Origin: Owenia fusiformis
Lineage: Eukaryota; Annelida; Polychaeta; Sabellida; Oweniidae
Assembly: GCA_903813345.2 (NCBI GenBank)
Contig: CAIIXF020000001.1
Coordinates: 6,141,098 to 6,205,097, forward strand
Length of the DNA: 64,000 nucleotides
Direction of reading: 5' to 3'
Shown piece by piece: positions 1 to 64,000 of this stretch (positions are counted from its first letter, which is position 1; every line of letters starts with the position of its first letter). The notes below the pieces were generated by a model, which worked only from the letters and a program-made list of their open reading frames with translations, had not been told where the DNA came from and searched no databases. Made by a program: the position numbers and the translations under genes.

Positions 1-3000
1 ATATTCAGGTGCTGGATTGTCACATGACCTAGAACGTGTCTTTGTACCTCCACCGCACGTGCTAGAGCAGGAACCAAATTCTGACCATTCACTCCATCCT
101 CCATTGACTGTTTTGAAAACAAACATGATAATTGAATAGTATTGATAATATTTTTAATCATATAAATTATATTTACAAAAATGCTGAGCAATCACTCGAT
201 CCTTTGTTGACTGTTTTGGAAAGAAACATCAGCAATTAATAGAGTGAATCATCTTTTTGATTGCTTCGTTCTATTATTTAATCTATTTAAAACTATACAT
301 TGACATATTTGAGGAAACGTTACATACATTTCCCTTTTGAAAACCTCTTATGGATACTTTTGAATATATGTTTATCAAAATCGCTTACTTGGACATTCAT
401 CTGTGTTGCAGTCATCACTTTCTGTTTCACTTAACTGACGAGTTTCCCCATCAGCAGCCAAACAAGCATCTCCACCATATTCAGGTGCTGGACTGTCACA
501 TGACCTAGAACGTGTCTTTGTACCTCCACCGCACGTGTTAGTGCAAGAACCGAATTCTGACCATTCACTCCATCCTCCACTGACTGTTTTGAAAACAAAC
601 ATGATAAATGAATAGTATTGATAATATTCTTGATTATATAAATTATGTTTAGAAAAATGCTGAGCAATCACCCCAACCACCGTAAATTGGGCATATCATC
701 CAGTTATGTTGATGGTTTATCAATATATGAAATAAATATTCAGTATCAATGATTTGCGATCATCCAATTACTTTTTAAATTCATCGTTTTTAAATCAAAA
801 CGTAAAACATGTTCTATCAAGGCTTGGTAATTGTAGAAGTTATCTTACTTTCGGAAAGCCTCAAACAACATCCTTATCCATCCAACATCCTACGATATTT
901 GTACAGATTATACCACAATTTCGACAGTTAATCAATACAGAACTTTAATTAAACAAATTCGCACGGATATACACTCCCCTCCATAAGTTTGGCAACCTTT
1001 TCCCCCCATTGAACTACGTGTTAAAGCCTCTTTACGTTTGAATTTTTATTTACTTAACCGGCGATGAAATAACTTATAATATTGATGGAAACGTAACTTG
1101 ACTTTATTTCCAATACCTCCAAATTTTCTCAATTTTTTCCCTCAATTACAATAGGTCGAAAATTGATGATAAATTTGATGAATTTTTGAAAATCGTCATT
1201 CCCATGTAATCCAATGGGAAATGAAGGGTTCGGAGCAAATCAGAAATCAGGATATCTTTTCAGTAAAAGATTCAGCAAAAAATATTTTTATATAGAAAAT
1301 TGAATTGTCTAACTTTTTTGAACACTAAGTGTTTAGTTTATTTGATGAATATTAAAGTTACAGCGCTTCAAAGTCATTTTTGAAAACAATTTTTCGCCTC
1401 CTGTGTTATTTCAATGGGAGAGGTTTTTTGAAAAACAATTTTGACTTTAAAGCCCTATAACTTTGTTGAACCTGAAGAAACATATCAATTTTTTGTTAAA
1501 TAAAGTTAGCAAATTCAATTGCCTGCCTAACTCGTATTTTTTTGCAAGGACTCGGATGGATGGATATTCTGTCATATGACTTGCGGCAAACCTACCATTT
1601 CCCATTGGTTAACATTGGAATGTCGATTTTCAAAAATTCATCAAATTTATCATCAATTGTCGACCTATTGTAATTGAGGAAAAATATTGAGAAAACTTGG
1701 AGGTATTGGAATTAAAGTCAAATTACGTTTCCACCAATAGTATAAGTATTTTCATCGCCTGTTAGGTAAATAAAAATTCAAAGGTGAAGAGGCTTTAACA
1801 CGCAGTTCAATGGGGGAAAAAGGTTGCCAAACTTATGGAGGGGAGTGTATATCATATACCACTCTGGAGCAATTTGTACAACCACCACAAAGACATTAAC
1901 CCATTGATATTCACATTCCCCTTCTCCCTTGCATACAGTGTTTGAATAGACCAATGGAAAGCCGTGATATCTTACCCCCGGGATCTTACCTGGGGGTCAT
2001 TCAAGCCACATTGTAACGTTTTTTTCATTTCTCATTTATTCCATATATAATATATAAAATACAATACAACATTATTGCCTACGTTTTTCAATTGTAACAT
2101 CATAATGTTGATGCCAAATATTGACTCTATCGATTTAATATCTTAAAGATATTTTAAAAAGGACAATTGTACTGTACAATATACCACTGTTTCTTATGTT
2201 AAGTATTATACATACTTGGGCACGCGTTAGTATTACAGGACTGATCTGAGAATGAATCTCCCGTGCATGTCGCGCCTGTGCCACTTGGAGGTGGATTGTC
2301 ACATGTTCGTGTTTTTCTCATTGTTCCTCCACCACACGTCACGGAGCAATCACCAAAGCTACTCCAATCACTCCAAACTCCATTCACTAAAATAAGTCGA
2401 TTAACAAAGTAGGCTCAGGTATTACATTTTGCTGCAAAATAAATAATAAATATTATTTATATTGCCTCTGATTTTTCAAAATTCAATAACTCATTGACAG
2501 CAATTCTGAATTTCTCTGCATATTTATCCTTTTTTAAAGTAAACCCACGTCGAATAATGAAATACTTAGATATTCAATTATGTTTATTTATTTTATTCCA
2601 GCATTCATAAAAATGAATAAAACAAGCGAGCATCAAAATCTCTCTGGAATTATTTTTGATGACTTCATGGTTAAATAACAAAGAAAATTGTGCAAAAAAC
2701 TTCTCATTTACCATTTCCTAACATGGATATGTAAGGGAAGGGTAAATTGGAGTTGAATTTCAAAAAGCCATATTTTCCACCCTATTGTATAATATTTTAA
2801 AATACTTTTAAGAATTCGGAACTGAATTTCCCAGAATATGTTCAGTATAATACAAAATGTTGTTTTGATAATATACTTTGCACAGAAGAACATGTAAACA
2901 TGGAAAAGGGTTGACAAACGATGTGTTAGGGTGTACAGTGTACCTTCAATCGCTAAAGGTTCTACATAATATGGTGAGTTTTCCACCCAGCAATCACAAG

Positions 3001-5501
3001 TAAACGTTGTCACTGTTCCACTTTGACGGTCAGTCACCTGAGCCTACAATTAAAGATATCAAATCGAAATGTTTTTGCCGATTCAAATGAATTTCGCTAA
3101 TTAGATTCATATTTTCACCATATTACAATACTTGGCAAAACCTACCATTGCAAACTTCCAACCCGCACTATTGCCAGCGTTATCATGTCCTATGCGTATT
3201 TTAGTTATGACACCATAATCAACACCCGTGTCCATCGAGTAGGCTCCAACACTGAAATAAGGATGCACTTTGACCACGTCAGTACTTCTGTATTGTCATA
3301 ACAGGTGAGAAATGACCCGGAAGTTTTTTAACACTAGAAAACTGAGTAGCAAATACAACCGAACAAAACATATTTTGATAATGTGGCCATCTTGAAAATT
3401 TCTTCTTGAACAGAGCATATCAGGATATAAAATCTGAACCGAATTCCCCTACTAATATAGTATTTGAGTTGACAAAGATTATATTTTTCCGAAAAATGGT
3501 GACCATTTTCAAATTTACCTGACATTTTTGTCCCTCGGAATCAGCATAACATTTGAACTGAACCCGTCAACTGGTTTTTGAGTTATCAAAGATTATATTT
3601 TTGTCCACAAAATGGCGGCCTTCCTGAGCAGGGCTCATTTGTCCCTATGTAGCAGCATATAGAATTTGAACCAAATCCGTCAACTAGTATTTGATAGTTA
3701 TCCAGAGGGGGAGACACACCAGGGTTCAAAGATGACATACGCTTATAATGTAAATCTGTATTGAGATGACACGGTCGCTGATTGGTCAAAAGTCGACAAA
3801 CAAATGACGTCATCAATGGCGGTTTCAAAATTTTCGAAATACGCTTCGAATAATATTATGTTCATTTCTGGCGTGTTAACCAATATCATAGCTTCTCATT
3901 TCACATCAAGATAAAGAAAGGTATACGGAATATGCCTATATCAATTATAACATCCCATCGAAGTGTAGTATTTGATAACTAGCCGATGAAAATTCGAACG
4001 AACGAAGGTGGTAAGCAAGAGAGGTAATTATGTCTGTCATCTTGAAACTCTGGGGCTTTCCCTCCTCTTATAGTTATCTGAGTTATCGCCCGGATACACG
4101 GACGGATATATCCCTCTCGAACTTCGTTTGGTGGGATGATAAGAGAGTATGGTAAACATATTTTTACAGGGTGGTTCAAAAATGAGTATAGCCTTCTTTC
4201 AGCACTCTCTTAATATTACTCTTAGTATTGCTCAATATGATTATCCCTCTGGAATTTTTTTTAATTTCTGATAAAATGGTGCATTACAAACCACAAATAA
4301 ATCACAATCTGTCTATTCAGCATAGATTGTACCACAGGTAAACATTTAAGTTGGTGTGATTTATTCAAAATGCAAGAATATGAACAAGTACACATCATTC
4401 ATTCCTACTATCATTGTTTTAGCTGAGACAGAATCATTTTATTGGAAACTGAATTGAATCCATCCAGTAGTTTATGTCATAGACGACCAAAACTCCGAGG
4501 ATTGTAAAAACTTTAATATAAAGATGTATTACTCTCTTTGGACCACCCTGTATCATTGAGTAAAATTGAACCTTATTTAAAGGATTTTGAAAAAACTGTA
4601 ACAAATTTAAATTACACTTATTTCAATGCTAGAAACATTCTCATTACCTCCCCCTTTCAAAGTCATTAATAGGCGAGTCCAATATCAAGCTACCCGAAGT
4701 GCCCGTATGTCCATAAAGAATAACGAAGACATTGGCATCGGTACCAGCCCACCAGACATCGCTCGTCCACACCCAAACTTCATAGCCAACTTTGATGAAA
4801 TTAAATAATACATGCAATTACGACACTTTTGATAGCAGGAGTGCAAAGGTGGTGGGAACTGTAGGTTGAAATAAAATAAAGCCTTGAACAGACCGCTTAT
4901 GGTGTGGTAAGCATTTTAGAGCACCTGTAGGCAAGAACATTTGAGAAAAGATAAATGGTTGTAAATTCAAATATTTACAATTGCACATCGTGCTATAAAA
5001 TTGTATTGTGTGCTGATTTTATTTCAATTTAATTACAAATTCATATGAAGCTGCGTGTTCATACATAACATAAAATGCATCAATTATTTAGTATAATAAA
5101 AAGATAGATTGTTAATGTCAAACATTTCTGACAAACACATTAACATACCAGTTGCAGATGAGCCCCGCACAAATATGGCAATACACAAAGCCAGAGCTGT
5201 AACAAGAACTTTTGGAAACCTAGCAAAAAAGGAATATACAATGTATGTTCAATGTATAAATGATGGTAAACATCTCGTTGATTCCTTACTTGCGAAAAGT
5301 GGATACATTTAAAAATCGACATGCTCTTATTATCGTACATCATGATCAATTCAGCAGTATTTTCACAAAGTATATTACAAAAGTATTACAAAAGTTTAAT
5401 TTTCAATAAATTATTCATACATAACAACAGTTCAATTATTTATGTTATTTGTGTTCAAAGCATCAACGTACGAAATAAAAAGGTGAAAAGATGTACTTAC
5501 A
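1..5501 (-). CDS. Secreted PLAT + thrombospondin type 1 repeat protein, 5' part (partial)
   Basis: Coding exons in transcript order are 5501-5502 (first two bases of ATG), 5149-5219, 4648-4789, 3146-3251, 2944-3043, 2216-2386, 389-583 and 1-107 (runs off the window). All junctions are GT-AG and phases match throughout, giving 298 codons so far. Residues 1 to about 23 form a signal peptide ([18 protein letters not shown]). Residues about 26-140 form a PLAT/LH2 domain, recognisable from YEVWVWTSD, an AGTDANVFV strand, [12 protein letters not shown] and the F.CDCWV motif. Three thrombospondin type 1 modules follow ([17 protein letters not shown] and two [10 protein letters not shown]...CGGG copies), each on its own phase 1-1 exon, which suits tandem duplication. 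The product should be extracellular, with PLAT commonly binding lipid or membrane proteins and TSP1 binding matrix or glycans. I recognise the domain architecture but no named orthologue. The C terminus lies outside the window. Confidence 0.88.
188..226 (-). pseudogene. Relic of a duplicated TSP1 exon 5' edge
   Basis: A short stretch resembles the acceptor and first codons of the TSP1 exons at 107 and 583, including the neighbouring GACTGTTTTG motif and downstream intron bases, but the WSEW codons are gone. It sits immediately beyond the duplicated intron segment (108-187, similar to 584-662). It looks like the decayed edge of a further duplication unit. The call is by eye. Confidence 0.4.
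972..1847. mobile_element. Tc1/mariner-like foldback MITE, copy 1
   Basis: This 876-bp element begins CACTCCCCTCCATAAGTTTG and ends with the reverse complement, flanked by TA on both sides (970-971 and 1848-1849), as expected for Tc1/mariner target duplication. The terminal inverted repeats are over 200 bp long, so the element folds into a long hairpin. I see no transposase. Very similar copies lie at 51591-52464 and, shorter, at 30374-31036. It is in an intron of the PLAT/TSP1 gene. Confidence 0.85.
3330..3830. repeat. Dispersed repeat with internal tandem units
   Basis: Units sharing a stem of the type 'fragment about (T)TTGTCCC..., CA(A)CAT..., ATTTGAA...CGTCAACT...' occur at about 3525-3605 and 3640-3700, with related AAAGATTATATTTTT blocks at about 3474 and 3587. 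The same core appears at about 53540-53640 beside a LINE fragment. It may be a LINE tail or satellite-like repeat. No coding content is seen. Confidence 0.5.
4167..4550. mobile_element. Mariner-type MITE (CAGGGTGGT termini)
   Basis: The element runs from CAGGGTGGTTCAAAAATGAG to TTTGGACCACCCTG, flanked by TA dinucleotides at 4165-4166 and 4551-4552. It is 384 bp, with short terminal inverted repeats and no transposase. Elements with CAGGGTG-type ends also occur at 26341-26889 and 44695-45719. Confidence 0.75.
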
Positions 5502-5597
5502 TCAGGATATACAGTTATTCTTTATAGAACGATCTACTGGAAGAAAACTATCAGAAACAATTAACAACTGCTCCATACGCGCCTTGCTGTCCTCCAT
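5502..5597 (-). promoter_or_regulatory. Upstream ORF abutting the split start codon of the PLAT/TSP1 gene
   Basis: In the probable 5' leader exon, a 31-codon upstream ORF (begins MEDSKARMEQ) ends in TGA at 5504-5502. Its last A is also the first base of the main ATG, which is completed by G at 5219 after splicing at a strong GTAAGTAC donor (5500-5493). The resulting TGATG overlap would allow termination-reinitiation. A second 14-codon upstream ORF (MGSWRTARRVW) overlaps it in another frame. The transcription start is unknown, so the upstream ORF belongs to the mRNA only if the leader reaches 5597. Confidence 0.45.
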
Positions 5598-5599
5598 GA

Positions 5600-7001
5600 A
5601 CCCATCTTTCGCACATTACATTGATATATAACAATTCCTTCTACGCACAAAGGTGCCCAAAAGTGGTCTATGAATAATCACTTCCGAAATAAATAATACA
5701 CACATAATGCCATTGCAAAATAGAAATGTTTTTAGTTTGTATTAGAAGTACATTCAAATCTATAGTCATTGATCTTGGTCAAATACTGGAGATTATCTTA
5801 TTATACAAAATCCTACTCTGTAAATGACTGGATAAATAGAAACTATTGAGAAGTTAACGAAATAGGATTATCAGCCGATTGTTTGTCAGAGAATGTGACT
5901 CAGTATTTTGAGTTATTCCAAATTTCCAAACCAAAGCTGGAAAATTCAAAATGCGGTGCTGTAGAATGATTATATGACGGGTTTTATATATATTGTGTAC
6001 ACTTTCCAAAGTTTTTATATTAATTCATTTTCATATTCACAAAACAGAGGCTTAACTTTCCAGTTTCTTTCATGTGTGTCTATATTGACCTCATGACACC
6101 CATGAGAGAAACTGGAAATCTCTAAAACCAAAATATTATGACTGTATTTTTGTATGCCCGCGGTGCTAGTGAATTGCGTCACATTTTAATAAGGTTTTCC
6201 CCAGTTATCACTAAAAGAACAATAAGTCATGCAGTGCAAATTAGATCGATGCTCATGTGTTTTCAAGAGAAATAGCTCAGCCAAGCGCACCTACACTTAC
6301 ATAATTCTTTTGAAAGATACCACGGTGTATTGCAGTGGATCTCCTGCGTTGCACTAGGAACGAACAGACGCGGTTGGCACACGCGAGCAGCCGACAGCGT
6401 AATAAGTTGTTTTAAGTGCACTTGGATGAACTGCTTTTGTTGAAAACGTGTGAGCATATTATTTGCAACGTATGGTCTCATTTTTCTTTTTTGTGCGGGT
6501 AGTCCAAAAAACGCAACCCTGATATTTATTGTTTTTGTTGTTTTTTGGTTCCATAGCAACGGCGATTCTAGATCAAGACTCGTAAATGGGTAATCCTAGA
6601 CAGTCAGGTTGGTATTTAAGTTATTTTGGGTGGTTCATAGCCGCTGCTTATACTTATCAATTTAAAAATATCGGACACTTCTCAAAAATCAGACTTTTCT
6701 ATTTTTATAGTGTCGTTAATCTTCGAATATTAGAAAAACAGTCCATAGTTAGACTAGTTAATAATTGGTATAAATATATCGGTGTGGCTTTGACGCAACC
6801 AATTACAAGCTGCTATGTGACGACGAATCGCCGATGCCATTAATCATCAGAAATAGATGCGAATTATCTATTCGAGTTCACTATACACTTATTAATATGA
6901 AGTTGATTCGATTTATTTGAGCAAAGTTCGTAAATCGATCTAAAATACTTTGCCCTGGGTTCACTAGTTTTATTGTAGGCAGATCGGAGGCAGAAAGCAT
7001 C
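5600..7001. other. Head-to-head intergenic region
   Basis: The region lies between the leader of the minus-strand PLAT/TSP1 gene and the start of the plus-strand CRAL-TRIO gene. I see no conserved coding sequence. A short imperfect inverted repeat lies at about 6058-6117 (CCAGTTTCTTTCATG against its complement). A CCAAT sequence lies at about 6799. A possible acceptor (TATTGTAG, 6971-6978) just before the ATG suggests that a non-coding first exon for the plus-strand gene may lie here. Confidence 0.5.
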
Positions 7002-10000
7002 ATGTCTATTACTATTGAGGTAAAAAAACGTTTTCATCTGTTCGTTTGGTTTTTAAATTAATGTTATTTAATAAGATCTGGTGGATAAATGAGCTTTTAA
7101 AACATAGCATAGATTTTAAGATGATTCTTGGAACCTCACCATACGAATCCAACGTCCAATACTACTTTTCAAAAGGCCTACCGGGGAAGAGAGGGGTGGT
7201 AAAATCTCGACAATCGCATTTGATACGGCGACTGTGCGATCTATTATTTCTACGGCCAATAGCAATTCTACGTCTGCCTAAAACATTATACGGTCAAATA
7301 CTTTAACAGTTACATTTACTACGGTACCAGCCGTATGGAGCATTTTGATTTTGTGGAGACTACAGTTACCTGTTAAATGACGACCCACGGTCGCCATATT
7401 ATTAAAATGTCTCTCTTTGTTTTTTCAAGGCAGCAGCTCCAAAGGTGCCGGAACTTAGGAAGGCGTTCACTTACAAGTATTCTAGTAAGTTTTTCGCTAG
7501 CTTATAGACAATTCGATGTTAGAGTGACGATGCAAACCAATTAAAATTCGTAATTAGATCCATTTCAATTACGTTTATGGACAATCAAAAGGAATCACAA
7601 TGAATCTCAATAACATTTCGAAGATAAGCACAATTTTAGAATAAAACATTAATCCCATACACTTTAATAAAGGGTGCCAAAATAACTAGTAATGCATGTT
7701 ATGTTCTTTCTATAATGTTAAGTAGTAAGTCGTGACCTGTCATAATGCACAAATAATTAGACATCTTTCTGTAAGTGACAAGTTATTTCCTATCATATAA
7801 TAATACTGTAATGCACAAAGAATCTGTCAGTCATGATCTTACCAAGGGCGTTACAATACCCGGGAATTTATCGGTTCGTCCAGTACTTGTTTGTGATAGC
7901 GCCCTCTGTAGGTCACTGTGCTTATAGCCTACAGTAATACGGGGTAGGATATCGGGAATTCGGTCAGTTTCTATCCGTCGATTTCGCTATGAATTGAAGC
8001 AAGTGTGACCACTTTATCCACTTAAACAATTTGATAATTGATTAAATCTTTAAACAAAATCGATAAACACGTTATACACTTCCTATCTCCTTAGAAATTA
8101 GCATGTATTTATGGATTGTGTTTTCGAACAAGGCTCGACCCACCCCAATAGGGAAATCCTTATGCTAATTAGTATGACGTCATATTTTCCTGGGGAATCC
8201 TAGATTTCAAAGCCTCAGTCTGTTATTGTGTCAAATGTAAACGCTCTTGGGACGCTCTTTTGCAGACAGAAAATTGACAGATTAGCTTTTAACTTTCAGC
8301 TTTGATGTTAAAATATTCTGTATTTCTACCGGACTTCTTGCTGAATATCATATAATGTTATAACTTGATTTGGACCATTGCCTGATTGATCATTCTGAAA
8401 TTTTGATTGTGATTCATGATTGATTGGCAAGAAAAAAGAATTCCTATTGTTTTCCAGCGAAGTCAAAATGTTACAGCATGAGTTATAATGTCGAGTTTGC
8501 ATCATGTTAAATTCTGCTAGTGATTAGAAGTCCATGCACAAGCATACACATAAGAGACAAACACACCCAGGCTCCAGGCCGTGGATGGAAATATAAAACT
8601 ATTTAAGGCACAAACTGGTATTAATAGACCGATATGTAGTGTCTGCCATGTATTGAAGGTAAACCAATCTGTATTATTAATGTTTCTTCTATCAATACAT
8701 GGATTGTGCAATAGAAAAGCAATGGCACAATCAAAAATGTGCATATCAATCGTGAATATCTCTCGGTTCAAAGCTTATTTCCAACAGAATCGTGTCAAAA
8801 TATGTGTCTGAGTAACAGTTATACATTATAAGATCGCAAACTCTTACCAATTATCAGCCGAATGGCTCATTTTCAACGAAATGTCCTTAAGACAACAGCC
8901 CTGGGTCGCGCCTGAGACCAAAAACTACTTCAAATAGCCCTCCCCTAATTATATTGGATAATCACATTTATGCGTGCGCGCGCAGCTCATCCAATGAACG
9001 AAACGCCACTTCCCGCTGAAATCACCGGGTATTGATCTTTCCCTTGATCTTACAGTAATGCACAAATAAACAGTCATGATCTTTCTGTAATGCACAAATA
9101 AACAGTCTTGATCTTACTGTAATGCACAAATAAACAGTCATGATCTTACTGAAATGCACAAATAAACAGTCATGATCTTACTTTAATGTACAAATAATCT
9201 GTCAGTCATGATCTTACAGTAATGCACATATAATCAGTCTTGATCTTAGTGTAACGCAGATACACTGGTGATCCGCTCGATTACGCTGGTTACAGAAACG
9301 AAACGCATGAAACAAGGAAAGAGAAAAATCGTACCTTCGACGTTCCAACATTTTGTTACCAAAACGAACCGTGTCGGTAACCGGCGAAATCGAGCGGATC
9401 ACCAGTGACATAGTTAGTTGTGATTTTACTGTAACCAACCGTATGCAAGTGACAACACAATCCATGCAACATGCAACGAAATGTATGAATCAACCAATTT
9501 CCTTTTTTCTCTTGTAGACAATATCAAGACTGGCGTGTACGACCCACGTGATGTTAACAGGATAGAGACTGATGATGCTTATTGCCGATGTTTCCTCCGC
9601 ACCCTAACGTCAAAAGGTGACGTTGAAAAAGCACTTCCGGTCATGGACGAGTGTCTTAAGTTCAGAAAAGAGTGGGAAATTAACGGTGAACAGATTTATT
9701 ATATTAAAGTTTAATTCTAGATTAAAAAATTACTTTGCGATTTGCAAGGAAATGATTTAAGTTTTATACCCAAATTATATGAAAAGCGATCTGCGAAACT
9801 TTACTGGTTATCGCTTTCTCGATTTCATATCAAATTACATTCATGAAAAATGTTTGCGTTTTAGATCTGAATGAAAACTCGTTCCCAGCAGAAATCTGGG
9901 AGAGGAATGCTGTGTATTACAAGGGACACACGAAAGATGGGAATAAAATTCGTAAGACTAAAACCTTTTATCCCATGAAGATATCAATATACATATTTAC

Positions 10001-12287
10001 AATGCTTGAACCAACGTTAACTCTAAAAACAATTATTAAATTTTCATTGTATGATTTAGTAATTTAGTAAAACATCTGACTTGCTAAGGGGATTTAATGT
10101 TTCAGTTTACATCAACCTTAAAGAGAACGATAAGAAAGATGACGAAGCTAGAAAGATGATCCAAAAATTCATAGCTTATCATTTTAACTTACATCACAGA
10201 GAGACACCAGAGAAAATGGCCGTAGTGCTCATAGATATGGAGGGAGCCAGTACAGGAAACATGGTATATTACCCCTTTACATGGTATACATTTATAGTTG
10301 TCACGAGGGTGGGTATATGAGTGGTACATCAGTGGGGATTTAAGTGACAAGTGAAACGTGTCAGATTGAAAAGGGACCTCGTGGGACCTTTTGGGATTTT
10401 GCCATGGGACTCCGTGGGATTTTGCCCCATCTTGCCCCATCGAGTCCCACGAGGTCCCATGAGGTCCCATGAAGTCCCACGTGGGACTCGGTGGGACTCG
10501 ATGGGGCAAGATGGGGCAAAATCCCACGAAGTCCCATGGAGTCCCATCGAGAATGAACATGTTCATTCTTTCCATGGGGCATCGTGGGATTTTCGATCAT
10601 ATGACGTGTTGTGTGAAGCCCGGCATACACCAATGGGGCACGGTGGGATTTGATGGGACTCCATGGGGCTTGGTGGGACTCCATGGGGCACGATGGGGCA
10701 AAGTCATCAAGGTCCCATGGGACTTCGTGGGATTCGATGGGGCAAATTGGGATTCGATGGGGCAAGATGGGACTCGATGGGGCAAGTGGGATTTTGCCCC
10801 ATTGGTGTATACCGGGCTTAACAGAACAACCTGAATAGCGTAATATCTAACGAGTACAAAATGGATATCCTTATTCGAAAATCGAAATATTCCTAATGAA
10901 ATATATGTCATGTTATTCCAGGATATGAACAGTGTGAAGTTCATCATAACGTGTTTTAAGATTTACTTCCCTGCATACTTAGGTAACTATAAATGATCGT
11001 TCAATAAATAATAGACTATAAAGGAACGAGTCAAAATGTTAAATAGGTCACGGGCATAATTAAGTGTTCATATTAATGTATAACATGAAATATTGCCGTG
11101 GATATAAAGTTGCCGATTGCCGAATGTAAAACAGAAACGGCAACATAAAATTCGGAAATATAATTAAGTAATTGAAGATCGATCTTTGTGGGCGATAATA
11201 TGGTAGTTGTCTAACATGTCTCAACTTACTGTAATAAGGTAATTTTCTGACGAGTATCAACTTACTATACTTTTGAATGAAATCATAAATAAAATACGAT
11301 AAAATCAAAGCTTTATTCCCCAGCATAAAATTACAATAAAAAGTCATGTTAAAAAGTTAAAATGTCAGAAGATCTAATTGTATCCAAGTGCTTTGGAAAT
11401 CCCAGTATTAAAAGTTTTTAATCCCGATATTAAAAGTTTTTAATCCCGATATTAGAAGTTTTTAATCCTGTTATTAATTGTCCTGGGTCTATCGACTGGG
11501 GTAATCACTCAAATTGTCACTCATAATGTCAGGATGTCAGGTTTTCTGAGTCAGTAAAATGAAGGTGATTAAAATTCAGTTGTAAATCAAAATTATATTA
11601 GAGGTGTCAGCTTAGCAATATCTTATTTGGCTTTGCATTTAGGAGTGTCAGGTCAGAAAACTTTTATTCGGCAATAACAATTTTAATCCAATTCGGAAAA
11701 TAAAGCACCCGGATTTAATACATGTTATACAGTATACACAGGAGCATCTTGTTAAATATCTCCAATATCATTTATTTCGATCAAGAGTCCATCTTCATCA
11801 TTCGTATTAATACATTGTATACCACTTGCAGTTATATCTCCCATTTGTAATATCACGTTTCTTCCTTTCATTTCAGACTACATGTTGCAGTACGACATGC
11901 CATTCATTCTAACAGGTGAGAAGATTCATTCAAAAAGTTGAAATAATCTAAAGGTGCCCGGCAAAATTATATTCTTGCCTTGAAACAGAACGGAGAGTAA
12001 AATTACTTAGGGATGGGAAAGGGTAAACGGGGCGATGTAAACACTTAAACGTTTGTAAAAGCATTTTTAAACCTGTATATGAAATATTTTTGACACTCAA
12101 ATCATACTTGGGCTAAGTATGTATGTATGTATGTATGTATGTATGTATATTTTTTCTAGCTGCATGGAAAGTGATCAGTGCTCTCTTGAACAAGGAACAA
12201 GCAGCCAAGATTCGCATGATAAAGAAGGGTGAAATGAAGAATTATCTCGATGATGATAACCTAAAACATTGGCCACACATGCAGTGA
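7002..12287 (+). CDS. CRAL-TRIO (Sec14-like) protein, MOSPD2-like without MSP domain
   Basis: Eight exons: 7002-7019, 7430-7484, 9518-9685, 9865-9951, 10106-10263, 10922-10982, 11877-11915 and 12160-12287 (stop TGA). Junction phases are all consistent and the product is 237 aa. Residues about 25-80 are a CRAL-TRIO N-terminal helical segment (YDPRDVNRIETDD, DVEKALPVMDECLKFRKEW). LNENSFP, GHTKDGNKI, VVLIDMEGAS and MNSVKFIITCFKIYFPAYL then follow the lipid-binding fold of MOSPD2 in the same order. The basic C-terminal tail ends LKHWPHMQ. Known MOSPD2 continues into an MSP domain and a membrane anchor; both are absent and the stop is well placed. The inferred role is a soluble lipid-binding or transfer protein. 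A candidate AATAAA lies at 12456-12461. It might instead be a separate CRAL-TRIO paralogue rather than a true MOSPD2 orthologue. Confidence 0.88.
9041..9246. repeat. Minisatellite, about 33-bp unit, in the CRAL-TRIO gene intron
   Basis: About six imperfect copies of a unit containing TGATCTTACTGTAATGCAC and AAATAAACAGTC run head to tail. A related single unit lies at about 7805-7845 in the same intron. No coding potential. Confidence 0.75.
9247..9410. mobile_element. Short inverted-repeat element (MITE-like)
   Basis: CACTGGTGATCCGCTCGAT near the left edge is matched by ATCGAGCGGATCACCAGTG near the right, with further imperfect pairing inward (GGTTAC against GTAACC). It is about 165 bp, without coding capacity. 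It begins exactly where the 33-bp minisatellite ends. Confidence 0.65.
10350..10822. repeat. GGGACT/GGGGCA-rich foldback repeat block
   Basis: Short units built on TGGGACTC, GTGGGATTT and ATGGGGCAA occur densely on both strands, so the block is strongly self-complementary. An outer pair (AAGCCCGGCATACACCAATG near 10616 and its near-perfect complement ending near 10820) frames the right half as an element of about 205 bp. A perfect 18-bp palindrome, GAATGAACATGTTCATTC, lies at 10551-10568. Stop codons are rare in several frames on both strands, which makes spurious reading frames; none is a gene. It sits in the intron between CRAL-TRIO exons 5 and 6. Confidence 0.75.
12117..12148. repeat. (GTAT)n microsatellite
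   Basis: About seven to eight tetranucleotide units lie immediately before the polypyrimidine tract and acceptor of the last CRAL-TRIO exon (12160). Confidence 0.9.
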
Positions 12288-13083
12288 TAAAACGTATAAC
12301 TTGGATCAAATTTTTGCAGAATCTGGTAACTATTAATTCTCAGAAATATCTGATTCTATTTATTTTAAAGTGAAAACTCAAATAGTACAAATTTTATATA
12401 ATATATCCGATTTACTAAAATCATCGGATCCCCAGGCTCAAATACAAAATCTGGTAATAAATAGTGAAATCTATCAGAGAAAATCATCATAGAATTACAA
12501 AATTCTTGACTTTTTTATTTCTAAAATAGCAAGTCCCATATGAGCATTGGCAGTACAGTTGATGACAAATAAGATTGTGATAGAAAATCTGTAAATGTAA
12601 CGTTTCTTTTTCAGTCTTTCCTAGCTTTGCAGTTAAAGTCCAGGTACAATTTGGGATACGTCCTCACAACTTACAGCTTTAAAGCTTGAACCCTTATTGG
12701 GATATCTCTTGTCAGGATATATCCAGTGAAGCGATGCAAACAATGCAAATATCAAACTACAAAGTATATCTCTTTTTTAGAAAAACTATTTGGTCTGTCC
12801 GTGGCTACATGCAAAGCCAAATACCTGTATAAATAGAATTCGAAATAGCCAGTTAGAATTACAAATGACTTTCATATAAGATAGATATCAGACTACTTAC
12901 TATACTATTAATTATGTTTTGGATCATTTTGCTTATATACATGCAGCTTATTGCTTCAATGTGCAGTTTTCCTCATATGTTGTTCAGATGTATTATTTGG
13001 AGCAATACAGATTAGTTGACCAATCAAAGATATGTTTTGTTCAAAATAAATATGCGAGGAATTGAAGTTGAAATTTTAATTTA

Positions 13084-13256
13084 AAGCTTGTATTTGCGAA
13101 TGCAAATAACGGCTGTTGGCTACCGGATTAACCTTCTTTTTTTCTGGAAAAATCATTCAAATTTGAATGGGATAGTGGCGTTTAAATGAGTTGGTCATAA
13201 AATAGTAGGTTAATCCGGAAGCAGACAGCCGAAAGTTGCATTGGCGCATACAAGGT
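13084..13256. mobile_element. Hairpin MITE, family CTTGTATTCGCAAATGCAA, copy 1
   Basis: The left arm contains CTTGTATTTGCGAATGCAAA, a short GGCTGT.GGCTACCGGATTAACC block, and the right arm is its reverse complement (GGTTAATCCGG...GCATACAAG). A second copy lies at 18105-18245 inside the SLC3 gene. Non-coding. Confidence 0.7.
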
Positions 13257-14658
13257 AAGTCTCATCCTTCGCCTCCCCTCTTCATATACAAGGTACGGGG
13301 TTCAGAAAAGAAGACCAGCATATAATCATATTAAGTATGTCTATATGAGACACTGAAGTAGTCTTTTTTACATTTTAAAACCTCAAAATGTAAGTGATTA
13401 TTGATAACTTTAAATATTGATTATGAAATAAAACTTAGTTGAACTAAATTATAATTTTGGACTTTTGAACAACTAGATGTTTTAAATGATCTACGCTTAT
13501 ATACTGTATATCATGCAGGGAGATAACGCAGACTTTGGGCTCATACTTTTGATGATAATGTCTACATTATCTTATCTTTATGAAGAAGATAATAATACTT
13601 TGAATTACTTTCTAGTTCGTCAATGATACACGGGACACCTTCCAAGGTCTCTCGTGCATGGTCACAAGAACTGAACGTAGTGTCCTTTGTTAATTGTTAT
13701 CATTACATTTTATTTTATAATTAAACTATGATTTAACTATTATCAGAAAAATGGGCCTTAAATTTTGGGCCCACTTTTAGGTTTTGGGGGCCAAATTATT
13801 TTTTGAGACGTCAAATATCCCCCCGTTGGTCCCTGGCTCCGCTTATGCATGTCTAACTGTTAGGCTATCGATGACGGGGTAGAATGAGCCCCGGGGATGA
13901 ACCCAAGGTTTTCCTTTTACAAATATTGTTAAAATGTCTTGTTTAAAAACTATTTGAACATTCTTAGTAAAACGATGGAGCAAGTAATTGATCTGATTTT
14001 AGAAAGAAATCGAAGATGTATGTATTTGAAATTAATGTTTTAATCAGTATTGTCTCTGATACTTAAAATATTCGTGTATGCAGGTATGCAGTGATATTTG
14101 TTCTTTCGAATTGTCAGACGTCTGTGACGTTTCAATAACTTTGTAATGATTAAAGTTGTACTAAAATCTCAGAATCTCTTATTATCTTGCATTTAGCACA
14201 AATGACACCCCTTTTGTTATTTTGACTACAAAGCTTGTGATATTTCCCCACAAAACACGATTTATTAAGACAAGACTGTCAACCTCTGAAATGTTGTTAT
14301 TTTTGCGCAGTCACCTGACTATGACAGTTTTGACGTACCATGTGCCAAGTTATTCTATTCTGGCGCTAAATCGAAAAGTTGTTGTTCCGAACTACTACGA
14401 AGGCTGAACCAAAGTATATTTATATATTAGTTTCACATTTTTTAATTGATTGAACTTCACAAAAAGAAACTTGTGGAAAGAGCAAGTGGTAATATTATTC
14501 ACTACAAGGAATTGATCAAAATGAATTTGTTAGACCGTATATCGATAACTGGAAATGTTAACCCAGTAATTATATTTTGGCCTTACAGTATTACATTCAG
14601 GTTAAAAAGTTGTAATCCCCAAACACTGGCAATTTTGCTGTTATACTTGTATAACTAA

Positions 14659-14799
14659 TGCCTGGGTCACATATGCTCCGATCCATCGGCCGGCGCCCGG
14701 CCGATTGAGTGTTTTGTTCAATATTGAATTCAATTTTGAACAAAATACTCAATCGGCCGGGCGCCGTAGTGAAAATCGGAGCCTATGTGACCAAGGCAT
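14659..14799. mobile_element. Hairpin MITE, CGGCCGG family, copy 1
   Basis: The element is an almost complete palindrome. ATGCC..GGTCACAT.TGCTCCGAT at the left mirrors the right end, and an inner GCGCCCGGCCGATTGAGT..TTTTGTTCAA pairs with its complement. One end carries an extra inserted CCATCGGCCGGC-like segment. The other copy (27987-28129) is in the opposite orientation. Confidence 0.8.
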
Positions 14800-15164
14800 A
14801 ACATGCGTTCAATAGCGTTTCAGCTCGATTGATTCCACACTCAATTGCAAGTGATATTAGTAAAGTGTGGTCTTCATACGGTAAGATAGCATAAATATAT
14901 CTATCGAATAAAATGGTTTGGGTAACTTTAACAAATGCATTCCAACAAAATTCCTGCAGATAAATGATTTTATTGATTTACGTGGTCTCATTTGTCTTAG
15001 ATAAATCAGGTTGGGTGAAATCGGGTTGAAATGTCCTGCATGTTATCAAAAGGCGTTCGGTTGTTTTAATATGTTATACATGTATATTAGGCATTTACAC
15101 ACAGAGTAGAGTGACCTCTTTTAATGAGATGAGGATTTTACCATTTACTTCTGAGTAAATGAGG

Positions 15165-15520
15165 ATTTCAGCAAGGATGCCGTTGACTTATGGGGATAAA
15201 ATTGACTTCAATCCTGCTGAATGCAATAGTTTAGATCCGACGAGGAGAAATAATTTGATTTATTTCATTAAAAGTTCAGCCAAAGTGCAGGTCAAAGTGA
15301 TATCATATTTGAAATCTGCGTGTTATTTCATCTAGGTTTTAATCAATTTATTTTCTTTGAAATGAGACTTCTAGGTCGGAGAGATTCCCCACAGACCCCA
15401 TGTTATAAAATCACAAAAATTGAAATATCTTCTATTGTATTGGACAGATATTAGCCACCTGGTGATGAAGCTGGTAACTACCAACTACCTACTCGCATCT
15501 TGGTTATTCATTCTTCATAC
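15165..15520. repeat. Dispersed repeat, copy A
   Basis: Similar to 25571-25987 in the same orientation. Shared blocks include GACTTCTAGGTCGG, ATTCCCCA.AGA.CCCATGTT and TAACTACC...CTACTCGCAT. Copy B has 10-bp terminal inverted repeats (ATGCGAGTAG / CTACTCGCAT), so this is probably a MITE whose left end has decayed here. Confidence 0.6.
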
Positions 15521-15758
15521 AACTCGCGGTCTTTGGTATGTTTATGCATCATTACATCCTCGAATATATATGCAAAATCGAGAAAGATTGGCTAAAACTG
15601 TAAATATTTGAGACCTACTGTCATTTCTTGATGAAGACCCTGTAGGTATAAATTCGTAAAAAGTACCAACAAATGTTGGAGGTTATTGAGTATTGGAGCA
15701 GCCATAGACTTAATATTAATTATGGAGCATGTTTCCACTTGGTGGCCATGGAACAGGC

Positions 15759-16030
15759 CCACTGGTGGATCCAGAAGCTAACAAGGGGGGAGTCTGGAAA
15801 AATCATGGGCCCCAAAAATTGGGCCCAAATTTTGTAATACAAGGATAATTTGACAAAAAGGTCTAAAAGGCCAAATTATGCCCAAAAATGCCCATTTTTT
15901 GAGGCCCAGCAACATTTTTGGCCCCAAAACTTTTTAGGGCCCTAATTTTTTTCCTGGGCCCACAAAAAAGAAGAATGGCCAAAATCACTCGAAAAGTCCT
16001 CATTTTTTTTGGCCAGGTGGGGGAAGGGTT
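15759..16030. mobile_element. GGGCCC-rich element fragment
   Basis: It begins CACTGGTGGATCC and carries alternating GGGCCC / GGCCCA / AAAATTT tracts like the better-preserved copies at 32196-32515, 56378-56580 and 59824-60007. The right terminus is not clear. Confidence 0.5.
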
Positions 16031-16824
16031 TGCTTGAGCATCTGACCACCCTGGTTTGTATTTAATTAAAATTACTTAGTTTGTCCATGGGCTTTCAACA
16101 GAAATCCCATGGTTTGTCAATAGAATAACACAATGGACTTTTCAACAAATTTTTATTATGGCGAGGAAAATGCATGATTCATATTTCTCTTTTGACATGT
16201 TTAGGAGTTTGAGCATCGCGTGTTCTACAAACTTTTACATGGTTATATTGTGTTCTCCAATTCAACGTACCCAAACGCCTGTACTGACTGATTGTATATT
16301 TACAACTGAACAAGGCGATCTATATTAGAGCGAGGTACTTTATTTGCATTTACCAGTACTACATCTCTGTTAAGATTTAAATTCAATACAAAGGTGAAGA
16401 GGTGTTTGAGATATCAGGTGACATGGTATAAGATAGGTGAATATATTACGGAGAGTTTGTTGTAATGAAGGCATTTCAATAGACTTTGTTCTTCATTTAT
16501 GTCCTTCATACAGTCTAGAAATCAATTTACATTCAAACATTTAACAACCTGTCTTAGTTGGATTACAAAGGTTGGTTTACCTGTTTTGCTGCAATCAGAG
16601 GATCTATACTGCTGCATTACACTGAAGAGTTGAGAAAGGTAAACTCATTATTTAGAATATTGCATTTTGATTTATTAGGAACTAACACATTCAGTTAATA
16701 TTTGTAGTTTGTACTTTGCATTTAGTATATTTGACACCTTCATAAATGTGAATAACAAACTGTAATATTAGATGTCTGTGAGAGATACATATCATTTTTA
16801 CTTATTAGCATTTGTTGTTTAGCA

Positions 16825-19800
16825 ATGGAAAACAACGGTTATGTGTCGGATGAAAAGGGCGTATCAGACTCCAAAATTGTCATTGATGACGCACCTTCTC
16901 CAGAGAAGATCAACGACCAAGAGAAGTATGAACTGGCCAAGGCAGAGCTTGCTTCAAGACCGTATGCTGGAATGCCCAAAGACGACCTACTCAGATTTTC
17001 CCAGACCCCATTTTGGAAGCGTTTTAGAATTGCCTGTTTGGTGATATTTTGGTTGATCTGGCTGGGTCTCCTGGCTGCAGTAGTTGCACTCACCATTGTT
17101 TGGCCCAGGTGCAACAGTGCTCCAAGCCAGGATTGGTGGCAGACCAGCGCTATGTATCAAGTCTACCCAAAGAGCTTCCAAGATTCTAATGGAGATGAAT
17201 ATGGAGATCTGAAAGGTTGGTTCCTTACTTGTTCATTCACACAATGTGATGTAAAGATAATTGTGCAAAAATATCAATACTTACCATATTCTTTACATTC
17301 TTTGACTTCTGTACCTTATGGTCGTTACTTCATTTAGTTTTAAATAGAAATATTACCACATAGAGCGCTGCAGTAGCATTTTAGTATTTGTATCTGAGAA
17401 GAGAACTAACAAAATGACATCATTTCTACTTTTCTTTCTACTTTGTACCACTAGGAGTTGAGTCTAGACTAAAATATCTGAAGGAACTGAAGACTGAAGC
17501 AGTTATACTGAGTTCAGTGTACAAGACCAATGGCGTGGACCACGGCTATGATGTTACGAATCATACCCTCATTGATCCCATCTTCGGCACCATGAATGAT
17601 TTTGATGCCCTGCTCAAGAAAACTCACGAAGAAAGTAATAACTCAAGTTTTCAAGTAAAAATCACTCTGAAAATATCAAATGTAGTAACTACTGCTATTT
17701 ACTTTCTAACATTTGGTGATGTATATTCGTTCTATTGAGTAATTATAAATTAAAGATGTCTATATATTATATCGTTAGATTGTTGAAGTCGTGTTCTTTG
17801 GCAGCTCCACCATGCAACACTTTTCACTTTCACTTTTCAGGCATGTACCTCGTCGTGGATTTCATTCCAAACCATAGCAGTGATCAGCATCCTTGGTTTA
17901 TTGAAAGTAAGAAGGCCACATCCAACTCTTACAGAAACTATTATGTTTGGGCTGACTGTACGCCAACCGATATGCCTAACAACTGGGTAATTAGCATGCT
18001 CATTATATGTTAATTTAGAATTGCTTGACTGTTGACACTTACGAAATGTTTCACAGTAATTTTTTAGCTCAATATGATTTACTTGTTTTGATGGTTTCTC
18101 AAGCTAAACTTGTATTCGCAAATGCAATTAGCGGCTACCGGATTAACGTATTAATTTTAACAGGTTAATTTATGAAAATTAATCGGTTAATCCGAATCCA
18201 GTAGCCGACAGTCAAAGGTTGCATTCTCGAATACATACTTAGACTTATAATATAAATGCTAATTTTAGCATAATTTGTCTCCACGAGAGTCAGTCATATA
18301 GTAGTAACTGAATGCGTTACACATATATATGCTATTACTTTATGGCTTTATGTTGTAGAGGAGCGTGTATGGTGGGTCTGCTTGGACATATGATTCAGAC
18401 AGACAGCAGTGTTATCTGCATCAATTCCTGACGCAACAGCCAGAGCTCAACCTTAGAAGCGCTCAAGTTAGAGAAGAACTAGAGGTGAAGCCATGAACTC
18501 TGCATGTCCAATCAGATTAGCCACGAGAGCAATAATATTCTTTAGTAGATATATCCAAAATAGGCATACGTTGTCGGTTCGTAGGGTTTAGACTACAACA
18601 AAGATTTGGAAATAATATCTTCGTGGAATGGTTCAGCACACAATGCACCAACGCTTAAATCCTCAAACCACCAATGAAATAACCATTTATGATAATGAAT
18701 AATGCAGAAAATGGAACCACAGATTCTGCTGAAAAAGTTCATAATTCAAATATTTTTGCACACGTAATAATTTAACTTATTCTATTTTAGGCTATTATGC
18801 GTTTCTGGTTGGACAAGGGTGTCGATGGGTTCAGAGTTAACTCAGTGGATTATCTGTTTGAGGACTATGACCTTAGAGACGAGCCTTCTTCTAGTACCTC
18901 AAATGTCACGGTAAGTCTTCTTAATTTACATAAACTAGAAAGGGAACGTACTTCGTGCTCAATTCCCGTCTTAATTTATTCCCTTAAACATAAGATAAAC
19001 GAATTCTATGTTCTCATTGGAGTTGTAAACATAAAACAGTGTATTTCGTTCTCAACTATTAGATTATAACAATGACACAAACAATGTTGTCGTGGCACAT
19101 AGTGATATCGCCAAGTTGCACCTCTACATTGGTGTGTTCCACCAACTGCCTGCGTTCAGTGATTAACCTCTAAATAGTTATGGAGTTTATGTATTTACAA
19201 TTTACTCCCATTTGGATTTTATGTATGATGCATATGATGACTGTGTAAAGTGTTGCATGGATTGTGTTCAAGCTGAGAAGTTTGTTTCAGAACGCATATG
19301 ATTCTCTGGACCATATCTACACCAAATCACAACCAGAAATTCACGATATTATCGCAAGATGGAGGGCAATTATTGACGAGTATTCAAAACTTCGCAACGG
19401 CAGAAAGCGGTGAGTCTATATACGTAATTTACATCTATCATGATCTATAAAATTAACAGCACAAACTGGATACGTTTAGTCCATAAATTAATTTTTTAAA
19501 TCTTCAATGTTCTTGAATTTCAGAGTTTTACTGACCGATGCCGATGTTGAGGTCTCTGAGAGCATGAATTACTACAAGTATCTGGGGCGTCAAGGGGCAC
19601 ATCTTCCTCAAAACTTCCTTCTCTCTAAAGTCTCACCGGGCTGTGGTGGTTATTGCGTAGAGAAACAGGTTATGGACTGGACCAGAGGGATGCCTAGTGG
19701 ATCCACTGCTACTTGGCTAGTAAGATATTTTATTTTTGTAACTACGTTTGATTTTTCTTCGTGACACGTTTCTTAAGTTCATAGTTATTTCCTAAGATAG

Positions 19801-21541
19801 GATAGATATAACTGACATTGTCATGGTTAAATCTGATACCAATCATTTCTTAGGTAACCAAACCTTTATGAACCAGTAATCTATACTCCTTATATTATAT
19901 CAACGTCATTTTTATAGCTTGGAAGTCAAAACCAAGGACGAATTGCAAACCAGCTTGTTGACTACACACGTGTGGCTTCTATGCTTCAACTCCTCCTCCC
20001 TGGTACACCGATGGTCTATTACGGAGAAGATATAGGAATGCACAACGCTAATCTCACGACTAGTAAGGATCCTGGATACACAGACCCAGTAAGTCAAACA
20101 CATGGCCATAGGAAATCAATCTAAATAATGTATGGCTTTGTATGGTTGGTTCTTGGTTATTAAAAACAATACTGTAGTTCCTAGTTTTCTTACTGAAAAT
20201 ACCCATTGATCTCGGACAAAACGTCTTAAAAAGGCTCACCCGAAGCCATCTACAATTTTATTATCCTTATTTCCATAGAAACAATCTAGAGACAGGGCTA
20301 GGACACCCATGCAATGGATGAACGGAACAAATGCTGGTTTTTCTAATGGTACAGTCGCTCCATGGTTACCTGTCAACCCGAGTTCAGTTTACAGAAATGT
20401 CATGGTAAGATTTAATCCCATATACACGGCCAAGATCGGTGAGAACGAGTGGAGGGGGCATGTTGCGATTTCTTCAAAAAATTCAATTCTATATCTGAAA
20501 TATTCATTTTTTTATGAGAAAGTTTACTGTTCGCTGTATGAATAGCTAGGTGCATGGTACAGAGAAATCGGCCAGGTCTTCTGTGGTTATTTTGAACTGA
20601 TCTGCTGATAGGAGATCTATTTTAAAGACGCAATGCCACCAGCGTCCAAAAGTTAATCGTTTTGCTATGAATCAAACAGTGAAGGTTAACACGACCTGCA
20701 ATGAATGTGTATAGATATCGTAATTATCACGGGGGGGGGGGTTACATTAAGCTACAACCCCCCCCCTTTCCACTCATTGTATTATTTGATTATTTTTGAA
20801 AATGTTTTGCCGTGATATAAACTGATGAGGCAGTTATGAAAAGTATATAAAGTTCTGTCATACGTGCACAATTGCACATCCATCCACATTACACAATGTA
20901 GGTCTCATTATATGTCGTAACTTTGGAGAAAACTATTTAGCACACTTTCATTGTAGACTTACTTAAATTTTAGGTAGAGAATGAGGACGGGAACTCCATG
21001 TTAGGATTGTACAAGGCTCTGCTCACATTGAGAAGAGAGAATTCTTTCAAGTACGGCACTGCTGCCCATGTCGCAGTGGTCAACGACGACGTCTTCTCAT
21101 TTGTCAGGGAATTTGACGGTCAAGAGAGGTAATAAAATTAGCATTTTCACATCACAACCGAACAATCTGCCAAGCCATCGCTCATTTTCTTCAGCAATAA
21201 AGATAGTAGGCCTAATAAGGACATAATCCACGACCCTTGATCAATATTATGTTTGATCTATACTACATGTATATAGCGTTTCTGAGAAATATACGTTAAC
21301 TGATTACGAATTATGAAGATTCATCGCATTATTTATTGACAGGTACCTGGTTGCTGTCAATTTCGGAAACAAGGACTCTACTGTGAATTACTACACTGAC
21401 CACCATTTGGTCCCAGAGCAGGGTGAGGTCGTCGAAACAACAAGGAACAATGTGGGCCTTAGTGGGACCCGCTCTCTCAATGGAGTTAAGCTCAGTCCGG
21501 GTCAGGGAGTTGTGTTCAAGTGGGACGCCCCTCCAAGATAA
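16825..21541 (+). CDS. SLC3A1: SLC3-family amino-acid transporter heavy chain (rBAT/4F2hc-like)
   Basis: Eleven exons: 16825-17215, 17455-17634, 17841-17986, 18359-18484, 18791-18910, 19291-19409, 19524-19719, 19918-20088, 20279-20404, 20974-21128 and 21343-21541 (TAA). Phases all agree; the product is 642 aa. It is a type II membrane protein. The cytosolic N terminus is followed by [13 protein letters not shown], one membrane span (about residues 70-93), then WPRC, the position of the heavy-chain cysteine that bonds the light subunit. A GH13 alpha-amylase fold follows ([57 protein letters not shown]). The usual catalytic positions read N (FRVNSV), D (LLTDAD) and N (SQNQGR), so glycosidase activity should be lost. 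The inferred role is surface trafficking of an SLC7 light chain. The N terminus also resembles 4F2hc, so the symbol could equally be SLC3A2. Confidence 0.93.
18105..18245. mobile_element. Hairpin MITE, family CTTGTATTCGCAAATGCAA, copy 2
   Basis: Lies in the SLC3 intron after exon 3. Its arms (AAACTTGTATTCGCAAATGC and the complement near 18225-18243) and inner GGCTACCGGATTAAC / GGTTAATCCG blocks match the copy at 13084-13256. Confidence 0.7.
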
Positions 21542-21578
21542 ACTCGTCTGAAGCATTGATTACTAGTTGACATTTGAC

Positions 21579-21792
21579 TTTATTACGTTATAAATGATTG
21601 ACGATGTAATTCATCATGGTAGTTCAAAAAGTATTAACACTATTCTACGTCTTGATTATAAAAGTGAATATTTCGATCTTCGTAAGCGTAACTGTTGCAG
21701 AGATGCTGTTTTTAGGAGTTGTATCAAGGGTCTTAAAAGCATATTCATATTTCAATGATTGAAACTAATCGTGATATCCATGGAGAAATAAA
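21579..21792. terminator. Candidate poly(A) signals of convergent genes
   Basis: AATAAA at 21787-21792 on the plus strand would serve the SLC3 gene. On the minus strand AATAAA (plus TTTATT at 21579-21584) would serve the convergent membrane-protein gene. The stops are only about 300 bp apart (21541 and 21844). If both signals are used, the two 3' UTRs overlap. Confidence 0.5.
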
Positions 21793-21843
21793 ATTTAACA
21801 TTTCAAACAATTCTGCGGTTGTCCCCGTTTATAATGTCTACAA

Positions 21844-23925
21844 CTAGGCATGTTCAGTGATAATTTCAAGGTCATTTGGTCTGTTTTGATCGATGTCCTT
21901 TTTCGACTGCACGTCTATGTCTCCATCTACATCGAAATCCATAGAGAACGAAACACGTCTCCCCATCATTCCTTTGTTGTTTGTAATTATTGTTTTGGAA
22001 GAATCACTGTTTTCCCCATCATCATCGTTTTTTGTATCATCGTTTTCTTCCCCGTCCCACTGCGTAGACTCATTGTATGCTACAATGCTTCTCCTTGCAG
22101 CATCATTGTATGCTACAATGCTCCTCCTTACAGCATCATTGTATGCCCCACTTCCCCATGCAGCAAGCATATCGTCCGTACTATAGACCCGATTCTACAA
22201 ATCAAATCATGAGACTCATCTGAATATGTCAAATACTTGACATGATACAGAAAATGCATATTTTTGTGTACATCTCGATTCGCTGATAAATAGTATAGTT
22301 TCCATATAGCTTTTGAAATCTCGCTAAATCTCGTTTTTCGTGAGATTTTAAGATACTTGCATATTAGACCTCTAATGACTTACATTACCTACTTTTAAAT
22401 GGCATTTTTGAATTCAGTGAAATGTTTTCTCCTATAATAGGTTTGATTTACACAGTTACGTATGTAATTTGAATAATTTTCTATGACAATTTTTAAAAAA
22501 AACTTGGGCCAAGTCTCCATAGATGCAATGCTAAAATTCTTTAAAACCTTGGATTATTTGTATGCCAATCAACATTTCGATGTTTAATCACAACATGTAC
22601 ATAAACAGGGTCATCATGTGGTATATCATTCAAGTTTTATACAGATTCAACTAGCACACTTTCAAATTATGAAATTAAGCCATTTTTCCAAGATTTTAGC
22701 ATGTAAGTGAACGGAACTCTAGCCCAAATTAAAAGTTGAATAAAAGATGGCAGCACTAGATTTCATTGATTTTTCTGCTATTTAGAAACTATCCTATTGA
22801 ACAACACCGAATAGTCGTTTCCCATAAACCCTGTCATTGCATTTGCTACATCAAGGAATTTTTTATATTGGCCAGATTCATGATATCATATTTTGTAGAT
22901 AACCCAGTTTCTAAGTAAAACTATTCCTAAAAAACCATTGTTTGGTTACCTACAATTTATGTCATCGTCATTCCGGCCAATATAGCTTATTGAGTGTACC
23001 AAAGTGGTTTATGGTACACCACAGGTGAAGTGGTTTATTGTAACACTATACAATAGATGATTAGATATGTTTGATTAAAATTGATGACGCTAAACGAATT
23101 TGCCTTTAATACTGAATTCAGAGGCTTATATCAGCACTAGCATTTGGTGTCATCTAGCCAGCGGCAGCAATGGTACAAAATGTTTTTCTAAAATGTTAGT
23201 TCAAATGTCAAAATGATACCATGGCACCAGAATGAGTATGATCAAATATTAGACAAAACTTTCATTAACTAATTATAACAATAAAAGATAGTTATAAACT
23301 AATTAAAGTGGATTACCAGGAATGTGTTAGAATCTGATTGAGTAGTTCCGATGCTAGACAATGAAGCGATGTGCTTCAGTTTAGCCCCCTCACTGAGGCA
23401 CCAGAGACACCAGCCACGTGCCAAGAAATGCTTCTTCAAAATTCCGAGGAAGCAAAGAAATATAATGAACACTATGGACAGGATAAGCAACTCCAACGCT
23501 AGAATATTTTGTTCTCTCAGAAATTCCGGATCAACTGGAACAATCAATTTAATTTTGTATCAATAATATTCAAAAACAACATTGTTCTTTTGAATGGGAT
23601 AGCATGATAGAGGCCAAATAAAAAATAAAAAATATAGTTTATGAATTCATTATCTAAATTGGCAACATAACGTTGGAAGAAATCATTTAAATAAACATAC
23701 AAATATGCCCACTACCATCAAAAATTAATTCATTAATCTGAATAAATGTATAATTTGATATTTGTAAGATTTGGATTTTGAAGAGAAACGTTTGGCTGCC
23801 AAGATACCTTTATAGTCTCTGCCTGAGGCTTCGGAATTGTCAATAACGGAACCGTCTGTGTCCTCTTGGATATTATTAGGCTCCTTTCCAACAACCGCTT
23901 CGCTATCATCAACCAGATGGGACAT
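21844..23925 (-). CDS. Small single-pass membrane protein, unknown family
   Basis: Three exons in transcript order: 23808-23925 (ATG), 23317-23534 and 21844-22194 (TAG). GT-AG junctions are in phase and the product is 228 aa. An acidic N-terminal domain of about 40 residues (begins MSHLVDDSEAVVGKEP) has no signal peptide. One hydrophobic span follows (LALELLILSIVFIIFLCFLGI), then a basic/cysteine patch (KKHFLARGWCLWCL), which suggests the C terminus is cytosolic. The tail carries two consecutive units of a 12-residue repeat (AYNDAxRRSIV, third start AYNEST) and then a strongly acidic Asp/Asn stretch. I do not recognise the family. The cysteines next to the membrane could be palmitoylated, which is inference only. 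Confidence 0.75.
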
Positions 23926-25024
23926 TGTTGGACACTCCTTTAGATCTGTTTAATTTGTCTTTCAAATATCGCTTTGGTGTATATTTGTTTTAAACAATTT
24001 GGTAATGACCCAGATGAAGACTCGGTGTTTTGTAGAATTATCTTTCCAAATTGTAGGTATTGTGTCTAGGTAGTGTTTTTCAAAGATGTTAACCTTCTTG
24101 TATTGAAAATGCAATCTTATGTCTCAATATGCAACGAATTCTATTCAACATGCCTTACTACTCAGATACCAAGGGTATATATAAAATTGTATTATTGTAA
24201 TGTAAAAAACAAATGGCAGGAGAGAAGTGCAGGTTCAAGAGGAAATAAAATACATTGTACCTAGTTTGACGTTGTACGAAATTCACTGTCAAGAAAAACC
24301 CTTTTGTCGAGAGACAATAAAAACAAGCAATAAAATCGGTATTAAAATTATTTCAACACTATAGGATCGGGGCTGATCGAGTGCAAATGATTTCAATAAT
24401 TAAATCTTTAACTAAGGGCATTTCAGACCATATATACAACCGTTTATTTTTACTAATGCATTCAAGGTGTAACGTTTGATTTCAATTGTTGAGATTGAGA
24501 TAATATGTGGACTTATCAACGGTGATTCTCTCTTTATGTAAAACTATGCCTTCCAACTAATTATATTTGATTAAATTAATTTATAACAATGATCAATTAT
24601 TATCTTTCTCCATAGGGATTCTCTGGATTTTTGATATTCGACGATGGGCGGCATCATTATAAGCCACATGCAAATATACTGACTCACACGACCTAGCCAA
24701 CAGTATATAGATATAATAAATAACGATTTATTTCACATAAATTACATAAAAACACAGTCTTAAAAGTATGTTAATGGAAATATATACAAGGAATGAAGAT
24801 GAAAAGTACATACAAAATTGTGATGATGACTTATCACCAGTACATGGTAACAGTTATTAACAAAATTCACAGTGTCTAGAACTAATATTTTCTACACATC
24901 TGCACATCTGCATGTTGAATGGGTTAATGTTGCACTTTGTTATTCATTCGAATCGAAAGCAATTCACATTGTATTTTAACAGTACTTATAGAGATTTGTA
25001 CCGACATGTAGGATTCACATCCGT
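23926..25024. other. Intergenic region
   Basis: Lies between the start of the membrane-protein gene and the 3' end of the SH3BGR-like gene, both on the minus strand. It is AT-rich and I see no exon, RNA gene or clear mobile element. It presumably contains the promoter of the membrane-protein gene. Confidence 0.5.
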
Positions 25025-25030
25025 TTTATT
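25025..25030 (-). terminator. Candidate poly(A) signal of the SH3BGR-like gene
   Basis: AATAAA on the minus strand, about 120 bp beyond the stop codon at 25151, is well placed for the last exon. Confidence 0.55.
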
Positions 25031-25150
25031 GTCATATACACAGATCGCCAATTGAAATAAAGTAAATTGCATGTTTTTTTTGGGATTGATGAGTAATTAT
25101 ATAGATACAGTGATGTACATGTACTGTAGTCCGTATCTTGTGATTTGTCG

Positions 25151-26194
25151 TTAACCCCAAGGATCCTCGTCGTCGGAATCCTCCTGAAAAACAATAAACA
25201 AATAACAAAATTTATGTTTATAAAATTACCCATTGTTATATAATGATTAACTTAGATACATTATGCATGATGGAACCTAATATGATGTGAGTTTTCAATG
25301 AAAACATTAAAACATGAGCTCGAATTCCCAATTGGACATTAGGACAATGTGCGTTTGATAAGGATCTCTTAGACACTTTGGTATTGCATCCACTATGTAA
25401 ACTAACAAAGATGATAACAATTAATTATGTATCCTCACCCAAGCCTTTTTCCTTCTAAAGGTAGCCCTTTCTTCCACCTTCTTTACTGGTTCAGGCTAAA
25501 ACGAAAAAATCAAGTGTATATGTGAGCACTAGAAAAAGGATTGTTTCAATGTTGAGCTTTAATAGACTAGATGCGAGTAGAAATAATCTTGATTTACGTC
25601 ATCAAAAATTCAAACTTCAGTCAAACTGATGTCATATTTGGAATCTACATGTAGAATTACATCTAGAAGTGTGGTTTTGAAGAGTTTATCAACTTTGAAA
25701 ATTTAATTGTCTTGGAAAATGGGACTTCTAGGTCGGGGGATTCCCCATAGAGCCCATGTTGTAAAATCACAAAAAGTGAAATATCTTTTCTAGTGTTGGG
25801 CAGATAATATTTTCTTTTACTGGGCATATTTTAATTTGTATAACTATCAGATACAAAAGAGTAATATGAAAAGTGAACCACTAAAACTGATGAATATTCA
25901 AGTTTAAGGGGATTTTGTAATACCATGCCATGTTATTTCCCCCGACTCAGCCTCCTGGTGGCGAAACTGGTAACTACCTACTCGCATCTGAGTAATTAAA
26001 CATGTTTAACACGTTGCAACAAGTAGTTTACTGACCGTTTTCTCTTTAGGTGGTGGCGTCGGTTCTTTCGGTGGAGGTGTTGGCTCTTTAGGTGGTGGCG
26101 TCGGTTCTTTCGATGGAGGTGTTGGCTCTTTAGGTGGTGGAGTTGGCTCCTTTACTGTCTCTGGTTCTTTCGTTTCCTCGTCGTCACTATCCTC
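25151..26194 (-). CDS. SH3BGR: SH3BGR-like C-terminal exons: KEPTPPP repeat exon and EDSDDEDPWG end
   Basis: Exon 26036-26194 (53 aa) starts EDSDDEE and continues into about five tandem KEPTPPP units (one KEPTPPS), an extended polyproline/PEVK-like segment. Exon 25439-25495 (19 aa) is a basic-W exon (RATFRRKKAW). Exon 25151-25183 encodes EDSDDEDPWG and the stop. The final exon is nearly the same as the internal exon 54903-54929 (EDSDDEDPW), so the C-terminal motif also occurs internally. Confidence 0.9.
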
Positions 26195-29100
26195 CTATGT
26201 ATATACGATGTTATCAAAATATGATGCCAAGACAACAGTACATAGTTGATGTGGTAAAATATAACAGCCCATACGAAATGATCAATTCTGACAATATGAA
26301 AACATTTTTCATATTTTGATGAACATGGATAGTATATATACAGGGTGGTCCAAAACAAAAACGCTCCAAAAATGAAATAATTTCTTTTATGCATATATAA
26401 TCAGCTTCATTTTTCATGTACAGAAACTACAATCTATGGTTGACAATGTGAGATCAAATTCATAACACAACATTCAATATCCTTCTTGTTGTGGTCAATT
26501 AAAAAATATGCCGACTTTTGAAAGAAAAGAAAATGTAAAATTTTCGTGTCAACCAAGTGGTCAACATCGTTTGTTTAAACCCATCACATTCTTTTGGCTT
26601 CTTGTTAAGCTGCATTTTGTCAGTATAGAGGTTGAGATCTTTAATGAGGAAGTGTCCCAGCAACCTTTAAGCCATCTTTAGGCATGGCTGCACCTTCTGA
26701 GTGATATTTTGGACACATTCTAAGATCATCAATGATATCACGATCACAAATAATCAATTTTGTGTAACAGACTTGATATCATATTATCATCCATATATTT
26801 TAGTTTATGCACATAACAAATTGGGTTGATAGGATGGGTATTTAAGAATATTACACTTTGAAAGGGTTTTGTCTTTTAGGGTCACCGTGTAGATGGTTAT
26901 AGCTATAATATCAAGAGCGAAATTGGCTCGGAAGGAATATTCCTTTAACGCAATATCAAATAGAAACTGAATAAACCATATGCAAAACATTACATGGATA
27001 TCCTATTTATATTGTCCAATGATCATCGCAATGGTCTCTTTGTGACATTATATATATTTTAATCAGACATATTTTCATGAATTAGTTATCACTGAAATAG
27101 AAGTAGAAGCAAAATAAGACAATGCATAAGCATGAAAAGATGTCACCTCCTTGTAAGTTGTTGCAAATGGTTAAAATGTTAAGTCCACTTATTTGTTGCC
27201 ATGGTAACATTTCACGTCAATGAGATTGCATTTGTCAGTTACAGAATACAGATATATGAGAAGTGCTTTAAGAAAAATAATCTGTTTTCATGGTAATATA
27301 TATTCATTGCCATGGTATCTGAACCGGTCAAAAACGTCAAAAATATGTTAAAAGTCGTAACATATCTAAATGTGTTGACAATAAAAGATTCCATGTGAAC
27401 ACTACTTCTTAAAAATAAATTATTGCAAATGGTTACATAATGTTACAGGTCTACTGATATGTTGACATGGTAACGTGCATTGGCAGAGATGTATCATGTA
27501 TTGGAATACATGAATCGTTTATAAATGTTCACAGTAAAACCTTGAGGTCAGTCTAAACAGTACTTGTTACTCTACTTCTTAAATCATTGCAAATGGTTAC
27601 TAAATGTTACACGTTCACTTCTTTGTAACAATTGTAATATATATTGGACAGAAATGTGTTGGAACTTATAACATGTTTATATGCGTTCACAGTAGACAAT
27701 TTGAAGTCAATCTAAATTGTGCTTGTTTAGTTATTGGAAGAATTTGTTACAGACGAACGCTAACCATCGTCCACAAAAAGTTGCAAACTATAACAATATG
27801 ACACCACTTCTGATGATGACATAAAAATGAGAAGAAGCCTTCCCGAAATCTACACGTTAGTATTTCTTATATTTCTTGTGATAAGTAACATAAAGTTTTA
27901 GCAGCGAAATGCAAATTATATATATAACCTGTAACTTATAATTGATTATACGAGGGCCATCCAACATGTTCTGTTTGTTAGTACCTTATGCTTTGGTCAC
28001 ATTTGCTCCGATTTTCACTACGGAGCCCGGCCGATTGAGTATTTTGTCCAAAACTGAATAGAATTTTGAGCAAAATACTCAATCGGCCGGGCGCCGGCCG
28101 ATGGATCGGAGCAAGTGTGACCAAGGCATTTAAGGGTAACCCATATCACTGTGTAATGACCTCTGCCTGTTTATGTGCCACATGTATAATATAGATCGTC
28201 ACGGATTTATCAAAGGGAGATTTTTCTATTGACAAATCAATTTCACATTTTATTGGAGGTGAAGTTTCAGAATCTTCTTTTTGTGTTAAATGGGAAAAAT
28301 TGATCTGTAGATTTATTAGCACAACACATTAGCACAACACATGGCATTATGAAATGTACTGTAAATGCAACAAGGTCGTTTGGATTTATATTGCACGAGG
28401 ATTTATATTGGCTGATGCTTATGCACCCTTTGGATAATCCACTCTCTCAAAGTTTATTGTAAACTTTCTGACGACTTGTTTTATCTTCAAGACGACTTCC
28501 ATAAACTGGAATTTACAGAACTCCCCTAATTTCTTCAAAATAGACTGATCCATTACACTAACCTTGAGCTGCCATATTCTTTTTATACGGGAAGCTTATC
28601 GTAACCCTAAGTCTACACATTTTCCTACATATCATGAAATACGGTAGAGGTCAAAACACTAACCATTACATCATTGTAAATTAAGTTACCGTTTCGTTTA
28701 ATTGACAATTCGTCCAACGTTTTGAAACTTTCAGTAATTATTCTCTTTTTGAATAGTGTGGCGATCTGTATTAACATTTTTTTTAAATTCCAGACACCAA
28801 AGGCTAAAACATATTTTGAACGGCCATCGTATTGAAAAGTTAAAGCTCTATTATTAGATATTTGGATAATATTAGTAGATACACATTCTTTGGGACGTTT
28901 GTGATTAGATATATCTAAAGCAATTAAATTACAACTAATTAAATAATTTGTATTTTGATGTTACTTTGTTATATTTATCTTACCCATGGTTTCTTCTTTC
29001 TAAACGTGACCTAAAACGTTATAGTTTGAACAAATCATCATTAGATATTATATTAAGTAAATCAGAGAGTCGAATCAATTATTTTCAATAATACATTTCC

Positions 29101-32100
29101 TATTTCCTTTCTAAGAAGTGCTGATATTATTAGGTACCTTTTCTTCTTCCTTCTTTTCTTCTTTGGGCTCTTCTTTTACATCTTCCTCCTCATCAGAATC
29201 GTCCTATATGAGAAAAGGATTAATATAATGATTTCAGCTATAGAGCTGGTTAATATGATATCTGACCGAGATTACATGTAAATCACTTTTATTCCAAAGA
29301 GTGACACACGAGGATAACTCCAACTAGCGCATACCATTTTTCTCTATACCATTCCCCTTTTCACATTTTTAGACCTATCATAAATAAATATTTGTTTGAA
29401 GTTTTAAGGTACAACAAACATACTACATTTCCATAAATATATGGGGAACCTACTCGACAGTTTACTGTTATGGTAAGTACAAGGGTTGTTCAAAAGGTTT
29501 TACACAAATATATATTATATCTCACCCAGGGATTCTTCTTTTTAAATGCAACCTTTTCTGGTTCCTTATCCTACAAAAAATGACAAAGGTCAGAACTAGA
29601 AATTCTATTGGCGTTTCAATCCTGTGATATCAGACAACATGAATGCAATTTCATTTTATGGAATTAATAATACCACATGTCTTCACATACTTCTTTGGCA
29701 TCGTCCTTAGTTTCTTCATCCCGTGGTTCCTTGTCTTTAGTTTCATCTTCCTCATCGGAATCATCCTGCATTGTATTGACAAGCTATGATTATAATACAT
29801 GGTGCTGATTAGGGTATTCACAAAAAGCTAGATATATTTCATCTTCTGGCCAATCGATATGCAAAATAGTTAACCTATCATTAAAGAAGCACGGGTGATT
29901 AAATTCACTCGATTTCTGTATACTGATTTCTGTGTTGTCCGTTACCTAAATGCATTGGTTCAAAGACTGTGAACAAAATCAATGGTCAGTGCATTAAATC
30001 TCAAAGCATTAGGTCTATATCCTTGAACATAGTTGGTTAGTTAGTTACAAACAGGAAAATCATATTGAAGTTAAACAAATTTGAGATTTTTCTGTGCAAT
30101 CTATTATCTTCTCGTTTAGAAAAAATACCAAAACGGGTTACCCATGGTTGCTTCCTCTTTTTGAATATAGTCTTTTCGGGTTCCTAAATCAAAATAAAGA
30201 ACACATGCAGGTGAGTACAATCCCAAACACTCTCATGCTTATGGCTATATGCTGAATTCCAGAGAAGAATTATGTGGAAATAATACCCAAGTCATATTGC
30301 ACATAGAGTGCATTTTATTGTAAATACTCTTTTTGCTGCATATTTGGCAACTATGCAACAGTATGGGTATTTACACTACCCTTCATAGGTTTGGCAACCT
30401 TACCTCCCCATTGAACTACGTGTTAAAGCCTCGTTACGTTTGAATTTTTATTTACTTGCGATGAAATAACTTATAATGTTGATGGAAACCTAACTTGACT
30501 TTATTTCCAATACCTCCAAATTTTCCCATTTTTCCTCGATTACAATAAGTCGAAAATTGATGATGGGAAATTATGGGTTCGGGCAAATGGGAAATCAGGA
30601 TATCTATTCAGTAAAAGATTCAGCAAAAAATATTTTTATATAGAACTATCTAACTTTTTTTAACTTTGTTGATCCTGAAGAAAGGTATCATTTTTTTTGT
30701 TAAATAAATTTAGCAAATTCAATTGCCTACGTATAACTTGTTTTTTTTGCAAGGACTCAGAGTGATGGATATTCTGTCATATGACTTGCGGTAAACCTAC
30801 CATTTCCCATTGGTTAACATGGGAATGTCGTTTTTCAAAAATTTATCAAAATCATAATGTTCGACCTATTGTAATTGAGAAAATTTGGAGGTATTGACAA
30901 TAAAGTCAAATTACGTTTCCATCAATAGTATAAGTACTCTCATTGCAGGTTAAGTAAATAAAAATTCAAAGGTAAAGAGGCTTTAACATGTAGTTCAATG
31001 GGGGAGCTAAGGTTGCCAAACTTATGGAGGGGAGTGCATATTTTTACTCTGTATTGCTGGTGGTATCGGGAGAAACAGCACACATATTTTTTTAATAAAC
31101 CATGGCACACACACATCACATTTTAGAAATTGTACTCAGAAACAGAATTCCATGACTCATATATATATATATATGCGTTGTCTAAAACATAATATGCGTT
31201 ATATAAAATCCATACATCGACATAGTGTGCAACGTAATCTTAGAAATAATTTCCCATATACTGAATCTCTTTTGCCCCCACCCATAGATGTGAGCTTTCA
31301 AGATTGATAATATTGGTAGAGATGCAGTTCATATGATCTAACACTCGATAAAGGATTGGTATCGATATGGTGAGGAACACACGTTTCTATTAAACCAGTC
31401 ATTAAAAAAATGTTTACACATCGTCAATTTAGTGGTCATGTTTTGAATGGTAACAATATAATTTGAAATATTTTTTCTCAATATTGTTTTAGAAAACACA
31501 TCGGTCACTTCTTTTGTTCCTGGTATCATATGCTGCAACTGCACTAAAAACAAAAAATGTTAACAAAAACAGTTATATAAAATATATACAAATAATTTTC
31601 GCATTAAATTGTCGTCAATCAGTCAACATTAAACAAAGGACCGTGTTTTGTAACAGAATGTTTTCAATAATTGGTTTAAGAGAAAAATATTGCTGAATAC
31701 AATTCACCATACCGATACCAATCCTTTGTCATTAACCTACACATGACTACAAATACTTCAATAGACGACCGTGTGATTTGTTCATTTACACATTAAATTG
31801 AGGAGAAACACAAAGCAGGTGATAAAACAAAGACAAGTCATACATTTTGCATATATTTTAGATTATGCAAAATGATGGCTCAGAACTACAAAACAATACA
31901 CCAACGTTAGATTCCTATATACTCGCTACTTTGATTTTTACGAAGATAAAAATCACATCATTCATGCCAAAAAAAAGAATAAAAAAGAGATGCTAAAACG
32001 TTTTTAAAGACTATCGACTATATACCAGGTATATGTTAAGATGAAACGAATGGTGGACATGTAACAATTGCAATTGACAAGAGAAACTAGTGAATATTAG

Positions 32101-35100
32101 CAGGAATATGATAAAGGACATTTATTTTAAAATGGAGTGAGGACAGAAACTACGCCAGTATAATGGGTAAATTCGTATAAGTGTTGTAATATAACAGGGG
32201 CGGATCTGGGAACCAACAAGGGGGGGAGGCCCAAATTTCAGGTCAGAGAAAAAATCGTCCGCGAAATTTTGGGCCCTTAAAACCCAAAAGTGGGCCCAAA
32301 TTTTGAAATTTTGAGGCCCATTTTCTTCAAAATTTGGCCTGAAATTAAAAAATAAGGCCTGAAAGGCCCAGTAATGACCAAAGAGGCCCACTTTTTGGGG
32401 CCTGAAGGCCTTTTTTGGCCCCAAATTTTTTTAGGGCCCAATTGTTTTTTTCTGGGCCCACCCAAGGGGGGGGGGGGGGGCCGGGCCCCCAGGCCCCCCC
32501 TAATCCGCCAGTGTATAAACTGACTAGAGAAGTTCGTAGTTTCCATGAAGTAACCTACTAAAGGAGATACTGCTTCGTATTGGTTGTCTACATACCTTTT
32601 TAGATTCCCCCTGCTGCTCTCCCTTTACCTCTTCTTTTGGTAGGTCATCTTTGGTCTCTTCATCATCCGAATCGTCCTGCAATAAATGAACACACCGTTA
32701 AATATCTGAATATACGATGAACACTGGATTATGATTCTGCAAACGGTTCAGCTCGTTAGACGCTATATAAATAAGTAATTTCTTATCAATTTTAATAAAT
32801 CAGCGTCTCGATGAATATACTTGTTTTTCTTCTTTTATATAAATAAGTATATATACTGTTTACATAGAATATAGCTCACTTTAGTTTGTAACTCAAATGT
32901 TGACATCCAAATACAATGACCAATATATTTTTAAAGTACGGATCTACAATAAAACAATTACCCAGGGTTCTTTCTTCTTTTTGAACATGGTTTTTTCTGG
33001 TTCCTACAGTAAAATTTACGTCAATAAGGCAGAGGTAAAGCAGCTAAACAAACTGACATTATATGCCTATACCACCAAATGTGATTTCTAGTAAATTGTA
33101 CATTTTATAGTAATCAATTTGGTGAAATAGATATAATATACATGGTAGGAAGGTTGGCATAATGTAAATGTATAAACATTTTAAGAATATAATTTACATG
33201 TATACCCAAAGCAAGTTACAAATCATGATCAATTGATTGAATTCACACACGATTTTAATGTAAGGCAATTAATTATACTTCTAAGCTATTTTATTGAAAA
33301 TGCAAATGGTTAAACGTTATGATACCGATTGATTTCAAAAATCTTTGTTCATAGCAATCTATTTGCCTTTTTTGGTTCCTCTTTCGGCTCATCCTTAATT
33401 TTTTCACTCGGTTCCTCATTTGACTCCTCTGCTTTTGATTCATCCTCTTTCTCCACATCTTCTTTTGCATCTTCTTCATCAGAATCTTCCTGTTTTTGCA
33501 CCAATGTAATACATTTTACAAAGTGATTATGATTACTCTCGAGTGCAGTATATATAACCAAAGCATGGAATAATGTTTATAAAATATCAAACATATTAGA
33601 CTAGAATTTGCATGTAGAAAAATCAGAAATCATCTAGCGAGCATCCAAAACGGTGATTACTGATTACTGAGTTAATGTATATCTGAATGGGTGTTGAGAT
33701 ATACCAAGTAAATAGATGTCAAAATACGATTTTTGGTCAAATAAAATATTGGAAGTATTAAAGATTTGAAAATTAATTCCATGTGTTTTCCATTTTATCT
33801 TTTGCTTATTAATTTAAATGGGTTTATAAGAGTTCATCAACTCTTTTGGTGAGCTCTGTGATATGTGGGGGTCAAACGTTGTTTATCTGGAATAAGGCCA
33901 AGATGTTTGTAATGATCGACTCTATGGAAAACATTATTTCCAATTTTAAAGTTATGAATTTAGAATTCACATTTTCCTGGGTTTGAGAATATTATGTTTT
34001 TACTTTTAGAAGCCTTGGAATTCATTGTCCATGTCTCAGACCATTGTAAAATTTTGTTATTTTTTGTTTAAATCAGAATATAGTTGGTATAGAGATACAT
34101 CATCCGCATACATATTGCATTTGCTTGACAACGTTTCAAGGGATCAGTTATATATATCGGGAAAAGTAGAGGTCCAAGAGCAGAGCCTTGTGGAACACCA
34201 GCATTTATATAAACGTCCTCACTTAAGACAGACTCTTGACCAGCATTGATAAATTTTGTTCGTCTCATAGAAAGATATGACTCTAAAAGCGATAGAATGC
34301 TTGGGTCAATTCCATAAGTAGTAGTAATGAATGAGGTTAGGTGTCAAACGCAGCAAAAATATCTAAATACATTTCCCTTTGGGGAAAGTATCATTTAATT
34401 TATTATGAAGTAAATAATGTTTAATAATTGAGACTGGGTACTATGCCCTGGGTAAAAAAATTAAGAGTTCACCAAATAAGTCTGTGATCGACTTAAAAAA
34501 ACAGGTCGGGATAAAAATGGTGATGATGATGCAGATATTCAGGGCCAGTATTGTTGGTAAACCAAAATATTCCCCAAAGTGATTTAGCAATACCAGAAAT
34601 AGTGATCTGTATACATCCATATATAAACGAAAGTACTCATAAACGATCAGACGAAAGTGATATATGTAAATCATTGTCAATATGATTTCTTCACCTAATC
34701 CCCACTTACTATTTTTAATATTAACATGGTGGTCCACAATGCATGTTATCATAAAACAACTAGTTAAAAGATGACGAATATTTAAATCAATTATTAAATA
34801 AGTGTCTTTCGACAACATTGACCTTGGTATATCTCGTAAATCGTTTATCATTATAACAGGAGTATTTCGACCACTGCTTCCTCTGCTCGTTAGATGATAC
34901 AATGTTTTTGCCTTTATGGTTTTCCTTTTAGTAGAATAATCTTTATACAATATTGAGGTACAATAAAAATTTTACCCAAGTTTCTTTCTTCTTTTTAAAC
35001 ATAACTCTTTCTGGTTCCTAAAGCAAAATGAATAACATTAAGGCAGGAGTAAGCGAGTAAGCGATCAAACGACATATGCCTATATTACCAAATGTTATGC

Positions 35101-38100
35101 CTGTACTTATAGATGCCTTGTACTTATAGATGTATAAACTTTTTAGGAATATAATTACACTTCTAAGCTATTTTATTGAAAATGGAAATGGCTAAGCATT
35201 GTGCTACTGATTGATTATCTATTTGCCTTTTTTGGTTCCTCTTTCGGCTCATCATTTATTTTTTCATTTGGTTCTTCCTTGGGTGTCTCTGCTGCTGGTT
35301 CATTTTCTAAGTTCACATCTTCTTCATCAGAATCGTCCTGTTTTTTGCACCAAAGTATATGATAAATTCACTTTACAATTTACAACATTTTCCTCTACAT
35401 ATACATACATCGTGTTTGAATAAGTTTTACAAAGTGATTATGAAAGAGTTTTTATTTGTATTATGAAAGCCGAAGTTCATATCAAACGTTAGCAAATTTA
35501 CGAGGGTAGGATCGTATCATAAGCCATGAAACTATTCTATTATTTTATAGAAATATCACTAATTTACTGTTGTGATTTCTCTCCATGAATTATGTGGTAG
35601 AAATAATTTGATAATAGCTAGAAAGGCTTTACCCATGGCTGCTTCTTCTTTTTGAATGTAGTTTTCTCAGGTTCCTAAAGGAAGGGCAGAACAAAAACAG
35701 GTATTAAACAAACGGGTGTGCAAGGATGGAAGGTAGACTACCTCAAAAGTCTTACTGAAATACGATAATATTCATACTGAATCGTAGTTTATAGTCTATT
35801 ATACATGGTTCATAAATTAAGTAGATTAAACAGAGGAATTTTGAATACTTTTTTAACTTCCTCTTCAACTTCTATTTTCTCTTCTTCTTTAGTTTCCTCT
35901 TTTGCCTCTTCTTTCGTTTCTTCTTTTACTTCTTCTTCCTCATCGTCAGATTCATCCTATAATGGCGTGTTGATATACAGTGCATTAGTTCCTGCATATG
36001 TAAGTTTCGAGTATCTCTCCTAGTTCATATGCCTAACACTAATATCAAGTGTATATAATACATATATTCGTTGGTGTAGTTTTAGTTGGCCAAAACTGGT
36101 GCTAACGCATTGAATTATTAATGCATGTTTATGGAGTTTATATATTGTTATGGATATGTATTGAAGACATGTGGTTGAGTAGAATTAAGATTGATATGAA
36201 TATTATAAGACTAGTTATGAAGCAAACATTATAGGAAGGATAATAGAAATATCACTAATTTAGTGTTGTGATTTCCCTCCAAGGATTATGTGGTAGAACT
36301 AATTTGATGATAGCTAGAAAGGCTTTACCCATGGCTGCTTCTTCTTTTTGAATGTAGTTTTCTCAGGTTCCTAAAGGAAAGGCAGAACAAAAACAGGTAT
36401 TAAACAAACGGGTGTGCAAGGATGGAAGGTAGACTACCTCAAAAGTCTTACTGAAATGCGATAATATTCATACTGAATCGTAGTTTATAGTCTATTATAC
36501 ATGGTCCATAAATGAAATAGATTAAACAGACGAATTTTGAATACTTTTTTAACTTCCTCTTCAACTTCTATTTTCTCGTCCTCTTTAGTTTCCTCTTTTG
36601 CCTCTTCTTTCGTTTCTTCTTTTACTTCTTCTTCCTCATCGTCAGATTCATCCTATAATGGCGTGTGGTTATACAGTGCATTAGTTACTGCATATGTAAC
36701 AGTTTCGAGTATCTCTCCTAGTTCATATACCTAACACTAATATCAATTGTATATAATGCATATATTCGTTGGTGTAGTTTTAGTTGGCCAAAACTGGTGC
36801 TAAAGCATTGAATTAATACATGTTTATGGAGTTTATATATTTTTATGGATATGTATTGAAGATTGAGTAGAATGAAGATGGATATGAATATTATTGGACT
36901 AGTTATGAAGCAAACATTATAGGAAGGATTATGACTAACTGTAGTTTAAATATGTAGAACATTAAAATATGACAGCACATTTACTTATCACGAATGACTA
37001 GTGTGTTAATAATGATCTTACCCATGGCTGCTTTTTCTTCTTAAATGTTGTCTTTTCTGGTTCCTGAATACGAAGTAAGGTATAATCATGCTTTGTAAGT
37101 TGGGAATTGTGGTGCTTATCATGTATTACAAATACTTTTTATTACGTAAATAAACCGTTTTGTAAGTACATAATACAACACACTTGTAACACAAATAAAT
37201 CATTTGACAGGGTATACATCCTTGTCAAATAAAACGGGTCGATGCAAGGTGAAATAAATTCAAATCAAGTCTTAATTAATTCTCAATTTGAATTTATTAA
37301 TTTCATTCCCAGGTCTATTGGATAGTTGTCAACGTCTTTACTTTTTCTTTGAAAATGATAGTGTCTTATGACTTTGGTCTCACCTTTTTCACTTCGTCTT
37401 CAACTTTTTCTTTAACCTTTTCTTCTACAGTTTCCCCTTCTTCATCGGAATCGTCCTAAAATGTATTATAATTAGGATAGAACGTTAATTCAATCGGAAG
37501 TATATATAGAATTGGTCAGTCAATCTTAGATTAAAACTCTGATTCATTCATTCAGCAGAGCAATTAAAATATTTATTTCATGATTTATATATATACGAAA
37601 TAGAAAACAAAGACAATATGCAGACAAATTCACATCATACCCACGGCTGCTTTTTCTTCTTGAATGTTACTTTTTCAGGTTCCTAAAATATTAACACATG
37701 CTGGTGAGAGGGGTTATCACATCAAAAGTTCTTCAATTATAATATCACTCATTGTTATACTGACACCTTGGTTAGTTTGATGCTATTTAATTTGGCGAAT
37801 TGAATTTTGACACTTGTCAGCTACTTACGTCGTCGGATACAGTCTATGATCAATTCATGCATTTCTAAAACAGTTAAGCTCCACCATCAATCTTATTTTC
37901 TAAATGGCAGATTAGGGTCTGTACTATGGTCTTAGAATTTTAGTAAAAATGTAAATTGACTTTAATTACAAAACTCGCCAAAATAAAGCATATGGCAAAT
38001 TAACGCAAGTAGCAGTATATAATCCTATGGTGCAACAATATGATTTCAAGATGATATAATACAAGTATTATATATATTGCTCTAAATTATACTCTGTTTT

Positions 38101-41100
38101 TTTTGCATACATGTAATACTTTGCATTGAAAGCATGAAGTATGAATGGTGAATACACTGGGGGGAAATGGTATAATTGTACATCTAAGTTATATCCAATT
38201 ATAACTTGAACAATCGATATCCTCTTGGTATTACGACAAAAGATGGTTGAAAAGTCATGAAATTATAAAATCTAGAATATGGTCAAACCAGGCAAACACA
38301 ACGCAGTCAGACTAATAATAAACAAAAACAACAGGCAAACACAACTTGATAATACACTTGAGCAATACATATTGTATGGCAATACAGATAATTGCAAAGT
38401 TATAAGAGCAAAACGATACATACCTTCTTCCTCTCTGACTCTTCCTTCTTTTCTTCTTCGTCAGAATCCTCCTAAATAATACACAAACACCTGGATATAT
38501 CAATTGCTAAATTTACAAAACCATTTTTTATTCCAAGCAATATCTAACTGAGATACATACAAATTTCACGTTGTGGGATAATTCCATCCAATGGTATTTA
38601 TTTGGTTTACTTTTTTTCTTAATAACAGATGGTTAATTAAATTGACAGACATGTTATTGTACTGATGGACTTTGTTTAATTGTTGTTTTCTGTATGCGTA
38701 TGTATCACCAAAGCATATCGTCATACCCACGGTTGTCTTTTCTTCTTGAATACAACTTTTTCAGGTTCCTATAAGAATATAAACATGCAGGTGAGAACGG
38801 GTGCTAAAACAAACCACTTCAAAAAATCACACTTTAAATATATGATATCTACAGTGTGGGCCAAAACATCGATAATTTTGTTTTGCTATAAATATCAACA
38901 ATGGTCTCTTGGAATCTTATTCTCATTAAAATGAATAGAGCAGTATTTAAATGACAATAAGAGTCCTAACCTTGTTGATCTTCCTTGCCACAAAATAGAT
39001 CTCGAAGACTAGTTTTCAAGTGGCCAACATGCAGAATTCCCCTTACCACATTTTGAATTGAAACTTTCAATTCCCTTTTTGTCTGGAATATGTTAATCAC
39101 CTCAACCAATGTGTCCCTCTGACAGATTGTGTACGAATTTAATATCAAACGATTATTTGAGGCATGTCCAATATCAATTGCAAGCTGCAATGTCAGCTTA
39201 AAATTTATTGCTGCTTTGAATAAATTAACCTGACAAATATTTGATTTTAGACCTATACCGTTTGTTAACCAATCTCTAAATATTTAAAGAACAATTGCAT
39301 CTAGTATGAGAGTGAATGTTTATCCGTCTGGAAATGTGCATATTGAAGTATTAGGTTCAACTAACACGGACATATTTGGAAAACTTACTTAAAATATTTC
39401 GTCCTACATCCATCACGCCTAACCATCGCGTAGGTAGGCGTCACTGTACAGCGTCAAAAAATAGCGGAGTACAGTTTTCTGTACGGTGACGCAAATTAAC
39501 TGCTTTGAAGTTAAAACTATGACATGGGTTTAAAAAAGATTAATTTGATGAAAACTAATACGATTTCATGTGAAATAAAAACAGCATTCTCTTAGGAATG
39601 GTTTTAACTTTGTAATTATGATAAATGTTTTACGAGCACTGTTCGGATTTTTTCTGAGTGAATCGGCCCACATAATCGACCAGAGTGAAAAAATGTGTTT
39701 TTTCACATTTTGTTTGGTTATTATTTTCCCTGCCGTCTGAGAGTATGGATTATTTTTATGAGAATATGTATTTGCCGACTAAACATTTTAGAACGGGCGG
39801 AGATTCAACAAACAACCATTCATTATGTATATTTAAAAAATATAAAATCTGTACGGTGACGCATCAGCTGTACATTGACGATTCATTATAATTTGTGAGA
39901 AGTAATATAAAGAATTCATTATTTATTACTTCAAATCGCATAAGTTTTGGTGTGGAAGTTCAAATGTTGATCCAATCAAGTATCCCTCGTATACATGTTG
40001 TCAAAATGATCAGTGAAAGTTACTGCAGTCACTTTTGCATTTAAGATGGCGGACAGGAAGTGTCGATCTCGATATTTTTAGTTTTCATCGAATTCTTTAT
40101 AGTTGGCGTCATGCTTTGATGAACTAAATGAGACTAGGCTTTTATGAAATGGAAATCATTTGTTTATATATAGTGCATGGACGCTACAATTCAACGATAT
40201 CTTCCATCACTTAATGGAAGGTTACTGGAAATGTGTGATACGGTAGGGGTCATGAAACCAAAAACTCAGTATATTTGTTGCTATGTTATTATTGTTTTAA
40301 AACAAGGGATGTCACAAGTAAATCTCATCTTGCACGTGTGACTTTTAGGATGAAAGATGCAATATCTTGCATGGGGTAAAGATGGCCATGTAGGCTATCT
40401 TTGTTAGTCATATGAGAAAAGCCTGGTCTGTATTTCAAATGATATCAAAGCATTGCGTCAACTTTCAAATAGTTAATTCCATGAAAACTAAAAATATCGA
40501 AATTAATACTTCCTGTCCGACATCTTAAATGCCAAGGTGACGGCTGTAAGCTTCGCTTGATACTTACCAGTGATAATGTATATCTGACGCTTCTTTACCT
40601 CTTGTTCGAACAGTAAGCTTAGAGTTGAATGTGTTTCAGTATTTAATCCTTGTTATCAGACATAAGAATTGATCTTTTCAATGTTGAATGGGATACAACA
40701 TTTGAACTTATGGAATCTTAAGTTAATACTGAGGTCATGTATTACACTTCATGAAATCTAAGGAATCGTCACCGTACAGCAGATGCGTCACCGTACATCT
40801 TTTTTAAAAAAATGCACTGAATGATTATTTGCCGAATATTCATCTGTTCTAAAATATGTAGATAACAAATACATATTCTCATAAAAATAATCCATACTCT
40901 CAGACGACAGGGAAAATAATAACCAAAAGAAAAGTGAAAAAACAACATTTTTCTCTCGAGTCGATTGTGTGGGCCGATCCAGTAAGAAAAAATCCGAGCA
41001 GTGCTCGAAAAACTTTTATCATAATTAGAAAGTTAAAACCATTCCTAAGAGAATAAGAGTGTTTTTATTACACTTGAAATCGTATTTATTTTCATCTAAT

Positions 41101-44100
41101 TATTTTTTTAAAACACCCATTATAGTTTTTGCTTCAACTCAGTTAATTTTCGTCACCGTACAGAAAACTGTACTACTGTATTTTTTGACGCTGTACGGTG
41201 ACGCCTGCTTACGCGATGGTTAGGCGTGTCCATAGGACTTCTTCAGTTTCTGTTGCGGGGAATTTGAAAATTTAGAGGGGCGTCACAAAAGGTGGTATGT
41301 GGGGTACATTCCTCTGTCTCTGTTAGAAATGGCCTCTTTGATTTGTCTTTTATGAAAATTGTCCTCATTGTAAGTTTTTCAAATATGTCAGTGTTAGATG
41401 AAACTGTAATACTTCAATTGCAGAAGTGATCTCTATATTTCCATGATTTCGTTTTTAAAAATCGATATATTATAAAGACTTATTGCCAAATGCAAAATGT
41501 CGACATTTTTGGCTCAACCTGTGCATTCGAATGGAGCTACAATATATTCCCAAGATGATCTGATAAAACTTCTACACCATATAGTTACGACTAATCAAAA
41601 CTAAAAGTGTATATAGATACTTGGCACATATTGTACGCATTGTATGCATTTCAGATATTCAGATATGAATGTCTATTGTCATCATGCACGAATTCTAAAA
41701 TTATGTCACACCATTTGCAATGTCAATTCACAATTTGCAGGAGAAACTCACGAAGAGGTATTTGCAAAAGATTCATACCAAAAATAAACACAAACCAAAA
41801 GACAAACCAAAACTACGTAAATATCATAACATATTGTACACGATTAGAAAACAATGACGAACATACCTTCTTTTCTGGTTCTTCCGTCTTTTCTTCGTCG
41901 TCCGAATCATCCTAGTTAAAATCAACATATGAATTAATCAATGAAAAACATATTTATCAATGTCGACCGGGTTTTACAAAGATTTTGTTTTTTCCTTTCT
42001 ACAACAAGCTCACCTTTAGCAATATTCATTTAAGATTCAATTTTCATATTCCATGACGTACTTTGTTCTAGTGATGCTGAGATATTCAGTATTTAGCTTT
42101 GATTTATCTTTACCACATGGTATGTACAGTTAACTGAATTTGTTTTTTCAATATTGGTAAGAATTTAGCTTATAATACAAGTAAATATGTGATATATAAC
42201 GTCATACCCATGGTTGTCTCTTCTTCTTGAATGTAGCTTTTTCAGGTTCCTAAAATATATGTAAACATGCAGGTGAGGTGAGGTGAGGTGCAAACAGAAT
42301 ATTTGTTCCTTCAGATGAAATATTTCTGTATGGTTCTATGATACTATATTCAAGCAGGATCTGACTATTCAAGACTATGTTGCGTAAATAACAAACTATA
42401 CGAGGGTGTACATGATTGTTGATAGGCAGGAGTGTCACAACAAAATTGATTCATAATTAAACTATACACTACACTATTACACTTCACTTCACTATACTAT
42501 ACTACACTACACCACACTAGACTACACTACGCTCTGCTATACCATGCTATACTATACTAGTAATACTATACTTTACTCACTATGTCATATCACACTACAC
42601 TATACTACACTACGCTCTGCTATACTATACTATACTATACTCACGGACTATTCTATAGTTTACTGTACTCCCGGACTATACACTTTTATACTATATTATA
42701 CTAACTTTACTATAGTAACTTTACTATATTTACTAATTTGATAACAAGAATTAAGTCTTGATCAGTCATCAAGACTTAATTCTTGTTGTCGTATCATGTG
42801 CGCAAAATGATGAACTCTACACTCTTAAAAATTATTACTTGGATTTCCTTATATTGAGAAATTGTACTACCCATTTTAAGTCAAAAATTACTTAAATAAT
42901 CTTTTAAGTAATTTTTAAGTAATTCATTTATGGTGAATTTACTAATGCAAGGAGAGAAATTGAAATACTTACTGTAGTAATTGTAATACTCATTTACATA
43001 ATTAAGCAATTAAAAAACTCAAAATGACAATATAAGTTAAACCTAAGTAAAATGAAGTAAAACTAAGTATTTAACTTTAAGTAATTTTTGTACTTGGGAA
43101 ATACTTGGGAAATACTCAAGTAATTCATTTTTAAGAGTGTACTATGTGCACAACATTTGAATCAAAAACGAGATGTTGAAATCGGAAATACTGAAATGGG
43201 GAACACACGGACAGATACAATTTCATAATGAACTTGTAATATGTACATTGTACCAGATAATAATACATACCACTGCACAGAATAAGGAAAACAATCATGA
43301 ACATACCTTCTTTTTCTCTGGTTCCTCTGTCTTTTCTTCTTCATCTTCGGAATCCTCCTGGAAAGACAAAGGTTAATCTATTTTGATGATTCAACGCATA
43401 ATATCCATTTGAGAGTTTGAAGTTTTTATATTCAATTTATCACTATTACATGCCTATGAACGTATTTGATGTACTTTGATGAGAAATCATTGAAGTGATA
43501 ACGAAGTTACAAACATAGCTAGTATGCTTGTATCAATTAACCATAACATCATACCCACGGCTGTCTTTTCTTCTTGAACGTAACTTTTTCGGGTTCCTAA
43601 AACATATGTAAACATGCAAGTGAGGAGAGGTGCCAAAACAAAACAACTTCATATAAAATATCACACCTAATAATACATGGAGCGAAAGCCACAAAGCTAT
43701 CAACTAATAATAAAGGGTTGTCTCAAAAATGTACCAAAAAGCTCAGATATATACCAATTGATAATTTCAGACATTTTGCATGGTTTTCTCCCCAACACAC
43801 AGTTTTTAGTTCAGTCTCGCTTTTTTGATGCTTTGACCCTTGAAACACGACATGAGACGACCAGGGAAAATATCACGGGGCGTCAAATCTGGAGAAAGGG
43901 GAGGCCCTCACAGTGTCTTTATTTTGTATACAAAGAGATCACTGACGTTCTGAAAGATGCATTGATAGAAATTCTTGCATGGCCCTTGCGTTGTGTGATG
44001 GGGCTTGTGTGATGGGGCAAAATGATCTTATTTGGATATCAATCGGTCTCCAAGCTAACCTGGAAGGTAGAATTACCGAACCATTTTACGATAATTGACC

Positions 44101-47100
44101 TGGTTCTCCTGCCGTCGTCATACCCGAACTTCTTTCACTGGGGTTATTTGAAAGAGCAATTTAACGCTTAGCAAAAAATAGTACAACTAAAGCCCATATA
44201 TTTGAAGAGAAATCCATAGCATTCGACCGGAAACATCATCAAATGTGATGAACAACGCAACAGGATTGTCATCTAATTGTGAGAAGGTTACATAGACCAT
44301 GTGGTGTAAAAAGTAAAGGGTTAAAAAGAGTTAAAAACTGTATATAGGTGAGAAAACGTACATGCTTTGGCTAGATGACATTGCAAAAAGTAAAAATATT
44401 GATTGTTTTATTTGTTATAATTTTGAGAAATTACCAAACGATTATACAGTATTGTGACTTGTACTAAATACTTAGTATGTGAAGTATTAAAATATGTTCA
44501 TGTACGTACATGTAAGCTTTTTGTAAATGGAGCTTCAAATTTCCTAAGTTCATACACGTTTTCAAATGGAATCAACAATAGGTTATATAAAGGAAATTTA
44601 CATGAAGTCAAATAGGTATTCTATGTTTATAATTATACCTCTATGCTTATGATTTTAAGAACTTCATGAGAAAATGTGAGATGATTTGCATATACAGGGT
44701 GATCACTAAGTTCTTGGAATTTCATTATTTTTTAACCAATTTACTTGAAATTGTCAACATAAATGTGAAATGTAATTATGATTTGAATAAAACAATCTCA
44801 ATGTAATATGATTTCACAATGGATAATTATTGTTACTAAAGCAACATGACATGGCGTCGTGGGTCAAACAAAAATTGGATTCTTTTTTATTTTACTTGAT
44901 CCAAAAGTATGGTTGATAAATACCTATTTGGTAGACATAGTTCTGTGATTTTGTATTCTTTCAAATATTTTTAACTACAGTGTCTATAGAAACATCTGTA
45001 TTACAGTGATATAACAGTGTACTTTGCTCTATTTTCTTATCTTTCATCAGACTCTCCGAGTCACAACCAATGGCTCAAAAGAGCGGGGAATTATCTTCCA
45101 TTGTAACAATGCTCCTTCGTACAACTCAAACTGCCCACACTAATCTTGAAGAACTAGGTTTCACACAGCTTGCTCATGCCTCATATTCCCCAGGATGAAG
45201 TATCATTAAGCTCCACTACATTTGGGATGTTGAAACATCATATGAGAGGTCATCAGTTTGATTCCAATAAGGGGCTGATTTCAACAACTTTAGCCAATCT
45301 TTGAGAAATAACAAATGGAGGGCTGGAAAGCGCCTCTATGGACTAGGTTTGTCAACAACGCATGTGCATTCAAGCTTATGGAAACTATTATAAATGAAAA
45401 TATCCTTTCTACATTGAATAATACTTCTAAATCAATGACTAAAAAATGACTGTGCTGCTCGTCGTGCAAGTAGCTAGTTTGAAGTCACCATGAAGGCAAG
45501 ATGGATGTTAAGCAGGAAATGTTCGTATTATCAGTCTTAATTTGCTGACTTGCGGACAGCTTTTACTAGTTTTATAATCACAACCAAATAAATTGTAGAA
45601 GTGATATGTACACGAAAGATTGTGTGTCAATTCAAATTTACACACTATACAATTTCAACTTAATTGGTTGAAAAATATTGAAATAACAGATCGATTCCCA
45701 GAACTTAATGCTCACCCTGTACATTATTTGAAATCAAATGCTAGTGTAAAAGATGCACAGATAAATGATGACATTAATTCAGAGTAATACAGTCGTTCAT
45801 TAGATCCCACTAACGTTTTATGAGAATTTGAAGTCATGGCTAATAAGAAATATCGCGTCTGAGGGCAGAGGCGCAAGGCATACTCGTACTTAGTACTTGG
45901 TATTGGCACAAACAGTGTACTTACAATTGTCTACTTACTAGCTAGTGGGGCGGGGATAAAGCAAAACTCCAAAAGGAATAACTCCCCTAACACCAATAGA
46001 TTTGTATGGTGCAACGATATTTCAAATTCTAATATAAGTGTCTAGACAGTATCATTTTACACATATAATATACTTTGACTTGAGCAAACAATGGGAACTA
46101 TCTACCTTCACAACATGAATTAGACATGCATGAACATTATTGAAACGGCGAGAACATTGTGACATTAAGTATGAAAACAAGTACCACAAACAGATATTAC
46201 ATTACACATCGAAATTGATAAAGACAAGTCACGAACAATGCAGTGAATAGATCGTTTACATACTTTTTTTTCCTCTGGTTCTTCTTTCTTTTCTTCTTCG
46301 TCACCAGAATCCTCCTAGATTATACACACATACAATTAACTAGTTGGGTAAAATCTTATTTGTATAAAGTATTAATTTGAAATACAAATGTATGCCTTTG
46401 TTAACTTGATAAAATTACCGGCAAAGCAGAACATAAAAATATTATACAGGAATTTACACTATACAAAAATACCGTAGTATATTCAGTCTGTTGGTATTTA
46501 ATATTAGAATTTTTCGTTTCCTTTGATATTGTTCCGTGAAGATGCGTTTGACCTAATAGATATATATCGAAGTAAGTTAAGTGGTCTGCTTTAATAATAT
46601 TACAACAAACTCACCCAGTCTTGTTTCTTCTTTTTGAATACTGCTACTTCTGGTTCCTTGAAAAGAAAGACTTAGTGTAACATTTAACTTTTACACCATA
46701 TCAGACCTTTACAACATAATTTCTAATTACCAGGCACCTGAAATTGAGTTTATTAAAACAAGTGTTACTACTTTATCATGTATCTATTAGATGAAATGAA
46801 AAGTGGCCAAAGAAACATAAACAGGGAGAGCCAATAAAATTGGAACATTTTGTAGAGTGACAGGGCAAGACCTCTACATGTTATTCTAGAATGCGTATTA
46901 TAACATTGCTATATCAAAACCCTCACCTTAACTTCTTCCTTTTTCTCATCTGCCTGAAATCACAAATGTATATTGGTTATTATGGTCAATACAAATTTCA
47001 TCAAAGATCAGTAATATCGTTGTATAATAAGCTTCAAGACCTCCCTCTGGTTTACGATATCTGTTTATCCCAAGTAAGCGGATTTTTGTCCATAAAGCAA

Positions 47101-50100
47101 CTATACCTATACAAAACAAAAAGTAGAATGTCTCTAACACCTTGAATCAAGAAGATTAGCATAATGATATGTCGCAATGTCGGATAGGATAATGATATTA
47201 GGGGAAATCTTGAAATTATGGATAAATTGATAGGAAAAAATATATGACATACCTCTTCTTTTTTGGCACTGCTCCCCTGGAGATGTATTATGAAAGGAAG
47301 AGTAGATTATAGACAAAGAAAGGCTTAAAATGAATATGATATGCGCGACACACATATACTGAAGCTTGTAAATAGAAGTATGTGTGCCAAGAGATAAGAA
47401 AAGGGATAAGTAAAAGTCATGGTATTATGAAAAAGGAACGATTTGCATAGAAAATATGTAATAATATTAATAATTTCTGTTTTTTTAATGTTTTTCATGT
47501 ATGGTAGACCATCAGGCCATCAGGGTGTCTTCCAAATGATGTATACTAATATATAAGATTCCGTACTTAGGATTTTACTTCATAATTATAACATAACATT
47601 AAAATTGAATCCAATCATCCAACTTCCAAACTCACCCATGGGTCATCATCTTCGTCGCTCTCCTCCTGTGTAATAAGAAGAAGAGCTCGATGAGAATATG
47701 GAAAAGGTATTGCTTCAGTTGCTACTGACCAGGTTTGAGAGAAAATAGTTATGAATATTTGAAACGATGTAAAATCGTATTCGAGTTGTGAACTATTGGA
47801 CAGGTAAAGTACAAGAGTAGATGAAAAGCAAGTAAGTAAGAGAAGATGAAAAGTAAGTAAGAGCGAATATAGAGGGATATATAGAAGAATATAATGTACA
47901 AGCAAGTGCCTTACCCAGTCTTTTTTCCTTCTGAACAAAGGCTTTGGTGGTTCTTTCTAAAAGTCAATAATATCATACTGTATATGAAGACCATATTAAT
48001 TCACACAACTAACTTTACGTAGGATGCAGTTAGAAACTCATGAATAGTATTACATTGCGAATACACATTGAAATACGTTCATACCTTTTCTTCCTCAACT
48101 TCTTTCTTTTCTTCCTTAACTTCGTCTTCATCCTACCAATGAACAATTTGACGTGAAACAGACAACTGCAAATTAGCACCTTATTGACATAACCCTTCAT
48201 AAATCTAAATATCTTGTTAAGTGTCATATGATTAAGAACTGGTATACTTCGAGTTTTATCATAGTACTCTGCATTATAATTATAATGACTATCTTTCCAG
48301 GCAAACAACTTGTACATAACACACGCCATGAAGTAAAAATGAACACATCATCAATACACCATACCAATACAGTACCAGATAACATATGGAATCACTATAC
48401 AGCAACTAACAATATAACACGTTGCAGCACTGGACATGGACATGCACTATTATTCCATTAATACATTGCATTACTATGCAGACAATGATAAAAGCTAATT
48501 TTTTAATCAATCCAAAAGTTTAGATTTTTGTCCTAAAACTACAAATGTATCCAAAAACTATAAAATGGTATTAATCAGTAAAAACATCGTAAACTCATTG
48601 TTATACTTCAATCATACAAAACAACCATTATAACGTCAAGCTAACATGCTAACCTTCGTTTCACTTGCCGGTATATCCTCGTCATCACTGTCTTCCTAAA
48701 TAATCAGCAGTGGAAATCTTGTTTTAGAAATGAATTTGACACACCGTGCTCAAAATTTAGCCTGTTTTGTGCTTTTTAACGCATGTATTTTGCTATTTCT
48801 TTTAATTCTAATGAGTCTTATAATACTTTCATTTTGAGCTGATATTTTGATGATATTGCAACTTTAATGTAACTATTGTGATTATGACCTACAGGGATTT
48901 ACCATTTACGATCTACAGGGATTTACTATATACTGAAAATCCCAATTAGAGCATTTCTATAATATTTTTCATATTAGTAAATCTTACCCAATCGGCTTTC
49001 TTCTTCTTGAAGACAACCTTCTCAGGTTCTGTCTGTAAAATTGTGCAATAAAATGATGAATCCACTTACCCTTCCAATCTATAAAATGCACTAATAGTCA
49101 TGATCATGCATTCGATGCAAACTACTAGCGAACCACTTCAACTAAGAAATGGAAATATGATTCAAGGTGCAAAAAACTTTTTATCATCTAAGTGTCACAA
49201 TCACAGATACAGAAGCAAAACTCGAATTTAGCAATGAATGTTCAATTGATCCAATATGTAAAATTTCATTTTCTAATTTATAACGATCATCTTACCTTTT
49301 GCTCCTCTTCTTCCTGAAAAAAGAAGTAAATAAGTGAGAACAATAGTCAAAATGTTCGAAGATAAATACACAACAAGCACAGCAAGAAAAGGAAAACAAA
49401 GACATGGAAAATAAAATAACATTATCCCAATCTATGATCGATCCAATGCACAATTAAGATTTCCTATTGAAATGAGGTTACTATTAGTATTATCACCACA
49501 TCTTGAAAACTAAATAATAGTCACTCGCCCTAGGCCTGGACCAGGATAATGACCATCATGGGCTGCCAATGTTGCCCTCAAGTCAATAAAGTATAGTGAG
49601 AATAGTCATGATAATAAGGTGGTGATAATGGCTGACAATCCCCCTAACCAACCAATCAGGAATCATAAGTACAACACAAAACCGTAGTTATAACAAAACA
49701 AGTTAAAAATCAAATTAAAAATATATTTCGCCAGAACTCTTGACATTTAAAATGAAAACTCACAAATTTCAAACTTTACAATATGTGATGTTATGGTATG
49801 GTAGATATTATTATTCAATATCATGTAGTTTTATTTGGAGTGTAATGAGTGAAGCTTATCCGCCATGATTTATGCATGCCAACACAAAACCGTAGTTATA
49901 ACAATACAAGTTGAAAATCAAATTTAAAATATATGTCGCCAAAATTCTTGACATTTAAAATGAAAAACTGTGCTTTCAAAATTTTTACTCATAACTTTCA
50001 AATTTTACAATAAGCGATGCTATGGTATTGTAGGTATCACTCTTGAAAATACATTATGTAATGAGTGAAGCTTATCCGCCATGATTTATGCATGCCTAAA

Positions 50101-53100
50101 ATTGAATGCTAATTCAAAATCAATGTTAATCATATCAGGTAAGATACGCAAGGCAATACTGAAGCATTTACATGTTATTAGAGAATAGACTAGAACGATC
50201 AACTTGGTTTTCAAGGTTTTGTTATTCATAACATTGTGATTTTGTCCGTTTATAATGGAATTCATCCATAATAACTGACACAATGTAACAAATAAACCAT
50301 AACATTTCTTGAATGTTGAACGATTAATCGCAAGCTTTAAATTTAAGATAATTTGCAGCTTAGAGTTAGCCAATGTTTCAGCAAGTATTATTTTTTCTAC
50401 ATTGTTTCACATTTCATCCACAGACCAAAGGTAGTTCATGTTATCCGTTGTCATTCCATGTAATAAGAATGTCGATAAATAAAACCTAGTTCCTAATTTT
50501 CATTCGGAAGATTATTGTTAGAGGGAGTGAAATTTGAAAAATAATATGAAAAGCACAAGGTACAAAGTTCCATTCCCAATTCTTATTGTTATATTATAAT
50601 GCCGTGTTTTCATATCTAAAGCTGTGATGAAGTAAAATATGTTAAAGCGAAACGACGTTTAGGCAATCCGTGCTTAGATGTAGAAATAGTTACAGGTGGG
50701 TATCCGCCCCAGAACTTGAACTAAAATTAAATAAACACAAACGATCATACTAAGATGACAGTTTATTCATAAAACATTGTGTAAATTTGCAGTATATTTT
50801 AATCTAACATATTATATATGCGTGTATATTAGCTATGTTTTATAAATCACTGTCTTACCCATCCAGCTTTCTCGCGGGCTTCCTTTTCCTAAAAGGAGAG
50901 AAATATTGCATTGATCCCTTCACATGGAAATTGGACCAGACAATGCAGAAATTATATAAGACTTACTGCAGACATTGACAAAAGATTATAAACAAGAATA
51001 AACAACTACATTCCACACTACGTTAACATAAAAGACTGAGTAGCAACAATGAATGTTGAAACTTGAAAAACATATTTTCACATGATTAAAAAGTATGTAC
51101 GACTCCAAATATCCAACAACCCCATTCAAATAGTATTAGTATAACAACTACATGTAATTAATGAAGAAGGGTGAATACTCTAACCATCTGCTTACCTTTT
51201 CTGTCTCTTCCTTGTTTTCCTGGAAGATTAAATCAGTGTTTACACATATTAAATTTATATAATGGATGTAATGTCGCAGTTGTTGCAAACAAGGACAATA
51301 ATGTTACACATTTTTGCATTTTATAGGTAGGTGTAGGTCGTGTGCATATTGCATTTTTAGGTTATACAAGAATCCATTTTAGAATACATTGACATTAGAA
51401 ACATTATCAATCACGCTGACATACACTCTTCTCCAACGTGAACCCCCCCCCCCCCCCCCCATTGCATTAGTTAAAACCTAATTATATTTAGACTCCAGAT
51501 TGAAAATCTGGAGTCTATTGCTTTTGCCAGTTTTCTTATTCTTTCTTTCTTTCTTTCTGAACACTTTTTCTCAGCAACTAGAAGAACTTACACTCCCCTC
51601 CATAAGTTTGGCAACCTTTTTTCTCCATTGAACTACGTGTTAAAGCCTCTTTACGTTTGAATTTTTATTTACTTAACCGGCGATGAAATAACTTATAATA
51701 TTAATGAAGACGTAACTTGACTTTATTTCCAATACCTCCAAATTTTCTCAATTTTTTTCCTCAATTACAATAGGTCGAAAATTGATGATAAATTTGATGA
51801 ATTTTTGAAAATCGTCATTCCCATGTAATCCAATGGGAAATGGAGGGTTCGGGGCAAATCAGAAATCAGAATATCTTTTCAGTAAAAGATTCAGCAAAAA
51901 ATATTTTCATATAGAAAATTGAATTGTCTAACTTTTTTGAACACTAAGTGTTTAGTTTATTTGATGAATATTAAAGTTACAGCGCTCAAAGTCATTTTTG
52001 AAAAGAATTTTTCGCCTCCTGTGTTATTTCAATGGGAGAGGTTTTTTGAAAAACAATTTTGACTTTAAAGCCCTATAACTTTGTTGAACCTGAAGAAACA
52101 TATCAATTTTTTGTTAAATAAAGTTAGCAAATTCAATTACCTGCCTGACTCGTATTTTTTGCAAGGACTCGAATGGATGGATATTCTGTCATATGACTTG
52201 CGGCAAACCTACCATTTCCCATTGGTTAACATGGAAATGTCGATTTTCAAAAATTCATCAAATTCATCATCAATTTTCGACCTACTGTAATTGATGAAAA
52301 AAATTGAGAAAATTTGGAGGTATTGGAATTAAAGTCAAATTACGTTTCCATCAATAGTATAAGTATTTTCATCGCAGGTTAAGTAAATAAAAATTCAAAG
52401 GTAAAGAGGCTTTAACACGTAGTTCAATGGGGAAAAAAGGTTGCCAAACTTATGGAGGGGAGTGTACTTTAACCTACTTACATGGCTAGCATAACCCATC
52501 AACCTAGTTTCTGGGAAATTAGGTCAAATTTGTATCTAGGTCAAAGGTCAAGAACTAGCTCAAATTTAGGTCAAATCAACATTCTGTCAATTATCTTCGT
52601 TGTTGTTTGTCGTTACTCCTTCATCTTTATTTCATAAGCTATATGACTCTTTAGTCCAGCCTATACTAAACTATGGTTCATCTATATTTGGCCTCAACCA
52701 ACATCAATGCCTGAACAATGTTCAAAATAAAGCTGGCAAGTTCTTTCTAGGTGTAAACAAACGCACTAGTAATGAGGCTGTTAGAGGAGATCTCGGATGG
52801 GACACTCCACATTTAAAACAAAAGGTGGAATGTGCTAGGTTGTTCATTAAACTGAAGTCCATGAATCAGAATAGGCTGAATTTTAAAATACATGAATGGT
52901 CCATTAAACGGAAAAGCAGTTGGGACTTTAAAGTTAATTCAATGTTAAATACATGTAATATAAATTTCACTGGTCATACCAAGGACATTTTAAAACAGTT
53001 TACTAACTCTCTTCGTAATTCTGATAAATTTATCCATAACATATGGGATGATAGAAATAATGAGATTAATGGCAATAAATTGAGGCAATATAGACTGTAC

Positions 53101-56100
53101 AAATATGGTGTTTGCAAGTAAGGGTATTTGGCCCTACCAAAGCATCACCGTAGGTCACTTGCGAGATTCAGAACTGGTACTTTGGCCTTAGCAATTGAAG
53201 CAGGGCGCTACACAGGTATACCATTACACGAAAGGAAATGCTTATTGTGTGACATGGATTGTGTAGAAGATGAAAAGCATTTCTTATTAGAATGTAGCCA
53301 TTATGATGATCTAAGATGTGATTTTTATGAAAATGTTAAACAGAAATTGCCTTATTTAGATGTAACATCAGTCAATTCTACACTTCTTTTTGTCTCCATA
53401 ATGAATTGTACTTCACTCCACAATTTGTTTCCCTTGACATCAGTGTATAAAATTTGCACCAGACACAAAGATCACTTTTTTATAAAGAAAAATTGTAAGA
53501 AATTCAGCCATCTTGAATCTCTTCTTGAGTTAAGCCCATTTGTCCCCTAGCAACAACATATAAAATTTGAATCAAATCTGTCAACTAGCATTTGACAATG
53601 GCGGTCATTTTGAATTGAGAAGCCATATGGAAAATTCTTGCTCGAGCAGAGGTCCTTTATCCAAAAGGCATAAGCCTATTAACTCAGTCAACGACAATTG
53701 AGTTATCGACTAGACAGTTAGCACAAATGTATTTTTGTTCTGACCCATTTATATCAATGGCAACCACCTGTCATTTGTTACAGTCACCGATCGCCAAATA
53801 CCACCCACAAACGTTTGGAGACTGCAACAACATGTTACCACTTGTGGTGGTGACATAAAAAATGTCAAACCTTTTTCGAATGAGAATGTATAACGGTTCA
53901 GTACGTTTAAGACATAACATTCGAGGGGGATGAGTGCATGTCACAGGCTGTAATGATTTGATGTGAATATTGGAGAGAAGGAGCAAAGTTTATAAATGTA
54001 ATAATTGCGAGAGAAAAGTATATCTAATGAATTGTGATCATCATATTCCTTACCTCTTTGTCTTCTTTCTTATCCTCGCTGGATCCCTACAAAATATAAA
54101 TCAGACGGCTCTCGATAAGGAATTTTACATCATTTGCAAAGGACCGGGTATACAATGGCAAATGATTTTGGACAGTCATATATTTCACCATGAGTACTTT
54201 CCGGCCATAACACAGTGGTTTTTATTAAAACAATATGTTTTCTTTCAAGTGAAGTCCACGTGATAATAAAAGAGAGAGTACTCATGGTGAAAGATATGAC
54301 CGACGTCTAAAATCACTTGCCATATACCTGAACCACTAAATTAATATTGCTATTTTCCTAAATTGTAAAATGATCTTTAATCTTTCAAGTTTTATATTAC
54401 TGCATTAGGAGTCTTTCTATGGATTGATAATATATCGCATATGTGCTCTGTTTGTATTGTATTACATTGACCACAACAATGTACAATGTATTATGAATAA
54501 TTTGTAAATAACATGGAGAACAATCTAAATAGAATGAACTGAGAATACTAGATGAAGAGAATTATGAGAAGAAGACGTCTGTCACATAATATAGATAATT
54601 AATCAACAGATACAAGAATATCAGTATAATATAATCAGTGATACATTAAGACAGAAATTATATCATAAAGACTAATTAAAGAAGCGTTACATGAAATGAA
54701 GGCCAAAAGAAAACATAACAGAAGACAATATATGACACTGTATAAACTAATCACAGCTAATATAATCGTAATATCATAAAGTATACTCTAGTTGTGTTAG
54801 ACAACGTTAGACATGTAAACAAACATGTCCCATTAAGTTACATTATCATGTTAAGGCATGCCAATAATATGTTTGTCACGTGACGTTCACACGTTGACTT
54901 ACCCATGGATCTTCGTCGTCTGAATCTTCCTACAAAGGTCAAACTTAAAATTAAATTATCTCCTACTGGAAAATAAGAATTGAGTTAATGATCAATTATA
55001 TTTCACTTTGAGATGTGATTTGACAGGATTTGTATAATCTATCGGAGCATGCGATAAGCACAAAAATGTAAATACAAAGCAGTAATCACTTCATTTTATA
55101 TGAATTCATGATTAAGTAAGGAAAACAAAACTAGAGGTTTTACCCATTCAGCTTTCTTCTTTTTGAATACTGCCTTTTCAGGTTCCTTTGGCTGAAACAA
55201 AATCAGTTGCGAGAAGATAGAAAATGGATCACTGGTGTGATAAATACTGATGGCAATGATATATGTTAGAATGATGCCCGTTTCAGTATTATCAAATCAT
55301 ATAATATACAATAAATGGTTATGTATGATTACAGTCATCATATCCTTATATTACCTTTTCTTCCTCTTTTTCTTCTTCATCAGATTCCTCCTGTAAACGA
55401 AATACACAACGAGGTTAAATCGACTCGGAGACTGGGGGTTGTTTTGTTTTATTTCATGTGCATCTTATTTCTGATATATTTTCCGAATTGAAATATAATT
55501 GAATTGTTTCGTCTATTATACGTATTTAAATACATGTATTATTTCTTAGTTTCTAGCTTACCCAATCAGCTTTCTTCTTTTTAAAAACTGCCTTTTCAGG
55601 TTCCTTTGGCTGAAATAAAGTCAACGTTTCTTTTGAAATTATGTAATTTGCATATGAAATTTTCTCAGGAAGATTTTAAGATATATATGTTTTAAGAGTT
55701 TACAATCAATTGTATATATTTATAAAACATATAATTCACTCTCTTCAATAGATTTTCAAATTAATACCTTTTCTTCCTTCTGTTCTTCATCAGAATCCTC
55801 CTGCAAGGCCAAAATTGATAATAAATTAGTTTGTGTTTTTTAAACAATTTATCAACAGATTTTATTTTCATTAATAAACATAAGTACGTGATGGATCCGG
55901 TTACCAGTTGTATTATTATGTGTCATTTAGCCAATGTTCTTGTATGACATTTGTGTGTAGGCTTTGTGTTAAATTTTTTCATACACATAACATCTAGGGT
56001 AAATGTGCTTGTTAACGAATTGCATGTCATGATAGGAGAATATTGCATTTGACCAATTTGCTTTGAACTAATATTCAAAATCAAATCCAAATGAGAGCAA

Positions 56101-59100
56101 ATTACATGGAACTTATAATTGATAAAATGCATTAGTTATATAAGCGATCTGCCCGACCAGTTGACTATAAGAAAAAAATAGTACATACCCATTCCTTTTT
56201 ACGGCGAAATGTAGGCTTGGGTGGTTCCTGGGGAAGATGATAGAAAGACAGGGTAATGTAATGATTGCAGGAGATTTGAATTCTTTTTCTTTCACAAGTT
56301 CATTCTTTTGGCAGATAAAAGTATGAAATGTGAAAGTGAATCCAAATACATGGTGAACAAACACTACAAGTACTGTAACACTGGCGGATCCCATGCCACC
56401 CCCCCCCCCCCCCTCTACAAATTCTTAAGGCCCCAAAATATTTTGTAGAGCCTCAAAAATGGGCCTTTTTGGCATAACTTGGCCTTTTTCAAAAATGGAC
56501 CTTAAATTTTCAAAATTAATCTATTTTTCAAGATTTGATGTGTCCCCCCTCCTTCCTAGTTTCTGGACTCGCCGGTGTGTAAGGTATAATTACTATTGAT
56601 GATTAGCTAAGCATACATGGTCAGGGAATGAGAAGCCAGCAAAGAATTTTTTCTAAGGATATTTTCAAAAGAACTTAATGGCAACTAAGATATTCGTATT
56701 TTGTCAAGGTTTTGAATCCTGGTAGGATATATACCTTCTTTTCCTCCACTTCCTCCTTCTTCTCATCCTTCACTTCTTCTTTTCCCTGCGTATAAATATT
56801 ATATAATTTCAAGTGATGGTAATAAACAAGGTTCAGTATATGCAGAGATCCATATGGATTCCTCTGTACAGGATCGGCGGGGACATGATTTTAGTTGTGG
56901 CTATATTTTCCATGTTAAATTATTTCAAACGTTTTTACATTTCTGTTTCAGCCTTGGCTTTGTTTTATAATGGGGTTAGATGTTCAAATGACTGTTTATT
57001 ATTTCGCTTTGGATTATTCATTTCATATTCTTATACATAGGTATATATAAAACGCAACCTTTTAAAAATTGGTTTGACTTTTTAAATTTTTGATCCAAAA
57101 TCATAATTTGCATACCAAAATAAAAGTTTAATCTACGGTATAAAATTGCTAGCCCTGCCCTATGAATTGTACACTTTTACTTGAATAAAATATGTTACCA
57201 GAGTCTCACCTTAACATGTGTTGTGCCATGAACAAATAAACATAATATGCATAGTGCAGCTGAACGGATAAGGCCTGATGAGCACCCAGCTAATTAATAG
57301 TCCTGGTGCAAACCCCAGTGATTATAGGATATGGAAAGGTCTCCAAGAGATGGTATAAAGGCACACAATCTCAAAGATTGCTGAAGCTGGCAATCTTAAT
57401 TGCTAAAGCTGGCAATTAAGACAAGTTGGATGAAACTAGTCAAGATTTCACAGATACTGCCATATTAGCGTGGCGCGACTAAGGCTATCATCAAAGAAGT
57501 TGGAGGGCCAATTTAACTCCCTTTTGAGGACGATTACAATCCAAGTTGAAGGACATGTTATATTATTTTATTACCAAGGGCCTATAAACACTTTATATTG
57601 TTTTTTTAAAGTAGCGTTTTTCTGGCCCACCCTGTAGTTAATGTGTTTGAAGTATTCTAGTATTGCCCTTTACCTCCTCTGTTTCCTTCTTTGCCTCCTC
57701 TTCATCTACCTCTTCCTTTTCTTCCTGCAAAAGTAGGTCATTTCCATTTTGCAGTATCTTCATTTAATAAGAGCATTGGCCGTGGAAGTTGAATGCCATT
57801 CTATTAGCATCATTTTTGCAAAGAACAGTGAACATTAAGTTCAAACTGGCCAACTCCAAAATGACCTAAATCTTTTAAGTGTATGGTCTAGAACCTGGCA
57901 ATTGAAATTTAAAGCATCTAGCTAAAAGTGTTCATTTAGTTTTTCGCTCAAACCGACAAAAAAATATTCAAATGTCTCGGCTTTACTTTGATGGCGAAAT
58001 GATCCCCCAAAAGCAATCACACAAGCACCTGGGTTTCATCTTAGATGAGAATTTGACTTTTAATGACCATATAAACTATCTGTCTAATAAAGTTCAAAAA
58101 CTGTTAAATCCTTTGAAACTCATATCAAACAAAATACAGTCGCACCATCTTGAAATAATGTATAATTCATATTTGGAGTCTCATTTTGACTATTGTAGCT
58201 CCATTTACGGATCGTCATCCTTGGCGGCCTTATCAAAGCTTGATAAAATCCACTTCCAAGCTGCTGTTATATGTACTGGGGTACTGCATGGCTCTAACAC
58301 CTCAAAAACTTTAAAATGTTTACAGTGGAAACCGCTTACTGACAAAAGACACGAAAAAATCTAAGACTGATGTTCAAAATTGTAAGAAAGGAAGTGCCTT
58401 ATTATGTCCATAGTCTTTTTGACCAACATCGCAACCAAGCAACTAGAATTTTAAGACACTCCTTACCCTTTTCCTGCCCAAGAAATATTTCAATGAGACT
58501 CTCCAAACCACCAGTTTTAAAACTTATAAATGCTTCGAACCAGCTAAGCCAGACTTTTCGTGAAATTCAAACCATTTCTAGATTCAAAAGCTCTATTAAA
58601 TAGATATTTATCCCTATTTCAAACTTCATACCAACTACAAAACTAAATTAAGTAGAACCAACGAAAAACTGCTAAATAGGCTTCGAGTTGATTTTGCCCT
58701 TAAAGAGCATTTCTTTATTCATAATTTTACTGGAATAATTGACAACAAATGCCTCTGTGGCTCTACTGAAGACACAAAGCATTTCATTCTAATCTGCCCT
58801 CGCCATACCTATGAACGTAGACTAAATGATGACTGCACTTCGTGAACAAAATGTATTGTTTGATACTGAACTTATTTCTAGTAAGACAGAACAGGTCAAA
58901 TACTTAATTTATGAAAATGAACTCACTATTGATTCTCAGAAAATCCTGATAGATATAGTGATGCAATTTGTACAGCCCTGTTATAAGTTTCCAACAAATT
59001 AATGTTATTATCATTTGTATCTTGTGACAACCCCCCTCCCTCCCAACCTCTCACATTACCAATAACCATCTATGATTACTGTAATTAATCCTCTATTGTA

Positions 59101-62100
59101 ATTTAAACTACCTAGAATGCCTATGGCGATTGGTAGTAGATATTTTGTGTATTTTCTGATTATGAAATAAATAAATAATATGTTTAAAAAACTTTAAGTA
59201 CAAGTAGATGCAAGGTATTAAAGTATTCTAGATCTTGAGACCCTGTGACAGAGGGTACGTTTTAAGAAGACATACGACTAGTAGCATGCAAAAGCCATCG
59301 AAACCTTTTAATTATAAAAGCAAATTGGCTTAATCTCTATCATAATATTACTTCATGTTCGATGATCATGTCTAACGTTATCTTTATGCTCCAGCGATAG
59401 TCTAACTGTCCTTACCTTTTCCTCATCCTCTTTTTCTTCTCCATCAACTGCGTCCTGTAACAACAAGACAAAAATGTACTTTAATGTACAGTATGACCAG
59501 CTAAAGATGTCATTCAATGAATGCTTCCTCGTACAAACTTAGTTAACACAAAATGAAAGTCCACTTGTCCACGTGATATACGAATACGTATGAGATTCAT
59601 TTTCCATGAGTATTTAAGTCATATGTTATATCTAATTCAGTACTGTTCATCATTATTGAAATTTGAAAGTATCAGAATGTTTATAATTATCTTTCTAACA
59701 ACTCAAAGCCAAAAATAGTCTTCCACATATCCTATACAGGTACAGATTTTAAGACTTTTGGGCAGTTAATTATGTAATGATCGAGACTCTAATCTAAACA
59801 GCTAAGGAGACAAGACACATACAACACTGACGGATCAAGCCCCTCCCCTTGGTGGGCCCAAAAAATGTTAGGGCCCCAGAAATATTTGGGACCAAATAAA
59901 ATTGTAGGGCCTCAAAAAAGGGCCTTTTTGGTCATCATTTTTTCCTGACTCAAAATCTGTCCCCCCCCCTCCCCTCCCTCTTGTTGGCTTTTTGGATCCG
60001 CCAGTGTATTGCAAAAACAGCAATTGAAATACATGCATCACACAATTATCTTCTACCTTTTCCTCCCCATCTTCTTCCTTTTCCTCCTTTGCCTTAAACA
60101 CAATTTGTATTATATAAATAACGTTTGACAAAATGATTATGCATAACAAGCGTAATATTAATTAGTTTCTTTTTTCTGTCATCCATGTAAATAAGATATG
60201 ATGACAAGTATGGTTATGTCGCATTGACATTGGCACTGATTGCTGGGGGCAATTTACATACTGTATAATTGCAAATTGCCATTTACCAGTTTAAATAAAC
60301 ATTTTCTTGATAGTTGCATCAGCTGGTGGGTGAATTGTTAGTGTCTATTACCTGCTCGTGAGTTGATTTCTGAATTAGCCCCGAATCATGATATTATTCC
60401 TATAGTCACTTTCGATGATACAATTAATGCGTATGGTTATATCACGAGAAGGTCAACAAAATATATTCATTTACCTATTCGTTCATAGTCAACATTAGTC
60501 TTGAAAAAGCTTGATGGGAATTTCTAGTAATTGGAGCTTGTTAATCCCAAGCAAAGAAGTATTTTTTCAAGTTTTGACACTTGGGGGAAGGTTGGCACCA
60601 AAGTTTATTGATGGGTCAAGTTATATTTCTTAATGCTATATAGGGCCAGGATTACAGAGAAAGACTTTTTAATCACTGTTCCACAGCAGGAGGACTCTAA
60701 CAGCAGTTAGCGTCATTCAAGATGGTTGCCGAAATTCTTTTAGTTTTCGATAAACCTCCGACTTCAGTTAAACCAAGCTGAATCTGGATTCCAAAAGTTT
60801 CGCCATGCAAACTACTAAAGTTATGATTTTAAACAATCACAAATAAAGGCTCAAACACCCGCAATATTGGAGAATTTTAAAGAATGACTCTAACTGAAAT
60901 TGGTAATGACGTAGGAATGACGCTTACTAAAATGGGGAATGAAGCTAGCTCTATGGGATGAATCATGAAAGCCCATGGATGAATACATGCAATCTCCATT
61001 CAGTTATATTCATCAATGGAGAATATCATGTTTGCGTTAGCGGCATCATCAACTTCAGTTAGAGTCATTCTAAGTGAAGCCGTTTTCTTTAAAATTTTCC
61101 AATATCGCGGGCGTTTGAACCTTTATTTGTGGTTGTTTACAATCTGAGCTTTATTATTAAATATTAAATCCAGATTCAGTTTTGAATATATTTCTATCTA
61201 AGAGGCTTACATGTTTGTAAACTGTGGTATTTTGGCAACTCAAGATTTTAAAATAGACTAGGAGAAGTGGACAGATTCATAGTCAGATGCGATTTGTAGC
61301 ATTACCTACTATTATGGGTGACGTCTGTGCTATAAAGTAGGTCATTGCTCAAAAAGACGTAAAAAAATTTAAGGTGATATAATTCAGTCTATTGACAGAC
61401 GGGATATATCTTATTCCTGAAAATTACTTGTTTAAAAAAGGACTTTTGGTATTCTAAAATCTCATTTGTTGAGTGTGCCCAGCTTTACAATAAAAAGATT
61501 AGATCGGAGACTCGGAGGTAGATATACAAAAGTCTGGCATGTGGATGATAATTAGTAGATATAAAATGACAATGTCGTTTTTGTAGTATGCAAGATTATA
61601 GCATCTTGGATTTCTAAGGTATGATTTTCCAAGGTTTGTTTTCATGATTGAAAATCAAACTGGGAAACGAGTATGAGATTATAGAGCTTATACAGCTGTA
61701 AGCATGTTTTAAAAGCCGTGCATTTTGCTTACCTCTTCTGCTGGTGGTTCTGGTTCTGGTACTCTGTGAAAGACAGCTTCTTCTTCTGGAATAGGTAACT
61801 TCAGGAATTTATATAGATGTTGGGTTTCCACCGCTTCAAAGAAGGCTTCGAAATTCTGAAAACATGTTTAAAAATGAATGATAGCATATATCAAGTGTCC
61901 CAAATATGAATCACTTTTTAACAAGTGGTTCATCAAAACCATTGAAAATTTGCCTAGGGGTATTTCCAATAAATCGGAGTAGTCAATTGCTGAGAAAACA
62001 CTTGTCAAAAAGCAATTCATTTTTAGGACACCCGATATAAACCGTAGACGAGTAGCATTAAAGGAGCGTATTTCATTCGAAATGAGCTATAACCTGAAAT

Positions 62101-62396
62101 AGTTAAATGTGTTTTCATGCAGAATTTACGCTAATTTGTACTAAGTGTAACGTGTCAGAAACATATTTGGTTCTTACATTTGGACACTTTTGAGTGAATA
62201 AGTTACTTACTCCAACAAAATGTTCTCCATTGAAGATCTGTGGAGGGAGGGGGATTTTTCCTTCGCCGGGGGCTGGCGCATTGCGCCTCATGAACTTCCT
62301 CTGGTCGGCCATACTTGGATCACTAATGTCTATCATTTCAAATTCAATATTTTTCGCTTCCAACAAGCCTTGAATTATTGTCTGTTGATTCCGCAT
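25151..62396 (-). CDS. SH3BGR: SH3BGR-like protein with a giant modular Glu/Lys-rich tail (5' partial)
   Basis: At least 51 coding exons on the minus strand encode 933 residues in this window. The first exon, with the true start Met, was not found and probably lies beyond 64000. The N-terminal part is the SH3BGR thioredoxin-like domain, including the family hallmark PLPPQIFN, a proline-rich site known to engage SH3 and EVH1 domains. The tail is extremely rich in E and K. Every exon is a multiple of three and every intron is phase 0, so any exon can be skipped without a frameshift. Vertebrate SH3BGR has a much shorter Glu-rich tail encoded by few exons. Exon coordinates are in the block entries that follow. 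Function is inferred: a cytoplasmic scaffold, perhaps muscle-related as for vertebrate SH3BGR. Confidence 0.9.
25571..25987. repeat. Dispersed repeat with ATGCGAGTAG terminal inverted repeats, copy B
   Basis: ATGCGAGTAG at 25571 and CTACTCGCAT near 25978-25987 are inverted. The interior resembles 15165-15498. It lies in the intron between the basic-W exon at 25439-25495 and the KEPTPPP exon. Non-coding. Confidence 0.6.
26341..26889. mobile_element. Degraded mariner-type MITE (CAGGGTGGTCC termini)
   Basis: The left end is CAGGGTGGTCCAAAACAAAA after TA; the right end is an imperfect complement (...AGGGTCACCGTG) before TA. It is about 549 bp with no transposase that I can recognise. It lies in the large intron between the KEPTPPP exon and the exon at 28984-29010. 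Confidence 0.5.
27987..28129. mobile_element. Hairpin MITE, CGGCCGG family, copy 2
   Basis: Same family as 14659-14799 in reverse orientation. The ends are ATGC.TTGGTCACA and TGTGACCAAGGCAT, and the arms contain CCCGGCCGATTGAGTATTTTG and its complement. Confidence 0.8.
28984..46314 (-). CDS. SH3BGR: SH3BGR-like tail, strictly alternating acidic/basic exon array
   Basis: Acidic exons: 46264-46314, 43307-43357, 41867-41911, 38424-38471, 37384-37455, 36545-36652, 35849-35956, 35227-35337, 33367-33489, 32596-32676, 29691-29765 and 29138-29203. Basic exons, each following the acidic exon of the same rank: 43555-43596, 42208-42249, 38727-38768, 37641-37682, 37022-37063, 36329-36370, 35633-35674, 34976-35017, 32962-33003, 30142-30183, 29526-29570 and 28984-29010. 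Ten of the basic exons are exactly 42 bp and encode EPE[KR]..FKK[KR][KR]..W, for example EPEKVTFKKKKQPW. Acidic exons begin [DE][DE]S[DEG] and run 15-41 aa. The serine in DSDEE is an excellent casein kinase 2 site. All junctions are phase 0. Exons 35227-35337 and 33367-33489 have GC donors. The block clearly grew by tandem duplication of an acidic-basic pair. Confidence 0.9.
30374..31036. mobile_element. Tc1/mariner-like foldback MITE, copy 2 (internally deleted)
   Basis: Same termini as 972-1847 (CACT.CCCTTCATAGGTTTGG and the complement), but only 663 bp. Most of the central loop is missing and the right flank has diverged (GTGCATA instead of GTGTA). Confidence 0.8.
31340..31735. mobile_element. 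Foldback element
   Basis: ATAAAGGATTGGTATCGATA near 31346 is mirrored by TACCGATACCAATCCTTTGT near 31706-31728, and pairing continues inward in patches. It is about 390 bp, non-coding, inside an intron of the SH3BGR-like gene. Confidence 0.6.
32196..32515. mobile_element. GGGCCC-rich element, best-preserved copy
   Basis: It starts GGGGCGGATCTGGGAACC and ends TAATCCGCCAGTGTA, so its termini are inverted repeats of a CACTGGCGGATC type. The interior alternates GGGCCC, GGCCCA and AAATTT tracts and holds a run of about 18 G (32464-32481). Related copies lie at 15759-16030, 56378-56580 and 59824-60007. Confidence 0.65.
34065..34385 (-). pseudogene. Non-LTR retrotransposon reverse transcriptase fragment
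   Basis: On the minus strand the reading frame contains YGIDPSILSLLESYLSMRRTK and then AGVPQGSALGPLLFPIYITD, the reverse transcriptase GVPQGSxLGPLLF block of CR1/Jockey-like LINEs. A DIFAAFDT-like motif lies upstream in another frame, and the catalytic YADD motif is decayed. It is a broken remnant in an SH3BGR-like intron. Confidence 0.75.
35546..36930. repeat. Recent 696-bp tandem duplication carrying one basic/acidic exon pair
   Basis: Units of about 35546-36241 and 36242-36930 are nearly identical across both exons and the intervening introns. Equivalent exon edges are offset by exactly 696 bp (35633/36329, 35849/36545). The encoded 14 + 36 residues are essentially unchanged between copies. 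Confidence 0.9.
39414..41229. mobile_element. 1.8-kb inverted-repeat DNA element with 5-bp target duplication
   Basis: The ends CACGCCTAACCATCGCGTA (left) and TACGCGATGGTTAGGCGTG (right, one extra base) are inverted, and the direct flanking TCCAT on each side is a 5-bp target duplication. The arms extend several hundred bases inward and contain repeated CGTCACCGTACAG motifs. No transposase is visible, so it is non-autonomous. It sits in the intron between SH3BGR-like exons 41867-41911 and 38727-38768. Confidence 0.8.
42465..42725. repeat. ACTAT/ACTAC-rich simple repeat
   Basis: Imperfect 5-mer repeats (ACTAT, ACTAC, CACTA) cover about 260 bp. Apparent reading frames here are low-complexity artefacts. 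Confidence 0.8.
42740..42789. repeat. Perfect 20-bp-stem hairpin
   Basis: AACAAGAATTAAGTCTTGAT is followed after a few bases by its exact reverse complement ATCAAGACTTAATTCTTGTT, with partial pairing beyond. It lies between the simple repeat and the MITE at 42820. Confidence 0.8.
42820..43139. mobile_element. MITE with CACTCTTAAAAAT termini
   Basis: CACTCTTAAAAATTA at the left and ATTTTTAAGAGTG-type sequence at the right are inverted and flanked by TA. The interior is rich in AAGTAA/TTACTT. About 320 bp, non-coding. Confidence 0.75.
44695..45719 (+). mobile_element. Decayed mariner element with transposase remnant
   Basis: CAGGGTGATCACTAAGTTCT and its complement AGAACTTA.TGCTCACCCTG form the ends, flanked by TA. 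Around 45098-45200 the plus strand shows HCNNAPSY and, in another frame, NLEELGFTQLAHASYSP, matching the DNAPxH and HPxYSPD blocks of mariner transposases, but with a stop and a frameshift. It is inactive. Confidence 0.75.
46615..56227 (-). CDS. SH3BGR: SH3BGR-like tail, mixed basic-W / acidic exon block
   Basis: Eighteen exons in order: 56189-56227, 55768-55800, 55562-55609, 55355-55390, 55144-55191, 54903-54929, 54054-54086, 51196-51219, 50859-50888, 49296-49313, 48988-49032, 48654-48695, 48085-48132, 47915-47956, 47636-47665, 47253-47276, 46927-46953 and 46615-46656. Lengths are 18-48 bp. Basic exons end in W (EPPKPTFRRKKEW, TEPEKVVFKKKKADW) and most acidic partners begin EDSD or EESD. Two acidic exons end DPW (54903-54929, 47636-47665), and in both cases a GSS-starting exon follows. 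Alternation is irregular here: runs of two or three acidic exons occur. The shortest exon, 49296-49313, encodes only EEEEQK, so individual microexon calls are less certain than the block. Confidence 0.82.
49672..50096. repeat. Tandem duplication of about 210 bp
   Basis: Two diverged units (49672-49880 and 49881-50096) both run from ACACAAAACCGTAGTTATAA to GCCATGATTTATGCATGCC. They lie in an SH3BGR-like intron and have no coding content. Confidence 0.75.
51443..51460. repeat. Poly-C tract
   Basis: A run of 18 C. A nearby (TTTC)n tract lies at about 51540-51558, just before a Tc1-like MITE. Comparable homopolymers are 20731-20741 (G) with 20758-20766 (C), and 56398-56413 (C). Confidence 0.85.
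51591..52464. mobile_element. Tc1/mariner-like foldback MITE, copy 3
   Basis: This 874-bp element is flanked by TA and is very similar along its whole length to 972-1847. The two copies are in the same orientation. Its central reading frames are not conserved as protein. Confidence 0.85.
52560..53550 (+). pseudogene. LINE C-terminal reverse transcriptase fragment
   Basis: Two abutting plus-strand frames (about 52600-53121 and 53128-53550), separated by a stop, encode LVQPILNYGSSIFG, NVQNKAGKFFLG and then HRRSLARFRTGTLALAIEAG plus CLLCDMDCVEDEKHFLLEC. The last is the C-terminal zinc-binding segment common in non-LTR retrotransposons. The catalytic reverse transcriptase core is absent, so this is a 5'-truncated, broken copy. 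It lies antisense in an SH3BGR-like intron. Confidence 0.8.
54163..54313. mobile_element. Short inverted-repeat element
   Basis: ATTTTGGACAGTCATAT..TTCACCATGAGTACT at the left pairs with AGTACTCATGGTGAA.GATATG..CGTCTAAAAT at the right. About 150 bp, next to the exon at 54054-54086. Confidence 0.65.
56378..56580. mobile_element. GGGCCC-rich element copy
   Basis: It starts ACACTGGCGGATCCCATG, then a poly-C run and GGCCCCAAAA tracts, ending GACTCGCCGGTGTGT. Same family as 32196-32515. Confidence 0.6.
56735..60092 (-). CDS. SH3BGR: SH3BGR-like tail, proximal all-acidic exon block
   Basis: Exons in transcript order: 60057-60092 (12 aa), 59416-59454 (13), 57674-57724 (17) and 56735-56785 (17). 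All are E/K-rich, for example AKEEKEEDGEEK and GKEEVKDEKK, with no tryptophan. This part most resembles the ordinary Glu-rich tail of SH3BGR in other animals and is probably the ancestral segment. A LINE fragment sits antisense in the intron between the second and third exons. Confidence 0.85.
57255..57430 (+). repeat. Probable tRNA-derived SINE
   Basis: AGTGCAGCTGAACGGATAAGG resembles an RNA polymerase III A box, and CCTGGTGCAAACCCCAGTG about 40 bp downstream resembles a B box with one or two changes. Short repeated CAATCTTAATTGC / GCTGGCAATTAAGAC segments follow. It is not a functional tRNA, as no complete cloverleaf is seen. Confidence 0.5.
57960..59180 (+). pseudogene. LINE reverse transcriptase 3' fragment with 3' UTR
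   Basis: Plus-strand frames 57972-58364 and 58370-58603 encode HKHLGFILDENLTFNDHINY, YNSYLESHFDYCSSIYG and LQWKPLTDKRHEKI, the region after the catalytic core of Jockey/CR1-like reverse transcriptases. After a frameshift, KCLCGSTEDTKHFILICPRH (about 58750-58810) is the C-terminal zinc-binding motif. The copy ends in an (AAAT)n tail near 59165-59180. It is 5'-truncated, frameshifted and antisense to the SH3BGR-like gene. Confidence 0.82.
59824..60007. mobile_element. GGGCCC-rich element copy
   Basis: It starts ACACTGACGGATCAAG and ends TTGGATCCGCCAGTGT, giving clear CACTGGCGGATC inverted ends. The interior has GGGCCC/AAATTT tracts. It ends 50 bp from exon 60057-60092. Confidence 0.7.
60772..61180. 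mobile_element. Foldback element
   Basis: A left arm of about 120 bp (contains ACAATCACAAATAAAGG, ACTCTAACTGAA) is mirrored at about 61025-61180 (TTCAGTTAGAGT, CCTTTATTTGTGG). Non-coding, in the intron after the thioredoxin-domain exons. Confidence 0.65.
61733..62396 (-). CDS. SH3BGR: SH3BGR thioredoxin-fold domain exons
   Basis: Exons 62211-62396 (62 aa) and 61733-61855 (41 aa). They contain NQQTIIQGLLEAKNIEFEMI, DQRKFMRRN, PLPPQIFNGEHFVG, FEAFFEAVE and LYKFLKLP, matching the SH3BGR/SH3BGRL fold in order. The ATG at 62396 directly follows an AG acceptor and corresponds to an internal position of family members, so it is not the initiator. The upstream first strand should come from a 5' exon outside the window. 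The second exon ends in the Pro/Glu linker EPEPPAEE that opens the acidic tail. Confidence 0.92.
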
Positions 62397-62875
62397 CTAA
62401 AATGAACATGATATTCTTTTAATTCATCGACAAAATGGAGTCAAAGTTGACATCGAACAAGACACCCAACATACCAATAACCTTGACAAATCTCGCATTG
62501 ACCTTGACCTTATTTCTAAGTCAGCTAGACGGACATTAGGAATTTGAGAAATTCCAGAAATACAAACAAAGGCATAGAGCATTTCAGTTCTATGCCCATG
62601 CTTGATCTATACTGCATTTGACCGACGACGGGAGTAAGTGAATTGCATGTACTCAAAAATGAATTTTACAGTAACTGAATAATAGCATGGATATCCTTTC
62701 TGTACATACTTATCAAAAATACAAGTTCTGGGCAAGGATTAAGTGCACAGCAGCACTCCACTGGAAATGTATTCTGAGTCGGATTAACCTAATGACCCGA
62801 ATTATGAAGTACTCGATCAATTGTACTTTCATTCGAAAGTAGCATACGAAGGTTGATCATAAAGTTCTCATAATA
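62397..62875. other. Intron of the SH3BGR-like gene, no exon seen
   Basis: The missing first coding exon was sought here and not found. A tract with short direct AAGGTCA motifs (about 62470-62510) has an acceptor-like and a donor-like edge but does not encode the expected SH3BGR N-terminal strand. Confidence 0.55.
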
Positions 62876-63958
62876 CGAGGGGTGATCAATAAGTAATGGA
62901 CGCTTTTTTACACAGATACTTTTTATAGACCAATCCCTTTGATTTTCCTACCAGTGATACATCATTCAATTATCTATCAATTCTGAAGATTTGAAGACAA
63001 AATATATAATATATATTGATATATCCTTATTTCCGTGAAGGAGGTACTGGTACCCCGGGACCGACATTTACGTCACATATTCAGTTTTTAGCCAGTTTGG
63101 TATTTCAGTTAGATTTGAACCTTTTATATGCAACAAGTGTTGTGTTGTTTGACATTTTTGCTGACTGGTAACACATTAACAGACAGTATTGTGATGTCAG
63201 AGTGTTTTATAGAAGTGGTTTGCAGGTCAATTTGAGAAAGCATTGTGGAAGAAAGGGGTGGTGAGAGAAGGGAACACCCTACTCCATATGGACAAAGCAC
63301 ATGCCCACAGATCTCAAAATCTTCAGAAAACAATATCCCTGGACCTCAATATTGAGCCATTGGCCAATGCACCATATTGTCCAGATCTGCTCACATGTGA
63401 CTTGTTTATTTCTATACTACTTATTTCTATAGAGAAAGGACGCAGGTTTATTGACATTGATGAAATGAAACAACCCATGCAACTGCATCTTGCGACCATG
63501 TCAGAGAATGGATTCAGCCTTGTCTCACAATCCTGAGTTAAGACGATGAGGAAATGTGTACATGTAGCACTTGATGGAACCTATTTAGAGGGCCCTGTGG
63601 AATGAATGTGGCATGAATACCACATAGTGATGATAAAATATTCCAAATCAACTATGGCATTACAAAATGGGGTAATTCATGACCATAATGGTTTGTTTTG
63701 TTCAGCCTGCATTCAACTGCATTGCATGTTAAACAAGCTAAAATAGCTTCAGAATATATGACGTAAATGTCGGTCCCGGGGTACCTGTACCTCCTTCACG
63801 GAAATATGGATATATCAACATGTATTATTTATTTTGTCTTCAAATCTTCAGAGTTGATAGATAATTGAATGATGTATCACTGGTAAGAAAATCGAAGTGA
63901 TTGGTCCATAAAAACTATCTGTGTAAAAAAGCGTCCATTACTTATTGATCACCCCTCG
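62876..63958 (+). mobile_element. Decayed mariner element with transposase remnant
   Basis: It begins CGAGGGGTGATCAATAAGTA and ends with the complement, flanked by TA (62874-62875, 63959-63960). The inverted repeats are over 200 bp. The plus-strand frame 63243-63536 encodes LLHMDKAHAHRSQN and APYCPDLLTCDLF, altered forms of the mariner HDNAxPH and PYSPDLxPxDxF blocks. The catalytic Asp context and the rest of the transposase are degraded, so it is inactive. Confidence 0.8.
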
Positions 63959-64000
63959 TATCTATATAATTTCTTTATGTTTCAATATAATTTTCACAGA

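Follow-up and report, generated by a model that had tools for sequence, protein, structure and literature searches.

In the available part of PMC12827327, members of the SH3BGR/SH3BGRL family are described as proteins of 10-20 kDa, the vertebrate SH3BGR as carrying a Glu-rich C-terminal extension, and SH3BGRL proteins as binding and capping the pointed end of actin filaments; the pointed-end work concerns SH3BGRL, -2 and -3, and no long-tailed SH3BGR is among them. In mammals SH3BGR has been reported to sit at the sarcomere, and in rat cardiomyocytes it co-localises with sarcomeric alpha-actinin (PMC8541172, in part). According to an excerpt of PMC4350168, the schistosome MEGs have most of their coding sequence in very small symmetrical exons that allow in-frame skipping, appear restricted to platyhelminths, and have products linked to secretions and glands. 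The PEVK region of titin, as described in parts of PMC8553726 and PMC6469411, consists of PPAK motifs, which are positive, in alternation with negative PolyE motifs, is spliced to length and interacts with F-actin; the PolyE motifs contain approximately 45% E (PMC8553726). Among the matches listed, no SH3BGR gene with an array of the kind described below was found in print, which is a weak test.

The window analysed is a stretch of 64,000 nucleotides from the annelid Owenia fusiformis (contig CAIIXF020000001.1), whose minus strand carries an SH3BGR-family gene with a model of 954 amino acids, of which 814 residues form the tail; all features below lie on this strand. Two SH3BGR domain exons, set by eye, occupy 62211-62396 (MRNQQTII...FNGEHFVG; match to PDB 8iah chain Z, E=1.5e-14) and 61733-61855 (NFEAFFEAVE...PPAEE; also matching 8iah), and both fall in Pfam PF04908. 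Exon 1 lies about 1.3 kb outside the window (C1:6206406-6206296) and was placed by pattern: neither a pattern run on the neighbouring 8.9 kb nor a tighter donor pattern applied to 62397-64000 together with those 8.9 kb gave it, and a looser pattern returned 15 candidate frames, from which the SH3BGR-like one was picked by eye. This choice is independently supported, because the Pfam score rises from 78.5 bits without exon 1 to 95.2 bits with it (E=2.8e-27, cut-off 21, profile positions 2-98 of 99), a score that also bears out the SH3BGR identity given in the original prediction. The gene is predicted to encode a near-complete SH3BGR thioredoxin-like fold followed by a long tail. Chain Z of 8iah is an SH3BGRL protein at the pointed end, and in that alignment the three positions compared, I39, A/T40 and R46, correspond to I, S and R here; I39, T40 and R46 are published pointed-end actin contacts (PMC12827327, in part). 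The array was absent at four other SH3BGR loci of the same genome (10-20 kb read per locus), and no second copy was found elsewhere in the Owenia fusiformis genome, as far as it was searched.

The tail comprises 48 modelled exons from 60092 to 25151, all in phase 0, with lengths divisible by three and without internal stops. Counting the two domain exons, the model has 50 exons inside the window, every one a multiple of 3 with an AG acceptor and no internal stop, and their donors are 47 GT and 2 GC. The median tail exon is 42 nt, and 38 of the 48 have at most 51 nt. The tail alternates between basic exons, of which EPEKxxFKKKKxxW is the typical form, and acidic exons that begin [DE][DE]SD[DE][DE]. 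W is the last residue of 20 exons of the basic kind, and 19 splice junctions read W-[DE]-[DE]-S (for instance FKKKKQPWDDSDEE); the twentieth, the variant EKEAREKAGW (50859-50888), has a net charge of 0, and the next exon, EEEEQK (49296-49313), contains no S. A scan made without the splice model, using [FLIVYM][KRN]{3}.{0,4}W ending at GT and AG followed by [DE][DE]S[DEG][DE][DE], found 19 W ends and 19 acidic starts on the minus strand of the window and none of either on the plus strand. Neither motif occurred on either strand in 98,005 bases taken from ten further loci of this genome, and in 100 first-order Markov resamples the W-end motif averaged 0.37 (maximum 2) and the acidic-start motif 0. 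The splice matrices were trained on obvious exons, and the motif-scan, junction-residue and charge counts are independent of them. Visual inspection supplied or fixed tail exons 47276, 26194 and 25183 as well as the full extent of both GC-donor exons. The earlier counts of 20 W exons and 19 junctions are recovered, and the phase-0 array predicted with them extends to 48 of 48 tail exons; that the motif appears only after splicing and that the exons can be skipped in frame are both true as sequence facts. The range originally given, 25151-46656, holds for 14 of the 19 junctions; five more, with the twentieth W exon, lie at 47.9-56.2 kb.

Unless stated otherwise, the basic W exons below were found by both motif scan and splice model, and the remaining exons by the splice model. 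The tail begins with the acidic exons AKEEKEEDGEEK (60057-60092, with a weak donor, GTAGAA), DAVDGEEKEDEEK (59416-59454) and EEKEEVDEEEAKKETEE (57674-57724), followed by GKEEVKDEKKEEVEEKK (56735-56785). The first basic W exon, EPPKPTFRRKKEW (56189-56227), precedes the acidic exon EDSDEEQKEEK (55768-55800), and PKEPEKAVFKKKKADW (55562-55609) precedes EESDEEEKEEEK (55355-55390). After the basic exon PKEPEKAVFKKKKAEW (55144-55191) comes an acidic exon that itself ends in DPW, EDSDDEDPW (54903-54929), then GSSEDKKEDKE (54054-54086) and ENKEETEK (51196-51219). Beyond the variant W exon and EEEEQK, the basic TEPEKVVFKKKKADW (48988-49032) is joined to the acidic EDSDDEDIPASETK (48654-48695, weak donor GTTAGC), and the basic KEPPKPLFRRKKDW (47915-47956) to a second acidic DPW exon, EESDEDDDPW (47636-47665), followed by GSSAKKEE (47253-47276, found by eye) and ADEKKEEVK (46927-46953). 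A candidate acidic exon, DEDEVKEEKKEVEEEK (48085-48132), was not chosen by the splice model and stands outside the 48-exon model; including it would leave the W counts unchanged. A frame at 50720 that follows an AG (FKFWGGYPPV...*) was rejected as an exon; neither AATAAA nor ATTAAA lies within 260 nt.

From 46656 onwards, each basic W exon is followed by its acidic exon: EPEVAVFKKKKQDW (46615-46656) by EDSGDEEEKKEEPEEKK (46264-46314), EPEKVTFKKKRQPW (43555-43596) by EDSEDEEEKTEEPEKKK (43307-43357), EPEKATFKKKRQPW (42208-42249) by DDSDDEEKTEEPEKK (41867-41911), EPEKVVFKKKRQPW (38727-38768) by EDSDEEEKKEESERKK (38424-38471), and EPEKVTFKKKKQPW (37641-37682) by DDSDEEGETVEEKVKEKVEDEVKK (37384-37455). 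The basic sequence EPEKTTFKKKKQPW occurs at 37022-37063, before the acidic exon DESDDEEEE...EVKK (36545-36652), and again at 36329-36370, before an acidic exon (35849-35956) that is a recent tandem duplicate of 36652-36545; the next basic W exon, found by the motif scan at 35633-35674, is a recent duplicate of 36370-36329 (96% over 300 nt). It is followed by the acidic DDSDEED...KEEPKK (35227-35337), and the basic EPERVMFKKKKETW (34976-35017) by the acidic EDSDEED...KEEPKK (33367-33489). Both acidic exons have a GC donor in the model, and their extent is uncertain from the sequence: each holds a weak in-frame GT (35317 and 33457) that would make it shorter, and each could be an alternative last exon (EPKKANR* and EPKKANRLL*, respectively). 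Read on, they meet an AATAAA-type signal 50 nt, or 72 and 108 nt, past the GC site, which backs the last-exon option weakly, because about 0.29 such hexamers are expected per 150 nt here. The array continues with the basic EPEKTMFKKKKEPW (32962-33003) and acidic DDSDDEETKDDLPKEEVKGEQQGESKK (32596-32676), EPEKTIFKKRKQPW (30142-30183) and DDSDEEDETKDKEPRDEETKDDAKE (29691-29765), and DKEPEKVAFKKKNPW (29526-29570) and DDSDEEEDVKEEPKEEKKEEEK (29138-29203). The basic VTFRKKKPW (28984-29010), without the EPEK start, is followed by an acidic exon with proline repeats, EDSDDEETKEPETVKEPTPPPKEPTPP...KEKT (26036-26194, donor GTCAGT, set by eye), and the basic PEPVKKVEERATFRRKKAW (25439-25495) by the terminal exon EDSDDEDPWG* (25151-25183, set by eye), with an AATAAA-type signal near 25030.

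The distribution of charge along the tail is regular. Of the 44 exons counted from the first W exon to the end, 19 carry a net positive charge and no two of these are neighbours, an arrangement matched by none of 100,000 shuffles. Over the whole tail P, E, V and K make up 65.7% of residues (PEVKA 68.8%), with 29.5% E and a net charge of -124; the 19 acidic exons contain 35.6% E and 16.7% D. We tentatively read the product, as possible rather than probable, as a pointed-end-binding SH3BGR fold with a PEVK-like disordered tail of W-x-x-S docking sites, length and motif number being set by skipping. By analogy with the SH3BGRL proteins of the family, the fold would bind pointed ends of actin filaments, and the tail would leave from the C-terminal side, which in simulations touches actin near tropomodulin. 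The tail itself would be a disordered polyampholyte of alternating charge, acting as a length-adjustable tether or spring like titin PEVK, and its repeated W-x-x-S-D-E-E sites could be switched by CK2-type phosphorylation. Skipping of exons would then decide how long the tail is and how many motifs it carries, with differences between muscle types or stages as the most natural case. The tail's net negative charge disfavours a purely electrostatic tether to actin, and a pointed-end site in muscle is opposed by the co-localisation of SH3BGR with alpha-actinin, a Z-disc marker and hence near barbed rather than pointed ends. A further proposal, which we regard as rather doubtful, is a docking array assembled by the spliceosome: a basic-W/acidic-phosphoserine site split by introns, with sites countable from 0 to about 20 by splicing, would tune the partners held at the filament end, with titin-like elasticity between them. 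If it were true, each exon pair kept would add one site, and loss of either half would remove it.

Two other explanations, each somewhat unlikely in our estimate, differ in the role given to splicing. One holds that the tail is a phospho-regulated docking array for another partner (a chaperone, an Arp2/3-type partner or a kinase), in which valency rather than elasticity matters and splicing may be constant. The CK2-type consensus is S with an acidic residue at +3; the motif S has D or E at +3 in all 19 junctions and an acidic residue at +1 in 18, a CK2-type context that argues for such an array. So does the fact that E, P, F and W never vary among the 15 basic exons that were aligned out of 19 (56227, 35674, 29010, which lacks EP, and 25495 were left out), and W is likewise paired with acidic residues in the p23 tail stretch and in WASP-family acidic ends. 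Its weakness is that no partner was identified, a PDB search with three junctions (E up to 10) giving a single match, a Bcl-2 chimera at E=0.24, which is not meaningful.

The other explanation is a constitutively spliced acidic tail of fixed length, skippable only formally, in which the SH3BGR Glu-rich tail has been inflated without regulated isoforms. Along the splice-model path 38 of 44 donors score at least 4 by matrices trained on the same exons, which is consistent with constant splicing, and 6 of 44 score below 3, which counts against it. The one splicing element tested, UGCAUG, the RBFOX site, precedes four basic exons by 21-26 nt, exons that are copies with shared descent, and is not enriched overall (12 observed against 9.4 expected); this fits the fixed-length tail, and UGCAUG was rejected as proof of regulated splicing on the same count. 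The Glu-rich extension already present in vertebrate SH3BGR (PMC12827327, in part) also fits; the two exons with GC, weak internal GT or last-exon options count against it. Isoforms therefore have room, given the weak donors and these two ambiguous exons.

That the array is a multivalent transport or endocytic scaffold, with junction peptides binding kinesin light chain TPR domains or DPW copies binding the AP-2 appendage, seems improbable. In its favour, 19 junctions place two acidic residues and then S after W, and W-D-D-S occurs in the known kinesin cargo motifs of calsyntenin and SKIP. Several sequential WD motifs are reported to have produced more transport than a single one (Farias et al. 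2015, cited in PMC5450233), and the available part of PMC5450233 describes W-acidic motifs as typically D/E-flanked and often bearing L or M at W-2. At the 19 junctions, W-2 is Q in nine, K in four, A in three, E in two and N in one, and L or M in none, while W-3 to W-6 hold three or four K/R in every case; W-1 is D or E in six and P in 11, and acidic residues lie downstream of W in all 19. Both features that the original prediction had held against kinesin light chain, the missing L/M and the basic flank, are thus present, the latter on the upstream side. We rate the kinesin reading low because of the W-2 residues and the K/R block; what is left of the lead is the acidic W-1 in six junctions and the fact that L/M is said to occur often, not always. 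Pfam gave no match in the two tail stretches submitted (221 of 814 residues). DPW is an AP-2 appendage motif, found at 3 of the 23 tail W and so too rare to define the array. The actin biology of the SH3BGR fold together with the PEVK-like charge pattern is more likely the better frame.

Comparison of the copies indicates selection on the protein. In the basic exons pN/pS is 0.151/0.778 (14 of 19; 56227, 47956, 29570, 29010 and 25495 were dropped for length or spacing) and in the acidic exons 0.149/0.785 (first six codons, 19 of 19), a ratio of about 0.19, and flanking intron identity between copies is 0.29 and 0.31 against 0.275 from base composition. Because synonymous sites are near-saturated while the protein is kept and introns approach chance identity, purifying selection acts on the tail protein and on the two sides of the W-[DE][DE]S junction alike. 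The motif serine is encoded by TCN in 16 junctions and by AGY in three. Blocks near 35956-35849 and 36652-36545 are 93-96% identical at a spacing of 688-698 nt, and at least some of the array's growth has come from duplicated pairs of one acidic and one basic exon. Neutral exon duplication, with W and acidic residues recurring through young copies or G-favouring splice sites (TGG/GT, AG/GA), is very improbable: recent tandem copies (96% over 300 nt) exist and G is the last base of 43 of 47 tail exons and the first base of 43 of 48, but synonymous sites between copies are near-saturated on average with the protein retained, W ends all 20 exons of the basic array whereas other exons in the same G context have K (20), E (4) or T (1) as their last residue, bar the two internal DPW exons, and a pN/pS so far from 1 largely refutes it.

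If the array is used as it appears, a short binding motif would exist only once two separately skippable microexons are joined, and splicing would govern motif count and spacing. Under the preferred reading of a pointed-end-binding fold with a PEVK-like tail, the locus suggests that an actin-capping fold independently acquired a microexon tail of alternating charge, and it offers a small testable system for whether repeat exons are selected for sequence or for length. Even the more modest view, in which an SH3BGR tail has been enlarged greatly and is strongly selected, would give the Glu-rich tail of SH3BGR a conserved repeating unit.

With the SH3BGR/SH3BGRL family the gene shares the PF04908 domain and a glutamate-rich C-terminal extension, and it differs in a tail of 814 amino acids in itself, made of 48 microexons with a repeated basic-W-acidic motif. 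As in the schistosome MEGs, set beside it here by their description, most coding sequence lies in small symmetrical exons, but the array belongs to an SH3BGR gene. The kinesin-1 W-acidic motifs of SKIP and calsyntenin resemble it in W followed by acidic residues, in tandem; the SH3BGR array differs in lacking L/M at W-2 and in the K/R block from W-3 upstream. We know of no PEVK counterpart of the W-[DE][DE]S junction, a conserved element that sets the SH3BGR tail apart from titin; the basic unit is mostly 14 amino acids against 26-28 in the PPAK repeat, no PPAK string occurs in the tail model, and no titin domains were found. Small in-frame exons, alternation of basic and acidic units, richness in P, E, V and K, and tandem duplication are common to both, so that by analogy the tail would have at most a PEVK-like mode of action, not membership of PEVK.

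The SH3BGR-family gene, modelled ab initio, encodes a predicted protein of 954 residues, with 37 contributed by exon 1, 103 by two domain exons and 814 by the tail. The domain exons (62396-62211 and 61855-61733, minus strand) hold most of the SH3BGR domain (78.5 bits, Pfam). The predicted first exon (MGEVEES...LKVFISLTTGNME), a by-eye choice among 15 frames, lies 1.3 kb outside the window at C1:6206406-6206296 (C1 being the sequence of the genome that holds the gene); with it added, the domain scores 95.2 bits over profile positions 2-98 of 99. The sequence-matched solved structures belong to the SH3BGRL family, with 7 distinct sequences at E≤0.01. Among them 8iah chain Z ranks first (E=1.5e-14); PMC12827327 identifies it as the SH3BGRL-2 that sits on the pointed end within the spectrin-actin complex. 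The tail is composed of 48 modelled exons, all multiples of three, in phase 0, preceded by AG and stop-free, with a median size of 42 nt (38 of the 48 are no longer than 51 nt).

Both halves of the W-[DE]-[DE]-S junction were scanned for without any splice model, and the exon path was built afterwards. The minus strand of the window carries 19 basic W-ends, each abutting a GT donor, and 19 S-starts of the acidic type, each immediately preceded by AG, in agreement with the original observation of basic W-ending exons followed by acidic ones. The window's plus strand has neither half, and both are likewise absent from the two strands of a further 98,005 bases drawn from ten loci elsewhere in the genome; 100 Markov resamples gave at most 2 W-ends and 0 S-starts. 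These results confirm the array, which runs from 56.2 to 25.15 kb. The range first proposed for the junctions, 25151-46656, contains 14 of the 19, and has to be extended upstream for five more and for a twentieth W-ending exon (50888-50859), followed by EEEEQK.

Regarding what might bind the junction, one rather unlikely possibility is an invertebrate kinesin light chain-type TPR domain that tolerates its sequence. The W-acidic motif is described as typically acid-flanked, often with L/M at W-2 (PMC5450233). Residue W-1 is acidic in 6/19 junctions, which favours this reading. However, three or four K/R occupy W-3 to W-6 in 19/19, and L/M at W-2 is absent from all 19, as had been remarked. A weaker alternative, that W is a mere splice-site by-product, was rejected: G stands at 43/47 tail exon ends and 43/48 starts, favouring codons such as TGG, AAG and GAG at exon ends, but the 47 donor-bearing exons end in W (22: 20 from the basic series plus two acidic exons ending DPW), K (20), E (4) or T (1), and the non-W exons have the same G context, so splice context alone is insufficient for the W pattern.

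Mean pS and pN are 0.778 and 0.151 for the basic exons with the full 14-codon core (14/19), and 0.785 and 0.149 for the first six codons of the acidic exons (19/19), as simple difference counts on short exons with no fitted codon model. Introns beside the same 14 basic exons have identities of 0.29 and 0.31, near the chance expectation of 0.275, and the motif serines use both codon families (16 TCN, 3 AGY). Together these values indicate exon copies that are old on average, with silent sites near saturation and the protein conserved. Recent copies also exist: one acidic and one basic exon sit in duplicated blocks, 93-96% alike at a spacing of 688-698 nt (block pairs D4, D7 and D13), and 35.3-34.9 kb is 75-85% alike to 33.5-32.9 kb (D8, D9 and D14). 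Duplication of an acidic plus basic pair leaves the W junction intact.

A plausible extra acidic exon, DEDEVKEEKKEVEEEK (48132-48085, minus strand, donor GTATGA), stands outside the 48-exon model and its count. Two acidic exons homologous to each other (35337-35177 and 33489-33259 when read on, minus strand) have GC in place of GT at the expected donor, and a weak in-frame GT inside each (35317 and 33457). Read on, they end EPKKANR or EPKKANRLL at a stop, followed by an AATAAA-type signal, which is common by chance; they could have GC-AG introns, be shorter exons, or be alternative last exons truncating the array. An AG-preceded frame, FKFWGGYPPVTISTSKHGLPKRRFALTYFTSSQL then stop, at 50720 (minus strand), just past a variant W exon, is another possible end; AATAAA/ATTAAA was not found within 260 nt of it. 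The terminal exon (25183-25151, minus strand), EDSDDEDPWG then stop, is nearly identical to the internal DPW exons (54929-54903 and 47665-47636), whose next exons start GSS; the internal copies may derive from an ancestral C-terminal exon or may have given rise to it. Four basic exons (43596, 42249, 38768 and 30183) have TGCATG (UGCAUG) 21-26 nt upstream, within a shared CTCAC(C/T)TGCATGT stretch (43618, 42271, 38789 and 30209, minus strand), with no overall enrichment of the hexamer. It is possibly a branch point or an RBFOX-type element.

Introns of the array also hold two copies of one repeat element (30371-31003 and 51588-52432, blocks 86-95% alike). Similar G-/C-run-rich elements with CTGGCGGATCC-like ends, in three introns (32200-32520, 56400-56600 and 59840-60030), look by eye like short transposable elements. 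Intronic frames at 52600-53550 (+), 57972-58364 (+) and 34050-34300 (-) resemble non-LTR retrotransposon protein remnants, and exons at 16825-19764 (+) an SLC3A-type amino-acid transporter heavy chain with an alpha-amylase-like domain, both by eye.

Pfam identified four further SH3BGR places in the same genome. In the 10 to 20 kb covered at each (locus L009 includes 954 N), neither contiguous motifs (W-acidic, acidic-S or DPW) nor basic W-ends abutting GT donors were found. A whole-genome protein search with an 84-residue tail composite (9 candidates scored) gave 6 matches, all within this gene, the best at E=0.134, exons this short scoring weakly. Among the open-access PMC titles listed, none described such a tail, a weak negative, as unrelated papers dominated several of the searches. 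The SH3BGR-domain places at G000:C11:25832736 and 25854133 (same genome, sequence C11; loci L004-L007), 21 kb apart, probably form a tandem pair; three stops interrupt the six-frame reading of the second match, which is perhaps intron sequence.

SH3BGRL proteins are described as actin pointed-end caps whose C-terminal stretch contacts terminal actin in simulations, an overlay placing it near tropomodulin (PMC12827327). At the contact positions I39, T40 and R46, the aligned residues of this protein are I, S and R. Mammalian SH3BGR is reportedly expressed in striated muscle only and located at the sarcomere (PMC8541172). A tail attached at the SH3BGRL C-terminal site would start at the filament end. 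The basic/acidic exon alternation was reproduced in 0/100,000 shuffles, and P, E, V and K make up 65.7% of the tail. The junction serine has an acidic residue at +3 in 19/19, which is a CK2-type context. Given this PEVK-like make-up and conserved CK2-context junction, we take a tether plus docking motif as the likeliest of the readings of the tail: by analogy it may be a PEVK-like tether, and conservation suggests that it also carries a phospho-tunable docking motif. Some points count against this mechanism. Alpha-actinin is a Z-disc, barbed-end marker. Co-localisation of SH3BGR with it, as described in PMC8541172, is at odds with a pointed-end location. The net charge of the tail is strongly negative (-124), which also counts against the reading. 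Exon skipping in the tail is a formal possibility of the ab initio model.

In the titin PEVK region, PPAK and PolyE motifs are described as alternating and as probable contributors to elasticity, with length set by splicing and with F-actin interactions (PMC8553726, PMC6469411). The tail is similar in its alternation of basic and acidic segments and its richness in P, E, V and K; in contrast to titin, it has a conserved W-[DE]-[DE]-S junction with the acidic residue at +3. Compared with the W-acidic cargo motif, this junction is without L/M at W-2 and carries an upstream K/R block.
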